Below the pieces are notes generated by a model. The model was not told where the DNA came from. It ran no database searches and saw only the letters and a program-made list of their open reading frames with translations. A stretch of DNA of 64,000 nucleotides from an uncultured Opitutia bacterium (GTDB lineage Bacteria; Verrucomicrobiota; Verrucomicrobiia; Opitutales; UBA953): positions 62,001-126,000 of the forward strand of contig CAMFKE010000002.1 in the NCBI GenBank assembly GCA_945957395.1, written 5' to 3'. The position numbers and the translations under genes were made by a program. Below, piece after piece: positions 1 through 64,000 of this stretch (positions are counted from its first letter, which is position 1; every line of letters begins with the position of its first letter).

Positions 1-245
1 CCACCTTCATCGCCGACGAACACCCCGACGCCCTCCTGCTGCCCCGCAGCGCCCTCGTCGGCACCGAGTGCTTCGTGCTCCAAGGCGAACGCCTCGAACG
101 GCGCAAACTCAAGCTCGGCTTCTCCACGCTCACCGAAACCGAGATCCTCGCCGGCATCGCCGAAGGCGAACAGGTGGTCGCCAAGGACCCCGATCTGCGC
201 CGCGACAAGGAACGCGTGAAGCCCGCCGCCCCCGCCTCCCGCTGA
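1..245 (+). CDS. Efflux periplasmic adaptor subunit, C-terminal end (partial)
   Basis: The reading frame is open from base 3 and stops at 243-245, giving 80 residues that end in PAAPASR. The readable part has the C-terminal signature of membrane-fusion (HlyD/RND adaptor) proteins: the stretch LLPRSALVG, then a beta-rich segment, then GIAEGEQVVAKDP, which matches the membrane-proximal domain where adaptors usually carry an 'I..GL..GE.VV..G' motif. The start and any partner pump gene lie upstream of the window. The next gene is malate dehydrogenase, so this is the last gene of its own operon. Family assignment rests on the C-terminal motif only. Confidence 0.7.
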   Translation, partial: TFIADEHPDALLLPRSALVGTECFVLQGERLERRKLKLGFSTLTETEILAGIAEGEQVVAKDPDLRRDKERVKPAAPASR

Positions 246-341
246 AGCCCCCTGCGCGCCTCCTTTTTCGGTTTGCACGCGCCCGCCTTCACGCCTTTCT
301 CCACACTCCCTCACCGGAAAATACACCCCGCCCATACACCC

Positions 342-1346
342 ATGCCCTCCACGAAAGCCCCCATTCGCGTCGCCGTGACCGGCGCCGCCGGCAACATCGG
401 TTACGCCGCCATCTTCCGCATCGCCTCCGGCGCCGTCTTCGGCCCCGACCAGCCCGTCGCCCTCAACCTCATCGAAGTCGGCCCCGGCCTCAACGCCCTC
501 AAGGGCGTCGTCATGGAGCTCGAAGACTGCGCCTTCCCCCTCCTCACCGATGTCGTCGCCACCGGCGACCTCAACGAGGGCTTCAAGGACGCCGACTGGT
601 GCCTGCTCATCGGCGCCGTGCCCCGCAAGCAGGGCATGGAACGCAAGGACCTCCTGGGCATCAACGGCAAGATCTTCACCGGCCAGGGCGAAGCCATCGG
701 CAAGAACGCCAAGAAGACCGTCAAGGTCCTCGTGGTCGGCAACCCCTGCAACACCAACGCCCTCATCGCCCTGCGCTCCGCCTCCGGCATCCCCGAGCAG
801 AACTTCTTCGCGATGACCCGCCTCGACGAGAACCGCGCCAAGAGCCAGCTCGCCGCCAAGTCCGGCACGCACAACTCCGTCGTGAAGAACATGGTCATCT
901 GGGGCAACCACTCCGCCACCCAGTATCCGGACTTCACCAACGCCACCATCGGCGGCAAGAAGGCCACCGACGTCATCACCGACTCCGCCTGGCTCAAGGA
1001 AACCTTCATCCCGACCGTGCAGAAGCGCGGCGCCGCCGTGATCGAAGCCCGCGGCGCCTCCTCCGCCGCCTCCGCCGCCAACGCCGCGCTGGACACCGTG
1101 CGCAGCCTGCACTTCCCCACCCCCGCCGGCGACTGGCACTCCGTCGCCGTGCTCTCCAAGGGCGAATACGGCATCACCCCCGGCATCCTCTTCGGCTACC
1201 CCATCCGCACCAAGGCCGACGGCTCCTGGGAAATCGTCCAGGGTCTGCCCATCGACGAGTTCTCCCGCTCCAAGATCAAGATCACCGAGACCGAACTGCT
1301 CGAAGAGCGCGCCCAGGCTTCCGAAGCCCTCGGCATCAAGCTCTAA
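342..1346 (+). CDS. mdh: Malate dehydrogenase (NAD-dependent)
   Basis: Interconverts malate and oxaloacetate with NAD(H) in the TCA cycle; cytoplasmic. The protein has 334 residues, usual for the TIGR01759-type dehydrogenases. Visible motifs: dinucleotide-binding loop TGAAGNIG at about residues 13-20, [13 protein letters not shown] mid-protein, the substrate-loop/helix segment [16 protein letters not shown], and the catalytic-histidine motif [11 protein letters not shown] with the histidine at about residue 190. The frame stays open upstream to 273, but the ATG at 342 is chosen because the protein begins there with a normal short lead-in to the Rossmann fold. A strong hairpin terminator follows 20 bases after the stop. 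It is a single-gene unit; the downstream TetR/efflux operon has its own promoter. Confidence 0.96.
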
Positions 1347-1365
1347 GCCCCGGCCGACCCCTCCA

Positions 1366-1413
1366 TCCAAGCCGCGTCCCGTTTCCCGGGGCGCGGCTTT
1401 TTTTGCGCCCGCG
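1366..1413 (+). repeat. 48-bp direct repeat, copy 1, containing the mdh terminator
   Basis: Bases 1366-1413 are identical to 6707-6754. The repeat contains an intrinsic terminator: a 13-bp stem (arms AAGCCGCGTCCCG and CGGGGCGCGGCTT, one G-T pair), a short loop and seven T. Flanking bases differ immediately outside both copies. The copies bracket exactly the tetR-macA-macB-omf operon. Confidence 0.93.
1369..1404 (+). terminator. Rho-independent terminator after mdh
   Basis: GC-rich 13-bp stem with a five-base loop followed by a run of seven T. It lies 20 bases past the mdh stop codon and is oriented for the plus strand. Confidence 0.92.
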
Positions 1414-1459
1414 ATCGACTCTGAAACGGCCGCACCGCCCCCTAAATCCGATTGTTGCA

Positions 1460-1492
1460 TTGACTTTAAATGTTCATTTTAAATGCTCATTT
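1460..1492 (+). promoter_or_regulatory. TetR-family operator/promoter: two tandem AAATGNNCATTT palindromes
   Basis: Two 12-bp palindromes, AAATGTTCATTT at 1468-1479 and AAATGCTCATTT at 1481-1492, are spaced by one base and end 3 bases before the tetR start codon. A TTGACT hexamer (1460-1465) overlaps the left edge and is a plausible -35 box; no clear -10 is seen. The AT-rich patch contrasts sharply with its surroundings. Position and symmetry suggest autorepression of the efflux operon by the adjacent regulator. Confidence 0.75.
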
Positions 1493-1495
1493 AAC

Positions 1496-2137
1496 ATGAG
1501 TACAAACAAGGCGCAGACGAAGAAGGAAAGACTCCTGGAGGCGGCCGGGCAGGTCTTTGTGGAAAAGGGGTTTCGCGAGGCGACGGTCGCGGAAATCTGC
1601 GACATCGCCGAAGCGAATGTCGCCTCCGTCAGCTATTACTTCGGCAGCAAGGAAGCCCTCTATAAGGAGGCCTGGCGTCACTCGCTGACGGAATCGCTGA
1701 GGGCGTACCCGATCGACGGGGGCGTGCCCCCCGGCGCACCTGCCGAGGAACGCCTGCGCGGACACCTCTGCTCCCTCATCCGCCGCTTTTCAGACGACAG
1801 GAACATCGATTTCCATATCGCCCGCATGGAAATGATCAACCCTACCGGGCTGCTCCGCGAGGTCATGGAGAGCGAACTCCTCCCCATGCGCCGGCAAACG
1901 GTCGCGCTCGTGCGGGAACTGCTCGGCCCCGACGCCACCGAGCGGCAGGTCAACCACTGCGAGGCCATCGTCGCCTCGATGTGTATCCACCCGGTGATGA
2001 TGCAACGCCTCGCCCGCCAGGACAAAGGGGGGCAAATGCCCCCAATCATCGACGATGCGGAGGCGTTCGCAGACCGGGTCGTCCGTTTCGCCCTCGCGGG
2101 CATCCGCGCCGAGCGCGCCGAAGGGAGCCGCCAATGA
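1496..2137 (+). CDS. TetR/AcrR-family repressor, CecR (YbiH)-like
   Basis: A 213-residue DNA-binding regulator of the downstream efflux operon. The N-terminal TetR domain is clear: KERLLEAAGQVFVEKGFREA is helix 1-2, the helix-turn-helix spans about residues 30-50 and includes VSYYFGSKEALY, the YYFGSK recognition signature. The C-terminal part resembles the DUF1956/CecR ligand domain. The ATG at 1496 is chosen over an upstream open frame because it directly follows the twin operator and begins the canonical N-terminus. Its TGA overlaps the ATG of macA (ATGA at 2134-2137), indicating translational coupling. In E. coli CecR controls an ABC exporter, which fits this arrangement; the ligand is unknown. 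Confidence 0.9.
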   Translation: MSTNKAQTKKERLLEAAGQVFVEKGFREATVAEICDIAEANVASVSYYFGSKEALYKEAWRHSLTESLRAYPIDGGVPPGAPAEERLRGHLCSLIRRFSDDRNIDFHIARMEMINPTGLLREVMESELLPMRRQTVALVRELLGPDATERQVNHCEAIVASMCIHPVMMQRLARQDKGGQMPPIIDDAEAFADRVVRFALAGIRAERAEGSRQ

Positions 2138-3318
2138 AATTCACGACCAACAAGCGCATGATCCTGGCCGGCGCCGGCATCGTCGCGGCGGCACTGGGCA
2201 CGCTCTCCGCGCGCGCCTTCCTCGCACCCGAGCCGCCAAGCTACATCACCGCGCCGGTCTCGCGACAGGACATCGAGGACAGCGTCCTGGCCAACGGCGT
2301 GCTGGAAGCCTTCAAAAGCGTGGCGGTCGGCGCGCAGGTGAACGGCCAGCTCAAGACCCTCCATGTGAAACTGGGCGACAAGGTGCAAAAGGGGCAGTTG
2401 CTGGCCGAAATCGACCCGGTTCTCGCCGAGAACACCCTGCGCAACGAAGAGGCGCAAGTGGACAACCTGCTCGCTCAGAAGCAGGTCAAACAGGCGATGC
2501 TGACCCAATACCTGGCGGCCTTTGAACGCCAAAAACGGATGCGCGCCGACGACGCCGGATCCCAAGCCGATTTGGAAAGCGCCCGCGCCCAACTGGAGAC
2601 CACCGGGCACGAGATCGCCGCCATGGACGCGCAAATCCGCATGGCTCGCATCGCGGTGGACACCGCCAAGGCCAACCTCGGCTACACCCGTATCCAGGCG
2701 CCCATCGACGGCACCGTCATCTCCATCGATACCGAGGAGGGCCAGACCGTCGTCTCCAACCAGACCGCCGCGAAAATCCTGACCTTGGCGACCTTGGATA
2801 CCATGACGGTGAAGGTGAAGATATCGGAGGCCGACGTGATGCGCGTCACCCCCGGCCTCACCACCTACTTCACGCTGCTCGGCGACCACGACACACGCCA
2901 TTACGGGAAACTGCGCGCCATCGAACCCGGACCGGTCGGCGGCGACTCCACAACCTCCGCCTCCTCATCGTCCGCCGCGGTTTACTACTACGGACTCTTT
3001 GAAGTCCCTAATCCGGACAACGCGTTCCGCGTGTCGATGACCGCCCAGGTGACGATTTTGCTCAACCGGGCCGAACACGCGCTGTGCATCCCCGCCTCCG
3101 CCCTCGCGCAAAAGCCCGCCGACGGCAGGGCGACCGTGCGCTTGCTCACCAGAGGGAAAGCCGTCACCCGCAACATCGCCACCGGCATCTCCAACAATGT
3201 CCAGATCCAGGTCATGGAGGGTCTCAACGAGGGCGACGCCATCATCGTCGGCGAAAGCGCCGGCGCGCCCGGCGGCGACCCGGGCGCCATGCCGCCACAC
3301 CCCGCGGGGAGGCCCTGA
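2134..3318 (+). CDS. macA: MacA-like periplasmic adaptor (membrane fusion protein)
   Basis: Periplasmic adaptor linking the inner-membrane MacB ATPase to the outer-membrane factor; 394 residues. An N-terminal membrane anchor covers about residues 9-29. The two halves of the lipoyl domain are at about 66-95 (VGAQVNGQLKTLHVKLGDKV) and 186-215 (RIQAPIDGTVISIDTEEGQT), separated by an alpha-helical hairpin of about 80 residues (100-180) rich in Q/A/E, as expected for the coiled coil that docks on TolC. A beta-barrel/membrane-proximal domain follows, with the end motif VMEGLNEGDAIIVGE. It starts inside the tetR stop codon and is followed after 2 bases by macB. A Ser-rich insert near residues 270-285 is slightly unusual. 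Confidence 0.93.
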   Translation: MKFTTNKRMILAGAGIVAAALGTLSARAFLAPEPPSYITAPVSRQDIEDSVLANGVLEAFKSVAVGAQVNGQLKTLHVKLGDKVQKGQLLAEIDPVLAENTLRNEEAQVDNLLAQKQVKQAMLTQYLAAFERQKRMRADDAGSQADLESARAQLETTGHEIAAMDAQIRMARIAVDTAKANLGYTRIQAPIDGTVISIDTEEGQTVVSNQTAAKILTLATLDTMTVKVKISEADVMRVTPGLTTYFTLLGDHDTRHYGKLRAIEPGPVGGDSTTSASSSSAAVYYYGLFEVPNPDNAFRVSMTAQVTILLNRAEHALCIPASALAQKPADGRATVRLLTRGKAVTRNIATGISNNVQIQVMEGLNEGDAIIVGESAGAPGGDPGAMPPHPAGRP

Positions 3319-3320
3319 TC

Positions 3321-5279
3321 ATGGAAGCGCCCCTCCTGGAAATACGCTCCCTGGTCCGCCGATTCCCCACCGGGGAACAGACCATCGAGGTGCTCAAAGG
3401 CATCGACCTCGCCATCCGCTCCGGCGAATTCGTCGCCATCATCGGCGCCTCCGGCTCGGGCAAGTCCACGCTCATGAACATCCTAGGCTGCCTGGACCGC
3501 GCCTCCGCCGGCAGCTACCGCATCGGCGGCCGTGAGACGCGCACGCTCTCCGACGACGAACTCGCGGGCCTGCGCCGCGACCACTTCGGTTTCATCTTCC
3601 AGCGCTACCACCTGCTGCCGCACCTCTCCGCGGTCCAAAACACAGAAATCCCCGCCATCTACGCCGGCGCCGACAAACAATCGCGCCTCGCCCGCGCCCG
3701 ACTCCTGCTCGAACGCCTCGGCCTCGGCGACCGACTGACCCACCGCCCCAACCAGCTTTCCGGCGGCCAGCAGCAGCGCGTCAGCGTCGCGCGCGCCCTG
3801 ATGAACGGCGGCGAGGTCATCCTCGCCGACGAACCCACCGGCGCCCTGGATTCCCAAAGCGGCAAGGAGATGCTGGCGCTCCTCCACGAGCTGCACGCCG
3901 GCGGACACACCCTCATCATCGTCACCCACGACGCGCAGGTCGCCAACCACGCCGAACGCATCATTGAAATCAGCGACGGCAAGATCGTGCGCGACCAGCC
4001 CAATCCGAACCGTCCCCCCGCCGCGCCCGCACCACGCCCCGCGAAAGCCGACCGCGAGCGGCCGACACGCTCGCTGCAGGCCCGATGGGGCCGTTTCTCC
4101 GAAGCCTTCAAGATGGCGCTCATCGCCATGAGCACGCACCGCATCCGGACGCTGCTCACCATGCTCGGCATCATCATCGGCATCACCTCCGTCGTCTCCG
4201 TCGTCGCCCTCGGCCGCGGCGCCCAGGAAAAGGTCATCAGGGACATCAGCGCCATGGGCACCAATGTCATCGATGTGAACCCGGGCAAGGACTGGGGCGA
4301 CGAGGACGCCGCGAGCATCCGCACTCTCGTGCCCTCCGACCTCGCCGCGCTGCGCGCCCAAGTGTATGTCGACAGCGCCTCGCCAACCACCGGCGGCAGC
4401 TCCCTGCTGCGCTACCGCAATGTCACCGCCAACGCCTCCGTCAGCGGCGTGAGCGAACAATACTTCCGAGCCAAGGGCTACGACATCGCCCTTGGCGTCG
4501 CCTTCCGAGCCGACGATGTGGAGCGGCAAACCCAGGTCGCCGTAATCGACCAAAACACCCGGAAGAAATTTTTCGGCACGGAGGACCCCGTCGGAAAAAT
4601 TCTCCTCATCGGCGAACTGCCCTGCCGCGTCGTCGCCGTCACCAAGGAAAAGGACGGCCCCATGGGCGGCGGCTCCAACCTTCAGGTGTGGATCCCGTAC
4701 AGCTCCGCGATGGGCCGACTGCTAGGCCAGTCGTATTTCAACGCCATCACCGTGCGCGTGAAAGACGGCGTCTCCAACGAGGCCGCCGAGCGCAGCATCG
4801 TGCGTCTGCTCACCCAACGCCACGGGAGGAAGGACTTCTTCACCAGCAGCAGCGACAGCATCCTGAAGACCATCAACAAGACCACCACCACGCTCAAATT
4901 GATGATCTCCGCCATCGCCGTCGTCTCGCTCATCGTGGGCGGCATCGGTGTGATGAACATCATGCTCGTGTCCGTCACCGAGCGCACGCGCGAGATCGGA
5001 ATACGCATGGCGGTCGGCGCGCGTCAGGACGACATCCGGCAGCAGTTCCTCATCGAATCCGTCCTGGTCTGCCTCATCGGCGGCGCCATCGGCATCCTCG
5101 GCTCATGGTTCGTCGGGTGGGTATTCTCGCTGCTCGTGAGCAGCTTCGCCATGCAGTTCTCCCTTCTTTCAATCCTCTCGGCCTTCCTTTGCTCCTCCCT
5201 CATCGGAGTCATCTTCGGATTCATCCCTGCGCGCAACGCCGCGCGGCTGGACCCCATCGAGGCGCTCGCCCGCGAATAG
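3321..5279 (+). CDS. macB: MacB-like ABC transporter ATPase/permease
   Basis: Inner-membrane ATP-driven exporter of the MacAB-TolC type, a mechanotransmission pump for macrolides, peptides or other envelope-active molecules. Its 652 residues match E. coli MacB (648). The N-terminal nucleotide-binding domain has Walker A GASGSGKST (42-50), ABC signature LSGGQQQRVSVARAL, Walker B VILADEPTGALD (about 165-176) and the H-loop histidine in VTHDAQV. A linker rich in Pro/Ala leads to the first membrane helix (about residues 270-295), a large periplasmic MacB_PCD domain, and three C-terminal helices of the FtsX permease domain ending in PARNAARLDPIEALARE, the family's closing motif. It sits 2 bases after macA. 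Substrate cannot be told from sequence. Confidence 0.95.
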   Translation: MEAPLLEIRSLVRRFPTGEQTIEVLKGIDLAIRSGEFVAIIGASGSGKSTLMNILGCLDRASAGSYRIGGRETRTLSDDELAGLRRDHFGFIFQRYHLLPHLSAVQNTEIPAIYAGADKQSRLARARLLLERLGLGDRLTHRPNQLSGGQQQRVSVARALMNGGEVILADEPTGALDSQSGKEMLALLHELHAGGHTLIIVTHDAQVANHAERIIEISDGKIVRDQPNPNRPPAAPAPRPAKADRERPTRSLQARWGRFSEAFKMALIAMSTHRIRTLLTMLGIIIGITSVVSVVALGRGAQEKVIRDISAMGTNVIDVNPGKDWGDEDAASIRTLVPSDLAALRAQVYVDSASPTTGGSSLLRYRNVTANASVSGVSEQYFRAKGYDIALGVAFRADDVERQTQVAVIDQNTRKKFFGTEDPVGKILLIGELPCRVVAVTKEKDGPMGGGSNLQVWIPYSSAMGRLLGQSYFNAITVRVKDGVSNEAAERSIVRLLTQRHGRKDFFTSSSDSILKTINKTTTTLKLMISAIAVVSLIVGGIGVMNIMLVSVTERTREIGIRMAVGARQDDIRQQFLIESVLVCLIGGAIGILGSWFVGWVFSLLVSSFAMQFSLLSILSAFLCSSLIGVIFGFIPARNAARLDPIEALARE

Positions 5280-5293
5280 CCGATCACACCACC

Positions 5294-6679
5294 ATGCCCC
5301 GATCCCCCTTTGGCCTCACGCTACTCGCGCTCGCCACGCTCCCTCTGGCCGGCTGCTCCGGACTGCTTCCCCGCAGCGAGTACGAACGCCCCGAAGCTTC
5401 CGTTCCGGAAACCTGGCGCGAACCCGCGACCACCGGCGCCTCCGTGGCATCCCAAGAACAATGGTGGCGCGACTTCAACGACCCCGCGCTGAGCGAGCTC
5501 GTCGAGAACGCCCTCAGGACCAACAACGACCTGGCCGCCGCCACGCTGCGCCTCAAACGCGCACGGCTCGAGGCCGGCCTCGCCGACACCCAGTCCACCC
5601 CGGGAGTCACAGGCAGCGCCAATGTCAACCGCAGCCGCAACCTGCGCACGGGCGAGGATGGAAACAACGCCCAGCTCGGCGTATCCGCCAGCTACGAAAT
5701 CGACCTGTGGGGCAAGCTCGCCAGCGCCCGCGACGCCGCACGCTGGGAAGCCGAAGCCACAGAAGCCGACCGGCGCAGCACCGCCCTTTCGCTTGTCGGC
5801 ACCGTCGCCTCCGCCTACTGGACCCTCGGCTATGTCAACGAGCAGATCGCCTCCGTGGAGGGGAGCATCACCCTGGCCGAACGAACCCTGAAACTTGCCG
5901 AAACACAACACGCCGCCGGCGCTGTCGACGAGCTCGACAGGGTGCGCGCACAGCAGACACTCGCCACCAGGAAGGCTCTGCTGCACAGCCTGAAACAACA
6001 GCAGGTCGAGGCGCGCAACGCGCTCGCCATCCTCTTCAACCGGCCTCCCGAGGCCGTGCAAGGCGAGCCGCAGCGGCTCGCCGTCGAAGCGCCGCCCGGG
6101 GTGGCCCCCGGCATCCCCGCCTCCCTCCTTGGCCGGCGCCCCGACCTGCTGGCGGCTGAAAACCGGCTGCGAAAGTATCTCGCCACGGTGGACAAGACCC
6201 GCGCCGGCTACTACCCGACATTCTCCCTCACCGGCTCCGTCGATTCCGCAAGCACGCACCTGAGCGAGACCGTCAAAAACCCCACCGCCACGCTCGGCGC
6301 CGGCGTGACGCTGCCGTTCCTGCGATGGAACGAGGTGACCCTGACCATCGACAAGGCCCAAAACGAATACGAGGAGGCCGTGGTAAACTTCCGCCAGACA
6401 CTCTACTCCGCGCTGCGCGATGTGGACAACGCCCTCGCCGCCCGCGTCAACGACGCCAACCGAATCAGGGAATCCGAGTCCGCACTCGCCCTTTCTCGAC
6501 GCGCCGAATCCCTGTCCGAAAGCCGCTATCTCGCCGGCGCCACCACGCTGCAGCCCTGGCTGGACGCCCAGGAGAGCCGCCGCGAAGCCGAACGCTCACT
6601 CGCCGAACTTCGACTGAGTCGCCTCAAAAACGCGATGGCCCTGTACCAGGCGCTCGGCGGCACGATGAACGAGCAATAG
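5294..6679 (+). CDS. NodT/OprM-type outer-membrane efflux lipoprotein
   Basis: Outer-membrane channel of the tripartite pump; 461 residues. A lipoprotein signal peptide with lipobox LAGC (cysteine near residue 20) precedes the family's starting motif around YERPEASVPETWRE. Two outer-membrane-efflux repeats follow, each with long Ala/Leu/Arg-rich helices; the NodT motif GRRPDLLAAENRLR and VTLPFLRWNE are visible. It starts 14 bases after macB and ends the operon, ahead of the second copy of the 48-bp terminator repeat. The order tetR-macA-macB-omf encodes a complete regulated efflux unit. Confidence 0.94.
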   Translation: MPRSPFGLTLLALATLPLAGCSGLLPRSEYERPEASVPETWREPATTGASVASQEQWWRDFNDPALSELVENALRTNNDLAAATLRLKRARLEAGLADTQSTPGVTGSANVNRSRNLRTGEDGNNAQLGVSASYEIDLWGKLASARDAARWEAEATEADRRSTALSLVGTVASAYWTLGYVNEQIASVEGSITLAERTLKLAETQHAAGAVDELDRVRAQQTLATRKALLHSLKQQQVEARNALAILFNRPPEAVQGEPQRLAVEAPPGVAPGIPASLLGRRPDLLAAENRLRKYLATVDKTRAGYYPTFSLTGSVDSASTHLSETVKNPTATLGAGVTLPFLRWNEVTLTIDKAQNEYEEAVVNFRQTLYSALRDVDNALAARVNDANRIRESESALALSRRAESLSESRYLAGATTLQPWLDAQESRREAERSLAELRLSRLKNAMALYQALGGTMNEQ

Positions 6680-6706
6680 CTCGCTCGCCGACACCGCCTT
6701 CTCCCT

Positions 6707-6754
6707 TCCAAGCCGCGTCCCGTTTCCCGGGGCGCGGCTTTTTTTGCGCCCGCG
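6707..6754 (+). repeat. 48-bp direct repeat, copy 2, containing the efflux-operon terminator
   Basis: Identical over 48 bases to 1366-1413, including the hairpin and the seven-T tail; the identity stops at base 6706 on the left and 6755 on the right. It lies 27 bases after the outer-membrane factor gene. Confidence 0.93.
6710..6745 (+). terminator. Rho-independent terminator after the efflux operon
   Basis: Same 13-bp stem and T-run as the mdh terminator, being part of the duplicated 48-bp element. Confidence 0.9.
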
Positions 6755-6770
6755 CGGCCGGAGCGAAGAC

Positions 6771-6800
6771 AAAAAAGCCGGGGCCCTCGCGGGCCCCGGC
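6771..6800 (-). terminator. Rho-independent terminator after cysNC
   Basis: On the minus strand a perfect 10-bp stem (GCCGGGGCCC with its complement), a four-base loop and six T, located 27 bases beyond the cysNC stop. It closes the sulfate-assimilation operon and faces the efflux-operon terminator. Confidence 0.92.
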
Positions 6801-6827
6801 CATGCGGGAAGCCTTCTAGGCCGGTAT

Positions 6828-8777
6828 CTAGATTTCGGCGACGAAGTCGGAGGCGCCGTGGAGGGCCTCGACGATCTTCTCCACGCAGGCGTCGACGGAG
6901 AGCTTGTCGGTGAGCAGCTCGACCTCGGGGCTCAGCGGGGCCTCGTAGGGGGCGGAGACGCCCGTGAACTGCGGGATGGCGCCGGCGTCGGCCTTGGCGT
7001 ACAGGCCCTTCGGGTCGCGGGTGCGGCACACATCCACCGGGGCGTTCACATACACCTCGACGAACTTGCCGGCGCCGATGCGCTTGCGCGCCGCGTCGCG
7101 CGCGTCGCGGGTGGGCGAGATGAGCGAGACGATGGTGATGATGCCGGCGTCGGCGAAGAGGCGCGACACCTCGGCGGTGCGGCGGATGTTCTCGGCGCGG
7201 TCGGCGTCGGAGAAGCCCAGCCCGGCGTTGAGGCCCAGGCGCAGGTTGTCTCCGTCGAGCCAATACACCTGCTTGCCGGACTGGAACAGGCGGCGCTCCA
7301 GGGCGGCGGCGATGGTGGACTTGCCGGAACCGGACAGGCCGGTGAGCCACACGACGGTGCCGGGGTGGCCGTTGCGCGCGGCGCGCGTGGTGTGGTTGAT
7401 GTCGCCGTGGTGCGCCTGCACATTGTTGGCGAGCGCCCGGCGCTCCTCGTCGGACACCAGGATGATGCCGCCGCCGACGATGTGGCTGTCCTCCATGATG
7501 ACGAAGCGGCCGGTCACGGTGCAGTCGTCATGGGCGTCGAAGGCGACGGGCTTGTGCGTGCGCAGCGTGAGGTCGGCGACCTCGAAGCGGTTCACCTGAA
7601 GGGCGTGGCCCTCGGGGGAGGTGACGGTGTCGAGGGTGGACGAGTCGATGACGCGCGAGATGGAGGAGACGACGCAGGCGGACTCCTGGGTGGTCAGGCG
7701 CAGCTTGTAGGTGGTCTGCTGGCGCAGCGGGTTCTTGCCCAGCCAGAAGACGCGGGCGCGGATGGACTGGCCCACGAGCGGGGCCTTGTCGGCGGGGGCG
7801 CCGATGTTGCCGCGCTCGACGAAGATCTGCTCGTTGAAGGTCAGGGTGACGGATTCGCCGATGGAGGCCTCGGTCTTGTCCGGGGCGTTCCAGGTCTCGA
7901 GGGACTTGATGGTGGCGGCCTTGTTGCCCGGGTTGAACACGAGCTTGTCGCCGACCTTGAGCTTACCGGCGTCGATGCGGCCGGCGTAGAGACGGCGCTC
8001 GTCGTAGCGGTAGATGTCCTGAAGCGGGAGGCGCAGGGGCTGCGCGTCGGAGGTCTCGGCGGCCTCGAAGTTGTCGAGGGCCTCGGCCACGGCGGGTCCG
8101 GTGTACCAGGGGGTCTCGGAGGCCTTGGAGACGATGTTCACGCCGTTGCGGGCGGAGATGGGGATGAAGTGGGCGGGCTTGATGCCCAGGCCGCTGAGGA
8201 AGGCCGTGTATTCGGCGACGATCTTCGCGTATCGCTCCTGCGAATACCCCGCGAGGTCCATCTTGTTCACGAGCACGACGATCTGGCGGATGCCCAGCAG
8301 CGAGAGCAGGAAGGCGTGGCGGCGGGTCTGGTCCTGCACGCCCTCGGAGGCGTCGATGAGCAGGAAGGCGGCGGCGGCCGAGGAGGCGCCCGTGATCATG
8401 TTCTTGAGGAACTCACGGTGGCCCGGGGCGTCGATGATGGCGTACTTGCGCTTCTTGGTGTGGAAGTAGATGCGCGTGGTATCGATGGTGATGTTCTGCT
8501 CCTGCTCCTCCAGGAGGGCGTCGAGCAGGAAGGCGTACTCGAAGGACATGCCTTCGGCTTCGGCGGCCTTCTTGACCTGCTCGATCTTGCCGTCGGGCAG
8601 CGAGCCGGTGTCGTGCAGCAGGCGGCCGACGAAGGTGGACTTGCCGTGGTCGACGTGGCCGACGACGACGACGTTCACGCGTTCGGCTTCGACGGCGATG
8701 CCGGCGGTGGCGGCGTTGGAGGGGGCGCGGAACTTCTGCGGGATGGTGGAGACATCCACGGGGAGGCGGTGAGGCAT
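6828..8777 (-). CDS. cysNC: Bifunctional sulfate adenylyltransferase GTPase subunit / APS kinase
   Basis: Fusion of CysN, which couples GTP hydrolysis to APS synthesis by CysD, with CysC, which phosphorylates APS to PAPS; 649 residues. The N-terminal EF-Tu-like GTPase has G1 GHVDHGKST (40-48), G3 DAPGHREF and G4 NKMD, then two beta-barrel domains. The C-terminal APS-kinase domain begins at about residue 475 with P-loop GLSGSGKST (480-488), followed by [12 protein letters not shown] and the family segment DPKGLYAKA. It is the last gene of cysI-cysH-cysD-cysNC; the gap to cysD (129 bp) contains an inverted repeat. The kinase domain looks intact although the adjacent reductase is of the APS-using type. 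Confidence 0.96.
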
Positions 8778-8791
8778 CGGACTAAAGGTGT

Positions 8792-8894
8792 GTCAGGTTT
8801 TCTGTTTCAAGTTTCATGAAGGCTGCGCGGTGGTTTCAGGTTCGTATCCGGAAAGCGGTGGCGCGCTCGCATCGGAAAACCTGAAACTTGAAAC
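8792..8894. repeat. Word-based inverted repeat between cysD and cysNC
   Basis: Perfect inverted segments: GTTTCAAGTTTCA (8804-8816) against its complement at 8882-8894, and CAGGTTTTC (8794-8802) against 8875-8883. The two words occur in swapped order in the two arms, so the arms share vocabulary rather than one collinear stem. A further TTTCAGG lies between them. No coding potential is seen; it occupies most of the 129-bp gap. Confidence 0.8.
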
Positions 8895-8906
8895 CGCGCG
8901 GAGCGC

Positions 8907-9713
8907 TTAGAAGAAGCCCTTGGCGCGCAGGTGCTGCATGGCGTTGCGCGAGGCGTTGTCCTGGGCGGCGCGGCCGGCGCGCTCGGAGGTCTTGGTGTGG
9001 CGCAGCTCCTCGATGATGTCGTCGATGGTGGCGGCGTCGGACTCGACCGGGTGCGTGACGGGCTTGCAGCCCATGGAGCGGTAGCGCTTGCCGTCCTTGG
9101 CGAAGTAGAGGGAGGGCACCGGGATGTTCTCGCGGCGGATGTAGAGCCAGATGTCGAGCTCGGTCCAGTCGAGCAGGGGCTGCACGCGGATGTGTTCGCC
9201 CGGCTTGAGGCGGGTGGTGAACTGGCCCCAGAACTCGGGGGGCTGGTCGCGGTAATCCCACTCCGAGTCGGCGTTGCGCGGCGAGAAGTAGCGCTCCTTG
9301 GCGCGGGTCGGGTCCTCGTCGCGGCGCACGCCGGTGATGAGGGCCTGCCACTTGAACTCGGCGATGGTGGCCTTGAGGGGGACGGACTTGAGCTCCTGGG
9401 TGACGGTGAGGGCGTCGTGGGTCTCGTAGGAGATGCCGCGCTTGAGGGCCTCCTCGTTCTTGCGGATCACGAGGTCGAGACCGTGCCACTTGGAGGCCCA
9501 GTCGCGGAACTCGTACATCTCGTCAAACTCGTAGGTGGTGTCGATGTGCAGGAGCTGGAAGGGGACCTTGCCGCCGAAGGCCTTGCGGGCGAGCCAGATG
9601 AGGACGTTGGAGTCCTTGCCCATCGACCAGGGCATGCAGATGGAGTCGAAATTCGCGACGGCTTCGCGCAGCAGGTAGACGGAGTTGGCTTCGAGTTTGT
9701 CTAGGTGGTCCAT
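8907..9713 (-). CDS. cysD: Sulfate adenylyltransferase subunit 2
   Basis: Small catalytic subunit of ATP sulfurylase; forms APS from sulfate and ATP together with CysN. 268 residues from the ATG at 9713 (MDHLDKLEANSVYLLREA), the usual CysD N-terminus; the frame remains open upstream but that part is non-conserved repeat sequence. Visible are the PP-loop SMGKDSNVL, the segment TGVRRDEDPTRAKER and the C-terminal GCKPVTHPVES. Second to last in the cys operon, with 123-bp and 129-bp gaps on either side, both filled by inverted repeats. Confidence 0.96.
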   Translation of the reverse strand: MDHLDKLEANSVYLLREAVANFDSICMPWSMGKDSNVLIWLARKAFGGKVPFQLLHIDTTYEFDEMYEFRDWASKWHGLDLVIRKNEEALKRGISYETHDALTVTQELKSVPLKATIAEFKWQALITGVRRDEDPTRAKERYFSPRNADSEWDYRDQPPEFWGQFTTRLKPGEHIRVQPLLDWTELDIWLYIRRENIPVPSLYFAKDGKRYRSMGCKPVTHPVESDAATIDDIIEELRHTKTSERAGRAAQDNASRNAMQHLRAKGFF

Positions 9714-9720
9714 GACGGAG

Positions 9721-9847
9721 GTGACAGTTGTCAGTTGAAAGTTGATGGAAGGAGAGGAGCGGAGGCAGGTTGACGGTGATGGTTGACCGGTGGGAGCGAA
9801 GGGCCGGGCGCGCCGGCACCTATCAACTGTCACCTATCAACTTTTCC
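9721..9847. repeat. Word-based inverted repeat between cysH and cysD
   Basis: Perfect inverted segments GTGACAGTTG (9721-9730) against 9824-9833, and AAAGTTGAT near 9739-9747 against the ATCAACTTT near 9836-9844. The right arm is itself a tandem of two copies of a 14-base word on the minus strand (AGTTGATAGGTGAC) and runs through the cysH stop codon (9837-9839). The words differ from those upstream of cysNC but the architecture is the same. Confidence 0.8.
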
Positions 9848-10562
9848 TCCTGAACGCGGTGTGCAGACCGCACTCGGTCTTGTTGAAGCCGGTCCAGCGG
9901 CCGGCGCGCTCGTCCTCGCCCTCGCCTACGGGGCGGGTGCAGTGGATGCAACCGATGGAGCGGTAGCCGCGGTCCTGGAGCGGGTTGTAAGGCAGGTTGC
10001 CCGAGCGGATGTAGTCCCAGATCCGGTCGCGTGACCAGTCGGTGACGGGGTTGAGCTTCCACAGCGAATGCCCGGGATTGGTCTCGTCCTCGACATGTTC
10101 GAGGATGCCGGTGTCGGCGCGCACGGAGGACTGCTCGCGGCGCACGCCGGTGATCCAGCAGTCGAGGTTTTGCAGCTTGGCGCGAAGGGGGACGACCTTG
10201 CGGGTGTTGCAGCACAGGTCGGGGTCGCTCTTCCAAAGTTCGGGGCCGAGGGCCTCGTTCTGCTGTTCGACGGTGAGATCGGGGACGAGCGACTCGATGG
10301 CGATGCCCCAGTGTTGCTCCAGCTTGGACTTCAACGCGTAGGTCTCGGGGAAGAGCAGCCCGGTATCGAGGGTGAACACGGGCAGCCTAGCCCCGGCCTT
10401 CAGCGCGAGGTCGATGGCGACGATGCCCGCCCCCTGGAAGCTGGTGCCGAAGGCGGCGCGGGCGCCGAAGGTGTCCCACGCCCAGCGCAGGCGCGCGGAG
10501 GCGTCGAGGGAGGCCAGTTTCGCATTCAGCGTTTGGATACCGGCGGGGTCGGAGGGAAGCAT
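9837..10562 (-). CDS. cysH: Phosphoadenylyl/adenylyl-sulfate reductase, [4Fe-4S] APS-type
   Basis: Reduces activated sulfate to sulfite with thioredoxin. 241 residues from the ATG at 10562 (MLPSDPAGIQ); upstream in-frame sequence is unconserved. The PP-loop-like region is AAFGTSFQGAG. Two cysteine pairs, Cys117-Cys118 (DLCCNTRK) and Cys205/Cys208 (IGCIHC), are the [4Fe-4S] ligands of bacterial APS reductases and are absent from PAPS-specific enzymes; the catalytic cysteine is Cys231 in KTECGLH. On this basis the likely substrate is APS. It sits between cysI (105-bp gap) and cysD. Its last codons and stop lie inside an inverted-repeat arm. Confidence 0.93.
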   Translation of the reverse strand: MLPSDPAGIQTLNAKLASLDASARLRWAWDTFGARAAFGTSFQGAGIVAIDLALKAGARLPVFTLDTGLLFPETYALKSKLEQHWGIAIESLVPDLTVEQQNEALGPELWKSDPDLCCNTRKVVPLRAKLQNLDCWITGVRREQSSVRADTGILEHVEDETNPGHSLWKLNPVTDWSRDRIWDYIRSGNLPYNPLQDRGYRSIGCIHCTRPVGEGEDERAGRWTGFNKTECGLHTAFRRKS

Positions 10563-10667
10563 GGCGTGGAGGGGTGGCCGTGGAGGCGGAGTCCGGCAGG
10601 GGCGTTCTGGACGCGCCGAGCGGCGGCGGCCCGGGCCGCCCATGCCGGAACTCCGATATCCTGGGTG

Positions 10668-12416
10668 TTACTTGCCGGCCTCGGGCAGGAGCACGCGGGT
10701 GGCGAAGTCGCCGAAGCGCTCGGAGGCGTCGCGACGCTCGGCCTTGAACCGGGTGAAGAGCGGGAGCAGTTCGGCGGCGAAGTCCTCGCGCTTCACGTTC
10801 TCCTTGTAGATCTTGTTGAGGCGCGTGCCGGTGCCGTCGGCGCCGAGCATGAGGTTGTACTTGCCGGGGGCGCGTCCCACGAAGCCGATCTCGGCCAGGT
10901 AGGGGCGGGCGCAGCCGTTGGGGCAGCCGGTGGCGCGGATGATGATGTCCTCCTGCGGGATGCCGGCCTGGCCGAGGAGGCCCTCGATCTGGGTGAGGAT
11001 GGCGGGCATCTCGCGCTCGGCTTCGGCGAGGGCCAGGCCGCAGGTGGGCAGGGACACGCAGGCCATGCTGTTCTTGCGGATGGCGTGCACCTTCGAGAGC
11101 GGGTCGACGCCGTGGGCGAGGAAGTCGGCCTCGACGGCGGCCTTGTCGGATTCCTTGATGCCGCAGAGGATGAAGTTCTGGAAGGCGGTGCAGCGGAACT
11201 CGGGCTTGTACTTGCCGACGATGTGGCGCAGGGCGGTGCGCAGGCGGTAGTCGCCCTCGTCCTTGATGCGGCCGGAGGGCACATACACGGTGAGGTACCA
11301 GGAGCCGTCGATCGCCTTGCCCCAGCCGTAGGTGTCGCCCTGGCGGTGGAAGCTGAAGGGACGCGAGGGCGCCAGCGGAGCGCCCAGGCGCTCGGCGAGC
11401 TGGCCGCGGAACCACTCCACGCCCTTTTCCTGGAGCACGTACTTGATGCGGGCGTGCTTGCGGTTCGTGCGGTCGCCGAAGTCGCGGTGGATGGTGATCA
11501 CGGCCTTGGCCGCGTCGATGAGGCGGGCGCGCGGGATGAAGCAGACGATGTCGGCCAGGCGCGGGTAGGTCTCCTTGTTGCCATGCGAGGTGCCCATGCC
11601 GCCGCCGGCGGTGAGGTTGTAGCCGACGACCTCGTCGTTCTCGACGATGGCGACGAAGCCCAGGTCGTTGGCGAACAGGTCCACGTCGTTCACGCCCGGC
11701 AGCGCGAAGGCGATTTTGAACTTACGCGGCAGGTAGGTCTTGCCGTAGAGCGGGTCGACGGGGTTGCCGGACTCGTCGTGGTCGGCGGGGGGCGGCGCGT
11801 AGGGGTTGGGGGCGTCCTTCGGGATGGCCTTGAGGGTCTGAATCTCGTCGGAAAGGTTGATCGGGTAGCCGTCCACCCAGATGGAGTGGTAGGAGGTGGC
11901 CGCCGGCAGCAGGGCGTTGGTGAGCTCGAAGGCGTCCTTCTCGATCTGCTTCTGCGCATTGGAGGCGGTCGGGATGGACGGGAAGAGCACATTGCGGTTC
12001 ACGTCGCCGCAGGTCGCCAGGGTCGTGGAAAGCGCCTCGTGGATGGCCTTGATGAGGCGACCGATCTTGGACTGCACGACGCCGTGGAACTGGAAGGTCT
12101 GGCGCGTGGTCAGACGCAGCGTGCCGTTGGCGTACTTGCCCGCGATCTCGTCGTAAACCAGGTAGGTTTCAGGCGCCGTGATGCCGCCGGTCTGGCGCGT
12201 GCGCACCATCACGGAATATTCCTTGCCGACCTTGCGCTTGTCGCGGTCGTCCTGCTGATACATCCCGTGGAACTTGATGAACTGCTCGTCATCCTCGGTG
12301 AAACGGACCGCATTGGGGTCCGCCAGCGTCTCGCGAATCGCCCCGTCCAGCGACGGATGCGCCGTCTTGAGATGTTCATTCTTGGTCAGCGGCTTGGCGG
12401 GGGGCGTGTCGGACAT
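10668..12416 (-). CDS. cysI: Assimilatory sulfite reductase, siroheme/[4Fe-4S] subunit
   Basis: Six-electron reduction of sulfite to sulfide. 582 residues with the duplicated ferredoxin-like/siroheme domains: the first half contains TLRLTTRQTFQFHGV and CGDVNRNVL, and the C-terminal cofactor site has the two cysteine pairs in ACVSLPTCGLA and TGCPNGCARPY. Length and motifs fit the CysI hemoprotein; no flavoprotein CysJ is adjacent, so electrons may come from ferredoxin or a reductase elsewhere. First gene of the minus-strand cys operon, divergent from the siroheme-pathway methyltransferase, with a palindrome in the shared promoter. Confidence 0.96.
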   Translation of the reverse strand: MSDTPPAKPLTKNEHLKTAHPSLDGAIRETLADPNAVRFTEDDEQFIKFHGMYQQDDRDKRKVGKEYSVMVRTRQTGGITAPETYLVYDEIAGKYANGTLRLTTRQTFQFHGVVQSKIGRLIKAIHEALSTTLATCGDVNRNVLFPSIPTASNAQKQIEKDAFELTNALLPAATSYHSIWVDGYPINLSDEIQTLKAIPKDAPNPYAPPPADHDESGNPVDPLYGKTYLPRKFKIAFALPGVNDVDLFANDLGFVAIVENDEVVGYNLTAGGGMGTSHGNKETYPRLADIVCFIPRARLIDAAKAVITIHRDFGDRTNRKHARIKYVLQEKGVEWFRGQLAERLGAPLAPSRPFSFHRQGDTYGWGKAIDGSWYLTVYVPSGRIKDEGDYRLRTALRHIVGKYKPEFRCTAFQNFILCGIKESDKAAVEADFLAHGVDPLSKVHAIRKNSMACVSLPTCGLALAEAEREMPAILTQIEGLLGQAGIPQEDIIIRATGCPNGCARPYLAEIGFVGRAPGKYNLMLGADGTGTRLNKIYKENVKREDFAAELLPLFTRFKAERRDASERFGDFATRVLLPEAGK

Positions 12417-12457
12417 TGGCTTGTTGAGTTAAGTTGTGCGATTTGTGTGAAAAAGAG

Positions 12458-12484
12458 ATTTGCCGAATCCTGAATTTGGCAAAT
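12458..12484. promoter_or_regulatory. 27-bp palindrome in the cysI/cobA divergent promoter
   Basis: Arms ATTTGCCGAAT and ATTTGGCAAAT complement each other at 10 of 11 positions around a 5-base centre. It is the most symmetric element in the 110-bp AT-rich gap, 42 bases from each start codon, and so is positioned to control both genes. The cognate regulator is unknown. Confidence 0.6.
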
Positions 12485-12526
12485 ACTTTTTTCCAAACTC
12501 AGCAACTAAACTTTCAGGCAAGCCTC

Positions 12527-13297
12527 ATGAACTCTGCGAAAACCCAGGAAAAGAATCCCGCCCAAGTCACCCTCCTGGGCGCCGGACCGGGAGACCCCGA
12601 GCTGATCACCGTGCGCGGACTGAACCGCCTGAGAGCGGCGGAAGTTCTAATCTACGACGATTTGGCGGGAGACGAACTGCCGGACGAAGCACCTGCCGGG
12701 TGTGAAAAAATCTATGTAGGGAAACGGTCGGGCAAGCACAATAGACCTCAGGCCGAAATCAACGCGTTAATCTTGGAAAAGGCGCGTCAGGGCAAACGCG
12801 TGGTCAGGCTCAAGGGTGGCGATGTGTTCGTGTTCGGGCGAGGCGGCGAAGAGATCGAGGCCCTCGCGGCCGCGGGCATCGGTTTCGAAGTGGTGCCCGG
12901 CATCACCTCGGCCCTCGCCGCCGGCGCCGCCGCGCACATCCCCCTCACCCACCGCGACCTCGCCTCCTCGCTCGTCTTCGTGACCGGCCACGAGGCGACT
13001 AAGCCCGGCGACCCCGGCGTGCCGTGGGAGCAGTACGCGAAACTGAAAGCCACGCTGTGCCTGTACATGGGCACCGTGCGCCTGCCCATCATCGCCGGCC
13101 GCCTCATCACCGGAGGCCTCCCGCGCGATACGCCGGCGGCGGCGGTCATCCGCGCCGGCCACCCCGACATGCGCATCGAATCCTTCGACCTCGGCCGCGC
13201 CGCCGACGGCGAACTGTGCGGGCGCGTCGTGTCCCCCGCCATCGTCATCATCGGCGATGTCGCGCGCTACGCCGGGGGCGTGCCAACAGCTCGCTAA
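12527..13297 (+). CDS. cobA: Uroporphyrinogen-III C-methyltransferase (SUMT)
   Basis: SAM-dependent double methylation of uroporphyrinogen III to precorrin-2, the precursor of the siroheme that CysI needs. 256 residues from the ATG at 12527; the open frame extends upstream to 12434 but through the promoter. Family motifs in order: VTLLGAGPGDPELITVRG (SAM site), VRLKGGDVFVFGRGGEE, VVPGITSA, IPLTHRD and a C-terminal SPAIVIIGDV. It is a stand-alone SUMT without the CysG dehydrogenase/ferrochelatase half. Divergent placement from the sulfite reductase operon suggests common control. Confidence 0.95.
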   Translation: MNSAKTQEKNPAQVTLLGAGPGDPELITVRGLNRLRAAEVLIYDDLAGDELPDEAPAGCEKIYVGKRSGKHNRPQAEINALILEKARQGKRVVRLKGGDVFVFGRGGEEIEALAAAGIGFEVVPGITSALAAGAAAHIPLTHRDLASSLVFVTGHEATKPGDPGVPWEQYAKLKATLCLYMGTVRLPIIAGRLITGGLPRDTPAAAVIRAGHPDMRIESFDLGRAADGELCGRVVSPAIVIIGDVARYAGGVPTAR

Positions 13298-13313
13298 AAC
13301 AGCCGGAGAGGGC

Positions 13314-14006
13314 TTACCTGCTTTTCCCGGAGGAGAGAATCCGGACAAGCCGCATCAAGTCTTCCTCCGTCACATCCACGAAGGAGTCGAGCGAGCGCAG
13401 GGCGGCCACCACCTCGTCGTGCGAGATTTCTTTCCCCGCAGGAAGCGCCTCGCGCCGGTTCCAATACGCGGGGTAACGACGCCACCGGAACAGGGCGTTA
13501 AAGGCGACCGCCACGAGCACGAGCGTCAGCGCGTTGATCAGCACGGGCGACCAGATGAAAGAGAACCCAAGCTCACGCACCGAGGCGCCGCCGATGACGG
13601 CGGTCAGCGCCGTGGCGCCACCGGGCGGGTGGATGCAACGGAACACATGCATGAGTCCGATGGATACACCCACGGCGCACGCACCGGCCAGCGTGACATC
13701 CGGGATGGTCTTCGCGCAAAGCACGCCGACCAGAGCCGAAAGCGCATGCCCGGCAATGACCGGCCACGGCTGCGAAAGCGCGCCATGAGGAACACCGAAG
13801 AGCAGCACGGCGCTCGCCCCCATGGAGGCGATGAGCATCGACGCCCCCTGCAGATGAAGCGTTGCGCGGCAAAACAGTATCAGCAGAGCGATGGACACGA
13901 ATCCGCCCGCCAGCGAAACCAGCTTCTCCCGGCCGCTCACGGAGTTCAGTTCCACGCCAAGCCAGCCGCTCAGGCTGCGCCAAGTGACCGGCAGGATCTT
14001 ACGCAT
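13314..14006 (-). CDS. HPP-family integral membrane protein
   Basis: 230 residues from the ATG at 14006. About four or five hydrophobic helices cover residues 25-175, including LVSLAGGFVSIALLILFC, GASMLIASMGASAVLLF and the family signature CIHPPGGATAL; a soluble C-terminal tail of about 50 residues ends EEDLMRLVRILSS. HPP proteins have been linked to nitrite transport in plastids, which would suit the neighbouring FNR/DNR-like regulator, but the substrate here is not proven. Its start overlaps the end of the DUF2249 gene by 8 bases, indicating one cupin-DUF2249-HPP transcript. Confidence 0.85.
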   Translation of the reverse strand: MRKILPVTWRSLSGWLGVELNSVSGREKLVSLAGGFVSIALLILFCRATLHLQGASMLIASMGASAVLLFGVPHGALSQPWPVIAGHALSALVGVLCAKTIPDVTLAGACAVGVSIGLMHVFRCIHPPGGATALTAVIGGASVRELGFSFIWSPVLINALTLVLVAVAFNALFRWRRYPAYWNRREALPAGKEISHDEVVAALRSLDSFVDVTEEDLMRLVRILSSGKSR

Positions 14007-14319
14007 GTTGGCCGCAGGAGCCGCTCGGACGCGTGGTGAGCATGGCGTCATGCCGCTCAGTCTCCCCGGCTTCGAGCGGGCGCAGCTTCGTGATGCGCAC
14101 CTCGGCGAACCCGGGCTCGTCACGCAGGTAGTCCCAGCGGAAGGCGCCGGGATAAATCGCTTCGAGCTGGAAACGCAGCGGCTCGGGCGCGTGCCCGTTG
14201 CGCAGCACGAACCAATCGCCCTCGGCGAGGTCGCGGCAGCGCCCGATCACGAGCCCGTGCTTGCGCGAACAGGGGATTTCAAGGCCGTCGATGAGTTTGT
14301 CGGAGGGTATGTCGGTCAT
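13999..14319 (-). CDS. DUF2249-domain protein
   Basis: 106 residues. The central part has the DUF2249 pattern: DGLEIPCSRKHGLVIGRCRD, then GDWFVLRNGHAPEPLRFQLE, then YPGAFRWDYL, then VRITK. These small proteins are commonly associated with nitric-oxide/denitrification regulators and hemerythrin or cupin partners; the biochemical role is undefined. The assignment is from remembered domain consensus. It lies 28 bases downstream of the cupin gene and overlaps the HPP gene. Confidence 0.75.
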   Translation of the reverse strand: MTDIPSDKLIDGLEIPCSRKHGLVIGRCRDLAEGDWFVLRNGHAPEPLRFQLEAIYPGAFRWDYLRDEPGFAEVRITKLRPLEAGETERHDAMLTTRPSGSCGQHA

Positions 14320-14347
14320 GGGAAAGGTCGGTTCGGCACCAGGGCGA

Positions 14348-14686
14348 TCAGGGCTTGGGCAGCAGGGTGAGCAGCATGGAGAACTTCTCCACCGCCACGA
14401 GGGCGTGAGGCAGGTTGGGCGGCATGTAGATCACATCGCCGGCGACCACGCGGCGCACCTCGCCCGCCAGCGAGAAATCACACACGCCGGAGAGTATCTG
14501 CACGATCGCCGGGCGCGTGCTCGTGTGCTCCGTGAGCTGCGCTCCCGCGTCGAAGCCGAACAGCACAAGGCGTCCTTCGCCTCCGCGCGCCACCGTGCGG
14601 CTCACGATGCCGTTGGCGGCGTATTGGGTTTCGTCCTCCCAGCGCAGCACGCGCGGGGTGTCGGTGAAAATGGGGATCTCGGCCAT
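14348..14686 (-). CDS. Small cupin-domain protein
   Basis: 112 residues from the ATG at 14686 (MAEIPIFTDTPRVL); longer in-frame starts run into the divergent regulator and are unconserved. A single beta-barrel with cupin motif 1-like sequence GAQLTEHTSTRPAIVQILSG and motif 2-like GDVIYMPPNLPHALVA, which keeps the H/P metal-binding features. First gene of the cupin-DUF2249-HPP operon; an FNR/DNR-type palindrome lies 35 bases upstream of its start. Possible roles are metal or NO sensing, or scavenging; not determinable from sequence. Confidence 0.85.
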   Translation of the reverse strand: MAEIPIFTDTPRVLRWEDETQYAANGIVSRTVARGGEGRLVLFGFDAGAQLTEHTSTRPAIVQILSGVCDFSLAGEVRRVVAGDVIYMPPNLPHALVAVEKFSMLLTLLPKP

Positions 14687-14720
14687 GACGCACAGTTTAA
14701 CACGATGCGCGCCGCGCGCC

Positions 14721-14734
14721 ATGACGCGCGTCAA
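14721..14734. promoter_or_regulatory. FNR/DNR-type binding site candidate
   Basis: ATGAC-GCGC-GTCAA fits the Crp/Fnr-family pattern TTGA(T/C)-N4-(A/G)TCAA with one mismatch. It is centred in the 113-bp region between the divergent cupin operon and the Crp/Fnr gene, 35 bases upstream of the cupin ATG. Confidence 0.55.
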
Positions 14735-14799
14735 GAAACCCGGCGATGCCTCCACGCCGCCGATGGACAAACGCCCGCACGCCTGTTTCCCTGCGAAAC

Positions 14800-15498
14800 A
14801 TGAGCCCTTCGCGAAACCCGACCCCGCTCGCCGGCATCCGCGCCACACTCGCCGCCTCCCGCGTGTTCGACGGGCTCCCCGCCGCCGACCTCGGGCGGAT
14901 CGCCGGCTTCTCGCGCCTCGTGCGATTGGACAGGGACGCCTCACTTTTCCGTGAAGGCGACGCCTCGCGCGGCTTCTTCGTCGTCCAATCCGGAGTCATC
15001 CTCGTGCACCGTTCGGACGCGCAGGGTCGCGAGCAGGTGCTGCACCAGCTCGAGCCCGGAGACTCCTTCGCCGAGGCGTCCATGACCGCCCCCGGCGGCT
15101 ACCCGGCCGACGCGAAGGCGATCACGCCGGCGTGCGTCGTGCACATACCGAAGGACGCGTTCATCGCCGACCTGGCGCGCAATCCCGAGTTGGCGCTGCG
15201 CATCATCGCCTCGCTCAGCCGGCACATACGCGGGCTGGCCGACCGCATGCGCACCTTGCACACGCAGGATGCCGACGCCCGGCTCGCCGCCCACCTGCTC
15301 GCCCTGTCCGACGCCGCCCGCTGCGCCGAATTCACGCTGCCCACCACGCGCCGCGTTCTGGCGGCGAACCTCGGCATGGCCGAGGAAACGCTCTCCCGCG
15401 CCTTCGCCCGGTTGAAAACCGGAGGGCTCGTGATCGCGCAGGCCCGGCGCATCCGCATCCGCGACCGCGCCGCACTCGCCAACGCGGCGCGCGCCTGA
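14800..15498 (+). CDS. Crp/Fnr-family transcriptional regulator (DNR-like)
   Basis: 232 residues from the ATG at 14800. The N-terminal cyclic-nucleotide-binding fold spans about residues 20-125 (FREGDASRGFFVVQSG, GREQVLHQLEPGDSFAE), followed by the long dimer helix and a winged helix-turn-helix at about 165-220 with TRRVLAANLGMAEETLSRAFARL. There are no N-terminal cysteines of the FNR iron-sulfur type, so a DNR/NNR-like or heme/ligand-sensing type is more likely. It is divergent from cupin-DUF2249-HPP with a matching half-site pair between, so it probably controls that operon. Confidence 0.9.
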   Translation: MSPSRNPTPLAGIRATLAASRVFDGLPAADLGRIAGFSRLVRLDRDASLFREGDASRGFFVVQSGVILVHRSDAQGREQVLHQLEPGDSFAEASMTAPGGYPADAKAITPACVVHIPKDAFIADLARNPELALRIIASLSRHIRGLADRMRTLHTQDADARLAAHLLALSDAARCAEFTLPTTRRVLAANLGMAEETLSRAFARLKTGGLVIAQARRIRIRDRAALANAARA

Positions 15499-15742
15499 CC
15501 CGATTGCCGGAAAAAGAGAAAGCGCGCTCAGATCGAACTGCATAACGGCAAATGACTCTTCACTCAAGCCGCGCAATTTCTCATGAGCCAAGCTCCATAT
15601 GGTGCCGCCAAACCACTAGTATTCTTTCGCAAAAATAGCGAATTTAACAAGCCCCCTCAGCTAGGCTCTTTAAAGTGACCGCCCCGGGCGCGCACGCGCT
15701 CTACGCTTTACGCTTCCCCCCGGCGCGGCAAAGTCGGCCACC
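15499..15742. other. Intergenic region with AT-rich promoter patch
   Basis: 244 bp between the Crp/Fnr gene and the S41 protease. An AT-rich stretch at about 15600-15680 contains the inverted repeat TTCGC-N7-GCGAA (15626-15642), a plausible operator or promoter of the protease gene. I see no ORF or RNA gene here. Confidence 0.4.
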
Positions 15743-17026
15743 ATGCCCCCGCGCCCGCCGATAAGCCGCCGACTCGCCGTCATCTCCGTGGCCGTGGGCT
15801 TCTCGACCTTCGCGCTCACCGCGATCCTCACGGAGCCCTCGATGCGCGCGTTCTTTTCGCCGTCGTTCCTCAGGGAATGGCTGCGCGTGGGCAAGGTGAT
15901 GCGCCTCACGCAGTCCAGGTTCGTGGACGAGCCGAAGGCCGATTTCGCCAAGCTCGGCCGCAACGCAGCGGCGGGCGCTGCCGCCTCGCTCGACCGGTAC
16001 ACCGAGTACCTGGACGAGGCCGCCTTCGCCGAACAAAACCGGCTGGCCGACCAACTCTTCACCGGCATCGGCATCCTCATGCAACCGGTGGACGGGCTCG
16101 TCACCGCCGAACGCGTCTACCCCGGCGGCGGCGCCGAAGCCGCCGGCCTGCGCCCCGGCGACCGCCTCGTGGCCGCCGACGGACACGACCTCACGGGCCT
16201 CTCCCTCGAGGACGCCGGCGCGAAAATCCGCGGCGCCGAAGGCACCTCGGTAAAATTGCGCGTGCTGCGCGCGGGCGAACCCGCCCCGCTCGAGTTCACC
16301 GTCACGCGCCGCACCGTCACCGTCACCACGGTGAGCGACTCGAAGCTGCTCGCCGACGGCGCCACCGCCTATGTGGCGATCGGCAATTTCCAAAGGAAAA
16401 CACCGCGCGAGGTCGCCGACGCCTTCGACGCGCTGCGCGCAAAGGGCGCACGCCGACTCATCCTCGACCTGCGTGGCAACCCGGGCGGGCTCGTGGACGC
16501 CGCCGCCGACACGGTGGGACTCTTCACGCCGAAAGGCTCGGTCGTCGCGCGGCTCGCCGGGCGCACCGCCGACGAATCCGAGACCTTCCGCACGCGACTC
16601 GAACCGGCCTACCCGCAAACGCCCGTGGCGGTGCTCATCGACGGCAACTCCGCCAGCGCCTCGGAAATCGTGGCGGGCGCCCTGCAGGACCACCGGCGCG
16701 CCGTGCTGGTGGGCGCGCGCACCTTCGGCAAGGGCCTCGTGCAAAGCATCTACCGGCTGGACGACACGACCGGACTGAAACTCACCACCGCACGCTACAC
16801 GCTGCCCGGCGGCCGCGCCATACACGGCAAGGGCGTCATGCCCGATGTGCCCGTGCTCGAGACCGCCGAAGCCGGCTCGCGCCGCTATGCCGAGGAGCCG
16901 CTCGTGAAGCACGCCGGGGGCCCCGACGCCTTCCGCGCCCGATTCGGCTATGCCCCCGAGGGCGACCGCACGCTCAACGCCGCGCTGGCGCTGCTGGCCG
17001 CCGCCGACACCGTGCCGGCACGCTAG
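15743..17026 (+). CDS. S41-family C-terminal processing protease
   Basis: Periplasmic serine protease of the CtpA/tail-specific type; 427 residues. An N-terminal hydrophobic segment (about residues 12-28, VISVAVGFSTFALTAILT) is a signal or anchor. A PDZ domain covers about 105-180 (GIGILMQPVDGLVTAERVYP, GLRPGDRLVAADG). The S41 catalytic core follows: LILDLRGNPGG, then the nucleophile region DGNSASASEIVAGAL and the catalytic lysine in GARTFGKGLVQ. The C-terminal segment carries the usual LPGGRAIHGKGVMPDV. It is followed after 31 bases by a small exported protein, possibly co-transcribed. Substrate unknown. Confidence 0.93.
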   Translation: MPPRPPISRRLAVISVAVGFSTFALTAILTEPSMRAFFSPSFLREWLRVGKVMRLTQSRFVDEPKADFAKLGRNAAAGAAASLDRYTEYLDEAAFAEQNRLADQLFTGIGILMQPVDGLVTAERVYPGGGAEAAGLRPGDRLVAADGHDLTGLSLEDAGAKIRGAEGTSVKLRVLRAGEPAPLEFTVTRRTVTVTTVSDSKLLADGATAYVAIGNFQRKTPREVADAFDALRAKGARRLILDLRGNPGGLVDAAADTVGLFTPKGSVVARLAGRTADESETFRTRLEPAYPQTPVAVLIDGNSASASEIVAGALQDHRRAVLVGARTFGKGLVQSIYRLDDTTGLKLTTARYTLPGGRAIHGKGVMPDVPVLETAEAGSRRYAEEPLVKHAGGPDAFRARFGYAPEGDRTLNAALALLAAADTVPAR

Positions 17027-17057
17027 CCCGGACCCAACAAAGCCCCCCCTCCAATCC

Positions 17058-17690
17058 ATGCGCGACAGCCGCCGGACGAGCCTTGCCGGACACCCGCTCC
17101 CGCGGGCCGTCTGCCTCGTCGCGGCCCTGGCCCTGGCGCCCCGACTCGCCGGCGATTCGCTGGCGAACCGACTGGGACTGGAATCGCCCGAGATGGAGAG
17201 CGCGCGGTCGGTTACTCGCCCGGACGAGGCGACCCTGACCGGCGAGTACCTGCCGGAAATGCCGCCCGAAATGCAGTTCGTCGACCGGCTGATCGTGCGC
17301 CCCTCCCCCAAGGTGATCATCCGCCCCACCGGTTCGCCGTGGTTTCTGCCGCACGAACTGGGCTCCTCCGAATACGGCGACAACCCCGGCCCAGGGTTCG
17401 GACTGAGCCTGCGCTGGACACCCTCGGCGCACTGGCGCTTCGGCGCCGACCTGATCGTGCGCGCCGAGCGCATGGACGCGGACAACCGCCTGCACGACTG
17501 GACCGGCTACCTCGCGCCCGGCGTGGAGTTCATCCCGCACCCTTACTCCGAGCGCCCCTTCGCCCTCGGCGTCGTGCTGCCGGGCGCCCTGCGCCCGCGA
17601 GACGAGCGCTGGGCGGGCGCCTTCCTGATCATCCGCTGGATGGACGCCGGCGCGCGCAAACCCGGCGGCGTGCGCGGCAACGACGACTGA
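17058..17690 (+). CDS. Hypothetical exported protein
   Basis: 210 residues from the ATG at 17058. The start is Arg-rich with a hydrophobic stretch (AVCLVAALALAPRLAGDS) that looks like a signal peptide, then a beta-rich C-terminal half with alternating hydrophobic residues (WRFGADLIVRAER, GVEFIPHPYSERPFALGVVL, AGAFLIIRWMD), suggesting a small outer-membrane or periplasmic beta protein. I do not recognise a family. It follows the S41 protease by 31 bases and precedes the MATE gene by 52 bases. Confidence 0.7.
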   Translation: MRDSRRTSLAGHPLPRAVCLVAALALAPRLAGDSLANRLGLESPEMESARSVTRPDEATLTGEYLPEMPPEMQFVDRLIVRPSPKVIIRPTGSPWFLPHELGSSEYGDNPGPGFGLSLRWTPSAHWRFGADLIVRAERMDADNRLHDWTGYLAPGVEFIPHPYSERPFALGVVLPGALRPRDERWAGAFLIIRWMDAGARKPGGVRGNDD

Positions 17691-17742
17691 TCGCGCGCAA
17701 TCGGGTGTTTCCAAGACGCCCGTCGCGTGGCAATCTCGGGCC

Positions 17743-19134
17743 ATGGCCCCCTCTCCCCCCCCCCCCCTGCCGGCACGGCGCGGACCACGCTCCGAATTCT
17801 CCATCACCGCGCGCCTCGCCCTGCCCATCGCCCTGGGCCTCGCCGTGCACGGCGTGATGACCGCCACCGATGCGGCCTTCCTCGGGCGCCATTCCACCGA
17901 GGCTCTCGCCGGCTCCGGCCTCGGCGCCAACATCTACCTGCCCGTGCTACTGCTCGGCTACGGGATGGTCACCGGAGTGTCCGTGCTGGCGGCGCAGGGA
18001 CGCGGCGCGGGCGACGCCCTGGCGGGGGCGCGCACGCTGCGCGCCGGGCTCATCCTGTCGGTGGTGTTCGGACTGGGCGGGGCGCTCCTGCTGCACGCCG
18101 GAGTGCTCGCCGGGCTCAACGGCATCTTCGGCATGTCCGAAGCGGTGCGCCAACAGGCCGACGACTACCTGCTGGCCCTGGCTTGGAGCACGCCCTTCTC
18201 GGTGATTTTCCAAACCATCAAGAACCACGCGGAATCGCACGGGCGCCCCTGGCGCGCCCTGCGCTGGCTGCTGCTGGGGCTGGTGTGCAACGCCGTGGTG
18301 TGCCGCATCCTGGTGTTCGGCGACTTCGGGCTGCCCTCGATGGGCGCCGGCGGCGCCGGCCTGGCCACGCTGGCCGGACGCCTGCTCATGCTCGCCGGTC
18401 TGGGCTGGCAGGAGCGCGACGCGCTGCGCTCGGCGCTCAGGCCCGAAGCCAAAGGCGGGCTGCGCGCGATGATCGATTTCGGCATCCCCTGCTCCATCCA
18501 CCTGACCGCCGAGGTCGGCGTCTTTTCTCTGGCGCCGCTACTGGTGGGCAAGTGGTTCGGCGCCGAGTCGCTGGCCGCTCACCAGATCGCGGTGGGCGTG
18601 GCGGGACTGGCGTTCATGCTGCCGCTGGGCATCGCCCAGGCCGCGGGCATCCGCGTGGGCGAGGCCTTCGGGCGGCGCGACCAGGCGGCGATCCGCCGTA
18701 TCGGAGGAGGCGCCGTGCAGTTCGCGCTCGTCTTCATGGGCTTGTACGCCGCGCTGGTCGTGCTCTCCCACAACGCCATCCCGGAACTTTTCACCGGGCC
18801 GGACGGCTCGGAAAAGACCAAGGTCATCGCGGCGCGGCTGCTCCTCGTGGCCGCCGCCTTCGCTCTCGCCGACGGCGTTCAGGTGGCGCTCGCCGGGGCG
18901 CTGCGCGGCATCGGCGACACGCGCTACACCTCGATCGCCGGGCTGCTGGCGTACTGGGCCGTGGGGCTGCCCATCGGCATCTTCCTGGCCTTCGCCGCGG
19001 ACCTGAAGGTCACCGGCATCTGGATCGGCCTCGCCGCGGGCCTGGGCTTCGCCGCCGTCGCCTTCACCTGGCGCTGGTATCGGCGCGTCGGCCGGCTGAG
19101 CAAGGAATTCGAACCTGCACCGCCCCGCGCCTGA
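17743..19134 (+). CDS. MATE-family multidrug/cation efflux transporter
   Basis: Inner-membrane antiporter expelling drugs or organic cations in exchange for Na+ or H+. 463 residues with about 12 hydrophobic helices in two similar halves: LALPIALGLAVHGVMTATDA begins half one, and IDFGIPCSIHLTAEVGVF begins half two. Other MATE features are GRHSTEALAGSGLG and the LRGIGDTRY motif in helix 10. A run of 13 C (17755-17767) lies within codons 5-9, encoding PPPP just after the start. A change of one or two C would shift the frame and abolish expression, so phase-variable expression is possible. A bidirectional terminator follows. Confidence 0.92.
   Translation: MAPSPPPPLPARRGPRSEFSITARLALPIALGLAVHGVMTATDAAFLGRHSTEALAGSGLGANIYLPVLLLGYGMVTGVSVLAAQGRGAGDALAGARTLRAGLILSVVFGLGGALLLHAGVLAGLNGIFGMSEAVRQQADDYLLALAWSTPFSVIFQTIKNHAESHGRPWRALRWLLLGLVCNAVVCRILVFGDFGLPSMGAGGAGLATLAGRLLMLAGLGWQERDALRSALRPEAKGGLRAMIDFGIPCSIHLTAEVGVFSLAPLLVGKWFGAESLAAHQIAVGVAGLAFMLPLGIAQAAGIRVGEAFGRRDQAAIRRIGGGAVQFALVFMGLYAALVVLSHNAIPELFTGPDGSEKTKVIAARLLLVAAAFALADGVQVALAGALRGIGDTRYTSIAGLLAYWAVGLPIGIFLAFAADLKVTGIWIGLAAGLGFAAVAFTWRWYRRVGRLSKEFEPAPPRA
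17755..17767. repeat. Poly-C tract of 13 in the MATE coding start
   Basis: Thirteen consecutive C beginning 12 bases after the A of the ATG. In the window the tract length keeps the MATE frame open. Longer than any other homopolymer I noticed in the window. Confidence 0.9.
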
Positions 19135-19211
19135 CCGGGCGCGACCCTGGCGGTTTGATCCGACAAATGCCAATGGAGACACGCGGCGCGCGCCTCCTCC
19201 GCGTTTAAAAC

Positions 19212-19245
19212 AAACAACCCGCCGCGAATCGCGGCGGGTTGTTTT
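19212..19245. terminator. Bidirectional terminator between MATE gene and acpP
   Basis: A 15-bp perfect stem (arms AAACAACCCGCCGCG and its complement) with a three-base loop; A- and T-runs on either side allow it to work on both strands. It lies between convergent genes. Confidence 0.9.
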
Positions 19246-19283
19246 AGGCTTCGCCCGGGGGATGAATCCCAGCGAAAGGCGGC

Positions 19284-19541
19284 TTACTTGCCGGCCTTGG
19301 CCTTGATGTACTCTATGACCTGACCGACGGTCTGGAGCTTCTCGGCGTCGGATTCGGGGATCTCGCCCTTGATCTCGTCCTTGAATTCTTCTTCGAAGGC
19401 CATCACGAGCTCGACGGTGTCGAGGGAGTCGGCACCGAGGTCGTTCATGAAGTGGGCGGAGGGGGTCACCTGCTCTTCATTCACGTTGAGCTGGTTGACG
19501 ACGATTTCCTTGACGCGCTGTTCGACGGTTTTGTCAGCCAT
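19284..19541 (-). CDS. acpP: Acyl carrier protein
   Basis: Carries growing acyl chains as 4-phosphopantetheine thioesters in fatty acid synthesis. 85 residues, acidic, with the attachment motif [11 protein letters not shown]; the modified serine is Ser39. Normal length for the family. Directly downstream of fabG (48-bp gap) on the same strand, a conserved fatty-acid-synthesis pair. Confidence 0.97.
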
Positions 19542-19589
19542 GGTATTAAGAAAGTGAAAGGTTGGGATTTGTTGGGAGGTCGGGGTGTC

Positions 19590-20339
19590 TTACATGCTCA
19601 TGCCGCCGTCAACCGAAAAAACCTGCCCGGTGATGTAGCCGGCGGCGTCGGAGGCGAGGAAGTCGACCATGGCGGCGATGTCGTCCACGGTGCCCATGCG
19701 CTGAAGCGGGATGGTCTTGGAGATGACCGCCTTCTGCTCGTCGTTGAGCTTCTCGGTCATGTCGGTGGTGATGAAGCCGGGCGCCACGGCGTTAACCGTG
19801 ATGTTGCGCGAGGCGAACTCGCGGGCGTTGGACATGGTGAGGCCGTGCACGCCGGCCTTGGCGGCGCAGTAGTTGGCCTGGCCGGGGTTGCCGATCTTGC
19901 CGACGACCGAGGAGATGTTGATGATGCGGCCCCAGCGCTTGCGGGTCATGGGGCGGTAGAGGTGCTTGGTGAAGTAGAAGCAGCTCGAGAGGTTCGTCTG
20001 CACCACGGCGTCGAAGTCGGCTTCGCTCATCATGGCGACCAGGCCGTCCTTGGTGATGCCGGCGTTGTTCACGAGGATGTCCACGCCCTCGTACTTCTTC
20101 GTGACCTGCTCGCACAGGGTCTTCACGGCGGCGGCGTCCGCCACATCCACGGCGATGGCCTCGGCCTTGCCGCCGGCGGCGTTGATGGCGTCGGCCACGG
20201 GGCCGCAGGAGGAAAGGTTCTTCGAGACGCAGATCACGGTGTGACCGCGCTTGGCGAGGACTTCGGCGATGGCCTTGCCGATGCCGCGGCCGGCGCCGGT
20301 GACGAGCGCGACCTTGGGGGATTGGGCGGGAGTGGACAT
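19590..20339 (-). CDS. fabG: 3-oxoacyl-[ACP] reductase
   Basis: NADPH-dependent reduction of 3-ketoacyl-ACP in fatty acid elongation. 249 residues from the ATG at 20339 (MSTPAQSPKVALVTGAG); the longer open frame upstream is non-conserved and antisense to the fur-like gene. SDR motifs: TGAGRGIG (about 14-21), NNAGIT, the catalytic Ser in INISSVVGKIG and YCAAK with Tyr/Lys, and the C-terminal GQVFSVDGGMSM. Transcribed together with acpP. Confidence 0.96.
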   Translation of the reverse strand: MSTPAQSPKVALVTGAGRGIGKAIAEVLAKRGHTVICVSKNLSSCGPVADAINAAGGKAEAIAVDVADAAAVKTLCEQVTKKYEGVDILVNNAGITKDGLVAMMSEADFDAVVQTNLSSCFYFTKHLYRPMTRKRWGRIINISSVVGKIGNPGQANYCAAKAGVHGLTMSNAREFASRNITVNAVAPGFITTDMTEKLNDEQKAVISKTIPLQRMGTVDDIAAMVDFLASDAAGYITGQVFSVDGGMSM

Positions 20340-20487
20340 GAGGTTTTGATTTAGGCGGGCAGCAGGGTTGGAGGTCCCGGCCCGGCTGGAAAGATTAAAT
20401 TGCGCCCCCGCCCGGCCGGCTCGCGCCCCGCTCTCGTCGCCCGCAAATATCCTTCCGCCCCGCGCCGTTCGCCTTCTACTCGCACCC

Positions 20488-20991
20488 ATGCACAAGGGCC
20501 ACGACCACCACGCCGGATGCTGCGGAGGGCACCATCCGCACGACGCGAGCGACACGCTCGACGCCGCGCTGGCGGCGCTGAAGGCGGCCGGCATGCGCGT
20601 GACCGCGCCGCGCACGGCCATGCTGCGCGCCCTGGCCCGGGCGCGCTCCCCGCTGAGCGTGGAAGAGGTGCGCCGCGCCGCCGGGGAGGACGCCGACCTG
20701 GTGACCGCCTACCGCACGATGGAGTCCCTGGAGAAAATCGGGCTGGTGCGCCGCCACCTGCTGGAGTCCGGCAAAAGCCTCTACGAGCTGAGCGACCCGC
20801 GCCACCCGGGGGCGCACCACCACCATGTGATCTGCCGCCTTTGCGGCAAAATGGAGCCGCTGCCGGGCTGCCAGGCCGAGATTTTCGAGGAGGCCGCCCG
20901 CCGTCTGGGCTACGCCGAGCTCACCCATGTGCTCGAAATCTTCGGCGTCTGCCCGGCCTGCGCCCGGGAAAAGGCGAAAACGAAGAACTGA
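20488..20991 (+). CDS. Fur-family metalloregulator with His/Cys-rich N-terminus (Zur-like)
   Basis: 167 residues. The first 20 residues are strikingly metal-binding: 7 His and 2 Cys (HKGHDHHAGCCGGHHPHD). The Fur winged helix follows (GMRVTAPRTAMLRAL, DLVTAYRTMESLEKIGLV). The dimerisation domain has GAHHHHVICRLCGK and the second structural zinc pair in CPACA, so both CxxC motifs are present. The family controls iron, zinc, manganese or peroxide responses; the His-rich extension favours zinc or nickel sensing (inference). Divergent from fabG over a 148-bp gap. One of three Fur paralogues in the window. Confidence 0.9.
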   Translation: MHKGHDHHAGCCGGHHPHDASDTLDAALAALKAAGMRVTAPRTAMLRALARARSPLSVEEVRRAAGEDADLVTAYRTMESLEKIGLVRRHLLESGKSLYELSDPRHPGAHHHHVICRLCGKMEPLPGCQAEIFEEAARRLGYAELTHVLEIFGVCPACAREKAKTKN

Positions 20992-21077
20992 GCCGCCCGC
21001 CCCCCCTGCCCTTTCCCCAAACCTTTCATTAACTCGCTCCCGCGCGCGCGACCGAAGCCCCGCCCGAATCCGGCCCC

Positions 21078-21824
21078 ATGCTGAACTCCGAACACTTGAA
21101 ACACGAAACCTCGGCGCGTCCGCCGCGCACCGCCTTCGTCCTGGGAGCCGGGCTGGGCACGCGCCTGCGCCCGCTCACCAACGAGACACCCAAGCCGTTG
21201 CTGCCCGTGGGCGGCCGGCCCATGATCGAATCGTGCTTCGAGCGCCTTCGCGCCGCCGGCGTGCGGCGCATCCTCGTTAACACGCACTGGAAGCCCGAGG
21301 CCTACGCGCGCACCTACCCCGACAACCGCTGGCGCGATGTGGAACTGGTGTTCGTTCACGAGCCCGTGCTCCTGGAGACCGGCGGCGGCCTCAAGAACAT
21401 CGAACCGCTCCTGCGCCCCGACGACGAACACCTCTGGGTGTACAACGGCGACATCTTCGCCGAACCGGACCTGCACGCCCTCTGGCTCGACCATGCCGCC
21501 TCCGGCGCCGAATCCACGCTGCTGCTGCGCGACACCGGCAATGTGCGCGTGGACGCCGCCGGCAACATCCTCGACCTGCGCGGCCGGCTGGGCGTCACCG
21601 CCGGCGAGACCCGCCAGTTCTCCGGCATCTCGCTCGTGCGCCGCGACTTTTTCCGCCACCTGCGCGCGGGCGTCATCGAGTCGCTGGTGGAAGGCTGGCT
21701 GCGCGCCTTGGTCGAACGCCCCGGCAGCGTGCGCGGGGTGACCGACAACGCCTTCCGCTGGGCCGACCTGGGCACGGTCGCCGAGTACGAGGCGATCGTC
21801 GCCGGCGCGAAGCGCGAAGCCTGA
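21078..21824 (+). CDS. Sugar-1-phosphate nucleotidyltransferase (MurU/mannose-1-P guanylyltransferase-like)
   Basis: Transfers a nucleotidyl group to a sugar 1-phosphate. 248 residues. The activating motif GAGLGTRLRPLTNETPKPLLPV starts at residue 20; YNGDIFAEPD carries the metal-binding aspartate. The size without a C-terminal beta helix fits MurU (UDP-MurNAc recycling) or short GDP-mannose pyrophosphorylases. The first 14 residues (LNSEHLKHET) are encoded by DNA with the same word style (GAACTCCGAACACTTGAAAC) as the intergenic inverted repeats, so the native start may have been altered by such an element. It is followed by the DUF2252 gene; MurU is often paired with a kinase of the aminoglycoside-phosphotransferase fold. 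Confidence 0.88.
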   Translation: MLNSEHLKHETSARPPRTAFVLGAGLGTRLRPLTNETPKPLLPVGGRPMIESCFERLRAAGVRRILVNTHWKPEAYARTYPDNRWRDVELVFVHEPVLLETGGGLKNIEPLLRPDDEHLWVYNGDIFAEPDLHALWLDHAASGAESTLLLRDTGNVRVDAAGNILDLRGRLGVTAGETRQFSGISLVRRDFFRHLRAGVIESLVEGWLRALVERPGSVRGVTDNAFRWADLGTVAEYEAIVAGAKREA

Positions 21825-21913
21825 GGGCGGCGCTCGGGCGTCCCTGGTTTTGCACCCGTGAAGGTTCGTGGGCGCGCAGGCGCCGTTTGCCTTCCGACCG
21901 GGGAGCGCCCCCA

Positions 21914-23005
21914 ATGAGAGACATGTCGAACATCTTCGAGACGACCCGCGCCTACGAGGCCTGGCTCGCCGGTCACACGCCGATCGTGCGCGCCGATTTG
22001 CAGGCCAAACACCGCGCCATGGCCGCGACCCCCTTCGCCTTCCTTCGCGCCACTTTCTACCACTGGACGCTCTCCCTGCCGAAACTCTGCCCGGAACTGA
22101 ACCGCGCCCCAGCGGTGCTCGCCGTCGGCGACATCCATGTCGAAAATTTCGGCACCTGGCGCGACGCCGAGGCCCGTCTCATCTGGGGCGTGAACGACTT
22201 CGACGAGGCCCACCCGCTCCCCTACACGCACGACCTCGCCCGCCTGGCGGCCAGCGCCCTCGTGGCCGTCGACCACCACGACCTCAAGGTCGGCCGGCAG
22301 GAGGCGTGCGAGGAGATCCTCGACGGCTACCGCAAGTTCATGACCAACGGCGGGCGCGCCTTCGTGCTGGCCGAGAACAACCGCTGGCTGCGCACGCTGG
22401 CGATGGGACGCCTTCGCGAACCCACCCGATTCTGGCAGAAGATGAACGCCCTGCCCGACGCCCCCCGCGTGCCGGCGCAGGTCAAAAGGCTCCTGTGCGA
22501 GGCGCTTCCGGCCGATGTGACCGGCCTGCGCTTCGCCCACCGTCGCGCCGGGCTGGGCAGCCTCGGCCGCCCGCGCTTCACCGCCCTGGCCGAATGGGGC
22601 GACGCCTGCCTGGCCCGCGAGGCCAAGGCGCTCATCCCCTCGGCCTGCCACTGGGCGCTTAAAACCGCCCCCGGCCCGCACCCCGCCTCGGCGCTGCGCG
22701 GTCGCGCCGTGCGTTCCCGCGACCCCTTCCTCAATTTCCACGAAGGCTGGGTGGTGCGCCGACTCTCCCCGCACTGCTGCCGCATCGAGCTCAGCGAACT
22801 CGCCGACGACCATGACGCCGGGCGCCTGCTGCGCGCCATGGGCAAGGAGCTCGCCAACCTGCATCTGGGCACGCCCGGTGCGCGCGACGCCGTGCTCGCG
22901 GACCTGTCCGAACGCAGGCCCAAGTGGCTGCTGCACGCGGCCGAGACGATGGCCGAAGCCACCGAACAGGCTCACGAGGCCTGGCGCGAACGCCACCGCG
23001 ACTGA
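21914..23005 (+). CDS. DUF2252-family protein (kinase-like fold)
   Basis: 363 residues from the ATG at 21914 (alternatives at 21887 and 21923). The DUF2252 signature is clear: VLAVGDIHVENFGTWRDAE, then WGVNDFDEAHPLPYTHDLARLA, which resembles the catalytic (H-G-D-x-H-x-x-N) and metal (D-F-D) loops of aminoglycoside phosphotransferases. C-terminal GKELANLHLGTPGA is also family-typical. Substrate and function are unknown. It lies 89 bases after the nucleotidyltransferase, on the same strand. Confidence 0.85.
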   Translation: MRDMSNIFETTRAYEAWLAGHTPIVRADLQAKHRAMAATPFAFLRATFYHWTLSLPKLCPELNRAPAVLAVGDIHVENFGTWRDAEARLIWGVNDFDEAHPLPYTHDLARLAASALVAVDHHDLKVGRQEACEEILDGYRKFMTNGGRAFVLAENNRWLRTLAMGRLREPTRFWQKMNALPDAPRVPAQVKRLLCEALPADVTGLRFAHRRAGLGSLGRPRFTALAEWGDACLAREAKALIPSACHWALKTAPGPHPASALRGRAVRSRDPFLNFHEGWVVRRLSPHCCRIELSELADDHDAGRLLRAMGKELANLHLGTPGARDAVLADLSERRPKWLLHAAETMAEATEQAHEAWRERHRD

Positions 23006-23059
23006 CAGCCCCCGCGAGCGGGCTTGCCGGAGCCGGCCGCAGCCTCAGGGTGGCGCCCC

Positions 23060-23707
23060 ATGCTCGACGCCGTACGCGAATTCCTGACCAGGCTGCACAG
23101 TCCCGAGGGGCTGCAGCAATTGCTCGGCGACGCCGGCCCGTGGGTTGCCGCGCTCGTCGCCGCCATCGTGTTCGCCGAGACCGGACTGCTCATCGGCTTC
23201 TTCCTGCCGGGCGATTCGCTCCTGCTCACCGCCGGCGTCGTGCTGGCCAAGAGCGCGAGCGTGAACCCGTGGGGCGCAGCGGCGGCCATCACCGCGGCGG
23301 CGGTGATCGGCGACCAGCTCGGGTTCTGGCTGGGGCGCAAAGCCGGCCACGCGGTTTTCTCCAGGCCCGACGGACGCTTCATCAAGAGGAAGCACTTCGA
23401 GGAGGCCCACGCCTACTATGTTAAAAACGGACCGTGGGCCATCGTGCTCGCCCGCTTCGTGCCCGTGCTTCGCACTTTCGTCCCGTTCATGGCCGGCGTG
23501 GCCGAGATGCCCTACCGCGCCTTCGTCCTCTGGAACATCCTGGGCGGCTGCCTTTGGGTGTGGCTGCTCCTGGGCATCGGCTACGCGCTGGGCGCGAGCC
23601 CCTGGGTGAAGCACCTTCACCACATCCTGCTGCTGGTCGTGCTCGTCTCGGCGCTGCCGCTCATCATCGGCCTCGCCAAGCGTTTCCTGCGCCGCAAGGA
23701 CGCCTGA
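23060..23707 (+). CDS. DedA-family membrane protein
   Basis: 215 residues from the ATG at 23060; a TTG start at 23024 is possible but less likely. Four to five hydrophobic segments. DedA/SNARE-associated motifs: FAETGLLIGFFLPGDSLLLTAG, GDQLGFWLGRKAG and ARFVPVLRTFVPFMAG with the conserved arginine and proline. DedA proteins are proposed polyprenyl-phosphate or phospholipid flippases needed for envelope homeostasis. Follows the DUF2252 gene by 54 bases. Confidence 0.92.
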   Translation: MLDAVREFLTRLHSPEGLQQLLGDAGPWVAALVAAIVFAETGLLIGFFLPGDSLLLTAGVVLAKSASVNPWGAAAAITAAAVIGDQLGFWLGRKAGHAVFSRPDGRFIKRKHFEEAHAYYVKNGPWAIVLARFVPVLRTFVPFMAGVAEMPYRAFVLWNILGGCLWVWLLLGIGYALGASPWVKHLHHILLLVVLVSALPLIIGLAKRFLRRKDA

Positions 23708-23711
23708 GGGC

Positions 23712-24566
23712 TCAGGCGCCGGGAGCGCCGGACGGCTTGGGCTGCGTGGCGCGGCGGGCGTCCGCCTTGCGCTGCGCCGGGGTCTGCCACACGCGCACGG
23801 AATCGACGAGGAAGGTGTCGGGCAGCTTCGCCTTGCGGATATCGCCGCCCCACGCGCCCACCTCGCAGGTGAGCAGCATGTACTGGGGCCGCATCGAAAC
23901 GGGTTCCTTGATGAAGCCGGTCTGCTCGCCGTCGGTGAAGAAAGTGTAGCCGGATTCGTCCCACTTCACGCCGTAGGTGTGCCAGCCTTCGCCCAGCCCG
24001 GGAATCTTGCGCTTCACATGCGCGACCTTGTGCTCCTTGGCGTAGCCGTCCCAGTGCAGCGTGTGCAGCGATTCGTCCTTATGCACGGTCGCCAGATACT
24101 CCATGACATCGATCTCCACGCCCGCGTTGGCCGGGTCGCCGATCGGCTTGCCGATGGTTGAGGAGGTGATCCAGAAGGCGCTCCAATGGCCCGGCTGCGT
24201 GATCTGCCGGCAGCGCACCTCGAAGTAGCCGTGGGTGAGCTCCACCTTGCCCTTCGTCCAGACGCCGCCGGTCTCCCAGCGCACCTTGCCCTGCTCGTCG
24301 ACGCCCCGGCGCGTCACGATGGCGAGGTGGCCCTTGCCGTCCAGACGCGCGCACTCCGGCACATTCCAACCGTCCTTGCGCTTGCCGGGTGTCCAATCCA
24401 CCCACTTGCGCGGGTCGGCGGGAGCGCCTGCGGCGCCCTCAAAATCTTCGGAGAAGACGAGTTCGTACCCGGCGCCGGCCAGAGGCGCGGGCAGGGACGG
24501 CTTTTCGGCGGCCATGGCCACGACGGCGGAGGTCGAAAGGAGCAGGGCGAGCGGGGCGATTCTCAT
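23712..24566 (-). CDS. Secreted glycoside hydrolase family 16 protein
   Basis: 284 residues with a cleavable signal peptide (MRIAPLALLLSTSAVVAMAA). GH16 hydrolyses beta-1,3/1,4-glucans or galactans; the retaining catalytic motif EIDVMEY is present with Glu151, Asp153 and Glu156. Flanking aromatic residues (W57, W128, W133) match a sugar cleft. The catalytic pattern lacks the beta-bulge methionine position variation, so laminarinase, lichenase and agarase cannot be separated. Convergent with dedA (4 bp between stops); not in an obvious polysaccharide locus. Confidence 0.92.
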   Translation of the reverse strand: MRIAPLALLLSTSAVVAMAAEKPSLPAPLAGAGYELVFSEDFEGAAGAPADPRKWVDWTPGKRKDGWNVPECARLDGKGHLAIVTRRGVDEQGKVRWETGGVWTKGKVELTHGYFEVRCRQITQPGHWSAFWITSSTIGKPIGDPANAGVEIDVMEYLATVHKDESLHTLHWDGYAKEHKVAHVKRKIPGLGEGWHTYGVKWDESGYTFFTDGEQTGFIKEPVSMRPQYMLLTCEVGAWGGDIRKAKLPDTFLVDSVRVWQTPAQRKADARRATQPKPSGAPGA

Positions 24567-24639
24567 GCCGCATCAAAACCGCCGACCGACGGGACGGTTC
24601 CACCCCGAACCTCGGAAAAAATCATGCCGTCGGGGGCCG

Positions 24640-25755
24640 TCAGCCCATGCGCCGGCGGAAAAACACGGACGCCAGGGTGATCGTGCACGCGGCGATGAGA
24701 AACAGGGGCGCGGCGTGCCGCAGCACAAACGCCGCCGACGCATCCTTGAGGAAAATGCCTCTCAGGATGACGATGTAGTGCCGTATGGGGTTGGCCTCGT
24801 TCAGAAACTGCAACCACTCCGGCATGTTCTCCACCGGCGTGGCGAAACCGGACAGCAGGATGGCCGGCATCATGAAGGCGAACGCCCCGAGGAACGCCTG
24901 CTGCTGCGTCATGCACACCGAACTGATGAGCAGACCGAACCCGGCGAGCGTCACGAAATACAAGGCTGCCGCCGCATACAGCAGCGCGAGCGACCCGTGC
25001 ATCGGCACCCCGTACACGAAGACCGCCAGCAGGATGACGACCGTGCTTTGCGCCATGCCCACCACGAACGCCGAGGCCCCCTTGCCCACCATGATCATGC
25101 CGGGCGTGAGCGGCGACACCAGCAGCTGCTCGTAAGTGCCCTGCTCGCGCTCCCTCGCCACCGACAGTCCGGTGAGGATGAGCGAACTGACGGTGAGGAT
25201 GATGGCCACGATGCTCGGCAGCACGAACCAGGTGTAATCCAGATTCGGATTGTACCGGTGACTCACCACGGGCGGCTCGACGCCCCCCCTCACCCCTTTG
25301 GCCCCGGCACGCTCAGCGAAATACCCGGCGGATATCTCCGCGATGTATGCGGCCGCTATCTGCCCGCTGTTCGAGCGCCGGCCGTCCAGCAGGACCTGTA
25401 TCGGCGCGGGGTCCATCGTATCCAACCGCTTGGAAAAGTCCGCGGGAAAGCCGACCACCGCCAGCGCCTCCTGCGCGTCCAGCGCCGAGGCCACCTCGCG
25501 CTCGTCTCGCAAGGGGATGATCCGCGTGAACGCGGCGGAGGCGCCCAGCCGCTGCACCAACTCCACCGAGGCGCCCCCGGCGTCCTCGTTGCGAACGCCC
25601 AGAGCGGCGTTCTTCACCTCCAGCGTGGCGGCCAGCGGCAGGATGACGCCCTGGATGAGCACCGGGAGCACGACGATCTTGCGGCTCTTGGGGTCGCTCA
25701 GAATCGCGTACAGCTCCTTTTTGATCAGAGCCAGCAGGCGCAGCAGGGTGTTCAT
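24640..25755 (-). CDS. ybhR: ABC-2 type exporter permease (YbhR-like)
   Basis: 371 residues: an N-terminal membrane helix (about 25-45), a large extracytoplasmic domain, then five helices near the C-terminus, as in YbhR/YhhJ permeases. The motif VAREREQGTYEQLLVSPLTP and the MPAILLSGFATPVENMPEWLQ region are characteristic of ABC2_membrane_3. Last gene of the four-gene operon, 112 bases after ybhS. Pairs with ybhS and the double ATPase to form an exporter; in E. coli the homologous system is linked to drug and cation tolerance. The symbol is by homology of the operon. Confidence 0.9.
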   Translation of the reverse strand: MNTLLRLLALIKKELYAILSDPKSRKIVVLPVLIQGVILPLAATLEVKNAALGVRNEDAGGASVELVQRLGASAAFTRIIPLRDEREVASALDAQEALAVVGFPADFSKRLDTMDPAPIQVLLDGRRSNSGQIAAAYIAEISAGYFAERAGAKGVRGGVEPPVVSHRYNPNLDYTWFVLPSIVAIILTVSSLILTGLSVAREREQGTYEQLLVSPLTPGMIMVGKGASAFVVGMAQSTVVILLAVFVYGVPMHGSLALLYAAAALYFVTLAGFGLLISSVCMTQQQAFLGAFAFMMPAILLSGFATPVENMPEWLQFLNEANPIRHYIVILRGIFLKDASAAFVLRHAAPLFLIAACTITLASVFFRRRMG

Positions 25756-25867
25756 CGGAATAGGTAAAAGGTGTCAGGAGGAAGGGGAAATCGGCCGCGG
25801 AGGCGCCTTTTCGTTTCAAAAGCCCGGGGGTGCGAAACGCTCCCGCGCTTTCTCACGCCGAAGACCA

Positions 25868-27004
25868 TCAACCATCCAATCTCCTGGGCGTCGCTCGCGC
25901 GACGAGGGTGAGAAACAGCGCGCTCGTGCCGGCGAGAAACGCGATGTTGGGCAGCAGCACACGCCACACATCGCCGGCGAGGAACAGCGTGCGCAGCGCG
26001 TCCACGAAATAGCGCGGGGGCAGCAGGTAGGTCAGCGCCCTCAGCGCCTCCGGCATCGCCGAGATTTCGAAAAACGCGCCGGAGAGGATCATCGCCGGCA
26101 GGAACGCCACATTCAGCGCGATCTCGGCGCTCTCGAACTGGTCGCGCAATTTCGAGGAGATGAGCAGCCCGAGCCCCATCACGCTCAGAAGAAAGAAGGT
26201 CGTCACCACGAACAGCACCCACAGCGACCCGCGGAAAGGCACCCCCATGACGAACACCGCCGACGCCACGATGAGCCCCATGGACGCCATCCCCAGCGCG
26301 TAGTACGGCAGCAGCTTGCTCAGCAAAATCTCCGCGCGGCTCACGGGGGATGCCAGCAACGCCTCCATCGTGCCGCGCTCCCATTCCCGCGCCACCACCA
26401 GCGAGGTGAGCAGCGCCCCGATCACCGTCATGATGATGACGATGGACCCGGGGATCAGGTAGTGGCGGCTCTCCGCCGCCGGATTGAACCAATGCCGCGC
26501 GAGCACCTCCGGATACGCCGGCGCGACCCGGCCGAGCTCCCGCGCGCGCGCCTCGCTCCAGCCCAGCCACGCGCCCGACACATACGCGTTCAGGAAATTC
26601 GCCGTGTTCGGCTCCGCCCCGTCCGTCACCAGCTGCACGCGCGCCGGCTCGCCGCACCCGGAGTACACGCGACGGGTGAAGTCCTGCGGCACCACGACAT
26701 ACCCGCGCACCCCGCCCTCCTGCAGCAGCGCGTCCAGCTCGGCGCGACTCGCCGCCGGCACGACCTCAAAGGCCGTCGAACCGCTCAGTCGGCTCGTGAA
26801 CGAAGCGGCCTCGGCGCCGCCGTCCTCGTCGAGCACGCCCAGCCGCACGCCCTTCGCGTCCAGGCTTATTCCGTATCCAAAAATCACCAACAGAACGAGA
26901 GGCAGGGCGAACGCGATGACGCCGCTGCTCGGGTCGCGCAGGATCTGCCGCGACTCCTTCAGGCAAAGGGCGCCCAATCGGCGCAAGGAGAAGGCGGAGC
27001 TCAT
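25868..27004 (-). CDS. ybhS: ABC-2 type exporter permease (YbhS-like)
   Basis: 378 residues from the ATG at 27004, which overlaps the TGA of the ATPase gene (4 bp). Topology as in its neighbour: helix at about 28-48, large extracytoplasmic domain, then about five helices. Motifs VVAREWERGTMEALLASPVS and LPAMILSGAFFEISAMPEAL. Second permease of the heterodimeric channel. Confidence 0.9.
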   Translation of the reverse strand: MSSAFSLRRLGALCLKESRQILRDPSSGVIAFALPLVLLVIFGYGISLDAKGVRLGVLDEDGGAEAASFTSRLSGSTAFEVVPAASRAELDALLQEGGVRGYVVVPQDFTRRVYSGCGEPARVQLVTDGAEPNTANFLNAYVSGAWLGWSEARARELGRVAPAYPEVLARHWFNPAAESRHYLIPGSIVIIMTVIGALLTSLVVAREWERGTMEALLASPVSRAEILLSKLLPYYALGMASMGLIVASAVFVMGVPFRGSLWVLFVVTTFFLLSVMGLGLLISSKLRDQFESAEIALNVAFLPAMILSGAFFEISAMPEALRALTYLLPPRYFVDALRTLFLAGDVWRVLLPNIAFLAGTSALFLTLVARATPRRLDG

Positions 27005-28725
27005 GGCGAATCGTGCCTGCGGATGAGTTCGATGAAGGCGTCCTCCATCGTAGGGTCCGGTCGCGCGTCCGTGGCGGCGGCGGCCTTCAGCTCGTCCGGC
27101 GGAGCCATCGCGACAAGCCGGCCGCGATAGACCAGGCCGATACGGTCGCAGTACTCGGCCTCGTCCATGAAGTGCGTTGTGACCATCACGGTCACGCCTC
27201 GCTCCACCACGCCGTTGATGTGGCTCCAGAATTCGCGACGCGTGACGGGGTCCACACCGGAGGTCGGTTCGTCGAGGAACAGGATGTCGGGCTCGTGCAT
27301 CACCGCGCACGCCAGCGCGAGCCGCTGTTTGAACCCCGGCGAGAGCGAATCGGTGCGCACCTCCAGGAACGGCTCCAGGTGGAACGCCTCCAGCATCGAG
27401 GCGATGGCCGCCCGCTGCCGCGCCCCGTGCAGTCCGTAGATGCCGGAGAAGAACTCCAGATTGCCCCGCACCGACAGGTTGCCGTAGAGCGAGAATTTCT
27501 GCGCCATGTACCCGAGCCGCTGCCGCGCCCTGCCGGCGCTGCGCTGCAAATCGAGCCCCATGACACGGGCCCGGCCGGCCGTCGGCGTGAGCAGGCCGCA
27601 CATCATCTTGAAGGTCGTCGATTTGCCCGCCCCGTTGGGCCCGAGCAGCCCGAATATCTCCCCCTGCTTCACCGAAAAGCTCACCCGGTCGGTCGCAGCA
27701 AAGTCGCCGAAACGCTTGGTCAGGGATTCCGCCTCGATGAGCGTGTCGCCGGTCGGCGCCCGCGCCCGCATGCGCTCCGCAAGGCGCGAACCGCCCCCGG
27801 GGCCGCCGCCGAGCAGGTCGATGAAGGCGTCCTCGAATCGGGGCTCCACCGGCACCCAGTACGGCGAACCGTCGGCGTCGTCCACGCCCGCCGGATCCGG
27901 CGCCTTCGCGCCCTCGCGAAGGATGACGCGCACGCTGCGCCCCTGGATCACGCCGTCGCTCACCTCGGGAAATTTCAGCACCCGACGCAACGCGCGCCGG
28001 CGACATCCGGCGAGACCGCGCAGGTGCAGCGAACGCGCCCCGAGGCGGGCGGTGAACGCGCCGGGTTTGCCGTCAAAGAGCAGGCGACCCTCGTTGAGCA
28101 GGAGAACCTCGTCGCAGGACTCGGCCTCCTCGAGATACGCCGTGCTCCACACCACCGCGATGCCCTCACGGGCGAGCTGCTGCACCATCGCCCACAGTTC
28201 GCGGCGCGAGATGGGGTCCACACCCACGCCGGGCTCGTCGAGCAGGAGCAGCCGGGGGCGGCCCAGCAGCGAACAGGCGAGCCCGAGCTTCTGTTTCATC
28301 CCGCCCGAGAGTTTCCCCGCCATGCGCCGGGTGAACCGGTTCAGGTCGGTGAACTCCAGAAGACGCGCGAACGCTCGCTCGCGATCCGCTCCTGTCACGG
28401 CGCGCAAATCCGCGTGCAACGCCAGGTTCTCCAACACCGTCAGATCCTCGTACAGGGCGAACTTTTGCGGCATGTACCCCACCTGCATGCGCAGAGGCCC
28501 CGCCTCCTCCGCCGGGTCGCGCCCGAACACGCGCACGCCGCCGGCATCCGGCTTGAGCAAACCGGCCATGAGCCTGAGCAGCGTCGTCTTGCCCGCGCCG
28601 TCGGGGCCCACGACCCCGCTGATCATGCCCGCCTGAATCCGCCCCGACAGCGCCGTCAGCGCGGGCCGCGACAGACCCGCAAAGCCTTTGCTCACGCCCT
28701 CCAGGATGACCGCCGGTTCGCTCAT
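27001..28725 (-). CDS. ybhF: Double ABC ATPase (YbhF-like)
   Basis: 574 residues containing two nucleotide-binding domains. Domain 1: Walker A GPDGAGKTT (40-48), signature KLSGGMKQK, Walker B LLLDEPGVGVDP. Domain 2: Walker A GPNGAGKST at about 360-368, signature LSPGFKQR, Walker B ILFLDEPTSGVDP. Domain 2 has a proline in place of the first glycine of the signature. The H-loop position of domain 1 reads WSTAYLEEAE with tyrosine instead of histidine, while domain 2 has VTTHFMDEAE, so hydrolysis is probably asymmetric. Energises the YbhS/YbhR export channel. Starts 18 bases after ybhG. Confidence 0.93.
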   Translation of the reverse strand: MSEPAVILEGVSKGFAGLSRPALTALSGRIQAGMISGVVGPDGAGKTTLLRLMAGLLKPDAGGVRVFGRDPAEEAGPLRMQVGYMPQKFALYEDLTVLENLALHADLRAVTGADRERAFARLLEFTDLNRFTRRMAGKLSGGMKQKLGLACSLLGRPRLLLLDEPGVGVDPISRRELWAMVQQLAREGIAVVWSTAYLEEAESCDEVLLLNEGRLLFDGKPGAFTARLGARSLHLRGLAGCRRRALRRVLKFPEVSDGVIQGRSVRVILREGAKAPDPAGVDDADGSPYWVPVEPRFEDAFIDLLGGGPGGGSRLAERMRARAPTGDTLIEAESLTKRFGDFAATDRVSFSVKQGEIFGLLGPNGAGKSTTFKMMCGLLTPTAGRARVMGLDLQRSAGRARQRLGYMAQKFSLYGNLSVRGNLEFFSGIYGLHGARQRAAIASMLEAFHLEPFLEVRTDSLSPGFKQRLALACAVMHEPDILFLDEPTSGVDPVTRREFWSHINGVVERGVTVMVTTHFMDEAEYCDRIGLVYRGRLVAMAPPDELKAAAATDARPDPTMEDAFIELIRRHDSP

Positions 28726-28743
28726 ACGCTCACGCTCCGCTCA

Positions 28744-29718
28744 TTATTCCGTGAACCTGACGGTCACCGGCATGCCGCTGCGCAGCCCCTCGTCGGCGTC
28801 GGACACGACGACACGGAAGCGGTAGACCAGCGAGGTGCGCAGCGCCGGCGTCTCGACCGACTTGGGTGTGAACTCGGCGCGCGGGGAGACATCGCCGATG
28901 CGTCCGCGGTACGGCTCCTTGCGCGAATCGGTGTACACGAGCACATCGCGCCCGGGCCGGACCGAGCCCAACCGGAGCTCGTCCGCATAGGCGCGCACCC
29001 ACACCGGATCGTTCAGGCTCAAAGCCACGGCGGTGGCGCCGGCGGACACGATGGCGCCCGCCTCGACGGCGCGCGTCAGCACCACCCCGGGTTCGGCCGA
29101 GCGGAGCGTCGTATCCGTCAATTGAAGGGCGGCGGCGGCACTCGCCGCCTTGGCCGACGCCAGCGCCGCGCGAGCCTGCTCCATCTGCTCGGGCCGGGCG
29201 CCGGCTTTCAGCAACGCCAGCTCGGCCGCCGCGGCGTCGCGCCGGGCGAGCGCCGCGTCGTAGGCGCCCTGCGCATTGTCCAGGTCCTGCTCCGAAGCCG
29301 CGCGCGTGGCGCGCAGCTCGCGCAGGCGGCCCAAGGTCGCCGCGGCGTTCGCCAAGGTCGCGCGATACGCGGCGAGGGAGGCTTCGGCGCGCGCGATGTC
29401 CTCGGCGCGCGCCCCGTTTTCAAGTTCGGCCAGCCGGGCGGCGGCCTGCGCGACCTCCGCCTCGGCGCGCGCCAGCGCATGCCGGAAAGGCTCGTCATCG
29501 AGTCGTGCCAGCACTTCGCCGGCAACGACGGCATCGCCCTGGTTTTTGAGCACCGCCGCCACTCGCCCCGACACGCGAAAGCCCAGACTCACCTCGCGGA
29601 TGTCCACATTGCCGTGAAACACGCCCGGGTCGCGCCGGTCGTAGGAGGCGTAAACGCCCCAGCCGCAGGCCGCCAGAAACAGGCCGCCGAGTGCGGGAAT
29701 GAGCACGGTTCTTTTCAT
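28744..29718 (-). CDS. ybhG: HlyD-family adaptor (YbhG-like), possible lipoprotein
   Basis: 324 residues from the ATG at 29718, preceded by a good Shine-Dalgarno (GGAGGAAA). The N-terminus has a hydrophobic segment ending in LAACG, a lipobox match, so the anchor may be lipid rather than a helix (inference). Lipoyl half-motif GRVAAVLKNQGDAVVAGEVLARLDD, a long Ala/Arg/Glu-rich helical hairpin (about 75-190), and the second half-motif AEPGVVLTRAVEAGAIVSAG. First gene of ybhG-F-S-R. A sigma-70-like promoter and a 15-bp inverted repeat lie upstream. No regulator gene is adjacent. Confidence 0.92.
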   Translation of the reverse strand: MKRTVLIPALGGLFLAACGWGVYASYDRRDPGVFHGNVDIREVSLGFRVSGRVAAVLKNQGDAVVAGEVLARLDDEPFRHALARAEAEVAQAAARLAELENGARAEDIARAEASLAAYRATLANAAATLGRLRELRATRAASEQDLDNAQGAYDAALARRDAAAAELALLKAGARPEQMEQARAALASAKAASAAAALQLTDTTLRSAEPGVVLTRAVEAGAIVSAGATAVALSLNDPVWVRAYADELRLGSVRPGRDVLVYTDSRKEPYRGRIGDVSPRAEFTPKSVETPALRTSLVYRFRVVVSDADEGLRSGMPVTVRFTE

Positions 29719-29766
29719 GTGGGTTTCCTCCAATAATCCCAGGGCGCCCCCCATCGGCGCGGCGAC

Positions 29767-29815
29767 GACCGGTTACCCCGGTTATGTTCGAATAAGCGCG
29801 CCGAGGCACCCGTCA
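29767..29815 (-). promoter_or_regulatory. Promoter and operator candidate for the ybhGFSR-like operon
   Basis: On the minus strand a TTGACG (29815-29810) and TATTCG (29793-29788) pair is spaced by 16 bases. Just downstream lies the inverted repeat ACCGG-N5-CCGGT (29767-29781), near the expected transcription start, where a repressor could act. Confidence 0.5.
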
Positions 29816-29970
29816 AAATGCTGCGCCCGGCGTAAAACGCAGCGGCCGCGCGACCGCCGCTTCACACGAACGAAAAGCGGCCGCGCCGGCGCTTCGTGGT
29901 GCGCGCGAATCCGCACACGCCGACTTTCGCGTTTCCCCGACCCGCAACGCCCCCTAACAATCGCGCCGCC

Positions 29971-31680
29971 ATGTCCGCCCCTCTCCTCCGCCTCGCCCTG
30001 CTTGCCGCCACCGCCTCGGCGCCCGCACTCCTCAGCGCCGCCCCCGCGCCCGCCTGGCCGGCCACCAAGGAGGAACTCGCTGCGCTGGCAACCGCGCCAG
30101 ACAAGGCTCTGGCCGACGCCATCAAGGCGCGCGCCGACACCTCCTTTTCCCGGAAAAACTTCGCCGAGGCGGTGGCGCTGCGGCGCCTCGCCAAGCTCGC
30201 CGGATTCATGGCCGCCCACCCGCTCCCCGACGGGCTTCGCGCCTGGATGAGCGCCAACCGCGATGTCGCCGAAGAGTTCATCAGCCTGCTCGGCCCCGAG
30301 GACGATGAGAAGTCGGTGGCGCGCATCCTTACCGACATCTGGACCGCCGACGAAAAGGGATTCCGCTCGCTCCCGCGCCTGGCGATGACCGTCGCCCTCG
30401 TGTACGACAAACCCTGCCCGAGCCGATTCCCGCACGGCCAGGTGTCCGCCGAGGCGCTGCCGCGCAGGCTTCACGCGCCCGCCGAGGCCTTCGCCTTCTT
30501 CAAGGAATCCGACGAGGCCGGCCGACTCATCCAGTCCCCCGAGAAGCTGGGCATGGACGAGCTGGCGTTCGTCGTCCCGGTGATCGCCCCGATCAAGGAG
30601 CTGCGCGAGGCGCAGCGCCTGCGCGTCACCCGCGCCGACATCCCCAAACTGTATCCGGGTATCGCCTACGACCACGCCCGCCTTAAAAGCCGCGAGTACT
30701 CCTGGCCCGGCGCCACCTACACGCTTCCGGACATCAGGACGCGCGGCGGCATCTGCGTGGACCAGGCCTATTACACGGCCACCGTCGCCCAGGCCGTCGG
30801 CGTGCCCGCCTTCATCCTCACCGGCTCGGGCAACGAGGGCTTCCACGCCTTCGTCGGCTACCTGGAGCGGCCGGGCAAGTGGCGCGTGGATGTGGGTCGC
30901 TACGCCAACCAGAAGTACGCCTCCGGCGAGGCGTGGAATCCGCTCACCTGGGAGACGCTCACCGACCACGACCTGGCCTTCCTCCAGGAACGCATCCGCA
31001 ACACGCCCGCCTACGCCGCCGTGCTTCTGCATGTGGAACGCGCCCGCGAGGCGCTCGCCGCCGGCGACACCGCCGCGGCCGACGCCCTGCTCAACACGGC
31101 GCGCCGCTCCGAGCCCCGTTGCCCCGAGGTCTGGGAGGCCCTCGCCGAGCTCGCCGACAAGCGCGGCGACATCCCCGACAAACGCCAGGCGCTCTTCGCC
31201 GATGCGGCCAAGGCGCTTTCGCGCTACCGCGAACTGGAGGTGAAGTGGCGCTCGCTGCTCGCCGACGCCTACGAGAAGGCGGGCAAGCCCGACAAGGCTT
31301 TCGACGAGCGATCCGCCATCGTGCGCCGCAGCGCCAAGGCGCGCCCCGACCTGGCCGTGGACCTGGCCAACGAGATGCTGCAAAAGGTGCTGGAGGACCG
31401 CGAATCCAAGGACGCGCGCAAGGTCGTGCCGGTGTTCAACCGGCTGGCCAACCAGTTCGACGAAGCCGGCCCCGCCTTCTTCACCAAGCTCGTGTATCCG
31501 TTCATCCATCACCTGATGAAGAACGACATGAAGGCCGAGGCCAAGCAGGTCGCGCGCACCGTGACGCAGCGCTTCAAGGCCGACAAGGGAAGCCAGCTGG
31601 AGGAGATGCAAAAGGAGATCAACGCCTGGGTCGCCACCGGCGAACTGCGCAACTCCTCGTTCTTCAGGCCCCGCGACTGA
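29971..31680 (+). CDS. Exported transglutaminase-like protein with TPR-like tail
   Basis: 569 residues with an N-terminal signal peptide (LLRLALLAATASAPALLSAAP). The core contains a transglutaminase-type papain-like triad in order: Cys262 in RGGICVDQAYY, His292 in NEGFHAFVGY and Asp307 in WRVDVGRY. The region after about residue 345 is alpha-helical with tetratricopeptide-like pairs (AREALAAGDTAAADALLNTA, WEALAELADKRGDIPDKRQA). Such proteins may act as periplasmic peptidases or cross-linkers; the substrate is not known. A 252-bp shared promoter region separates it from the divergent ybhG. Confidence 0.82.
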   Translation: MSAPLLRLALLAATASAPALLSAAPAPAWPATKEELAALATAPDKALADAIKARADTSFSRKNFAEAVALRRLAKLAGFMAAHPLPDGLRAWMSANRDVAEEFISLLGPEDDEKSVARILTDIWTADEKGFRSLPRLAMTVALVYDKPCPSRFPHGQVSAEALPRRLHAPAEAFAFFKESDEAGRLIQSPEKLGMDELAFVVPVIAPIKELREAQRLRVTRADIPKLYPGIAYDHARLKSREYSWPGATYTLPDIRTRGGICVDQAYYTATVAQAVGVPAFILTGSGNEGFHAFVGYLERPGKWRVDVGRYANQKYASGEAWNPLTWETLTDHDLAFLQERIRNTPAYAAVLLHVERAREALAAGDTAAADALLNTARRSEPRCPEVWEALAELADKRGDIPDKRQALFADAAKALSRYRELEVKWRSLLADAYEKAGKPDKAFDERSAIVRRSAKARPDLAVDLANEMLQKVLEDRESKDARKVVPVFNRLANQFDEAGPAFFTKLVYPFIHHLMKNDMKAEAKQVARTVTQRFKADKGSQLEEMQKEINAWVATGELRNSSFFRPRD

Positions 31681-31753
31681 CCCGCGCCAAGGCTCGCCGG
31701 CTCCCGCATGTTCCGCGTTTGCCTTCGCCGGCCGGGCGCGCCACATCTCGCGC

Positions 31754-33163
31754 ATGATCGTCGCCCCGCACAGGCACAGGCCGGGTCATGAACACGCCGA
31801 CCTCACCGACTTCCTCGCGCTCTGCCGCGCCGAGGCGCTCCGCCGCGGGCGCCCCGTGCTCGCCTCGGTGTCCCTGCCCGTGCGGCACATCGACCCGCTC
31901 GCCGTGCTGCTTCGCATGCGCCGCGCCGACGAGCCCTGGTTCTTCCGCGAGTGCCCGGCGCGCGACACCGCGCTGGCCGCGCTCGACGCCGCCGCCGTCG
32001 CCACCTTCCGCGGCGAAGACCGTTTCAAGCGAGCCGGAGCGTGGGTCGAGGCGCTGTTCGCCGACGCCGTGGCGGCAGGCGAGCCCGCGCGCGCCTTCGG
32101 CGGCCCGCACGCGTTCGTCGCGGCAGCCTTCGCCGACGCCGCGCCGCTGACGGTCTTCGTGCCGCGCCGCATGGTCGCGCGCCGGGCGGGCGAACACACC
32201 GCCACGGCCAACGCCCTCGTGACCGGCGAGACCGACCCCGCCGCCGAGGCCGCACGAATCCTCGGCGCCCACGCGCGTTTCGCCGCGTTCGACTACGGCG
32301 CCACACACGACGCCGGTTGCCCCGAGGCCGGCGAACCGCCGCTCGCCACCGACGCGCTGAGCTGCGGCGAGCCCGCATACGCCGCGCTGGTGGCATCCCT
32401 GCTGGAGCGCATCGCCGCCGGTGAGTTTTTGAAAATCGTGCCCGCCCGAGCCGCCACGCTGCGACGCGCCGCCCCCTTCGACACCGCCGAGGCGCTGGAG
32501 CGCCTGCGCGAGCGCAACCCGGGCTCGCACACATTCTCCTTCGGCCTCGGCGACGGCGCGGAATGGCTGGGCGCCACGCCCGAAACGCTCCTGCGCGTGT
32601 CCGGCGGCACGCTGCACGCCGACTCGCTCGCGGGCACCGCGCCGCGCGCCCGCCATGCGGCCGACGACGCCCGGCTGGAGGCCGGACTGCTGGCCGACGA
32701 AAAGGTGCTGCGCGAACAGCGCGCGGTCACCGAGGCGCTGGCGCAAAGTCTTCGCGAGTTGGGCCTGACGCCCGAGTACCCGGAGTCACCCAGGATACTC
32801 CGGCTGGAACACGCCAGGCACCTGCTCACGCCCGTGCGCGCCGCCTTGCCGCCGGAACTGGGCGCGTTGCGCGTGGCGGGAGCGCTGCACCCCACCCCGG
32901 CCGTAGCCGGCTCGCCCCGCGCGGCCGCGCTCGCCGCGCTCGCCTCGACGGAGGGTTTCGACCGCGAGCACTACGCGGGTTGCTCCGGATGGGTGGACGC
33001 CCGCGGCGACGCCTTGCTGATGGTGAACCTGCGCTGCGCCAAGGTGTGCGGCGACCAGGCCACGCTCTACGCCGGAGCGGGCGTGGTGGCCGGATCCTCG
33101 CCCGAAGCCGAGGCGGCGGAAACCACGCTGAAGATGCGCACCGCCGCCGAGGCGCTCGCCTGA
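31754..33163 (+). CDS. menF: Isochorismate synthase
   Basis: Converts chorismate to isochorismate for menaquinone (or siderophore) synthesis. 469 residues of the chorismate-binding family. C-terminal catalytic core: LERIAAGEFLKIVPARA, TFSFGLGDGAEWLGATPETLLR, LAGTAPR, LHPTPAVAG and YAGCSGWVDARGD, followed by YAGAGVVAGSSPEAEAAET, which carries the Mg2+-binding glutamates. Arg/Lys pattern KIVPAR and the A-G-T-x-P-R loop favour isochorismate rather than anthranilate or aminodeoxychorismate synthase. No other men genes are adjacent. Confidence 0.92.
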   Translation: MIVAPHRHRPGHEHADLTDFLALCRAEALRRGRPVLASVSLPVRHIDPLAVLLRMRRADEPWFFRECPARDTALAALDAAAVATFRGEDRFKRAGAWVEALFADAVAAGEPARAFGGPHAFVAAAFADAAPLTVFVPRRMVARRAGEHTATANALVTGETDPAAEAARILGAHARFAAFDYGATHDAGCPEAGEPPLATDALSCGEPAYAALVASLLERIAAGEFLKIVPARAATLRRAAPFDTAEALERLRERNPGSHTFSFGLGDGAEWLGATPETLLRVSGGTLHADSLAGTAPRARHAADDARLEAGLLADEKVLREQRAVTEALAQSLRELGLTPEYPESPRILRLEHARHLLTPVRAALPPELGALRVAGALHPTPAVAGSPRAAALAALASTEGFDREHYAGCSGWVDARGDALLMVNLRCAKVCGDQATLYAGAGVVAGSSPEAEAAETTLKMRTAAEALA

Positions 33164-33196
33164 GTCGCCCTCGGGCGCTCCCGCGCGGCCTGCGGA

Positions 33197-33403
33197 TCAA
33201 CCTCCGGCGGCGATGTGGGCGCGGATGAGCCTCACGCACTCGGCGGGAGAGGCGTCCATGGGCAGGCTCATCGGCTTGCCGGTCGCCGTGACGGTGAATT
33301 GCCGCGTATGCGTGGGTTTGTCCACGCGCACGCGCTCGACGGCGATACCGTGCTCGCGGGCAAGGTAGACGATGAACTCCTGGTTGGACGCGTAGCGGCT
33401 CAT
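33197..33403 (-). CDS. Small hypothetical protein
   Basis: 68 residues from the ATG at 33403 (MSRYASNQEFIVYLAREHGI); an upstream in-frame start adds 11 unconserved residues. The sequence looks like a compact alpha/beta domain: a helix, two beta strands around RQFTVTATGKPMSLPM, then a helix VRLIRAHIAA. I recognise no family. It faces the isochorismate synthase gene and is divergent from the McsA-like gene. Confidence 0.55.
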   Translation of the reverse strand: MSRYASNQEFIVYLAREHGIAVERVRVDKPTHTRQFTVTATGKPMSLPMDASPAECVRLIRAHIAAGG

Positions 33404-33554
33404 GCGGGCTCCACACAAACGGACCGGCGCGGCCATGGGAATCGGGAAACTGCTCGCTGCGAACGAATCCCGTCAGGGTGCCGGCCCGTAGCCGCTTCGA
33501 GGGTTGCGCCGGCGGCGACCGCCGCCTACGATAGGCTTGATTCCCAAGCCCGCC

Positions 33555-34229
33555 ATGCCCGAAGAACTTCAAAGACCCAAAGGCTGCGAAGGATGCAAGA
33601 AACCCTGCACCGTCTTCTTCACCAAGATTGTGAACGGCGAGACGATGAAACTGGGCATGTGCGCCGACTGCCCGTTTGCAAAATCGCTGCTCAACCCGGC
33701 TCAATCGGGGCTTCTCTCGCTCTTCGCCGGCATGCCCGGCGACGAGGTCGCCACCGGTGAGAAATGCCCCGTCTGCGGATTCACTCCCGCCGATTTCCAA
33801 AAGACGAGCCGGCTGGGCTGCCCGCATTGCTACGAATACCTTTCGCGCCTGGTCGGCGCCATCCTCGCGAAAGTGCAGCCGGGCACCGAGCACCACGGCA
33901 AATCGCCCCGCCACCACGAGGGCGCCCTCGCCAAATCCCGCATCGCCTCCGCCCGCGCCGAACTCGATGCGGCCGTGCTGCGCGAGGACTTCGAAAGCGC
34001 CGCCAAGCTTCGCGATGAAATCCGTTCGCTGGAGGCGAAAATCGCCGCCGCCGAAAACCCGCCTCGCGTCGCAGCGCCCGGCCCCAAAACACCGCCTCCT
34101 CCTGCGCCGCCGGCCGACTCGCCCCCCAAGGCTCCGCCGCCCCCGCCGCCTCAGCCTCCCGCCTCTTCGGACACAGGAAAACCGCCGGAAAAGCCCGCGT
34201 CACCGGACGACAAGAAGCCCCCGGCGTAA
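33555..34229 (+). CDS. McsA-like UVR-domain zinc protein
   Basis: 224 residues. Four cysteine clusters (CEGCKKPC, CADC, CPVC, CPHC) in the first 95 residues resemble the zinc-binding McsA/UvrB-UvrC-motif proteins. A UVR helix-turn-helix motif is at about residues 130-165 (SRIASARAELDAAVLREDFE, AAKLRDEI). The final 55 residues are a Pro-rich disordered tail (more than 20 Pro). In Gram-positives McsA activates the arginine kinase McsB, with ClpC; no McsB or Clp gene is adjacent here, so it probably serves another partner. Confidence 0.85.
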   Translation: MPEELQRPKGCEGCKKPCTVFFTKIVNGETMKLGMCADCPFAKSLLNPAQSGLLSLFAGMPGDEVATGEKCPVCGFTPADFQKTSRLGCPHCYEYLSRLVGAILAKVQPGTEHHGKSPRHHEGALAKSRIASARAELDAAVLREDFESAAKLRDEIRSLEAKIAAAENPPRVAAPGPKTPPPPAPPADSPPKAPPPPPPQPPASSDTGKPPEKPASPDDKKPPA

Positions 34230-34271
34230 GGCCCCGGCCTTTCGCGACGGACAAGGGGCGGGGAAATCGGA

Positions 34272-35018
34272 TCAGCCCTTGATCGCCACGCGCAGACGCG
34301 TGTCGTCGGAGAACTCGCGCACCTCCCGAGGTTCGTCCGCGACCTCCGAGCGCATGGCGGAAAACACGACGCGCAGCCCGGCCTGCGCCAGGTCTTCACT
34401 CAGCTCGGATTCGTCGGCCGAATGGATGAAGACGCGCCCCTGCGGCGTGTCGTAAAGCGTGTCGCCGAGCACCTCCTTGTCCGCGTCCAGCGCGCCCGCC
34501 GCCGCGAGCCGGCGCTCGCACTCCCAGTGGTCGAGTCGGGTGCAGGCGCGGTCATGGCCGGAAAAAAGAAACACGCCGCCGGGGCGAAGCACGCGGGCGA
34601 TCTCGCGCATGGCGGCCTTGCGCCGGTCGCGCCCGGGAATCATCAGCAGACCGTTGAACGCGAAGACGGCGGCGTCGAAGGAGGCGTCGGCGTAGGGCAG
34701 CGCCGTGGCGTCGGCCACCTCGCAGCGCACGCCGGAGCCGACGCCGGCCGATTCGACCACCGCGCGCGCGGCCTCCACCATGTCGGGCGAGAAGTCCGTG
34801 GCGAGCAGGTCGGTCCATCCGGCCTTCACCATGCCCACCGACACGCGCGCGGCGCCGCACCCGAGTTCCAGCACGCGCGCCGAGCGCGGCACATGTTTCT
34901 CCAACAGCGCGGCCTCGCTGCGCCACAAGCCCACGCGCACCGCCGCCCGCGCGTATTCGAGCACGGTGTCGGGGTGCGAAAAGTAGGGGCGGTTGGCGTC
35001 GGGATTCCTGGATGTCAT
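34272..35018 (-). CDS. Class I SAM-dependent methyltransferase
   Basis: 248 residues from the ATG at 35018. Motif I VLELGCGAARVSVGM (SAM-binding), motif II DATALPYADASFDAAVFAFN and motif III VLRPGGVFLFSGHD are all present, matching the Methyltransf_11/25 families. Substrate not predictable. Convergent with the McsA-like gene and divergent from mazG. Confidence 0.88.
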   Translation of the reverse strand: MTSRNPDANRPYFSHPDTVLEYARAAVRVGLWRSEAALLEKHVPRSARVLELGCGAARVSVGMVKAGWTDLLATDFSPDMVEAARAVVESAGVGSGVRCEVADATALPYADASFDAAVFAFNGLLMIPGRDRRKAAMREIARVLRPGGVFLFSGHDRACTRLDHWECERRLAAAGALDADKEVLGDTLYDTPQGRVFIHSADESELSEDLAQAGLRVVFSAMRSEVADEPREVREFSDDTRLRVAIKG

Positions 35019-35174
35019 CGGCGGGGACGGCGCAGGATTCGCGCAAGCCGGGTGAGAGGAAAGTAAGAAGTGTCGCCAGGGGCCGGCTCGACCGTTCCGG
35101 CAGGTACGGCGGGGCGCCCCGCCGCGCTTTTTCGCTGTTGCGAAGGAGCGGCCGAATGCGACCAGATTACCCGC

Positions 35175-35831
35175 ATGCCCAACGCCATCGACGACCTGAT
35201 CGCCACCGTTGCCCGCCTGCGCGGCCCCGGCGGCTGCCCCTGGGACATCGAACAGACCCACCGGTCCATCTGCGACTGTCTCATCGAGGAGGTGTCCGAG
35301 CTGCTCGACACCATCGACCGCGACGACATGCCGCACATGCGCGAGGAACTCGGCGACCTGCTCCTGCATGTGGTCATGCACACCCAGATGGCGACCGAGA
35401 CGGGCGATTTCACCTTCGAGGACGTGGCCCGCGAGATCAACGAGAAGATGATCCGGCGCCACCCGCATGTCTTCGGCCCCGACGCCCTGCCCGATTCCGC
35501 CGCCGTGCTGAAGAAGTGGGACGAGATCAAGGCCGGCGAAAAGAAGAACGGCCCCAAGAACGACGGGCCCTTCAAGGACCTTCACGCCTCACTCTCCAGC
35601 GTGCTCACCGCCCGCGAGGTCTGGAAACAAGTGGAGAAGAAGAACCTCCCCCACGCGCGCACCGTGGACGACGCGACCGTCGCCTCGCTGACCGTCGGGC
35701 TCGACGAGGACAAGGCCGGCAAGGCCCTCTTTGAATTGGTGGCCGCCTGCCGCAAGGCCGGCGTGGACCCGGAATCGGCGCTGCGCCGCCACACGCAGAA
35801 GGTGAAGGACGAGGCCGAATCCAAGGCGTAG
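35175..35831 (+). CDS. mazG: Nucleoside triphosphate pyrophosphohydrolase
   Basis: Hydrolyses NTPs to NMP and PPi as a house-cleaning enzyme. 218 residues. The MazG domain starts RLRGPGGCPWDIEQTHRSI, followed by the metal-binding ExxE-12-28-ExxD pattern in LIEEVSELLD and MREELGDLLL, and RRHPHVFG. Slightly shorter than E. coli MazG (263), with a single full domain and a degenerate second half. An inverted repeat lies between it and the next gene. Confidence 0.94.
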   Translation: MPNAIDDLIATVARLRGPGGCPWDIEQTHRSICDCLIEEVSELLDTIDRDDMPHMREELGDLLLHVVMHTQMATETGDFTFEDVAREINEKMIRRHPHVFGPDALPDSAAVLKKWDEIKAGEKKNGPKNDGPFKDLHASLSSVLTAREVWKQVEKKNLPHARTVDDATVASLTVGLDEDKAGKALFELVAACRKAGVDPESALRRHTQKVKDEAESKA

Positions 35832-35837
35832 CGCAAA

Positions 35838-35905
35838 TTGCGGAGTGCGGAATAGCCGCAGCCGGGACTCCGTTCTGCAGTCCGCACTCTGAAATCCGCA
35901 CTCCC
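35838..35905. repeat. Word-based inverted repeat between mazG and the YgjP-like gene
   Basis: GGAGTGCGGA (35842-35851) is the perfect complement of 35895-35904; the right arm repeats the word twice (TCCGCACTC at 35881 and 35895). It fills nearly the whole 81-bp gap. Confidence 0.75.
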
Positions 35906-35912
35906 CCCTTCG

Positions 35913-36677
35913 ATGTTTTCGCCGCCGCCCGCAGCGTTGCCCGACTTCCTGGAGGTCGTCGTCAACGGCGAGCGCGTGCGCGTGCCCGTGGTTTTCGAGC
36001 GCTCGGAAAAGGCCTCGCGGCTGCGCCTCACGCTGCGCGCCGGACCCAAGGCGCGCGTCGTCGTGCCGCGTCACGCCTCGGCCGCCGAGGCGCTGCGCTT
36101 CGCCGACGCTCACCGCGACTGGCTGGCGCGCGCGCTGGGCCGGCTCGGACCCGCCGGCGAAGACTCGGTCGGCGCGCACCTGGCGAAGTTCCCCTGGGTG
36201 AGCGTGGCGGGCAAACTCTGCTCGCTTGAGGCCACGAGCGCCCCCGGGCGCCCTTTCCTCGTCTACCGCGAAGGCGAGGAACTCGTGATTTTCCGCCATC
36301 GCGACGGCGACCACGCCGAGGGCGACCTGCGCCTGCTGCTGCGACGACTCGCCGCCGAGACCCTGCCGGGGCGCACCGCCTGGCTGGCGCAAAAGGCAGG
36401 ACTGCGCATCGGACGCGTGACCGTGCGCGACCAGCGCGGCCGCTGGGGCTCCTGCAGTTCCACCGGCGCGGTGTCGCTGAACTGGCGCCTCGTGCTGCTG
36501 CCCCCGGCCCTCCAGGACCATGTGATCCTGCACGAGCTCGCTCACCGCGTGCATCTCGACCACTCCGACAGTTTCTGGCGCCAACTCGCCGCCTGGGACC
36601 CCGACTGGCGCACCAACGACCGGACGCTCACCCGGGACTGGGGCCGCCTCATGGACCTCGCCCGCGACGACGACTGA
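35913..36677 (+). CDS. YgjP-like (DUF45) zinc metallopeptidase
   Basis: 254 residues. C-terminal signature: VRDQRGRWGSCSSTGAVSLN, then LHELAHRVHLDHSDSFW, giving the HExxH zinc motif at residues 207-211 with a third histidine shortly after. The family is predicted cytoplasmic metallopeptidases, sometimes encoded near restriction enzymes; none is present here. The N-terminal half has the usual small beta domain (RLRLTLRAGPKARVVVPR). Confidence 0.88.
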   Translation: MFSPPPAALPDFLEVVVNGERVRVPVVFERSEKASRLRLTLRAGPKARVVVPRHASAAEALRFADAHRDWLARALGRLGPAGEDSVGAHLAKFPWVSVAGKLCSLEATSAPGRPFLVYREGEELVIFRHRDGDHAEGDLRLLLRRLAAETLPGRTAWLAQKAGLRIGRVTVRDQRGRWGSCSSTGAVSLNWRLVLLPPALQDHVILHELAHRVHLDHSDSFWRQLAAWDPDWRTNDRTLTRDWGRLMDLARDDD

Positions 36678-36832
36678 CCTCGCTGGCTTTCCACCCTCAA
36701 GAAAATCACCCGCTGCGGGTCGCCCGCCGGGCCAGTGCTCAAGCGAGTCGGCGATACATCGGCCCCCCGTCCGGGCAAACGGTGGTTTGACTCCGCGGCC
36801 TCTAAGCGTTTCCCCACACACCTTTTTAAGCC

Positions 36833-37942
36833 ATGTACTTCAACACCGACGACCTGCGCATCCGCGCCCGACGCCCGCTCGTTTCCCCCGCCATCGTGCT
36901 CGACGAGCTCCGCCTCTCCGAGTCCGGCACCGAGTTTGTGACTTCGGCCCGCCGCCAGGTCGCCGCCGCCCTGCGCCGCGAGGACGACCGCCTCGTGGTC
37001 ATCGTGGGCCCCTGCTCCATCCACGACACCAAGGCCGCCAACGAGTACGCCACGCGCCTGCTGCCGCTCATCGCCAAGCACGAGAAGGACCTCGTGATCG
37101 TCATGCGCGTGTACTTCGAGAAGCCCCGCACCACCGTGGGCTGGAAGGGCCTCATCAACGACCCGCGCATCGACGGCACCTTCCGCATCAACGACGGTCT
37201 GCGCCTGGCGCGCAAGGTGCTCCTCGATGTCACCGAGCTGGGCGTGCCCGCCGCGACCGAGTTCCTCGACACCATCTCGCCCCAGTACACCGCCGACCTC
37301 GTGAGCTACGGCGCCATCGGCGCGCGCACCACGGAAAGCCAGGTGCACCGCGAGCTCGCCTCCGGCCTGTCCATGCCCGTGGGCTTCAAGAACGCCACCG
37401 ACGGCGGCGTGCAGATCGCCGTGGACGCCGTGACCTCGGCGCGCAACGGCCACTGGTTCACCTCCGTCACCAAGGACGGCGTGGCCGCCATCTTCCAGAC
37501 CTCCGGCAACGAGGACGCGCACATCATCCTGCGCGGCGGTTCGCGCACCGGCACCAACTACGACGCGAAGTCCGTGGCCGACGCGGCCGCGCTGCTGGAG
37601 AAGGCCAAGCTGCCCGAATCCATCGTCATCGACTGCTCGCACGGCAACAGCTCGAAGGACCACAACCGCCAGCCGGTCGTGGCCGCCGACATCGCCGCGC
37701 AGATCGCGGGCGGCTCGCGCGCCATCACCGGAGTGATGATCGAGTCGAACCTCGTGGCGGGTAACCAGAAGTGGACCGGCCCGGAGACCGCCGTTTACGG
37801 CCAGTCCATCACCGACGCGTGCATCTCGTTCGAGCAGACCGTGCCCGTGCTCGAGCAACTCGCCGAAGCCGTGCGCGCCCGCCGCGCCCACCGCGCCGCC
37901 CACGGCCACCCCGCCGCCTCCGCCCACGCGCAGGTGAAGTGA
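36833..37942 (+). CDS. aroF: 3-deoxy-7-phosphoheptulonate synthase (DAHP synthase, AroFGH type)
   Basis: First step of the shikimate pathway: condenses phosphoenolpyruvate and erythrose 4-phosphate. 369 residues, type I alpha family. Motifs: IVGPCSIHD, MRVYFEKPRTTVGWKGLINDP split at residues about 85-105, EFLDTISPQY, GARTTESQVHRELASGLSMP and DCSHGNSSKDH with metal ligands. An N-terminal extension of the feedback-regulated class is present; which amino acid inhibits it cannot be told. It stands alone with its own terminator. Confidence 0.96.
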   Translation: MYFNTDDLRIRARRPLVSPAIVLDELRLSESGTEFVTSARRQVAAALRREDDRLVVIVGPCSIHDTKAANEYATRLLPLIAKHEKDLVIVMRVYFEKPRTTVGWKGLINDPRIDGTFRINDGLRLARKVLLDVTELGVPAATEFLDTISPQYTADLVSYGAIGARTTESQVHRELASGLSMPVGFKNATDGGVQIAVDAVTSARNGHWFTSVTKDGVAAIFQTSGNEDAHIILRGGSRTGTNYDAKSVADAAALLEKAKLPESIVIDCSHGNSSKDHNRQPVVAADIAAQIAGGSRAITGVMIESNLVAGNQKWTGPETAVYGQSITDACISFEQTVPVLEQLAEAVRARRAHRAAHGHPAASAHAQVK

Positions 37943-37975
37943 TTTTCGGGCGGGCTCTCCCCGCTCGGAAAAAAC

Positions 37976-38015
37976 AAAACGCCGGAGACGCCCCCATCGG
38001 GCTCTCCGGCGTTTT
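37976..38015 (+). terminator. Terminator between aroF and the TerB-like gene
   Basis: Stem arms AAAACGCCGGAGA and TCTCCGGCGTTTT with a 14-base loop; A-run before and T-run after make it usable on both strands between convergent genes. Confidence 0.88.
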
Positions 38016-38061
38016 GCGTTTGCGATCGGATGCGTAAAGCGCGCGCCCGACGAGGGCGATT

Positions 38062-38481
38062 TCAGGCCGCCGGGTCGTAGCGGTTTTCGCGCGTAAGCTC
38101 GTCGACGAGCGCCATCTCCACCGGCAGGGTGCGCCCGTCGGCGGCCACGATCTTCTCGCAAAGCCGTAGGGCCCGCTGCCGCGTGGTCGCATCGGCCAGG
38201 CGTACGGAAATGTCCCGAACATACGCCCGATGAAACTCCGGCTCGTTGCGCGCCCGACGCGCCTTGGCGACGGATTCCAGGACATAGTCTTTCAGGCTCA
38301 CGGAGCCTTCCCATCGCAGACGGGCCGTCCATTCCTCAATCAGATCCTCCTCGGCGATGACGGGGCGTCCGTCGACCAGCATGCAGTAGTGCATCGCGTC
38401 GAGGATGGCCTCGCGCTGCTCCTGCTTGAGAAAATCGGTTGTGCCTACGGAGGTGGCGAGAAGCTTACTGAAGCGGCGCAT
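38062..38481 (-). CDS. TerB-like small protein
   Basis: 139 residues from the ATG at 38481. All-helical with the spaced pattern DAMHYCMLVDGRPVIAEEDL followed later by LRLCEKIVAADGRTLPVEMA, the paired 'D-G-x-x-x-x-E' turns of TerB-like/DUF533 folds. The usual second acidic position is partly replaced. Function unknown; the tellurite-resistance name reflects fold only. Assignment is tentative. Confidence 0.65.
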   Translation of the reverse strand: MRRFSKLLATSVGTTDFLKQEQREAILDAMHYCMLVDGRPVIAEEDLIEEWTARLRWEGSVSLKDYVLESVAKARRARNEPEFHRAYVRDISVRLADATTRQRALRLCEKIVAADGRTLPVEMALVDELTRENRYDPAA

Positions 38482-38719
38482 GGGGGGTGTTCTCGAATAA
38501 GGGCTAAGAAGATTTCCCTTCCGTTTTTTTGAACGCCCGGAGGGAGTCACTTCCATACTTTTGATAAAACCTGCCGCCCCGGCGAGGCGCCCTCAGCGGC
38601 GCTCCCGCACCCGCGCTTCAGAGACATCCGCCGCGCCCCCTTCGCGGCTTATCACTTCCGCCCCGGCCGCCATTTTTCTTGCAGGCCGGATACGCCGCAC
38701 AAGGTTTTGACACTTTCCC

Positions 38720-40267
<1,548 letters not shown>

Positions 40268-40304
40268 GGCGCCCGGGCCTCATCCGCCCGCCGCCTTAAA
40301 CAAG

Positions 40305-40333
40305 AAAGCCTCCCGTCGCCGGGAGGCTTTTTT
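40305..40333 (+). terminator. Rho-independent terminator after purH
   Basis: Stem AAAGCCTCCCG with its complement, a three-base loop and a run of six T, 38 bases after the purH stop. Confidence 0.9.
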
Positions 40334-40388
40334 GCTTTTCGCATTCGCCAAAAACCTTGGCCGACGCGGAGCCCGTGCGAACTGGAAA

Positions 40389-40488
40389 TCACCGCATAGA
40401 CCGCAAAGACCGCAGAGTTTCCCCAAGGCCCAATCGGCCAAAGGCCCTCCACGATCGTCCTCTGCGGTCTCCGCGGTCTCTGCGGTGA
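40389..40488. repeat. Long inverted repeat with 9-base internal period
   Basis: Left arm 40389-40417 and right arm 40460-40488 are complementary at 26 of 29 positions, with a 42-base loop. Each arm is three tandem copies of a 9-base word (ACCGCATAG, ACCGCAAAG, ACCGCAGAG on the left; the complement of ACCGCAGAG/ACCGCGGAG on the right). It lies in the 290-bp gap between the convergent purH and sufD genes, beyond the purH terminator; I see no ORF there. Confidence 0.9.
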
Positions 40489-40557
40489 ATCTCGAAAAGA
40501 AAAAAGGCGCCGGGGGTGAGCCGAACGCCTTTTGCGGGATGGATTCGAAGCGGCGCG

Positions 40558-41898
40558 TTACGCGGAGGCGGCGGCGCGGCGGCGGAACTTGGCGTGGACG
40601 AAGTCGCGCAGCACGGCGGCGAGTTCGTCGTTATCCACCTTTTCGATGATTTCCTCGAAGAAGCCGAAGACGAGCAGCTCCTTGGCGGTCTCGCGGTGGA
40701 TGCCGCGGGCCAGGAAGTAGAACAGTTCGGATTCGTCGAGCTGGGCGGTGGTGGCGCCGTGGGAGCACTTCACATCGTTGGCTTCGATCTCCAGTCCCGG
40801 CAGCGAGTTGGCCTCGGCGTCGCCCGAGAGCAGCAGGTTGCGGTTGGTCTGGTAGGCGTCGGTCTGCTGGGCGTCGGGCGCCACGCGGATCATGCCGGAG
40901 AAGATGGTGCGGGCGCCGTCGAGCAGGGCGTTCTTGTAGAGCAGGTCGGAGAAGGCGCCGGGGGCGTTGTGCTCCTGGAAGGTGCGCTGGTCGAACTCCT
41001 GGCGGTTGTCCGCGACGGTGAGGCCGTAGAGGTTGACCTTGGCGGCCTTGCCATGGATGCGCACGGCGCTCTCGAAACGGGCGCGCTTGCCGCCGAGGTT
41101 GACGGCCACGGTGGTCACTTCGGCGTCGCTGCCGGCGTGGGTGCAGTCGATCTGGTGCGAGTGCACGGTCTCGTTCCAGTTCTGCACGACCTTGCGGAAG
41201 ACACCGGCGCCGTGGGCGGCGTGGATGTCGGAGGCGGACACGGCGAGCGCCTGGGCGGTGGCGGTGTCGGACATGAAGAAGTCGACGACGGAGACCTTGG
41301 CGTTGGCCTCGGCCACCACGAGGGCGTGGGGGAAGAAGGCGGCGTCGGGGGCGACGGACCAGTTGTAGATGACGAAGGGCTTCTCGATGACGACGCCTTC
41401 GGGCACATACAGGACATAGCCGGACTCGCAGTAGGCCTGGTGCAGGGCGAGGAACTTGTCGCCGCCGAGGTTGGTGCCGGACTTGAGCAGGTACTTCTCG
41501 AGGAGCGCCGGGCGGCGCTTCACGGCTTCGGCGAGGGGCTCGAAGATCACGCCCTGCGCGGCGAGTTCGGCGGAGATGCCGGTGGCGTGCACGAGGTGGC
41601 CGTCGGCGAACACGAGGCGCGCGGAGGCGTCGTCGACGAGGTGGGACTTCTCGGCGATGCGCGAGCGGGCGGCGGCGGAGGGCTCGGCGGCGAGGTTGAA
41701 GCCGTCGAGGGTGACCTCGGCGGTGTTGGCGAAGCGCCACTTCTCATCGAGACGGCGCGGCATGGGCAGGGAGCGGAAACGCTCCCAGCCGGACTTGCGC
41801 AGGTCGGCGAAGGCGCCCTGGGGGGCCCAGGGGCGCAGGGCGGCGGAGAAGGCCTCGTCGGAGGCGATGGGGGAAGAGGGAATGGTGGCGTTGGACAT
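40558..41898 (-). CDS. sufD: Fe-S cluster assembly protein SufD
   Basis: Scaffold partner of SufB in the SufBC2D complex. 446 residues. The N-terminal helical part (ADLRKSGWERFRSLPMPRR, DEKWRFANTAEVTLDGF) precedes the right-handed beta-helix core and the C-terminal conserved LEIEANDVKCSHGATTAQLD, then FYFLARGIHRETAKELLVFG, family-typical for SufB/D. Last gene of fur-sufC-sufB-sufD; 173 bp separate it from sufB and contain an inverted repeat. Confidence 0.96.
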   Translation of the reverse strand: MSNATIPSSPIASDEAFSAALRPWAPQGAFADLRKSGWERFRSLPMPRRLDEKWRFANTAEVTLDGFNLAAEPSAAARSRIAEKSHLVDDASARLVFADGHLVHATGISAELAAQGVIFEPLAEAVKRRPALLEKYLLKSGTNLGGDKFLALHQAYCESGYVLYVPEGVVIEKPFVIYNWSVAPDAAFFPHALVVAEANAKVSVVDFFMSDTATAQALAVSASDIHAAHGAGVFRKVVQNWNETVHSHQIDCTHAGSDAEVTTVAVNLGGKRARFESAVRIHGKAAKVNLYGLTVADNRQEFDQRTFQEHNAPGAFSDLLYKNALLDGARTIFSGMIRVAPDAQQTDAYQTNRNLLLSGDAEANSLPGLEIEANDVKCSHGATTAQLDESELFYFLARGIHRETAKELLVFGFFEEIIEKVDNDELAAVLRDFVHAKFRRRAAASA

Positions 41899-41932
41899 GG
41901 TGGGATGTCGCGTGGGATGATGGAGGCGAAGT

Positions 41933-42066
41933 CAGAGTGCAGATTGCGGATTGCAAAAGTGGCCGGGCGGGCCGGCGCGTGCGGAAGGGTTTTCGAAAGA
42001 ACCTCGGTATCGGCCGCGCAAGCGCGGCGCACTTTTGCCCTATGCCTTTTGCACTTTGCCTTGCGG
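41933..42066. repeat. Word-based inverted repeat between sufB and sufD
   Basis: The core GCAAAAGTG (41953-41961) is the perfect complement of 42030-42038. Both arms are extended by reiterated related words (AGTGCAGATTGCGGATTGC on the left; TGCCTTTTGCACTTTGCC on the right). Confidence 0.7.
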
Positions 42067-42071
42067 CGGCG

Positions 42072-43511
42072 TTAGCCGACGGAGCCTTCCATCTCGAGTT
42101 CGATGAGGCGCTTGAGCTCGACGGAGTACTCCATGGGGAACTCCTTCACGAGGTCGTTGACGAAGCCGTTGACGGCCAGCGACATGGCTTCGCCTTCGGA
42201 GAGGCCGCGCTGCATCATGTAGAAGATCTGGTCGGCGGAGACCTTCGAGACGGACGCCTCGTGCTGCACGCTGTTCTGCGTGCCGCGCACGGTGATGGCC
42301 GGGTAGGTGTCGGTGCGGCTGTTGGTGTTGATCAGCAGCGCGTCGCACTCGGTGTTGTTTTTGCAGCCCGAGAGCGACTTGGGCATGACAACCTGGCCGC
42401 GGTAGGTGGAGCGGCCGTCGAGGACCGAGATGGACTTGGAGATGATGTTGGAGGTCGTGTCGGAGGCGGCGTGAATCATCTTCGCGCCGGTGTCCTGGTG
42501 CTGGCCGTGCGAGGCCAGGGCGATGGAGATGACCTCGCCGCGGGCCTTCTCGCCCTTGAGCACGACGCCCGGGTACTTCATGGTGAGGCGCGAACCGATG
42601 TTGCAGTCGATCCAGCGCACCTCGGCGCCCTCCTCGGCCATGCCGCGCTTGGTCACGAGGTTGAAGACGTTGTTGGACCAGTTCTGCACCGTGATGTACT
42701 GGATCTTGGCGCCCTTGAGGGCGACGAGCTCCACGACGGCGGAGTGCAGGGTGGCGGTCTCGAACTTGGGGGCGGTGCAGCCTTCCATGTAGGTGACCTC
42801 GGCGCCCTCGTCGGCGATGATGAGGGTGCGCTCGAACTGGCCGAAGTTCTCGGCGTTGATGCGGAAGTAGGCCTGGAGGGGGGCGGCGACCTTGACGCCC
42901 TTGGGCACGTAGATGAACGAGCCGCCGGAGAACACCGCGGAGTTCAGCGCGGAGAACTTGTTGTCACCGATGGGGATGACCTTGCCGAAGTACTTGCGGA
43001 AAATCTCGGGGTGGTCGCGCAGGCCCTCGGTGGGGCCGACGAAGATGACGCCGAGCTTCTCGAGGTCCTCCTTCATGCGCGAATAGGAGGCCTCGGAGTC
43101 GAACTGGGCCTCGACGCCGGCGAGGAACTTGCGCTCCTGCTCGGGGATGCCGAGGCGCTCGAAGGTGGCCTTCACATCGTCGGGGACCTCGTCCCAGGTG
43201 CGCGCGGGCTTCTGGCCCTTGGCGAGGTAGTAACGGATGTTGTCGAAGACGATGTTATCGAGGTCCTTGGTGGCCCAGTGCGTGGGCATGGGCTTGGACT
43301 CGAAAATTTTGAGGGCCTTGTGGCGGAACTCGCGCACCCACTCGTCCTCGCCCTTCACCTTGGCGATGTAGTCGATGACACCGGGGTTGAGACCCACGCC
43401 GGCGTCGTAGGCGTAGTCTTCGGCGTATTTGAAATTGCCCTTCTCGCGGTCGATATCGATCGCGGCGGAGGTGGCGTCGGGGGCCTGGTTTTCTTGGTCC
43501 TGATCGGACAT
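42072..43511 (-). CDS. sufB: Fe-S cluster assembly protein SufB
   Basis: Scaffold on which Fe-S clusters are built, in complex with SufC and SufD. 479 residues, usual length. Characteristic stretches: [11 protein letters not shown]-like start region, [23 protein letters not shown] split over about residues 140-165, [44 protein letters not shown] and the C-terminal [20 protein letters not shown] with conserved Glu and His. 159 bp lie between it and sufC. Confidence 0.97.
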
Positions 43512-43528
43512 GACTGTAAAAAGTTGAA

Positions 43529-43650
43529 GTGAGAGAGTGAGGGGGGGGTGAGAAAGTGAGAGAGTCGGAGTGAAAAGGGTGTTCGGCCGTCGCGGGCGAC
43601 GCTGACGAACTATCTCACCGCTTACTTTCTCCCTTTCTCACTCTCTTGAG
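43529..43650. repeat. Word-based inverted repeat between sufC and sufB
   Basis: Left arm 43529-43566 is built of GTGAGAGAGT and GTGAGAAAGT words around an 8-G run (43541-43548); right arm 43610-43650 is the approximate complement (ACTTTCTCCCTTTCTCACTC). The order of words is not strictly collinear. Confidence 0.7.
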
Positions 43651-43670
43651 GATGGAAATCAGGCGGGCGC

Positions 43671-44435
<765 letters not shown>

Positions 44436-44496
44436 GTGGAAGAAAGGTGACAGGGTTCTGAAAGAGGTTGGGAGGAATGCGGTTCGCCACGGAGGC

Positions 44497-44958
44497 TCAG
44501 GCGCTTTTGCGCGCTTCGCCCGCAGCTTTTGCGTTTTCCGACACGGAGTCTCCGTGGAAGGATATCTCGATGCTGTCGGCGCGACAACCGGACGGCAGCA
44601 GGCGGCGCAGTTCGTCGAGCAGCGCCGAGGGAAGGTCGATGTCGAAGACGCGTCCCGTCCCGCGGTCGTGGAAGTGGGCGTGCTCGACCAGATTCGGGCA
44701 GTACCGGGAGGACTCGCGCTCATGGTTCACCTGACGCACGAGCCCGCACTGCACGAGGGTCTCGAGGCAGTTGTAAACCGTGGCCAGCGAGATGCCGGGC
44801 ATGTCCGACCTGGCGCGCGTGTAGACCTCGTCGGCAGTCGGGTGGTCGCGACGCTCCAGCAGCAGCGCGTACACCAGTTCGCGCTGCTTGGTCGAACGCA
44901 GCCCGCCGCGCGCCAACGCGCCGTCGAGGGTCGACTTGGACTGTGGAGAGAGGGTCAT
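44497..44958 (-). CDS. Fur/PerR-family regulator heading the suf operon
   Basis: 153 residues from the ATG at 44958. The winged helix is clear ([40 protein letters not shown]). The metal site region reads [10 protein letters not shown], but the structural CxxC pairs of typical Fur/Zur are missing, so the protein may resemble PerR/Irr-type members or lack structural zinc. It is the first gene of fur-sufC-sufB-sufD and probably links Fe-S assembly to iron or peroxide. A perfect 7-1-7 palindrome 2 bases upstream of the start suggests autoregulation. Confidence 0.9.
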
Positions 44959-44960
44959 CT

Positions 44961-44975
44961 TTGGAATGATTCCAA
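44961..44975. promoter_or_regulatory. 7-1-7 palindrome upstream of fur-suf operon
   Basis: TTGGAAT-G-ATTCCAA is a perfect inverted repeat with the 7-1-7 geometry of Fur/PerR boxes. It ends 2 bases before the fur ATG, over the expected ribosome-binding position, so binding there would block transcription of the leader directly. Confidence 0.7.
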
Positions 44976-45009
44976 GACCCGGAACAAGACCGAGCGAAGC
45001 GCGGCGGGC

Positions 45010-45035
45010 AAACGGATTTTTCAAAAAAGCCGTTT
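45010..45035. promoter_or_regulatory. 26-bp AT-centred palindrome between ppnP and fur
   Basis: AAACGG and CCGTTT arms enclose TTTTT and AAAAA tracts, so the whole 26 bp is nearly self-complementary. It could be a weak terminator for ppnP or an operator; the short spacing of the A/T tracts does not fit a standard terminator. Confidence 0.4.
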
Positions 45036-45200
45036 CCGCCCAGCAAACATCTCTCCTGCGGGGCTACGGAGCCCGGTCGGGCCGCCGCCGTCGGTCGCCC
45101 GCATAGCGTTCACACGCCCCCCTCACCGACTTTCGAAAACCGATCAGACGGGGGCGAAATGACCGGGCGGCAACCGCCGTGATCGGTCACGACCGCGGCA

Positions 45201-45515
45201 TCACTTCAGGAACGAACACACGTACTGGGCGATGCCCGAGGAAACCGTCACCGTGAAACCGGACTTGGCGGGCACATCGAAGTGCGAACCGGCGGCGTAG
45301 GTGCTGGTGCGGGAGTCGCCGTCGAGCGTCACGGCGCAGACGCCGTCGACGATTTCCATGCGCTCGGCCGCGTCGGTGCCGAAGTGGAATGTGCCCGGGT
45401 AAATGAGGCCGAGGGTCTTCTTGGAGCCATCGGCGAAGAGGATGCTGTGCGAGACGACCTTGCCGTCGAAGTAGACATTCGCTTTGGCGAGCGCGGTGAC
45501 ATTGCTGTATTGCAT
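45201..45515 (-). CDS. ppnP: Pyrimidine/purine nucleoside phosphorylase
   Basis: Phosphorolysis of nucleosides to base and ribose 1-phosphate. 104 residues from the ATG at 45515, the typical start MQYSNVTALAKANVYFDGKV. Single cupin-like barrel; conserved LGLIYPGTFHFGTDAAERM and SHFDVPAKSGF match the former DUF1255 family. Divergent from metF with a 24-bp inverted repeat between. Confidence 0.95.
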   Translation of the reverse strand: MQYSNVTALAKANVYFDGKVVSHSILFADGSKKTLGLIYPGTFHFGTDAAERMEIVDGVCAVTLDGDSRTSTYAAGSHFDVPAKSGFTVTVSSGIAQYVCSFLK

Positions 45516-45641
45516 GGTGCGAAAGGGCTGCACGACCCTTCCGCCGACGCAAGCCGCCGCACGCGGGTCCCGCGCGCCCGAAAGAAGGCGGAAACAAACT
45601 CCGAAACCGCATTTTTCCTCGATCGAACCAAATGCACATTG

Positions 45642-45665
45642 ACGAATCAATCAATCGTGATTCGT
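45642..45665. promoter_or_regulatory. 24-bp inverted repeat upstream of metF
   Basis: Perfect arms ACGAATCA and TGATTCGT separated by 8 bases, ending 11 bases before the metF ATG, in the ppnP/metF divergent region. Probable operator for an unknown regulator. Confidence 0.6.
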
Positions 45666-45676
45666 AGATTCAACAC

Positions 45677-46573
45677 ATGAGCGACGCTAACGCCATCCTT
45701 GCCAAACTGAACGCGGGCCGACCGAGCCTGTCCGTGGAATTCTTCCCGCCCAAGACCGAGGAGGGAGCGCGCCAGATTCTCAAGACGGCGGCGGCCATCC
45801 GCCCCTTCGGCGTGGACTTCGTTTCCATCACCTACGGCGCGGGCGGCTCCGGACGCGACCGCACCGTGGACTACGGCGATGTCCTGCGCGGCATCTTCGG
45901 ATTCGAGGTGATGGCCCACCTCACCTGCGTGGGACACTCCCGCGCCGAGCTCGAGACGGTCATCTCCGGATACGCGAACTCCGGATTCGGCGGCATCATG
46001 GCGCTGCGCGGCGACCCGCCCAAGGGTGAAACCGAGTTCAAGCCGCACCCCGAAGGCTTCCCCTACGCCTCCGACCTCGTGGCGTTCATCCGCCAAAAGT
46101 TCGGCAAGCGCTTCGCCATCGGCGTGGCCGGATACCCGGAAAAGCACCCCGAGGCGCCCGACGCGGCGACCGACCTGGCCAACCTCAAGCACAAGGTGGC
46201 GCAGGGAGCCGACTTCGTGACCACGCAGCTCTTTTTCGACAACGCGCACTACTTCCGCTTCGTCGACGAGGCGCGCGCCGCCGGCATCACCGTGCCCATC
46301 GTGCCCGGCATCATGCCCGCCCTCTCGCTCGACCAGGCGCGCAAATTCCACGCCTTCTGCGGCTCGCGCATTCCCGCCGAACTGGAGCGCCGCCTCCTGG
46401 CCGCCGACGCGGACCCCGAGGCGCGCCGCAAGGTCGGCGTCGACTGGGCCGTGGAGCAGATTCGCGAGCTCGTCGCCAAGGGCGTCCCGGGCCTTCACCT
46501 GTATGTGCTGAACCGACCCGACTCCGCCCTCGAGCTGCTCGGCCGCATCAAGTCCGAAAAGCTTCTCGGCTGA
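45677..46573 (+). CDS. metF: 5,10-Methylenetetrahydrofolate reductase
   Basis: Flavin-dependent formation of 5-methyltetrahydrofolate for methionine synthesis. 298 residues, TIM barrel. Motifs: LSVEFFPPKTEEG, FVSITYGAGGSGRDRT, HLTCVGHSR, GFGGIMALRGDPP, and FVTTQLFFDNAHYFRFVD; the glutamate in VEFFPP is the catalytic acid. Stand-alone gene with its own terminator. Confidence 0.97.
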   Translation: MSDANAILAKLNAGRPSLSVEFFPPKTEEGARQILKTAAAIRPFGVDFVSITYGAGGSGRDRTVDYGDVLRGIFGFEVMAHLTCVGHSRAELETVISGYANSGFGGIMALRGDPPKGETEFKPHPEGFPYASDLVAFIRQKFGKRFAIGVAGYPEKHPEAPDAATDLANLKHKVAQGADFVTTQLFFDNAHYFRFVDEARAAGITVPIVPGIMPALSLDQARKFHAFCGSRIPAELERRLLAADADPEARRKVGVDWAVEQIRELVAKGVPGLHLYVLNRPDSALELLGRIKSEKLLG

Positions 46574-46606
46574 CGCCGGCGCGGCCCGCCAAGGGCCTGC
46601 GCAAAG

Positions 46607-46637
46607 AAAAAGCCGGGCGTGCGACGCCCGGCTTTTT
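46607..46637. terminator. Bidirectional terminator after metF
   Basis: 14-bp stem (AAAAAGCCGGGCGT and its complement), three-base loop, T-run on both strands; serves metF and the convergent lipoprotein gene. Confidence 0.92.
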
Positions 46638-46673
46638 AGTTCCGCGCCGAAGAAGCCTCCGGCCGGATGAGAA

Positions 46674-46784
46674 TCAGAACAGCCCGCGACGCTCGATGGT
46701 CACGCCGTTCTCCTCGGTAGTGCCGGAGCAGCCGCCCATCACCAGGGCGCCCAGCGCGACAACGATCAGAAGTGCCTTTTTCAT
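46674..46784 (-). CDS. 36-residue lipoprotein
   Basis: Short ORF with a lipoprotein signal: two Lys after Met, hydrophobic LLIVVALGALVMGGC (Cys at residue 20), then only 16 residues, SGTTEENGVTIERRGLF. The mature peptide would be 17 residues. No family recognised, but the precise lipobox, a good purine-rich upstream sequence (GGACCCTCCGC complement) and the terminator at its end support a real gene. Just downstream of the 271-residue protein (23-bp gap). Confidence 0.65.
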   Translation of the reverse strand: MKKALLIVVALGALVMGGCSGTTEENGVTIERRGLF

Positions 46785-46807
46785 GCGGAGGGTCCTTTCA
46801 AAAACGC

Positions 46808-47623
46808 TCACTCGGCGGCGGGCGCGGGAGCCCCCTGGCCCAGCTTGCGGCGACCGAAGTCGTCCACCGAGCGGAAGAGGGAATGGAAGAAGGAGGCGAT
46901 CGTCACGGACAGGCCCATCAGTTCGCTGTTGGAGAACTCGATGGTGTCGCCGGCGCGGAAGCTGCGACGCGTGTCGGCCAGTCGCAGCTCGGGCTTGGTG
47001 CCCTCCGGGGCGCCCTTGGGCGGATTGATCTGCTGCACCGACTTGAACTCGAACGCCAGCTCGCCGTCGTCGCCGAGGTCCTCCGGAGCGACGACGCCGC
47101 CGCGGCCCATCATGATGCGCAGACCGAAGGCCAGCGAGATGATGCCGTCCTCCAGTTCGCACATGATGCCGAAGGACTTCTCGAGCTGATCGAACTTGTC
47201 CTGCAGAGCGGCGCGCACAAAGGCCTCCTGCGTCTCGCTCACCTTGCGATTGGCCTCCTCGGAGCCGGATTCCACGGCCGCCTTGTTGGCGATGAGCGTC
47301 AGCAGGAAATGGGTCTCGTCGAGGCATCCCGCCGCGAGGCCCAGCAGGTCGTTGAGCGCCTGCACGGTCACCTTGCCGCGCATCTGCTGCTGGATGCGGG
47401 CGTGGTCGGCATGAATCTGCTGCACCGGCATGATGCGCGCCAGACGGGAGAAGTACTCGTATTTCTCAGCGTCCACCGACTGGATGGAGGCCACCTCGTA
47501 GGCCAGCAGGTCGTGCCGGCGCTGCAGGGCGCCGAGATACTTGCGGCTGATGGCTTCAAGACTGATGACCTGTCCGCGGGGCTCTTCGGCGCCGGGTTGC
47601 TGCTGCTCGGGGGATTCGCTCAT
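46808..47623 (-). CDS. Hypothetical protein of 271 residues
   Basis: From the ATG at 47623. Mostly helical in the first 180 residues (SRKYLGALQRRHDLLAYEVA, KVTVQALNDLLGLAAGCLDE, KVSETQEAFVRAALQDKFDQ), then a beta-rich part (GELAFEFKSVQQINPP, FRAGDTIEFSNSELM) and a final amphipathic helix. No signal peptide, metal site or known motif is visible. It lies upstream of the small lipoprotein and divergent from ilvE. I do not recognise the family. Confidence 0.75.
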   Translation of the reverse strand: MSESPEQQQPGAEEPRGQVISLEAISRKYLGALQRRHDLLAYEVASIQSVDAEKYEYFSRLARIMPVQQIHADHARIQQQMRGKVTVQALNDLLGLAAGCLDETHFLLTLIANKAAVESGSEEANRKVSETQEAFVRAALQDKFDQLEKSFGIMCELEDGIISLAFGLRIMMGRGGVVAPEDLGDDGELAFEFKSVQQINPPKGAPEGTKPELRLADTRRSFRAGDTIEFSNSELMGLSVTIASFFHSLFRSVDDFGRRKLGQGAPAPAAE

Positions 47624-47819
47624 GTGAAAGATGGGGAGTGGTGAAAACCCGGCGGATTGAACGGGGAGCACCGCCCTTGGAAACGAAAAACGCCCTCCGC
47701 CCGGCCGAAAGTCGCCCCTCCCCTGCCGATGAAAAATCTCCCCCCGGCCGCCAATTCCGCGCTGGAGTTCGCCGCACGGAACCCTAGTCCCGTCGGCCTT
47801 TCTCACTCTACGAATCGCC

Positions 47820-48734
47820 ATGGAAGTCTACATCGACGGAAAGTTCTACCCCAAGGAAGACGCGAAAATCTCCGTTTTCGACCACGGTCTGCTCTACGGC
47901 GACGGCGTGTTCGAGGGCATCCGCGTTTACGACAACTGCATCTTCCGCCTCGATGAACACCTCGAGCGACTGGAGGACAGCGCCAAGGCCATCCTGCTTC
48001 GCCTCCCCTGGACCCGCGAGGAGATCGCCCTGGCCACGGTGGAAAGCTGCCGCCGCAACGGCATTCGCAACGGCTACATCCGCCTGGTCGTCACCCGCGG
48101 CGTGGGCGACCTGGGCCTTTCCCCCTCCAACTGCAAGGCGCCCTCGATCATCATCATCGCGGACACCATCAAGCTGTATCCGCCGGAGACCTACACCAAC
48201 GGCATGAAGCTCATCACCGTGCCCACGCCCCGCACGAGCCACGCCGCCCTGCCCCCCGCCGTCAAGTCGCTGAACTACCTCAACAACATCCTGGCCAAGA
48301 TCGAGGGACAGCTCCACGGCTACAACGAGGTGCTCATGCTCAACGACCAGGGCTACATCGCCGAGTGCTCCGCCGACAACTTCTTCGTCGTGCGCAAGGG
48401 CGTCCTGTACACGCCCGCCGTGCACGCCGGACCGCTTCGCGGCATCACCCGCGCGGTCGTCCTGGAAATCGCCGCCAAGCTCGGCGTGACCGTCTCGGAA
48501 ACCAACCTCACCCGCTACGACGCCTGGACGGCCGACGAGTGCTTCCTCACCGGCTCCGGCGCCGAAATCGTGCCGGTCATCGAGATCGACGGACGCGTGA
48601 TCGGCACCGGCAAGCCCGGCGAAATCACCGGCAAGATCCTGAAGTCGTTCCGCTCCAAGGTCACCAAGGAAGGCCGCATCATCGAGGCCGCCCCGGCCAA
48701 AAAGGCGCCCGCCGCCAAGGCCAGGAAAAAGTAA
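47820..48734 (+). CDS. ilvE: Branched-chain amino acid aminotransferase
   Basis: PLP-dependent transamination in Val/Leu/Ile synthesis. 304 residues, fold-type IV. Visible: VFDHGLLYGDGVFEGIRVYD, the PLP lysine Lys149 in VKSLNYLNNILAK, GYIAECSADNFFVVRKGVL, and GSGAEIVPVIEIDGRVIGTG. Pattern fits IlvE rather than D-amino acid transaminase. A Lys/Ala-rich tail (AKKAPAAKARKK) extends the C-terminus. Own terminator. Confidence 0.94.
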   Translation: MEVYIDGKFYPKEDAKISVFDHGLLYGDGVFEGIRVYDNCIFRLDEHLERLEDSAKAILLRLPWTREEIALATVESCRRNGIRNGYIRLVVTRGVGDLGLSPSNCKAPSIIIIADTIKLYPPETYTNGMKLITVPTPRTSHAALPPAVKSLNYLNNILAKIEGQLHGYNEVLMLNDQGYIAECSADNFFVVRKGVLYTPAVHAGPLRGITRAVVLEIAAKLGVTVSETNLTRYDAWTADECFLTGSGAEIVPVIEIDGRVIGTGKPGEITGKILKSFRSKVTKEGRIIEAAPAKKAPAAKARKK

Positions 48735-48759
48735 CGGACGAACCCCGTCCGCCCCGCTG

Positions 48760-48790
48760 AAAAAACGCCGGCTCATTGCCGGCGTTTTTT
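48760..48790 (+). terminator. Rho-independent terminator after ilvE
   Basis: Stem of 13 bp (AAAAAACGCCGGC and complement), five-base loop and a run of six T, 26 bases after the stop. Confidence 0.92.
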
Positions 48791-48978
48791 CGTATCCGCA
48801 TGGGCCGGCCCGGCGCCCCGGCATTTCCCTCAACGAAAGGCCAATACGAAAGGGATGACAAAGGCCCCTAGTCCGAAACTTGAGAACACCAGGCCGACGC
48901 CCACCCCAACCGGGAACGGGTGGCGCCAACGCAGCAAACCGGAACAAAGCCCCCGTGCGCCATTGACGCGCATGACTT

Positions 48979-49002
48979 TTGTATCAACAACTGTCTCAAC
49001 AA
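48979..49002. promoter_or_regulatory. Tandem 12-base direct repeat upstream of the third fur gene
   Basis: TTGTATCAACAA and CTGTCTCAACAA (10 of 12 identical) lie in tandem and end 3 bases before the fur ATG; possible binding site for its product. The motif is a direct, not inverted, repeat. Confidence 0.4.
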
Positions 49003-49005
49003 GCC

Positions 49006-49518
49006 ATGCCCCACCCCCGCACCAAATCCGCCCCGGCCGCCGCCCCCCAAGCCACCCTGCCCGACCGCGAGGCCTTCACCGCCCTGCTCGGACGAAAGGG
49101 CCTTCGCGTCACCGGCCAAAGGCTCGCCATCTACGACGCCGCGCTGGCCATCCCGGACCACTTCACCGCCGAGGACCTTCTCGACAAGGCCCGCGCCATC
49201 GACGACTCGGTGTCGCGCGCCACGGTGTACAGGGCGTTGCCCATCATGGTCGAAGCCGGCGTCATTCGAGAAGTGGATGTTGGACGCGACCACAAGTACT
49301 ACATCGCCAACCGCGATGTGGGCGGGGTCAAAATCCAATTGGTCTGCCTGGACTGCGACAAGATCATCGAGGCGGCGGCCCCCCCCATCATGGACTGGTA
49401 CGGCAAAGCCCTCTGCGCCAAGCACAACATGGAACCCGCGACCCAGCGCCTTCAGGTCACCGCTCACTGCCTCGGATGCGACCGCAAGATCGCAGCCATC
49501 CGCGCCAAGGCCAAGTAA
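49006..49518 (+). CDS. fur: Fur-family transcriptional regulator
   Basis: 170 residues from the ATG at 49006. Winged helix [16 protein letters not shown] and [20 protein letters not shown]; metal-binding/dimerisation domain has VCLDCDK and HCLGCDRK, the two CxxC pairs of structural zinc. An N-terminal Pro/Ala-rich tail ([15 protein letters not shown]) precedes the domain. The most canonical of the three Fur homologues and likely the general iron regulator, though that is an inference. Own terminator. Confidence 0.92.
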
Positions 49519-49548
49519 GGCAGCCCGCATCGGGGCAAATCAGAAATT

Positions 49549-49574
49549 GCCGGAGCAATCGCTCCGGCTTTTTT
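49549..49574 (+). terminator. Rho-independent terminator after fur
   Basis: 8-bp stem GCCGGAGC with its complement, four-base loop and six T, 31 bases after the stop. Confidence 0.9.
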
Positions 49575-49672
49575 GCGGCCGGCCCGAACATCTTCTTTTT
49601 ACAAGCGAACCGTTCGCTCCCGCTTGTACGCCCGGGGCAAACGAGTAACCAAGCCCGCGTTCCGCACCGACC

Positions 49673-50905
49673 ATGATCTCCCAGCCCCAAGCCGAGCTCC
49701 AACTCATCGAATCCGCCCTCCTGATGGAGTGTGTAGGACCGCGCCTGCAGTCGCAGCTCGGCAAGCTCCTCTCGTCGCAGGACGTGCACATGCTCGTCGT
49801 CTTCTCCTGCGCCGAAGAAAACCGCTTCGAGTTTCTGGAAGTCGGCCCGGGTCAGCGAGTAAAACGCCTCGCCGACGCCCTATCCTGCACCCCCGAAGGA
49901 TTGCACGCCCGATACATCGTACCCTCCGCCGGCTGCCAGCGAGACTTGCTTCCGTCCGGAATCACGCCGGCCCAGGTCATCCCCTACGCCTTGGGAAAAA
50001 TCGCGCCGGTGAACCCCGCCAGCACCAAGCCCGCCCTCAAGGTCGCCTCGTCCAAGGCTTCGACGGAAAAGCATACCGCTGAAAAATCCGCCGAGGCGCC
50101 GGCGCGGGAGCAAAAGAATCCCGAGTTGAAAGCGGATGACACCGCGCCTCACGCGGATTCCGAACCAAAGTCCGCCACGGACGCCACCCCCCGTCGCAAG
50201 GCCGCCCCGCAACCCTCTTTCGAACCGCTGAACGACGAAGCCCCGGCCGACACCCTTCGCCGCGCGCTCCACGGCGTGCTGGCCTCGATCACCGATCGCG
50301 AGGCGGCGCTCAACGCCCGGGAATCCTCGGTGACCGAGCGCAACGAGTACTTCCTCGCCAAGGAGCGCGAAATTGAAGCCGGCCTATCCGAAATCGCCTC
50401 TCGCGAAGCAGCCCTCGCAGCCCGCGAAGCCACCCTGTCTCCCCGTGAAAACCTCCTGGACGAGCGCGAGGAGGCGCTGAAACGCGCCGAGGAAAAAATC
50501 ACCCTTCTTGAGGACGACCTGAAGACGCGCAAAAACTCCGTCGCCTTCCGCGAAAAGAGCCTGGCTGCGCGCGAGCAGGAATCCGAAAGCAGGATTCTGG
50601 ACCTCAACGCGCGCGAAGGCGCCCTCGTGCCGGCAGAACGCGAAATCGCCGGACGGCTGGCCTCCCTTCAGGAGCAAGACGAGCAGCTCAAAACCCGCCT
50701 CGCCGCCTTTGAGGAGGAACGCGCGCGCATCGACGCCGAATTCCGCACGATGAACGAGGAAGCCAAGGAAAGGGAGGCCCGGCTGGAGTCCCGCGAGAAA
50801 GCCATCGCAGCCCGAGAGGCCACCTTCAAGGCGGAGACCACCGCCATGCTTCAGGCCTTGGAAAGCATCACGGCCGCCAGCCGAAACTTCGCTCCGGCAA
50901 AGTGA
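49673..50905 (+). CDS. Coiled-coil protein with heptad RE-AL repeats
   Basis: 410 residues. The first 100 form a globular alpha/beta part (LHMLVVFSC-like VHMLVVFSCAEENRFEFLE, GLHARYIVPSAGCQRDLL) without recognised family. Residues about 105-185 are Lys/Ala/Pro-rich and disordered. Residues about 195-400 are a continuous coiled coil with a repeated 7-residue pattern 'L-x-x-R-E-x-x' (REAALNARESSVTERNE, REAALAAREATLSPRENL, REARLESREKAIAAREATF). No signal peptide. It may be a scaffold or cytoskeletal filament, but this is inference. Transcribed away from fur with its own terminator. Confidence 0.8.
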   Translation: MISQPQAELQLIESALLMECVGPRLQSQLGKLLSSQDVHMLVVFSCAEENRFEFLEVGPGQRVKRLADALSCTPEGLHARYIVPSAGCQRDLLPSGITPAQVIPYALGKIAPVNPASTKPALKVASSKASTEKHTAEKSAEAPAREQKNPELKADDTAPHADSEPKSATDATPRRKAAPQPSFEPLNDEAPADTLRRALHGVLASITDREAALNARESSVTERNEYFLAKEREIEAGLSEIASREAALAAREATLSPRENLLDEREEALKRAEEKITLLEDDLKTRKNSVAFREKSLAAREQESESRILDLNAREGALVPAEREIAGRLASLQEQDEQLKTRLAAFEEERARIDAEFRTMNEEAKEREARLESREKAIAAREATFKAETTAMLQALESITAASRNFAPAK

Positions 50906-50940
50906 GCGCACCGCTTCGCCGAGAATCCCCTCGGAGAAAC

Positions 50941-50981
50941 AAAAATCCCCGTCGCTTCACTCCTGAAGGACGGGGATTTTT
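50941..50981 (+). terminator. Rho-independent terminator after the coiled-coil gene
   Basis: 13-bp perfect stem (AAAAATCCCCGTC and complement), 15-base loop, T-run; 35 bases after the stop. Confidence 0.9.
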
Positions 50982-51200
50982 CGTCTCCATCAGAAGCGCC
51001 CCCATCCGCGCTCCGGCCCCTCGGTAATTCCGACGACAAGCCCACCGAAAGAAAGGGGGAGGCCTATGCTTTCCGTAAAGAAGAAGGCCCCGATACAGGG
51101 CTCTCGCCCGCAGGGCGGTCCGGAGTAATGAGCCGGTGCCTCCGATTTCGATGCCCGATATGATGCGACGGAAATAGCGGGGGCGAATCGATTCACACCC
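50982..51200 (+). other. Leader region with folded segment before the spherulin-4-like gene
   Basis: No convincing ORF. Around 51090-51145 the plus strand can pair GGCTC (51100-51104) with GAGCC (about 51129-51133) enclosing a CGCCC-GCA-GGGCG hairpin, followed by further CCGG/GGTGCC complementarity. It may be an RNA element in the 5' leader; I could not match it to a known riboswitch class. Confidence 0.35.
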
Positions 51201-51977
51201 ATGCCCGACCCAATGCCATTCCGCTACGCCAAGCTCCTATTGCCCGTTATCGCTGTGCTGATTTCGCCCCCATTATCCCAAGGGGCAAAAATGCTGGTTC
51301 CCATGTACGCCTATCCCTCCGCGAACAGCGCGTTGTGGAACGGCGTGCGCGACGCGTCCTCTTCGGTTTCGATAACGGCCATCATCAACCCGGCCAACGG
51401 CCCCGGCGCCCGGGTCGACAGCAATTACCAAAAGCGGATCGACGAGCTCGATGCGCGCGGCGTCCAACTCGCGGGATATGTGCACACCGGATACGGCACT
51501 CGCCCGCTTGAGGCCGTCATCGCCGATATGGACGCATTCCGCACCCTTTATCCCAAGGTCACCATGATCTTCGTGGACGAACAGTCCTCCGATATCGCCA
51601 ACCTCGACTACTACCGGGCCATCCACGCCCACGCGGCCACGTCCGGATACACGCGCGTGTTCGGGAATCCGGGATCAAAAACGCCCGAAGCCTTCACGAC
51701 ATCGCCCCACATCCCTGTCACCACCGTGATTTATGAAAGCCCTTATACGGGTTGGACGACCTATTCGCCGGACGCCTATGTGGGGATGCGCGCCGCATCG
51801 GATTTCGCAATGATCGCGACCAATGTGGGGAGCGTTGAGCGCATGCGTCAGTGCGTGACCCTCGCCAGGCAGCGCAATATCGAGTACATCTATGTGACCC
51901 ATGACAAAGGCGCAAACCCCTACGACGCCCTTCCGACCTACTGGGCCGAGGAGACCGCCGCGGTGGCGACGCCCTAA
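51201..51977 (+). CDS. Secreted spherulin-4-like (GH135-type) hydrolase
   Basis: 258 residues. An N-terminal signal sequence (LLLPVIAVLISPPLSQGA) leads into the Spherulin4 (PF12138) pattern: MLVPMYAYPSANSALWNGV, IINPANGPGARVDSNYQKRI, GVQLAGYVHTGYGTRP, MIFVDEQSSD and the end region YIYVTHDKGANPYDALP. Fungal relatives (Sph3) cleave galactosaminogalactan; the acidic pair Asp126-Glu127 in the FVDE motif is in the catalytic position. The gene has visibly lower GC and freer third-codon use than neighbours, suggesting transfer. Substrate here is unknown. Confidence 0.85.
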   Translation: MPDPMPFRYAKLLLPVIAVLISPPLSQGAKMLVPMYAYPSANSALWNGVRDASSSVSITAIINPANGPGARVDSNYQKRIDELDARGVQLAGYVHTGYGTRPLEAVIADMDAFRTLYPKVTMIFVDEQSSDIANLDYYRAIHAHAATSGYTRVFGNPGSKTPEAFTTSPHIPVTTVIYESPYTGWTTYSPDAYVGMRAASDFAMIATNVGSVERMRQCVTLARQRNIEYIYVTHDKGANPYDALPTYWAEETAAVATP

Positions 51978-51991
51978 AGGCAGAGCCCGAC

Positions 51992-52025
51992 AAAAAAAGG
52001 GGAGGGCAAACGCCCTCCCCTTTTT
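51992..52025. terminator. Bidirectional terminator between the spherulin-4-like gene and the Pta N-half gene
   Basis: Stem AGGGGAGGGC with complement, four-base loop, A-run and T-run on either side, between convergent genes. Confidence 0.9.
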
Positions 52026-52060
52026 AGTCCCCGCCGGACCATTCAAAACAGCACTTACTC

Positions 52061-53224
52061 TCACAGCGACTCGAGCAGAGCCCGAAGGTCGACATGGTCG
52101 TGTATCAGGCTTTCGATGACGGGAATCTTATCCCTGTCTCCCGGCTGCGTCTTCACCGTCATGTTATTGATCTTCGTGGTGACCGCGAAGCTCTCCGCAT
52201 CCGTTCCGACGACCGGTATGGCGGTATGACGCAACATCTCCAGAATCCTCGAGGAGGGGCGCATATTGTTCGTGAGAATAATGCCGGAAACGACCGGGTG
52301 TCCGGAAATCCCCGAGGCGGCGATGATGGCGAAAAGCAGGTCCTCGCGATCGCCGGGCATGATGACCAGCGTGCCCGGACTGAGATAGTCCACGATGCTG
52401 CGGTCGGACATCGCCCCGATGATGACACGCGTGATGCGTTCGCTCAGCATCGGCTCCGGCCTATGAATCCAATGACCCTCGATCTCCTCGACGATTTGAG
52501 AGAGATTGGATTGGGCCAGTTTGGGCAGCATGGGCAGTACGCCCAGCAGCGGCAGCCCGAGACGCGCAAGCCCTCGCTCGCCGTACTCGCGGATAAACTC
52601 AAGCTTCTCGGGAAGCACCTTGTTGAGGACGGCTCCGACGCACTCCACCCCCATCTTTTCGAAAAGCGCCTTGTTCATGGCCAGCTCGTCGACCGGCTTG
52701 CCGATGCCGCCGGAGGCGACCAGCAGCACCTTGGCACCCAGCATGCGGGCGTTCGATGCGTTGGAGCAGTCGAACACCGAGCCGACACCCGCATGGCCGG
52801 AGCCCTCGATGATGACGATGTCGCGCTGAAAGGCCGCCCGATCAAACGCGCGACAGATGCGGTCGAGCACCTGGGGGCGCAGCTCGTCCGGGGTATCCAG
52901 ATATCGACGGGTGAAGGTGGGGTCGATGGCCACCGGGCTCATCGCCGCCACGGGGAGCTTCACATCGTAGATGGCGTTGAGCAGACGGGAGTCCTCGTCC
53001 ACCTGCTCCCCTTCCAGCTCGATGATGCGCTGCGCCACCGGCTTTATGTAGCCGACATTGAGCCCCATGGAGCGCAACGCGCCGAAAAGGCCCAGGGACA
53101 CGGTGGTTTTGCCGTCGTTCATCCGCGTGGCGGCCACGAAAAGACGACGGGTGGAATTGTTCAGCGGGGCTTCCAGAAGCCCGGGGACTTCCTCGGCGAA
53201 ACGCTTCTTCGTAAGAGCGGACAT
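52061..53224 (-). CDS. BioD-like/DRTGG-domain protein, N-terminal half of a split phosphotransacetylase
   Basis: 387 residues from the ATG at 53224. An N-terminal P-loop/dethiobiotin-synthetase-like domain (RLFVAATRMNDGKTTVSLGL at about residues 27-46, IKPVAQR, IVIIEGSGHAG) is followed by a DRTGG domain (RVIIGAMSDRSIVDYLSPGTL, VIMPGDREDLLFA, GIILTNNMRPS). These two domains form the N-terminal regulatory half of long Pta enzymes such as that of E. coli. It lies directly downstream of a separate catalytic Pta gene (94-bp gap, same strand), so this looks like a gene fission or an ancestral unfused pair. Confidence 0.88.
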   Translation of the reverse strand: MSALTKKRFAEEVPGLLEAPLNNSTRRLFVAATRMNDGKTTVSLGLFGALRSMGLNVGYIKPVAQRIIELEGEQVDEDSRLLNAIYDVKLPVAAMSPVAIDPTFTRRYLDTPDELRPQVLDRICRAFDRAAFQRDIVIIEGSGHAGVGSVFDCSNASNARMLGAKVLLVASGGIGKPVDELAMNKALFEKMGVECVGAVLNKVLPEKLEFIREYGERGLARLGLPLLGVLPMLPKLAQSNLSQIVEEIEGHWIHRPEPMLSERITRVIIGAMSDRSIVDYLSPGTLVIMPGDREDLLFAIIAASGISGHPVVSGIILTNNMRPSSRILEMLRHTAIPVVGTDAESFAVTTKINNMTVKTQPGDRDKIPVIESLIHDHVDLRALLESL

Positions 53225-53318
53225 GAATGGAAAGAGATTCGGGATTCGGAAGCAAAGACGCGAAAACGGAGCCAAGCCGACGGGTTCGAAGCGCCGTTCG
53301 CCCGGCGCTCCGCCCCGA

Positions 53319-54362
53319 TCAAACCTTGGGCACGACCGGGTAAAGGTAGCGCTTGTCCACCGCCTGGGCGGCGACCAGAACGGCGGTACCAAAGATGTCA
53401 AGCGCGCTGGCGCCGCGAGAAATCTCGGCGGCGGGACGCTCCAAACCGGTGAGAATCTGACCGTAGGCAGGGATTCCGGCGAGCAGCTGAACCATCTTCG
53501 AGGCGATGTTCGCCGAGTTCAAATCGGGGAAAACCAGCACGTTCGCCTGTCCGGCGACCGGGCTGTCGAGATCCTTCACGGCGGCGGTGAAGGGATCGAG
53601 CGCGGCGTCAACCTGCAGCTCGCCGTCGATTTCAACCGGCATGTCATAGTCGCGGGCCCGGGCCTTAGCCAGGGAGGTGGCGACCTTCACGCGCTCGACG
53701 CAGGCCGAACGGGTGCCGGAGCTCTTCGTGGAATAGGCAAGCATGGCCACGCGCGGGGCGTGGTTGGTGAGGTGATGCGCGAGCATCGCCGTGTTCACGG
53801 CCTGCGTGGCGAGCTGCTCGGCGGTGGGCTCGGGAATCACGGCGCAGTCGGTGAGGAAGAGCACTCCCTCGATGCCATATTTGCCGTCCTCCATCTCAAG
53901 AATCTGCATCGAGGACACCGTATCCACCCCTTCCTGACGGGGCAGAATCTGAAGGATGGGACGAAGTCCGGAAGCCGGCCCGCCGGTGGCGCCCGAGACG
54001 ATGGCGTCCGCCGCATGGGTGGCCACCATCAGCGTGGCGTAGTAGTTGGGCTGGGCCACCAGGTCCTCGGCCTCGAGGTCGCTCAGGCCCTGGAAACGCT
54101 GCAGCGAACGGAACTTCTTAACATACTCGGGAAACTCCTCCGTGCGGGTGGGCTCGATGATGCGGATGCCGTCCAGCTTGATGTTCAGCCGCGTCGCGTT
54201 GATTTTGATGCGGGTGCGGTCGCCGACCAGGATCGGAGCGCCCAGCTTGCGCGTGGCGAACTGACGGGCGGCCTGGATGATGCGCGGATCGGCGCCCTCG
54301 GGGAAAACAACGCGCTTCGGGTGATTCTGAAGGCGGACGGAAAGGCGGCTGATCAGCGACAT
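53319..54362 (-). CDS. pta: Phosphate acetyltransferase, catalytic domain
   Basis: Interconverts acetyl-CoA and acetyl phosphate. 347 residues, only the PTA_PTB catalytic domain: FPEGADPRIIQAARQFATRK, DLVAQPNYYATLMVATHAAD, AIVSGATGGPASGLRPILQI, FLTDCAVIPEPTAEQLA, MLAYSTKSSGTRSACVERVK and VFPDLNSANIASKMVQLLAG. Together with the downstream 387-residue gene it totals 734 residues, close to the single-chain E. coli enzyme (714). No ackA is in the window. Confidence 0.96.
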   Translation of the reverse strand: MSLISRLSVRLQNHPKRVVFPEGADPRIIQAARQFATRKLGAPILVGDRTRIKINATRLNIKLDGIRIIEPTRTEEFPEYVKKFRSLQRFQGLSDLEAEDLVAQPNYYATLMVATHAADAIVSGATGGPASGLRPILQILPRQEGVDTVSSMQILEMEDGKYGIEGVLFLTDCAVIPEPTAEQLATQAVNTAMLAHHLTNHAPRVAMLAYSTKSSGTRSACVERVKVATSLAKARARDYDMPVEIDGELQVDAALDPFTAAVKDLDSPVAGQANVLVFPDLNSANIASKMVQLLAGIPAYGQILTGLERPAAEISRGASALDIFGTAVLVAAQAVDKRYLYPVVPKV

Positions 54363-54490
54363 GGCGGGATATCCGGGGTTGGGGGTAGGCGCAGGCTGAC
54401 CCACCCGGGCGCTTCGGTCAAGAGGCGCTTCCTGCGCGAGCTCATCTTTCCGCTTTACCCTTTCGCCGCGACGCCTAACCCCTCCGCCCC

Positions 54491-55015
54491 ATGAGCAAGC
54501 CCGCCGCCTACCGCGCCACCCCCGCCGACACCGCCTCGTACAAGGCTGAAATCTTCAACAAGGTGCGCCTCATCGGCGACGCCTCAGCCTGCGAGCGCGA
54601 AGAGTTGCTCAGCGCACTGGAGCAGGCGGTCACCACGGCCGCGGAGGGCCCCTACGCCCCGCTCGCCGACGGCTACCTTTTCGCGACCTCCTGGGAGCCC
54701 CCCTTCAAGGCGCTGCGCGAGTTCGCCAAGAAATTCCCCCGCGCCAAAGTCGAGCTCACCTCGGACGCCTTCCATTCCGGATACTGGATCAGCCGTGCCG
54801 TTTACGAGGAAGGCAAGGCCGCTTCCGAAAACACCCTGACCTTCAACGATGGCGCCGCCTTCGAGACGCTCTTCAAGGAAATCCACGGTGTCGGCAGCGA
54901 GGAATGGCGCAAGACGCACAAGACGGGCCCCATCCGCGGCGGTTTCGCCTGGGGCGGCGTGGACGGATTCGACGCCTCCAAGTCCGAGCTCGGCAAGGCC
55001 GAAGGCCAGATCTGA
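54491..55015 (+). CDS. Hypothetical protein (ferredoxin-like fold?)
   Basis: 174 residues. No signal peptide. Middle segment YLFATSWEPPFKALREFAKK, then FPRAKVELTSDAFHSGYWIS, then YEEGKAASENTL, which faintly resembles Api92/DUF1281-like domains where a 'W-x-x-P' precedes a helix and a beta strand with aromatic residues; not firm. The Gly-rich end (RGGFAWGGVDGFDA) looks flexible. Divergent from pta; followed by its own terminator. Confidence 0.7.
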   Translation: MSKPAAYRATPADTASYKAEIFNKVRLIGDASACEREELLSALEQAVTTAAEGPYAPLADGYLFATSWEPPFKALREFAKKFPRAKVELTSDAFHSGYWISRAVYEEGKAASENTLTFNDGAAFETLFKEIHGVGSEEWRKTHKTGPIRGGFAWGGVDGFDASKSELGKAEGQI

Positions 55016-55034
55016 GCCCCTCACAGTCTCTCCC

Positions 55035-55071
55035 AAAAACGCGCGAACGGGCACCCCGTCGCGCGTTTTTT
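55035..55071 (+). terminator. Rho-independent terminator after the 174-residue protein
   Basis: Stem arms AAAAACGCGCGA and its complement with an inner ACGGG/CCCGT pairing, then a T-run. Confidence 0.88.
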
Positions 55072-55148
55072 GGATACAGACGTGCGAAGCCTCAGCCGCC
55101 GGCGGACCTCCGCTTGACGCAACGAAGGGAACCCGGAACCTCCCTCGC

Positions 55149-55943
55149 ATGCCACTCATAGACAGCCACTGCCACCTTGAGAGTTTCGCCAGGGCGAAAA
55201 CGCTCCCGGGCGTACTCGAACGCGCCAAGGCCGCCGGCGTGGAGGGGCTCATCGCCGTGGGCACCGACATCGACGACTGGTCGCTTTACCGCGACCTGGC
55301 CGCCGCCAATCCCGGATTCATCCGCCACACCGTTGGCCTGCATCCATGCCATGTGGAGCCTTCGTGGCACGACGCCGTCACGGCCATCGGCCCCATGTTC
55401 GCCGACCGCACCGCCCCCGTGGCGCTCGGGGAAATCGGTTTGGACAACTTCCACCTGCCCAAGGACGCCGAGGAGGCGCAGGAAGTGAAGCGCCTTCAGG
55501 AGGCGGCTTTCCGCACGCAGCTGGCCCTCGCCTACCAGTTCGACTGCCCCGTTGTCATCCACTCTCGCTCGGCCTTCGCGGACTGCGTGCGCATGATCGA
55601 CGAAAGCGGCGTGAGCTGGAGCAAGGTCGTCTTCCATTGTTTCTCGGAGGGGCCCGACGCGGTGCGCGAAATCAACCGCAGAGGCGGACTGGCCTCCTTC
55701 ACCGGAATACTCACCTACCCGAGCGCTCACGCCATTCGCGAAGCCGCGCTGGCCCAGGGTCTCGATAGACTCATGCTTGAGACCGACTGCCCCTACCTCT
55801 CACCGCAGGCCGTGCGCGGGAAAACCAACGAACCCGCACACCTCGCCCACACCGCCGAATTCGCCGCCAAGCTCTTCGGCGTCAGCCTCGACACTCTGGT
55901 CGCCGCCACCGAGGCGAACACTCGCCGCTTTTTCGGACTCTGA
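55149..55943 (+). CDS. tatD: TatD-family metal-dependent deoxyribonuclease/hydrolase
   Basis: 264 residues from the ATG at 55149. Metal ligands: DSHCHL (residues 5-10), the glutamate in ALGEIGLDNFH, His in VIHSRSAF and VFHCFSEG, and Asp in LETDCPYLSP. Matches TatD/YcfH/YjjV 3'-5' exonucleases in length. Chosen start removes a long unconserved in-frame extension that overlaps the preceding gene. Own terminator. Confidence 0.94.
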   Translation: MPLIDSHCHLESFARAKTLPGVLERAKAAGVEGLIAVGTDIDDWSLYRDLAAANPGFIRHTVGLHPCHVEPSWHDAVTAIGPMFADRTAPVALGEIGLDNFHLPKDAEEAQEVKRLQEAAFRTQLALAYQFDCPVVIHSRSAFADCVRMIDESGVSWSKVVFHCFSEGPDAVREINRRGGLASFTGILTYPSAHAIREAALAQGLDRLMLETDCPYLSPQAVRGKTNEPAHLAHTAEFAAKLFGVSLDTLVAATEANTRRFFGL

Positions 55944-56000
55944 CCCGACTGAAAAAAATCCGGGACGCGGGACGCGCAGCGCAGCCGGAACGCACAAAAG

Positions 56001-56035
56001 AAAAAGCCCGCGGGAAGTCTCCTCGCGGGCCTTTT
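56001..56035. terminator. Bidirectional terminator between tatD and tkt
   Basis: 7-bp stem GCCCGCG/CGCGGGC with A-run before and T-run after, an 11-base loop; between convergent genes. Confidence 0.8.
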
Positions 56036-56052
56036 CCTTTCGGTAGAAAACC

Positions 56053-58035
56053 TCAGACCGTGCGGGCGACGGCGACGAGATTCTCCTTCGTCAGTCCGAA
56101 CTCCTTGAAAATCTCACCGGAGGGAGCCGAGAGACCGAAGGTGTCGGTACCGAGCACCTTGCCGGACGCACCCACATACTTCCACCAAAGTCCGGTGATG
56201 CCGGCTTCGACGGCCACGCGACGCGCGCAGGACTTGGGCAGCACGGACTCGCGGTAGGCGGCGTCCTGGCGCTCGAACACCTCGAACGAGGGCAGCGACA
56301 CGACACGCGTGCCGGCGCCCAGCTCCTTCGCGGCGGCCACCGCCAGGTGCAGTTCGGAGCCGGAGGCGAGCAGGATTCGCTCCAGAGCGGCGGTCTCCTT
56401 CACGATCACATAGCCGCCGCGCAGCGCGCCGTTGCGACGGGTCTCCACGGAAATCTCCTCGATGCCGGGCAGGTTCTGGCGGGAAAGCGAAAGCGCCGTG
56501 GGGCCGTCCTTGCGGGCGATGGCGAGCGCATAGGCGGAAACGCACTCCTCGGCGTCGCCCGGGCGGATGACATCGAGATTCGGGATGCAGCGCAGCGCGG
56601 AAACGAGCTCCACAGGCTGATGCGTGGGCCCGTCCTCGCCCACGCCGATGGAGTCGTGGGTGAAGATGTAGAACACCGGCAGCTTCGCGAGGGCAGCGAT
56701 GCGGATGGACGGACGCAGGTAGTCGGAGAAGGTGAGGAAGGTGGCGCCGGAGGCCTTGAAGATGCCGTGGTAAGCGATGCCGTTCATGATCGCCCCCATG
56801 CCGTGCTCGCGAATGCCGTAGTAGAGGTTTCGACCCGCGGGCGTGGCGATGTCGAAGTCGCCGGCCTCCTTGATGTAATTCTTGGTGGAGCCGTGCAGGT
56901 CGGCGGAGCCGGAGAGCACGAGCGTCCTGGCCTTAGCCATGGCGTTGAGCACGACCTCGCCCGAGGCGCGCGTGGCGTGCGTGTTCGCGCCGAACGCGGG
57001 CACGAGCGCGGCGAGCTCGGCGGGGGAGCCGAAATCGAGGGCCACGCCCTTTTCCAGCTCGGCGGCCAGCGCCGGGTTGGCGGACTTCCATTCGGAGTAG
57101 GTCTTCAGCCAGGCGGCGTGGGCCTCGGTGCGGCAACGGTTGATGCCGGCGAAATACGCGCGGGTCCCCTCGGAGACGAAGAACTTGTCGGCGGGAAGCC
57201 CGAGCGACTTCTTGGCGGCGTCGACAAACTTCGCGCCCCCTTCGCCGTGCGCCTTGGGCGAGCCCTGCACCTCGGCGATGCCCTTGCCGATGACGGTCTT
57301 GCAGATGATCAGCTTCGGCTTGCCGTTCTTGGCGGCCTTGGCGGCGACATAGGCGGCGGCGACAGCGGCGAGGTCGTGTCCGTCGATCGTCCAGACCTGC
57401 CAGTTGGCGGCCTCGAAGCGCTTCTCACAATCCTCGTTCTGCGTCTTGGCGACCATCGCGTCGAGCGTCACGTCGTTGGAGTCGTAGAACAGGATAAGGT
57501 TGTCCAAGCCGAAGCGGCCCGCGAAGGAAACGGCCTCGTAGGCGACGCCCTCCTGGAGGCAGCCGTCGCCGCACAGGCCGACGATGGCATGGTTGAAAAT
57601 GGTGTGCGCGGCGGTGTTGAAGCGCGCGGCGGCCATCTTGCCGGCAACGGCCATGCCCACGAGGTTGCCGACGCCCTGCCCCAGCGGGCCGGTCGTGGCC
57701 TCCACACCCTCGGTCTCATGAAACTCCGGATGCCCCGGGGTCTTCGAGTGCAGCTTGCGGAACTTCGCGAGATCGTCGGCGGACAGGTTGTATCCGGCGA
57801 GATGCAGCCACGAGTAAAGGAACATCGAACCGTGGCCGGCGGACAGCACGAAACGGTCGCGGTTGATCCACTTCGGGGCGGCGGGGTTCACGTTCAGCGC
57901 GTGCCCGAAAAGCACGGCGCCGATCTCGGCCGCCCCCAGAGGCAGACCGAGGTGACCGGAATGGCAGGCCGCGATGGCGTCCATGGCGAGTCCGCGCGCT
58001 TCGTTGGCGGCGGTGGCGAGGGCTTGGGTGTTCAT
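56053..58035 (-). CDS. tkt: Transketolase
   Basis: Thiamine-diphosphate enzyme of the pentose phosphate/Calvin pathways; transfers two-carbon units. 660 residues, usual length. The ThDP motif [20 protein letters not shown], the substrate-binding [20 protein letters not shown] near the N-terminus, the middle pyrimidine domain [16 protein letters not shown], and [17 protein letters not shown] are all visible. Single gene; a 169-bp gap upstream includes a GC-rich hairpin without a T-run. Confidence 0.97.
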
Positions 58036-58204
58036 GTCGTGAAAGTTGTGAGGCGCGCGTGAGCTTGCGATTCGAGGCAGGGTTTCAACCGAGAAAAGGG
58101 GCGAGTGGGCGTAATGTTCCTTGCTCGCGCCCCGAGGCGCGCCGCAAAGCGAAACGGCGCGGCCCCCGCAGGGACGCGCGCCGCCTTGCGTATTCGGTTC
58201 CCGA

Positions 58205-59983
58205 TTACGCGTCGGCCACCGTGATGTCGGGCTCGAAGGTGATCTCGATCTTGTACGGCTGACCGGGACGAAGCACGAGCGGGTGATCGCGGTGCAGGGT
58301 CTGGTAGTAGTGAAGCTTGCCGGTGAGCGTGCGGTGCTCGGCGTCCTCCGAAACCACCTCGGTCTCCGCCCAAACGGCGCCGAAGTCGTCCTTGAGCACG
58401 GCGCAACGCAGGCTTTCGGCGCCCAGGACGAGCGTGGAGCCGAGACGGTAGCGGTGGTGGGGCGTGGCGATGGGCAGAACGAGGCGGAAGTTGTCCAGGG
58501 TCGTCTGCTGCTTCACCTGCAGGGTGAACTTGCCGGTGATGCGCCCGCCGAGGAACTCCCACTCGACCTTCCAGGAACCGATCCCGTTGACCACCTTCTC
58601 GTCAACGGTGACGAGCTCGGGCTGGTCATACTTGAAGATGAAGGCGCCCTTGAGGCCCATGGCCGTGGACACGTTCTTGCCGTAGAAGGAGGGGGAGAAG
58701 ACCTGTCCGCCGATCGTGGCCTCGGGAATGAACACGGGCTGGTAGCGGTTGGCGGGCCAGTCGAACACGCCCGGCATGTGCGGGAACGCCAGCGAGTCGG
58801 AATACTTGTGCGTGCCGCCGGAAACCACGGGAATCTGCACATGCAGCCCCGAAGCGGGGTCCTGATAAATGCAGAGGCCCTGCTCCTTGCGGGCGGAACG
58901 GTCGAACAGCACATACTTGCACACGGGCTTGCTCTGCACCGGGGCGGAGCCGACCATGTCGCCGCCGACCGTCTTGGCGAGACGCGCCCACTGGCACAGG
59001 TAGCGCGCGGCGTCGAAGTTCGCCATGCGCGTGGTGTGGTGGGCGATGGTGTCGCGCTCGCCGTCGCGAATCACGAGGAAGCCGTGCTCCTGGTCGATGT
59101 AGGTGGCGAAGAAATACTGGAAGAGGCGGCGCAGCGCATCCTTGTACAGGGGCATCTTGTCCTCGGGGATCCAGCCGTCGCGCATGGCCTGAAGCACGAT
59201 GGTGATGAGGTGCATCTGACCATAGGCGCCGACGCCGCGACCATAGCACCAGCCGAGGCCGTCCTGACGCACCATGTCCGGAACGAGCTTCACATACTTC
59301 TCGGCGAAGGTGCGAAGGCTGGGCAGCTTGCGCTCGCGCAGATGCACATTCGCGTGCAGCTGCAGGGCCTGCCGGATGAAGATGAACTGCATCAGGCCGT
59401 AGATGTCATAGGCGCCTCCCAGCGCGTCGGCGCGCTCCGCGGAACGCGGCGCGTCGTCGCAATAGCCGCCGGCGGAATTGGACTGGATGCGCTCGATGAA
59501 CTTCTCGATGAGCGTGCCGGTCTCGTCCTTCTTGGAAAGGCCCAGGGAGAAACGCGTGACCGACTTGGCGATGTTGAAGGCCTGGAAATGGTTGTCGTAG
59601 TCGCTGCGGTGCAGCAGACGGCGGTCGACCGCCTCGCGGGTGTCCTCGTTGAGACGCTCCCACACGAGATTGCGCTCCTTGGAGGGGCCGAAGGCGAGCA
59701 GGCCGAGGCCGGCGTAGGCGAGGCCGTTCTCCGACTCGGTGTCCTCGTGGATCTGATAGGTGAGCGTGCGGGCCACCAGGTCCACGATATCCACGCGATT
59801 GAGCATCACATCACCGGTGGCACGGTGGAATTCGCCAAGGGCCTGGGCGGCATGACCGGGTTCGTCGGGGCGGGAGGCTTCGCCGGGCACGGGTTCAATG
59901 GAGCCGTCGGGACGAATGGAGTCGAGGTTGTGACCGAGGATCGAACGAGCCAGGTCGAGGCACTGGTTGGCGAAATGTTGCAT
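58205..59983 (-). CDS. Large conserved-looking protein, possible alpha/alpha-toroid enzyme
   Basis: 592 residues, no signal peptide. The first 330 residues are helical and rich in paired aromatic/His motifs ([60 protein letters not shown]) and the rest appears beta-rich ([39 protein letters not shown]). This resembles the (alpha/alpha) barrel plus beta-sandwich layout of some polysaccharide lyases/heparinase-like proteins, but no catalytic motif is recognised, and a cytoplasmic location would be unusual. Downstream of a perfect TTGACA box. Confidence 0.75.
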
Positions 59984-60017
59984 GCTTGCCCTTTTTTGTG
60001 CTCGCCTGAAAAAAACC

Positions 60018-60023
60018 TGTCAA
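60018..60023 (-). promoter_or_regulatory. Consensus -35 hexamer upstream of the 592-residue gene
   Basis: TTGACA on the minus strand, 34 bases before the ATG, in an AT-rich stretch; no good -10 at 16-18 bp spacing, so promoter assignment is tentative. Confidence 0.35.
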
Positions 60024-60137
60024 TCGTGTAAAAAAATCACCGCAACCCCCTGATGGAAAATCGATTGGGGATGCTCGGGCGGGGCCGGTTTCCAGGCGCC
60101 GAAGAAAGCCGCCGGACCAAGGTGGGAAACAACCGGC

Positions 60138-60887
60138 CTATCGGCGCGCGTTCCAGGCCTCGGACGAGAAGCGCCCGACGGTTTCGCGCCGCAACGACTC
60201 GTCGAACTCGGGGAACGCGCACGCCTCGATCTCCGCGTCGCACACCAGCCCGAGCCGCGCGAGAAGCGCGCGATCGAACGCCGCCCAGTCGATGTCGCCG
60301 CAAGCCTCGCGGTCCACGGAACCTTGAAAAAGGATGCCTGCGCGCGTGCGTTTCTGCGCCGCTCCGGCAATTTTCCGACCATCGTCGGCGCGGACAACAT
60401 CATAGATTTCCGGCTGCACAAAGCAGACACCGGGGCCGCGCGGCTCGGCACCCGGCGCGCCCTCTTCGGACTCGGAAGCGCAGGATTCGCGAGGGCATGG
60501 CACGAGCCGGGCGGGAACCCCGAGCGAACACAGGGAGTGCGCGATGACCTCGTGCACCGCATGGTAGGACTGCGTCGCACGCGCCTCCGCCAAAGGATGC
60601 CCGGCCGGGGCGATAAGCATGTAGGTCCAGTCGTTCAGGTGCGAAACGACGCCGCCTCCCGTGGGGCGGCGAACAAGCGCCGGACCGGGGCCGGCGATTT
60701 CACGCACGCTGTCGCGCCGCTGGGAGACGCCGAAAGTGAAAGCCGGTTCGGACCAGCCGTAATGACGGAACCACAACGCGCCCGGAGCCGTGGCGTGCTC
60801 CAACAACATAAGGTCCGTCGCCATGTTCTCGGCGGCGGACGCGGTCCGGTCGGGCAGTACGCGAAGACGCATGGCGGCGGCACTCAT
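60138..60887 (-). CDS. Lipoate-protein ligase / octanoyltransferase family protein
   Basis: 249 residues of the BPL_LplA fold. Motifs: ALWFRHYGWSEPAFTFGVSQ, RRPTGGGVVSH (about residues 73-83), and GRKIAGAAQKRTRAGILFQG with the conserved catalytic/binding lysine. Attaches lipoate or octanoate to 2-oxoacid dehydrogenases and GcvH; cannot be assigned to ligase or transferase by sequence alone. The downstream-most gene of the mlaE-F-D-lipoprotein-DUF5069 cluster. Confidence 0.88.
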   Translation of the reverse strand: MSAAAMRLRVLPDRTASAAENMATDLMLLEHATAPGALWFRHYGWSEPAFTFGVSQRRDSVREIAGPGPALVRRPTGGGVVSHLNDWTYMLIAPAGHPLAEARATQSYHAVHEVIAHSLCSLGVPARLVPCPRESCASESEEGAPGAEPRGPGVCFVQPEIYDVVRADDGRKIAGAAQKRTRAGILFQGSVDREACGDIDWAAFDRALLARLGLVCDAEIEACAFPEFDESLRRETVGRFSSEAWNARR

Positions 60888-60923
60888 GTCGGCGAAGACG
60901 AATCCCCGGCAAGTTCGCCCGCC

Positions 60924-61397
60924 TTAGGCGATGCGGCCCTCGTCGTACTCGATCATGTCGGCGAAGGAGATGAGGTCGGTGCGGTCGCCGATGCCCATCT
61001 TGTTCTTCGCATCCTGAAGCGCCTCGCGCCCCATCTCGCTCATGCCCTTCTGCACCAGCTCGCGATTCCACCTGGCGGCCCGGACATCGGCGGGGAACAT
61101 CGCCAGCAGGCGCGCGTCGAGCTCGGCGGCGTCCTTGGATTCGCGCACGGCCTCGACCACGGACTGGGGCTCCACCCCGAGATGAAGGCAAAGGAAACGG
61201 TCGAACCCCTTGCAGAAGTTGCGCCGGTACGAGGCGGGCAGCGAACCGTCAAGGTGCTTGCGAATCTTGGCGAGAAAGCGCGGAAGGTGCAACAGGCCCG
61301 TGGCCGCGTGCGGAAGATACGGCGAAGGCAGGTCGTGCGCGATCTCCCCGGTGGCGGGGTCGAAGTCGAGCGTGGCGCGGGGGATGGCGTCGGACAT
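60924..61397 (-). CDS. DUF5069 protein
   Basis: 157 residues. The start MSDAIPRATLDFDPATGEIA is variable; then LPRFLAKIRKHLDGSLPASY, then FDRFLCLHLGVEPQSVVEAV and TDLISFADMIEYDEGR, the DUF5069 (PF16798) pattern. Small helical protein of unknown function frequent in Verrucomicrobia and some other phyla. Lies 36 bases before the lipoate ligase, 39 bases after the lipoprotein. Confidence 0.85.
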   Translation of the reverse strand: MSDAIPRATLDFDPATGEIAHDLPSPYLPHAATGLLHLPRFLAKIRKHLDGSLPASYRRNFCKGFDRFLCLHLGVEPQSVVEAVRESKDAAELDARLLAMFPADVRAARWNRELVQKGMSEMGREALQDAKNKMGIGDRTDLISFADMIEYDEGRIA

Positions 61398-61436
61398 GTC
61401 GTTAAAAAGCGGATGCGGACTTGTTCTTGGTTCCGG

Positions 61437-62114
61437 TCACTTCGCGCCGGCGGCGGCAGCGGTGGCCTTCACGGGAAGACCGGCGGCGTTGCGCGCGACG
61501 CCGGAGCGAAGATCATCCGCCAAACGGGCGGCGAACTCGTCGAGGGCCGCGCCCATGGCGGCCGCATAGGAATGGTAGTCGGAACCGGAGCACTTCGCGG
61601 TCACGACGCGCTCGCCCGCAAGGAGCGTGGAGCCGTCATGCACGGCCGAGGCACGCCAGCGCGCGTGCATCACGACCTCGCCGCCGATTTCACCGTCCAG
61701 ACGAAGGGCGTCCACCTGCACGAGCACCCCGTCGCGATAGATGTCGAGCGCGGGCTCCAGGGCGAGCCTGTCGACGCCGAGTCGGGCGGCCAGTGAGCCG
61801 GCGAAAACGCGGGTGGCGCCCTTGTCCACAGGCTCCAGCCAACGGTTGAACTCAGAGAAGGTCACGCGCGAGCCCCCGGCTCGGCTCACCAGCTGCGGCT
61901 GGTCGAGATAGGAAGGCGTCCTCACGCGCGCCACGGCCAAGGGGAAGCCCCAGGCGGGAACGGCGGCGTCGGGCGTCGGAGCCGCGGGCGCATCCAGCAC
62001 ATAGAACCGCGACGGATCGGGTCGGGTCTCGACAAGCGTGCAACCCGCAAGCGCCGCCGCCGTCAGCGCGAGAGCGACGACGGAAAAAGGACGGATGCCG
62101 GAAAAGGAGGTCAT
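61437..62114 (-). CDS. PqiC-like (ABC-type transport auxiliary) lipoprotein
   Basis: 225 residues from the ATG at 62114. Lipoprotein signal with ALAGC (Cys near residue 24). The mature part has RFYVLDAP, then PLAVARVRTPSYLDQPQLVSR, then EFNRWLEPVDKGATRVFAGS, matching ABC_trans_aux/PqiC/YmbA, which associates with MCE proteins in the outer membrane. Fourth in the mla-type operon, 64 bases after mlaD. Confidence 0.92.
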   Translation of the reverse strand: MTSFSGIRPFSVVALALTAAALAGCTLVETRPDPSRFYVLDAPAAPTPDAAVPAWGFPLAVARVRTPSYLDQPQLVSRAGGSRVTFSEFNRWLEPVDKGATRVFAGSLAARLGVDRLALEPALDIYRDGVLVQVDALRLDGEIGGEVVMHARWRASAVHDGSTLLAGERVVTAKCSGSDYHSYAAAMGAALDEFAARLADDLRSGVARNAAGLPVKATAAAAGAK

Positions 62115-62178
62115 GGGAGAACGGGAAGATGGCGTGACGGGCGTCATGGGGAAACCCTTGTTAGCGAATTCACTAGGT

Positions 62179-63189
62179 TCACTTGGCGGCGTCCTGACGC
62201 TCTACCTTGCCCGTGATCAACGCGGCCGGGTTGCGCTCCAGAAACTCGGACAGCGAACGGATGGCGCGAGCGGCGTCCCCGATCTGCAGGACGGCCGCGT
62301 CGAGTTCGCGGCGAAGCCCGGTGCCGGGCTGCATCACGAGACGCAGGTTCTCCGCCGCCGCCTCGATGCGGGCGAGCGTGACGCGGGCCTGCTCGGTGGT
62401 CTTGCGCAACTCGCCGGAAATCGGGTCCACCTGACCGGACAGCCGAGCGGAGAGCGCCTTGAACTCGGCGAGGGCGGCGGAAAGGTTGGCGGCGGATTCG
62501 CGCACATTCGGATCGCGCAAAAGCTCCTGCGCGGAATCCGTCACGCCGGTCACGCCGTGCCCGATGCGCTCGAAGTCCACCTTCGCCACGCCGGAATCCA
62601 CGCGGTCGAGGATGCTCTGAACACGGGCGCCGATGGCGCCGTAGTCGATGCGGGAAAGCTTGTCCAAAGTGCCCTGGACGGCGCGCATGAGCGTGCCGAT
62701 CTGCGAGGGGGCCGTGGGGATTTCGATGGCCCCGGAATCCTTGGCGCCGTGGAATTTCGCAGGCGCCTCGGGGTAGTAGTCGAGTTCCACATACAGCAGG
62801 CCGGTGATGAACGAGAGCTGCTGCAGCTTGCCGCGCAGCCCCTTCTTCACATCCGCCTCCACCTCACGCGCCGTCGACAGGCGGTCGATGATGCCGCGCC
62901 GCTCCAGCAGCTTGTTGTCGAGCTCGACGATGACCGGCACCGAGTTGTCGCCCTCCGCCTGCCCCTTCGCGCGAACCAGCACCTGCGAGACCTTGCCGAT
63001 GGTCACACCCTTGAACTTCACCGGCGAACCGATGTCCAAACCGTTGATGGAGTCCTCGAAATACAGCTCCAGCTGCGTCTTCTTGGCGTCGAAGCGGCCG
63101 GCGCCGAAGAGCATGATGGCCGTGATGGAGAGAACGAGACCGCCGATGACAAAGGCGCCGATCAGCGTGGTGTTGGCTTTCTGGCTCAT
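62179..63189 (-). CDS. mlaD: MlaD-type MCE domain protein
   Basis: 336 residues. A membrane helix at about 8-28 (NTTLIGAFVIGGLVLSITAI), then one MCE domain (YFEDSINGLDIGSPVKFKGV, IGKVSQVLVRAKGQ), a loop, and a long helical C-terminus. It forms a periplasmic ring carrying phospholipids between the membranes. Its start overlaps the mlaF stop (ATGA), and it is followed by the PqiC-like lipoprotein, a combination of Mla and Pqi features. Confidence 0.93.
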   Translation of the reverse strand: MSQKANTTLIGAFVIGGLVLSITAIMLFGAGRFDAKKTQLELYFEDSINGLDIGSPVKFKGVTIGKVSQVLVRAKGQAEGDNSVPVIVELDNKLLERRGIIDRLSTAREVEADVKKGLRGKLQQLSFITGLLYVELDYYPEAPAKFHGAKDSGAIEIPTAPSQIGTLMRAVQGTLDKLSRIDYGAIGARVQSILDRVDSGVAKVDFERIGHGVTGVTDSAQELLRDPNVRESAANLSAALAEFKALSARLSGQVDPISGELRKTTEQARVTLARIEAAAENLRLVMQPGTGLRRELDAAVLQIGDAARAIRSLSEFLERNPAALITGKVERQDAAK

Positions 63190-63950
63190 GCGAGTGTCGT
63201 GTGTGCGGAGCGGTTGAGGAATCGCCGCACCTGGGGGTTGGTGGAGGTGTCTCGCAGCAGCGTGGGCTTGCCCAGGGCGCCCTGCGTGCGCGTGACGGTG
63301 TCCAGGAACACGGCGTTGTCGGCCACCGCGAAGATGCTGGCGAGCTCGTGGGTCACCATGACGACCGTGGTGCCGAGGCTGTCGCGCAGCTCCAGGATGA
63401 GGTCGTCCAGAAGACGCGACGACACGGGGTCGAGCCCGGCGCCGGGCTCGTCGAGGAAAAGGATCTCGGGGTCGAGCGCCATGGCCCGCGCGAGCGAAGC
63501 GCGCTTGACCATGCCCCCCGATATTTCTGTGGGATAGTAGTCCTCGAAGCCGGAAAGGCCGACGAGGGACAGCTTGTAGCGCGCCATGTCGGCGACCTCA
63601 CGCTCGTCCAGCGAGGTGTACTCGAGCAGCGGGAGCGCCACATTTTCGGCGAGCGTCATGGATGTCCACAGGGCGCCGCCCTGGTACATGACGCCGAATC
63701 GCCGAAGCATCGCCTCCCGGGCGTCCTCGTCGGCGCCGGTGAAATCCTCGCCGAGATAGCGGATGGACCCCGACGCGGGCCGCTGCAACCCGATGAGGTG
63801 GCGCAGCAGCGTGCTCTTGCCGCAGCCGGAGCCGCCCATGATGACGAAGACCTCGCCGCGCGAGACGCGGAAGGAAAGGTCGCGCATCACGACCTCACCT
63901 CCGTAGGCCATGGTGAGCCCGTCCACCTGGATGTGCGCGGGAGTATCCAT
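63186..63950 (-). CDS. mlaF: MlaF-type ABC transporter ATP-binding protein
   Basis: 254 residues. Walker A GGSGCGKST (39-47), signature ISGGMVKRASLARAM, Walker B ILFLDEPGAGLDP and H-loop VTHELASIFAV; the sequence EPGAGLDPV is characteristic of MlaF. Powers lipid transport across the inner membrane with MlaE. One base separates its ATG from the mlaE stop. Confidence 0.95.
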   Translation of the reverse strand: MDTPAHIQVDGLTMAYGGEVVMRDLSFRVSRGEVFVIMGGSGCGKSTLLRHLIGLQRPASGSIRYLGEDFTGADEDAREAMLRRFGVMYQGGALWTSMTLAENVALPLLEYTSLDEREVADMARYKLSLVGLSGFEDYYPTEISGGMVKRASLARAMALDPEILFLDEPGAGLDPVSSRLLDDLILELRDSLGTTVVMVTHELASIFAVADNAVFLDTVTRTQGALGKPTLLRDTSTNPQVRRFLNRSAHTTLA

Positions 63951-63951
63951 T

Positions 63952-64000
63952 TTAGAAATACCCGATGACGTTGAAAATCACGGCGAACAGCGCGTCGGCC
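63952..64000 (-). CDS. mlaE: MlaE-type permease, C-terminal end (partial)
   Basis: The last 15 residues read ADALFAVIFNVIGYF then stop, the usual closing helix of MlaE/YrbE permeases (consensus around 'DALF..IF.VLG'). The rest lies beyond the window. Its stop lies 1 base before the mlaF ATG, indicating a tight operon. Confidence 0.8.
   Translation of the reverse strand, partial: ADALFAVIFNVIGYF

Follow-up and report, generated by a model that had tools for sequence, protein, structure and literature searches.

The window, a 64,000-nt stretch of contig CAMFKE010000002.1 from an uncultured Opitutia bacterium, carries a phosphotransacetylase (Pta) locus in which a short catalytic gene is followed, after 94 nt and likewise on the minus strand, by a separate gene for a P-loop/DRTGG protein (hereafter the partner). 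By sequence, each gene corresponds to one half of a class II Pta, with the order of the halves swapped. The arrangement is genuine and conserved, and neither a frameshift nor a peculiarity of this one locus accounts for it. Among the proteins aligned here, unfused partners keep a complete predicted ATP site and the fused Ptas have lost it. Our tentative interpretation, to which we give somewhat less than an even chance, is that the partner acts in trans, and in an ATP-dependent manner, on acetyl-CoA/acetate enzymes, at this locus on Pta. What the sequences themselves show is the domain make-up, an operon-like linkage, an ATP site that is intact and, within the order, a second gene that depends one-way on the first. 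The features of the locus are as follows.

53319..54362, minus strand: short phosphotransacetylase-family enzyme, catalytic domain only, 347 aa (translation, Pfam)
53225..53318, minus strand: intergenic gap, 94 nt, with no promoter-like or terminator-like site (consensus scan)
52061..53224, minus strand: unfused BioD-like P-loop + DRTGG protein, 387 aa (translation, Pfam, AlphaFold2 model)
52511..53149, minus strand: BioD-like P-loop domain, residues 26-238 (Pfam and fold match)
53102..53131, minus strand: Walker A region, residues 32-41, A-T-R-M-N-D-G-K-T-T (translation)
52160..52498, minus strand: DRTGG domain, residues 243-355 (Pfam and Foldseek)

The original prediction described a catalytic gene of 347 residues followed by a P-loop/DRTGG gene of 387 residues, and translation, Pfam and NCBIfam agree with this description. 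Its remark that the order is the reverse of that in fused Pta is borne out by the NCBIfam full-length Pta model NF004167 (708 positions), on which the second protein aligns to positions 2-370 (153.6 bits) and the first to positions 392-705 (277.2 bits); both scores lie below the whole-protein cut-off of 418, as expected since each protein is only half of the modelled one. A frameshift had been dismissed as an explanation, rightly so: the order is reversed, the P-loop, DRTGG and PTA_PTB domains that share one polypeptide in class IIa enzymes are divided between two ORFs separated by a stop and 94 nt, and the arrangement recurs far too often to have arisen by chance. A consensus scan of positions 51900-54700 returned no promoter-like site and one terminator-like site, located inside the second gene, with 2.0 expected by chance; thus, nothing at the locus speaks against a single transcript. 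No known RNA family reached the gathering score across positions 45000-62000.

The first protein consists of a stand-alone PTA_PTB domain (residues 3-331, 310.7 bits vs a cut-off of 24; profile positions 2-319 of 319), as in short enzymes of this family, and its best PDB matches are the short Ptas 6iow, 1r5j and 1qzt. Among the NCBIfam models the Pta models still score best, but below their cut-offs (TIGR00651, 274 vs 311.2 bits; PRK09653, 283.8 vs 310 bits), which marks the protein as a divergent member and makes acetyl-CoA a less than certain substrate. Its residues S315, R316 and D322 are the equivalents of the class I active-site residues Ser309, Arg310 and Asp316, which, together with Arg87, we take to be functional residues of short Pta. 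Q88 aligns with the Arg87 equivalent; an Arg follows one position later, and a one-residue alignment shift is possible. Among 83 split Ptas, the equivalents of Ser309 and Arg310 were present in all, that of Asp316 in 76 and that of Arg133 in 80. The Arg87 column held Arg in 42 of them, Gln in 25 (the window included) and another residue or a gap in 16, a spread to which alignment shift may contribute; by contrast, all 16 fused and all 12 acetate-kinase-linked Ptas have Arg there. Of six enzymes without a partner gene, five kept Arg310, three Asp316 and one Arg87, and by these residues they may be altered enzymes. A Pta with an upstream in-frame extension (L037, 724 aa) was considered as a possible fusion and discarded, as only PTA_PTB was found in it.

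The partner combines an AAA_26 domain (residues 26-238, 101.9 bits vs a cut-off of 27) with a DRTGG domain (residues 243-355, 84.4 vs 25.2 bits) and has no PTA_PTB domain, i.e., it is an unfused AAA_26-DRTGG protein. Its AlphaFold2 model reached a mean pLDDT of 90.6 and a pTM of 0.85. The closest solved fold of the P-loop part is the dethiobiotin synthetase (BioD) 1dts (Z 21.6, rmsd 3.0, 214 residues), and the C-terminal part matches the DRTGG protein 2ioj (Foldseek E 8.8e-9, rmsd 2.4 over 119 columns). The other DRTGG gene of the genome (L002) reads as a CBS/DHH pyrophosphatase-type protein.

In the alignment with 1dts, the Mg-ATP residues of BioD, K15, T16, K37, D54 and E115, correspond to K39, T40, K61, D78 and E140 of the partner, so that the set is complete. 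Across an alignment of 130 proteins, in which S was counted as T at the second ATP residue, all five residues were found in 113 of 114 unfused proteins (the remaining one was unreadable) vs none of 16 fused Ptas. By group, the complete set occurred in 88 of 89 split rows (one unreadable), 6 of 6 unlinked, 6 of 6 other unfused and 10 of 10 haloarchaeal proteins as well as in 3 of 3 ligase-linked proteins of the window's order; K39 and T40 were kept in every readable unfused protein. Among the 89 split rows, two (L068 and L094) end at a contig edge and bear this label by their position in the hit list only, and at least four rows represent one genome twice (L064/L034, L085/L040, L092/L035, L097/L036); the count does not include L025/L050, a frame of 290 aa, or the fused fragment L178. 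The fused site is broken in two ways: in 12 of the 16 rows the Walker lysine is replaced by leucine and the aspartate is lost, and in the other 4 the second lysine is replaced by arginine. The N-terminal half of long Ptas is treated, in the accessible part of PMC12724200, as a fused regulatory and oligomerisation region. Since the ATP site appears intact here and broken in the fused Ptas, the original label of a regulatory half in the E. coli sense, with NADH and pyruvate as effectors, may be the wrong comparison.

The partner is probably not a BioD, yet it appears to have the nucleotide site of one. Against the NCBIfam bioD equivalog it scored 40.8 bits, below the cut-off of 83.3, and the BioD substrate residues T11 and S41 are replaced by M35 and Q65; nearly all split rows have M or Q in the T11 column and Q in the S41 column. 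The window genome contains another bioD-like gene (81.4 bits, just below the same cut-off), which adjoins a gene reading as biotin synthase. This other bioD-like gene rules out the partner as the only BioD of the genome and, together with the changed substrate residues, is the reason for our assessment.

How firmly the two genes are coupled was read from their distribution. The phylum sample of 115 genomes included 16 from the window's order, 11 with both genes adjacent and 5 with neither; none of the 99 genomes outside the order had the pair side by side. Among 87 genomes of the order, the second protein was found in 41 and a Pta-family gene in 47, excluding a 26% identical ligase-linked protein in G198 (tally 42, counted 41) and an 85-residue piece with three stops in G166 (tally 48, counted 47). 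In raw counts that ignore kinship, the enzyme was present in all 41 carriers of the second protein. The genes were linked in 40 of these, spread over 13 family codes, with match-to-match gaps of 24-190 bases; in G134 they lie on different contigs. Six genomes of the order (G195, G198 and four of a single family, G137, G154, G167 and G181) keep the enzyme alone, so the second gene is not always needed.

A survey of named genomes, covering the best 80 of at least 536 relatives, gave a similar picture. In 73 loci, a gene for the enzyme precedes the partner gene on the same strand, some of these matches ending at a contig edge and that of L115 lying at an estimated 730 bases; two loci end at a contig edge, and five are without an enzyme. 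In four of these five, the enzyme was found elsewhere in the genome (77, 74, 64 and 43% identity); the fifth (locus L118 in G119, completeness not given) had no enzyme match in its genome. Loci with the pair are labelled Opitutae, Methylacidiphilales, Spartobacteria and Pedosphaera, among others, and one (L119) is labelled Betaproteobacteria in a record that may be mis-assigned. Across 11 loci inspected with about 7 kb of flank on each side, the Pta-partner pair was the sole neighbour relation common to all. One family, MurJ by Pfam in L036, was seen near the pair in 5 of these 11 loci.

The class I/II (IIa) scheme used here follows the accessible part of PMC12724200. The original prediction had offered a pre-fusion state as one possible origin of the split and a phylogeny of fused and unfused forms as a check. 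Trees were computed from 64 P-loop/DRTGG rows (26 split rows drawn at random) and 68 catalytic rows (22 split rows, likewise random); both are unrooted and have long branches. In the P-loop/DRTGG tree, one branch (support 92/92; present in 90% of 200 bootstrap trees) sets the 16 fused rows apart from all others, and a single clade of split and fused proteins was not rejected (AU p = 0.0603). The catalytic part separates the two: a supported branch (97/92) divides the split Ptas, together with three other short ones, from the acetate-kinase-linked short Ptas, and on the side of the latter the 16 fused rows are united in one group (100/99). A clade uniting the split side with the fused Ptas was rejected (AU p = 0.00996), this clade having been named after the tree was seen. 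In our reading, one module became associated with Pta on separate occasions, and the fused lineage would have lost its ATP site.

It thus appears very unlikely that the E. coli-type enzyme arose directly from this pair by fusion. The retention of BioD-like ATP residues in the unfused P-loop proteins makes the unfused form look older, and to this extent the earlier suggestion stands; however, the split catalytic domains are not sisters of the fused ones, so the pair would not be their direct parent, the gene order is reversed, and the trees carry no root. The opposite course, in which a fused class II Pta was split and its parts rearranged, we regard as hardly credible. Fused Ptas do occur in the same order, as second copies in G126, G142, G178 and G185, and the P-loop/DRTGG test tolerates a common clade, but the catalytic test does not, the order of the halves would have to be reversed, and the product would have to regain an ATP site that is broken in every fused row.

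The module also occurs beside another acetyl-CoA enzyme. A plasmid protein search with the partner returned 17 records, ten of which were haloarchaeal, all of these unfused and 23-28% identical to the window protein. In all nine annotated haloarchaeal records a gene with the annotation acetate-CoA ligase lies upstream and overlaps the start of the module by 4 bases; the tenth record carries no annotation. The sole haloarchaeal ligase scored, that of L139, passes TIGR02717, acetate-CoA ligase alpha subunit (570.5 vs 567.15 bits). This gene order resembles that given for HFX_0997/HFX_0998 in the accessible part of PMC11784441, where a haloarchaeal 'putative PTA' (364 aa) beside an ADP-forming acetyl-CoA synthetase is described as widespread and of undetermined function. 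Because only the N-terminal half of the Pta model is matched by L139, one of the plasmid homologues, this 'putative PTA' is probably the same unfused module, and HFX_0997 would by analogy belong to the same type. Within the window's order, G144 and G160 encode, besides their Pta-linked partner, a second, distant unfused protein directly after an acetate-CoA-ligase-type gene, and in G198 the unfused protein follows such a gene at about 390 bases; the G144 ligase, cut at the start of the locus, reached 441.7 bits, under the TIGR02717 cut-off, and its acid is not certain. In Desulfovibrio, an unfused AAA + DRTGG gene of the pta-ack-lactate operon, DVU3031, matters for growth on L-lactate and is termed uncharacterised (PMC10102598, accessible part); an earlier Desulfovibrio paper judged it to be outside lactate oxidation and usually absent (PMC4481167, accessible part). 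Unfused AAA-DRTGG proteins are already in print, and a literature search of partial coverage returned no description of a split Pta in Verrucomicrobiota or of the fused/unfused contrast in the ATP site.

None of the six genomes from the window's family, including the one to which the window belongs (96.1% complete), gave a match to acetate kinase (PF00871), and all six have a Pta-family gene. This raises the question of how acetyl-phosphate is used in lineages that have Pta and no acetate kinase. The partner might replace the missing enzyme, as a carboxylate kinase of the BioD/CobB fold, an acyl-phosphate/ATP enzyme acting downstream of Pta. The complete ATP site would suit this role, as would the chemistry of BioD, in which a mixed carbamic-phosphoric anhydride is the intermediate. 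Acetate kinase and a long acetate-CoA-ligase-type frame were both missing in 17 of 41 pair-bearing vs none of six enzyme-only genomes (Fisher p = 0.074, kinship ignored), and phosphoketolase as the source of acetyl-phosphate for a kinase-free Pta was rejected, PF03894 matching none of the 16 order genomes in the phylum sample, which also favours a kinase role. An ADP-forming acetate-CoA ligase as the replacement was rejected as well: long-frame PF13607 matches (621-733 aa) occurred in 7 of the 87 order genomes, and the window genome, which is not among them, has one PF13607 match in a 311-aa frame that we read as succinate-CoA ligase.

Nevertheless, we consider a kinase role of the partner improbable. 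An acetate-kinase-family protein is present in 24 of the 41 pair-bearing genomes of the order, and PF00871 is commoner among carriers of a Pta gene (29 of 47) than among non-carriers (8 of 40; Fisher p = 1e-4, kinship ignored), which counts against a clean uncoupling of Pta from acetate kinase. Matches that start at about position 1 of the model, reach its end and exceed 400 bits were confined to 5 of the 41 (G126, G142, G144, G178 and G185); four of these five also carry a fused Pta, which in G126 adjoins the kinase. In L188 and L189, two aligned kinases of the other type, FK replaces HR in the conserved GHRxVHG motif. G195, of the window's family, is likewise without acetate kinase although it has no partner, but it has a ligase-type frame. 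Furthermore, the haloarchaeal module adjoins a ligase that needs no kinase, and no substrate site was identified in the partner.

Under the reading that we favour, a trans-acting, ATP-dependent partner, the locus would encode a two-protein phosphotransacetylase system. The first gene would specify a short, probably active Pta-family enzyme, converting acetyl-CoA and Pi to acetyl-phosphate and CoA, and the second a separate P-loop protein predicted to bind Mg-ATP. The partner would dock via its DRTGG domain on the enzyme or on the enzyme's oligomer and, once docked, would set Pta activity by the energy state of the cell. In the E. coli-type fused enzyme, the module would have joined Pta separately and its ATP site would have decayed, and in haloarchaea and a few genomes of the order the unfused module would have teamed up with acetate-CoA ligase instead. 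The substrate of the enzyme, the binding and hydrolysis of ATP, physical contact and the direction of the effect are what we infer here. The earlier proposal that the second protein acts in trans has become likelier with its co-occurrence with the enzyme in 41 of 41 carriers, the conserved linkage and the placement of the module beside another acetyl-CoA enzyme.

The same linkage would also arise if the genes were merely co-transcribed and the second protein had an ATP-dependent job of its own in a related pathway, an explanation that we consider rather unlikely. Linkage by itself is no proof of contact, and unfused relatives do occur away from Pta: one that is 40% identical adjoins DciA and a biotin/lipoate-ligase-like gene in G046, a phylum-sample genome with no detectable Pta, and those of L048 and L049 directly follow an Fe-S pyridine-nucleotide oxidoreductase-type gene. 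On the other hand, none of the 41 second-gene carriers in the order is without the enzyme, four of the named genomes and G134 hold both genes although these are unlinked, and class II enzymes have the homologous region and Pta in one covalent chain. A much bolder generalisation, in our view a long shot, would make the unfused BioD-DRTGG proteins an unrecognised family of ATP-using partners, of Pta in Verrucomicrobiota and of acetate-CoA ligase in haloarchaea. Class II Ptas would carry a fused, nucleotide-dead relic of this family, and in kinase-free lineages, for instance the window's family, the partner would serve as an acetate kinase of non-homologous origin and perform the acetyl-phosphate/ATP step itself.

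Since nature provides a version in two genes whose ATP site is intact, the region can be studied as a separate protein, added or removed at will. The intact site suggests that the original job of the N-terminal region depended on ATP. Additionally, the proposed trans-acting role can be extended as a concrete hypothesis to the haloarchaeal 'putative PTA' (PMC11784441) and to DVU3031 (PMC10102598), as these are described in the accessible parts of both papers.

Compared with known systems, the window pair together has the same three domains as a class II (IIa) Pta such as that of E. coli, which differs in being one polypeptide with the opposite order and, as in 16 of 16 fused rows, broken ATP-site residues; moreover, the E. 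coli gene adjoins acetate kinase, for which the window genome has no match. The catalytic gene resembles the class I short Ptas (1qzt, 1td9) in its full length and its Ser/Arg/Asp equivalents and departs from them in scoring below the NCBIfam Pta cut-offs and in the Q aligned to the Arg87 column. With dethiobiotin synthetase, the partner shares the fold and the Mg-ATP residues, whereas two BioD substrate residues are not kept and another bioD-like gene is present in the genome. DVU3031 of Desulfovibrio vulgaris, likened here by its description only, also combines AAA and DRTGG in an unfused gene and belongs to a pta-ack operon, but there it adjoins a fused Pta and acetate kinase. The haloarchaeal 'phosphotransacetylase family protein' is likewise an unfused P-loop + DRTGG-type protein with an intact ATP site, encoded second after an acetyl-CoA enzyme; in this case, however, the enzyme is a ligase and not a Pta, and the identity to the window protein is low.

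The Pta gene (a short phosphotransacetylase-family enzyme) and its partner, an unfused protein with a BioD-like P-loop (AAA_26) and a DRTGG domain, lie on the minus strand of the window among the following genes:

51201-51977, plus strand, Spherulin4-domain protein, convergent with the partner gene and just beyond its end
54491-55943, plus strand, genes between the pair and the transketolase gene, including a TatD-type DNase
56053-58035, minus strand, transketolase gene, on the same strand as the pair and upstream of it

At one related locus (L043:6867-7896, corresponding to G108:C5:76866-77895), the Pta match changes frame and falls into two pieces that overlap, covering residues 1-51 and 50-343, even though the partner's reading frame is open. 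Either this Pta gene is broken or the sequence contains an error.

Unfused AAA_26-type proteins were also observed away from Pta. At L048:6507-9472 and L049:7148-10122, such a protein is encoded immediately after a gene of the Fe-S pyridine-nucleotide oxidoreductase type, of which the L048 copy was the one run against Pfam. In the related locus L046, Pfam matched AAA_26 and did not find DRTGG. An unfused AAA_26-DRTGG protein (L044:7270-9554) is flanked by DciA and a biotin/lipoate-ligase-like gene in G046, a genome in which neither a Pta nor an acetate-kinase match was found.

Partial acetate/butyrate-kinase-family matches closely neighbour the Ptas of G079:C6, G084:C5, G090:C17 and G104:C130, and the three of these Ptas included in the catalytic tree form a separate small clade. 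Ten genomes of family code f4, from the same class as the window (e.g., G030 and G111), contain a short Pta and lack an acetate-kinase-family match. Within the window's own order, L188 (1130-2311) and L189 encode divergent acetate-kinase-family proteins, which carry FK instead of HR in the family's GHRxVHG motif and may act on a different substrate.
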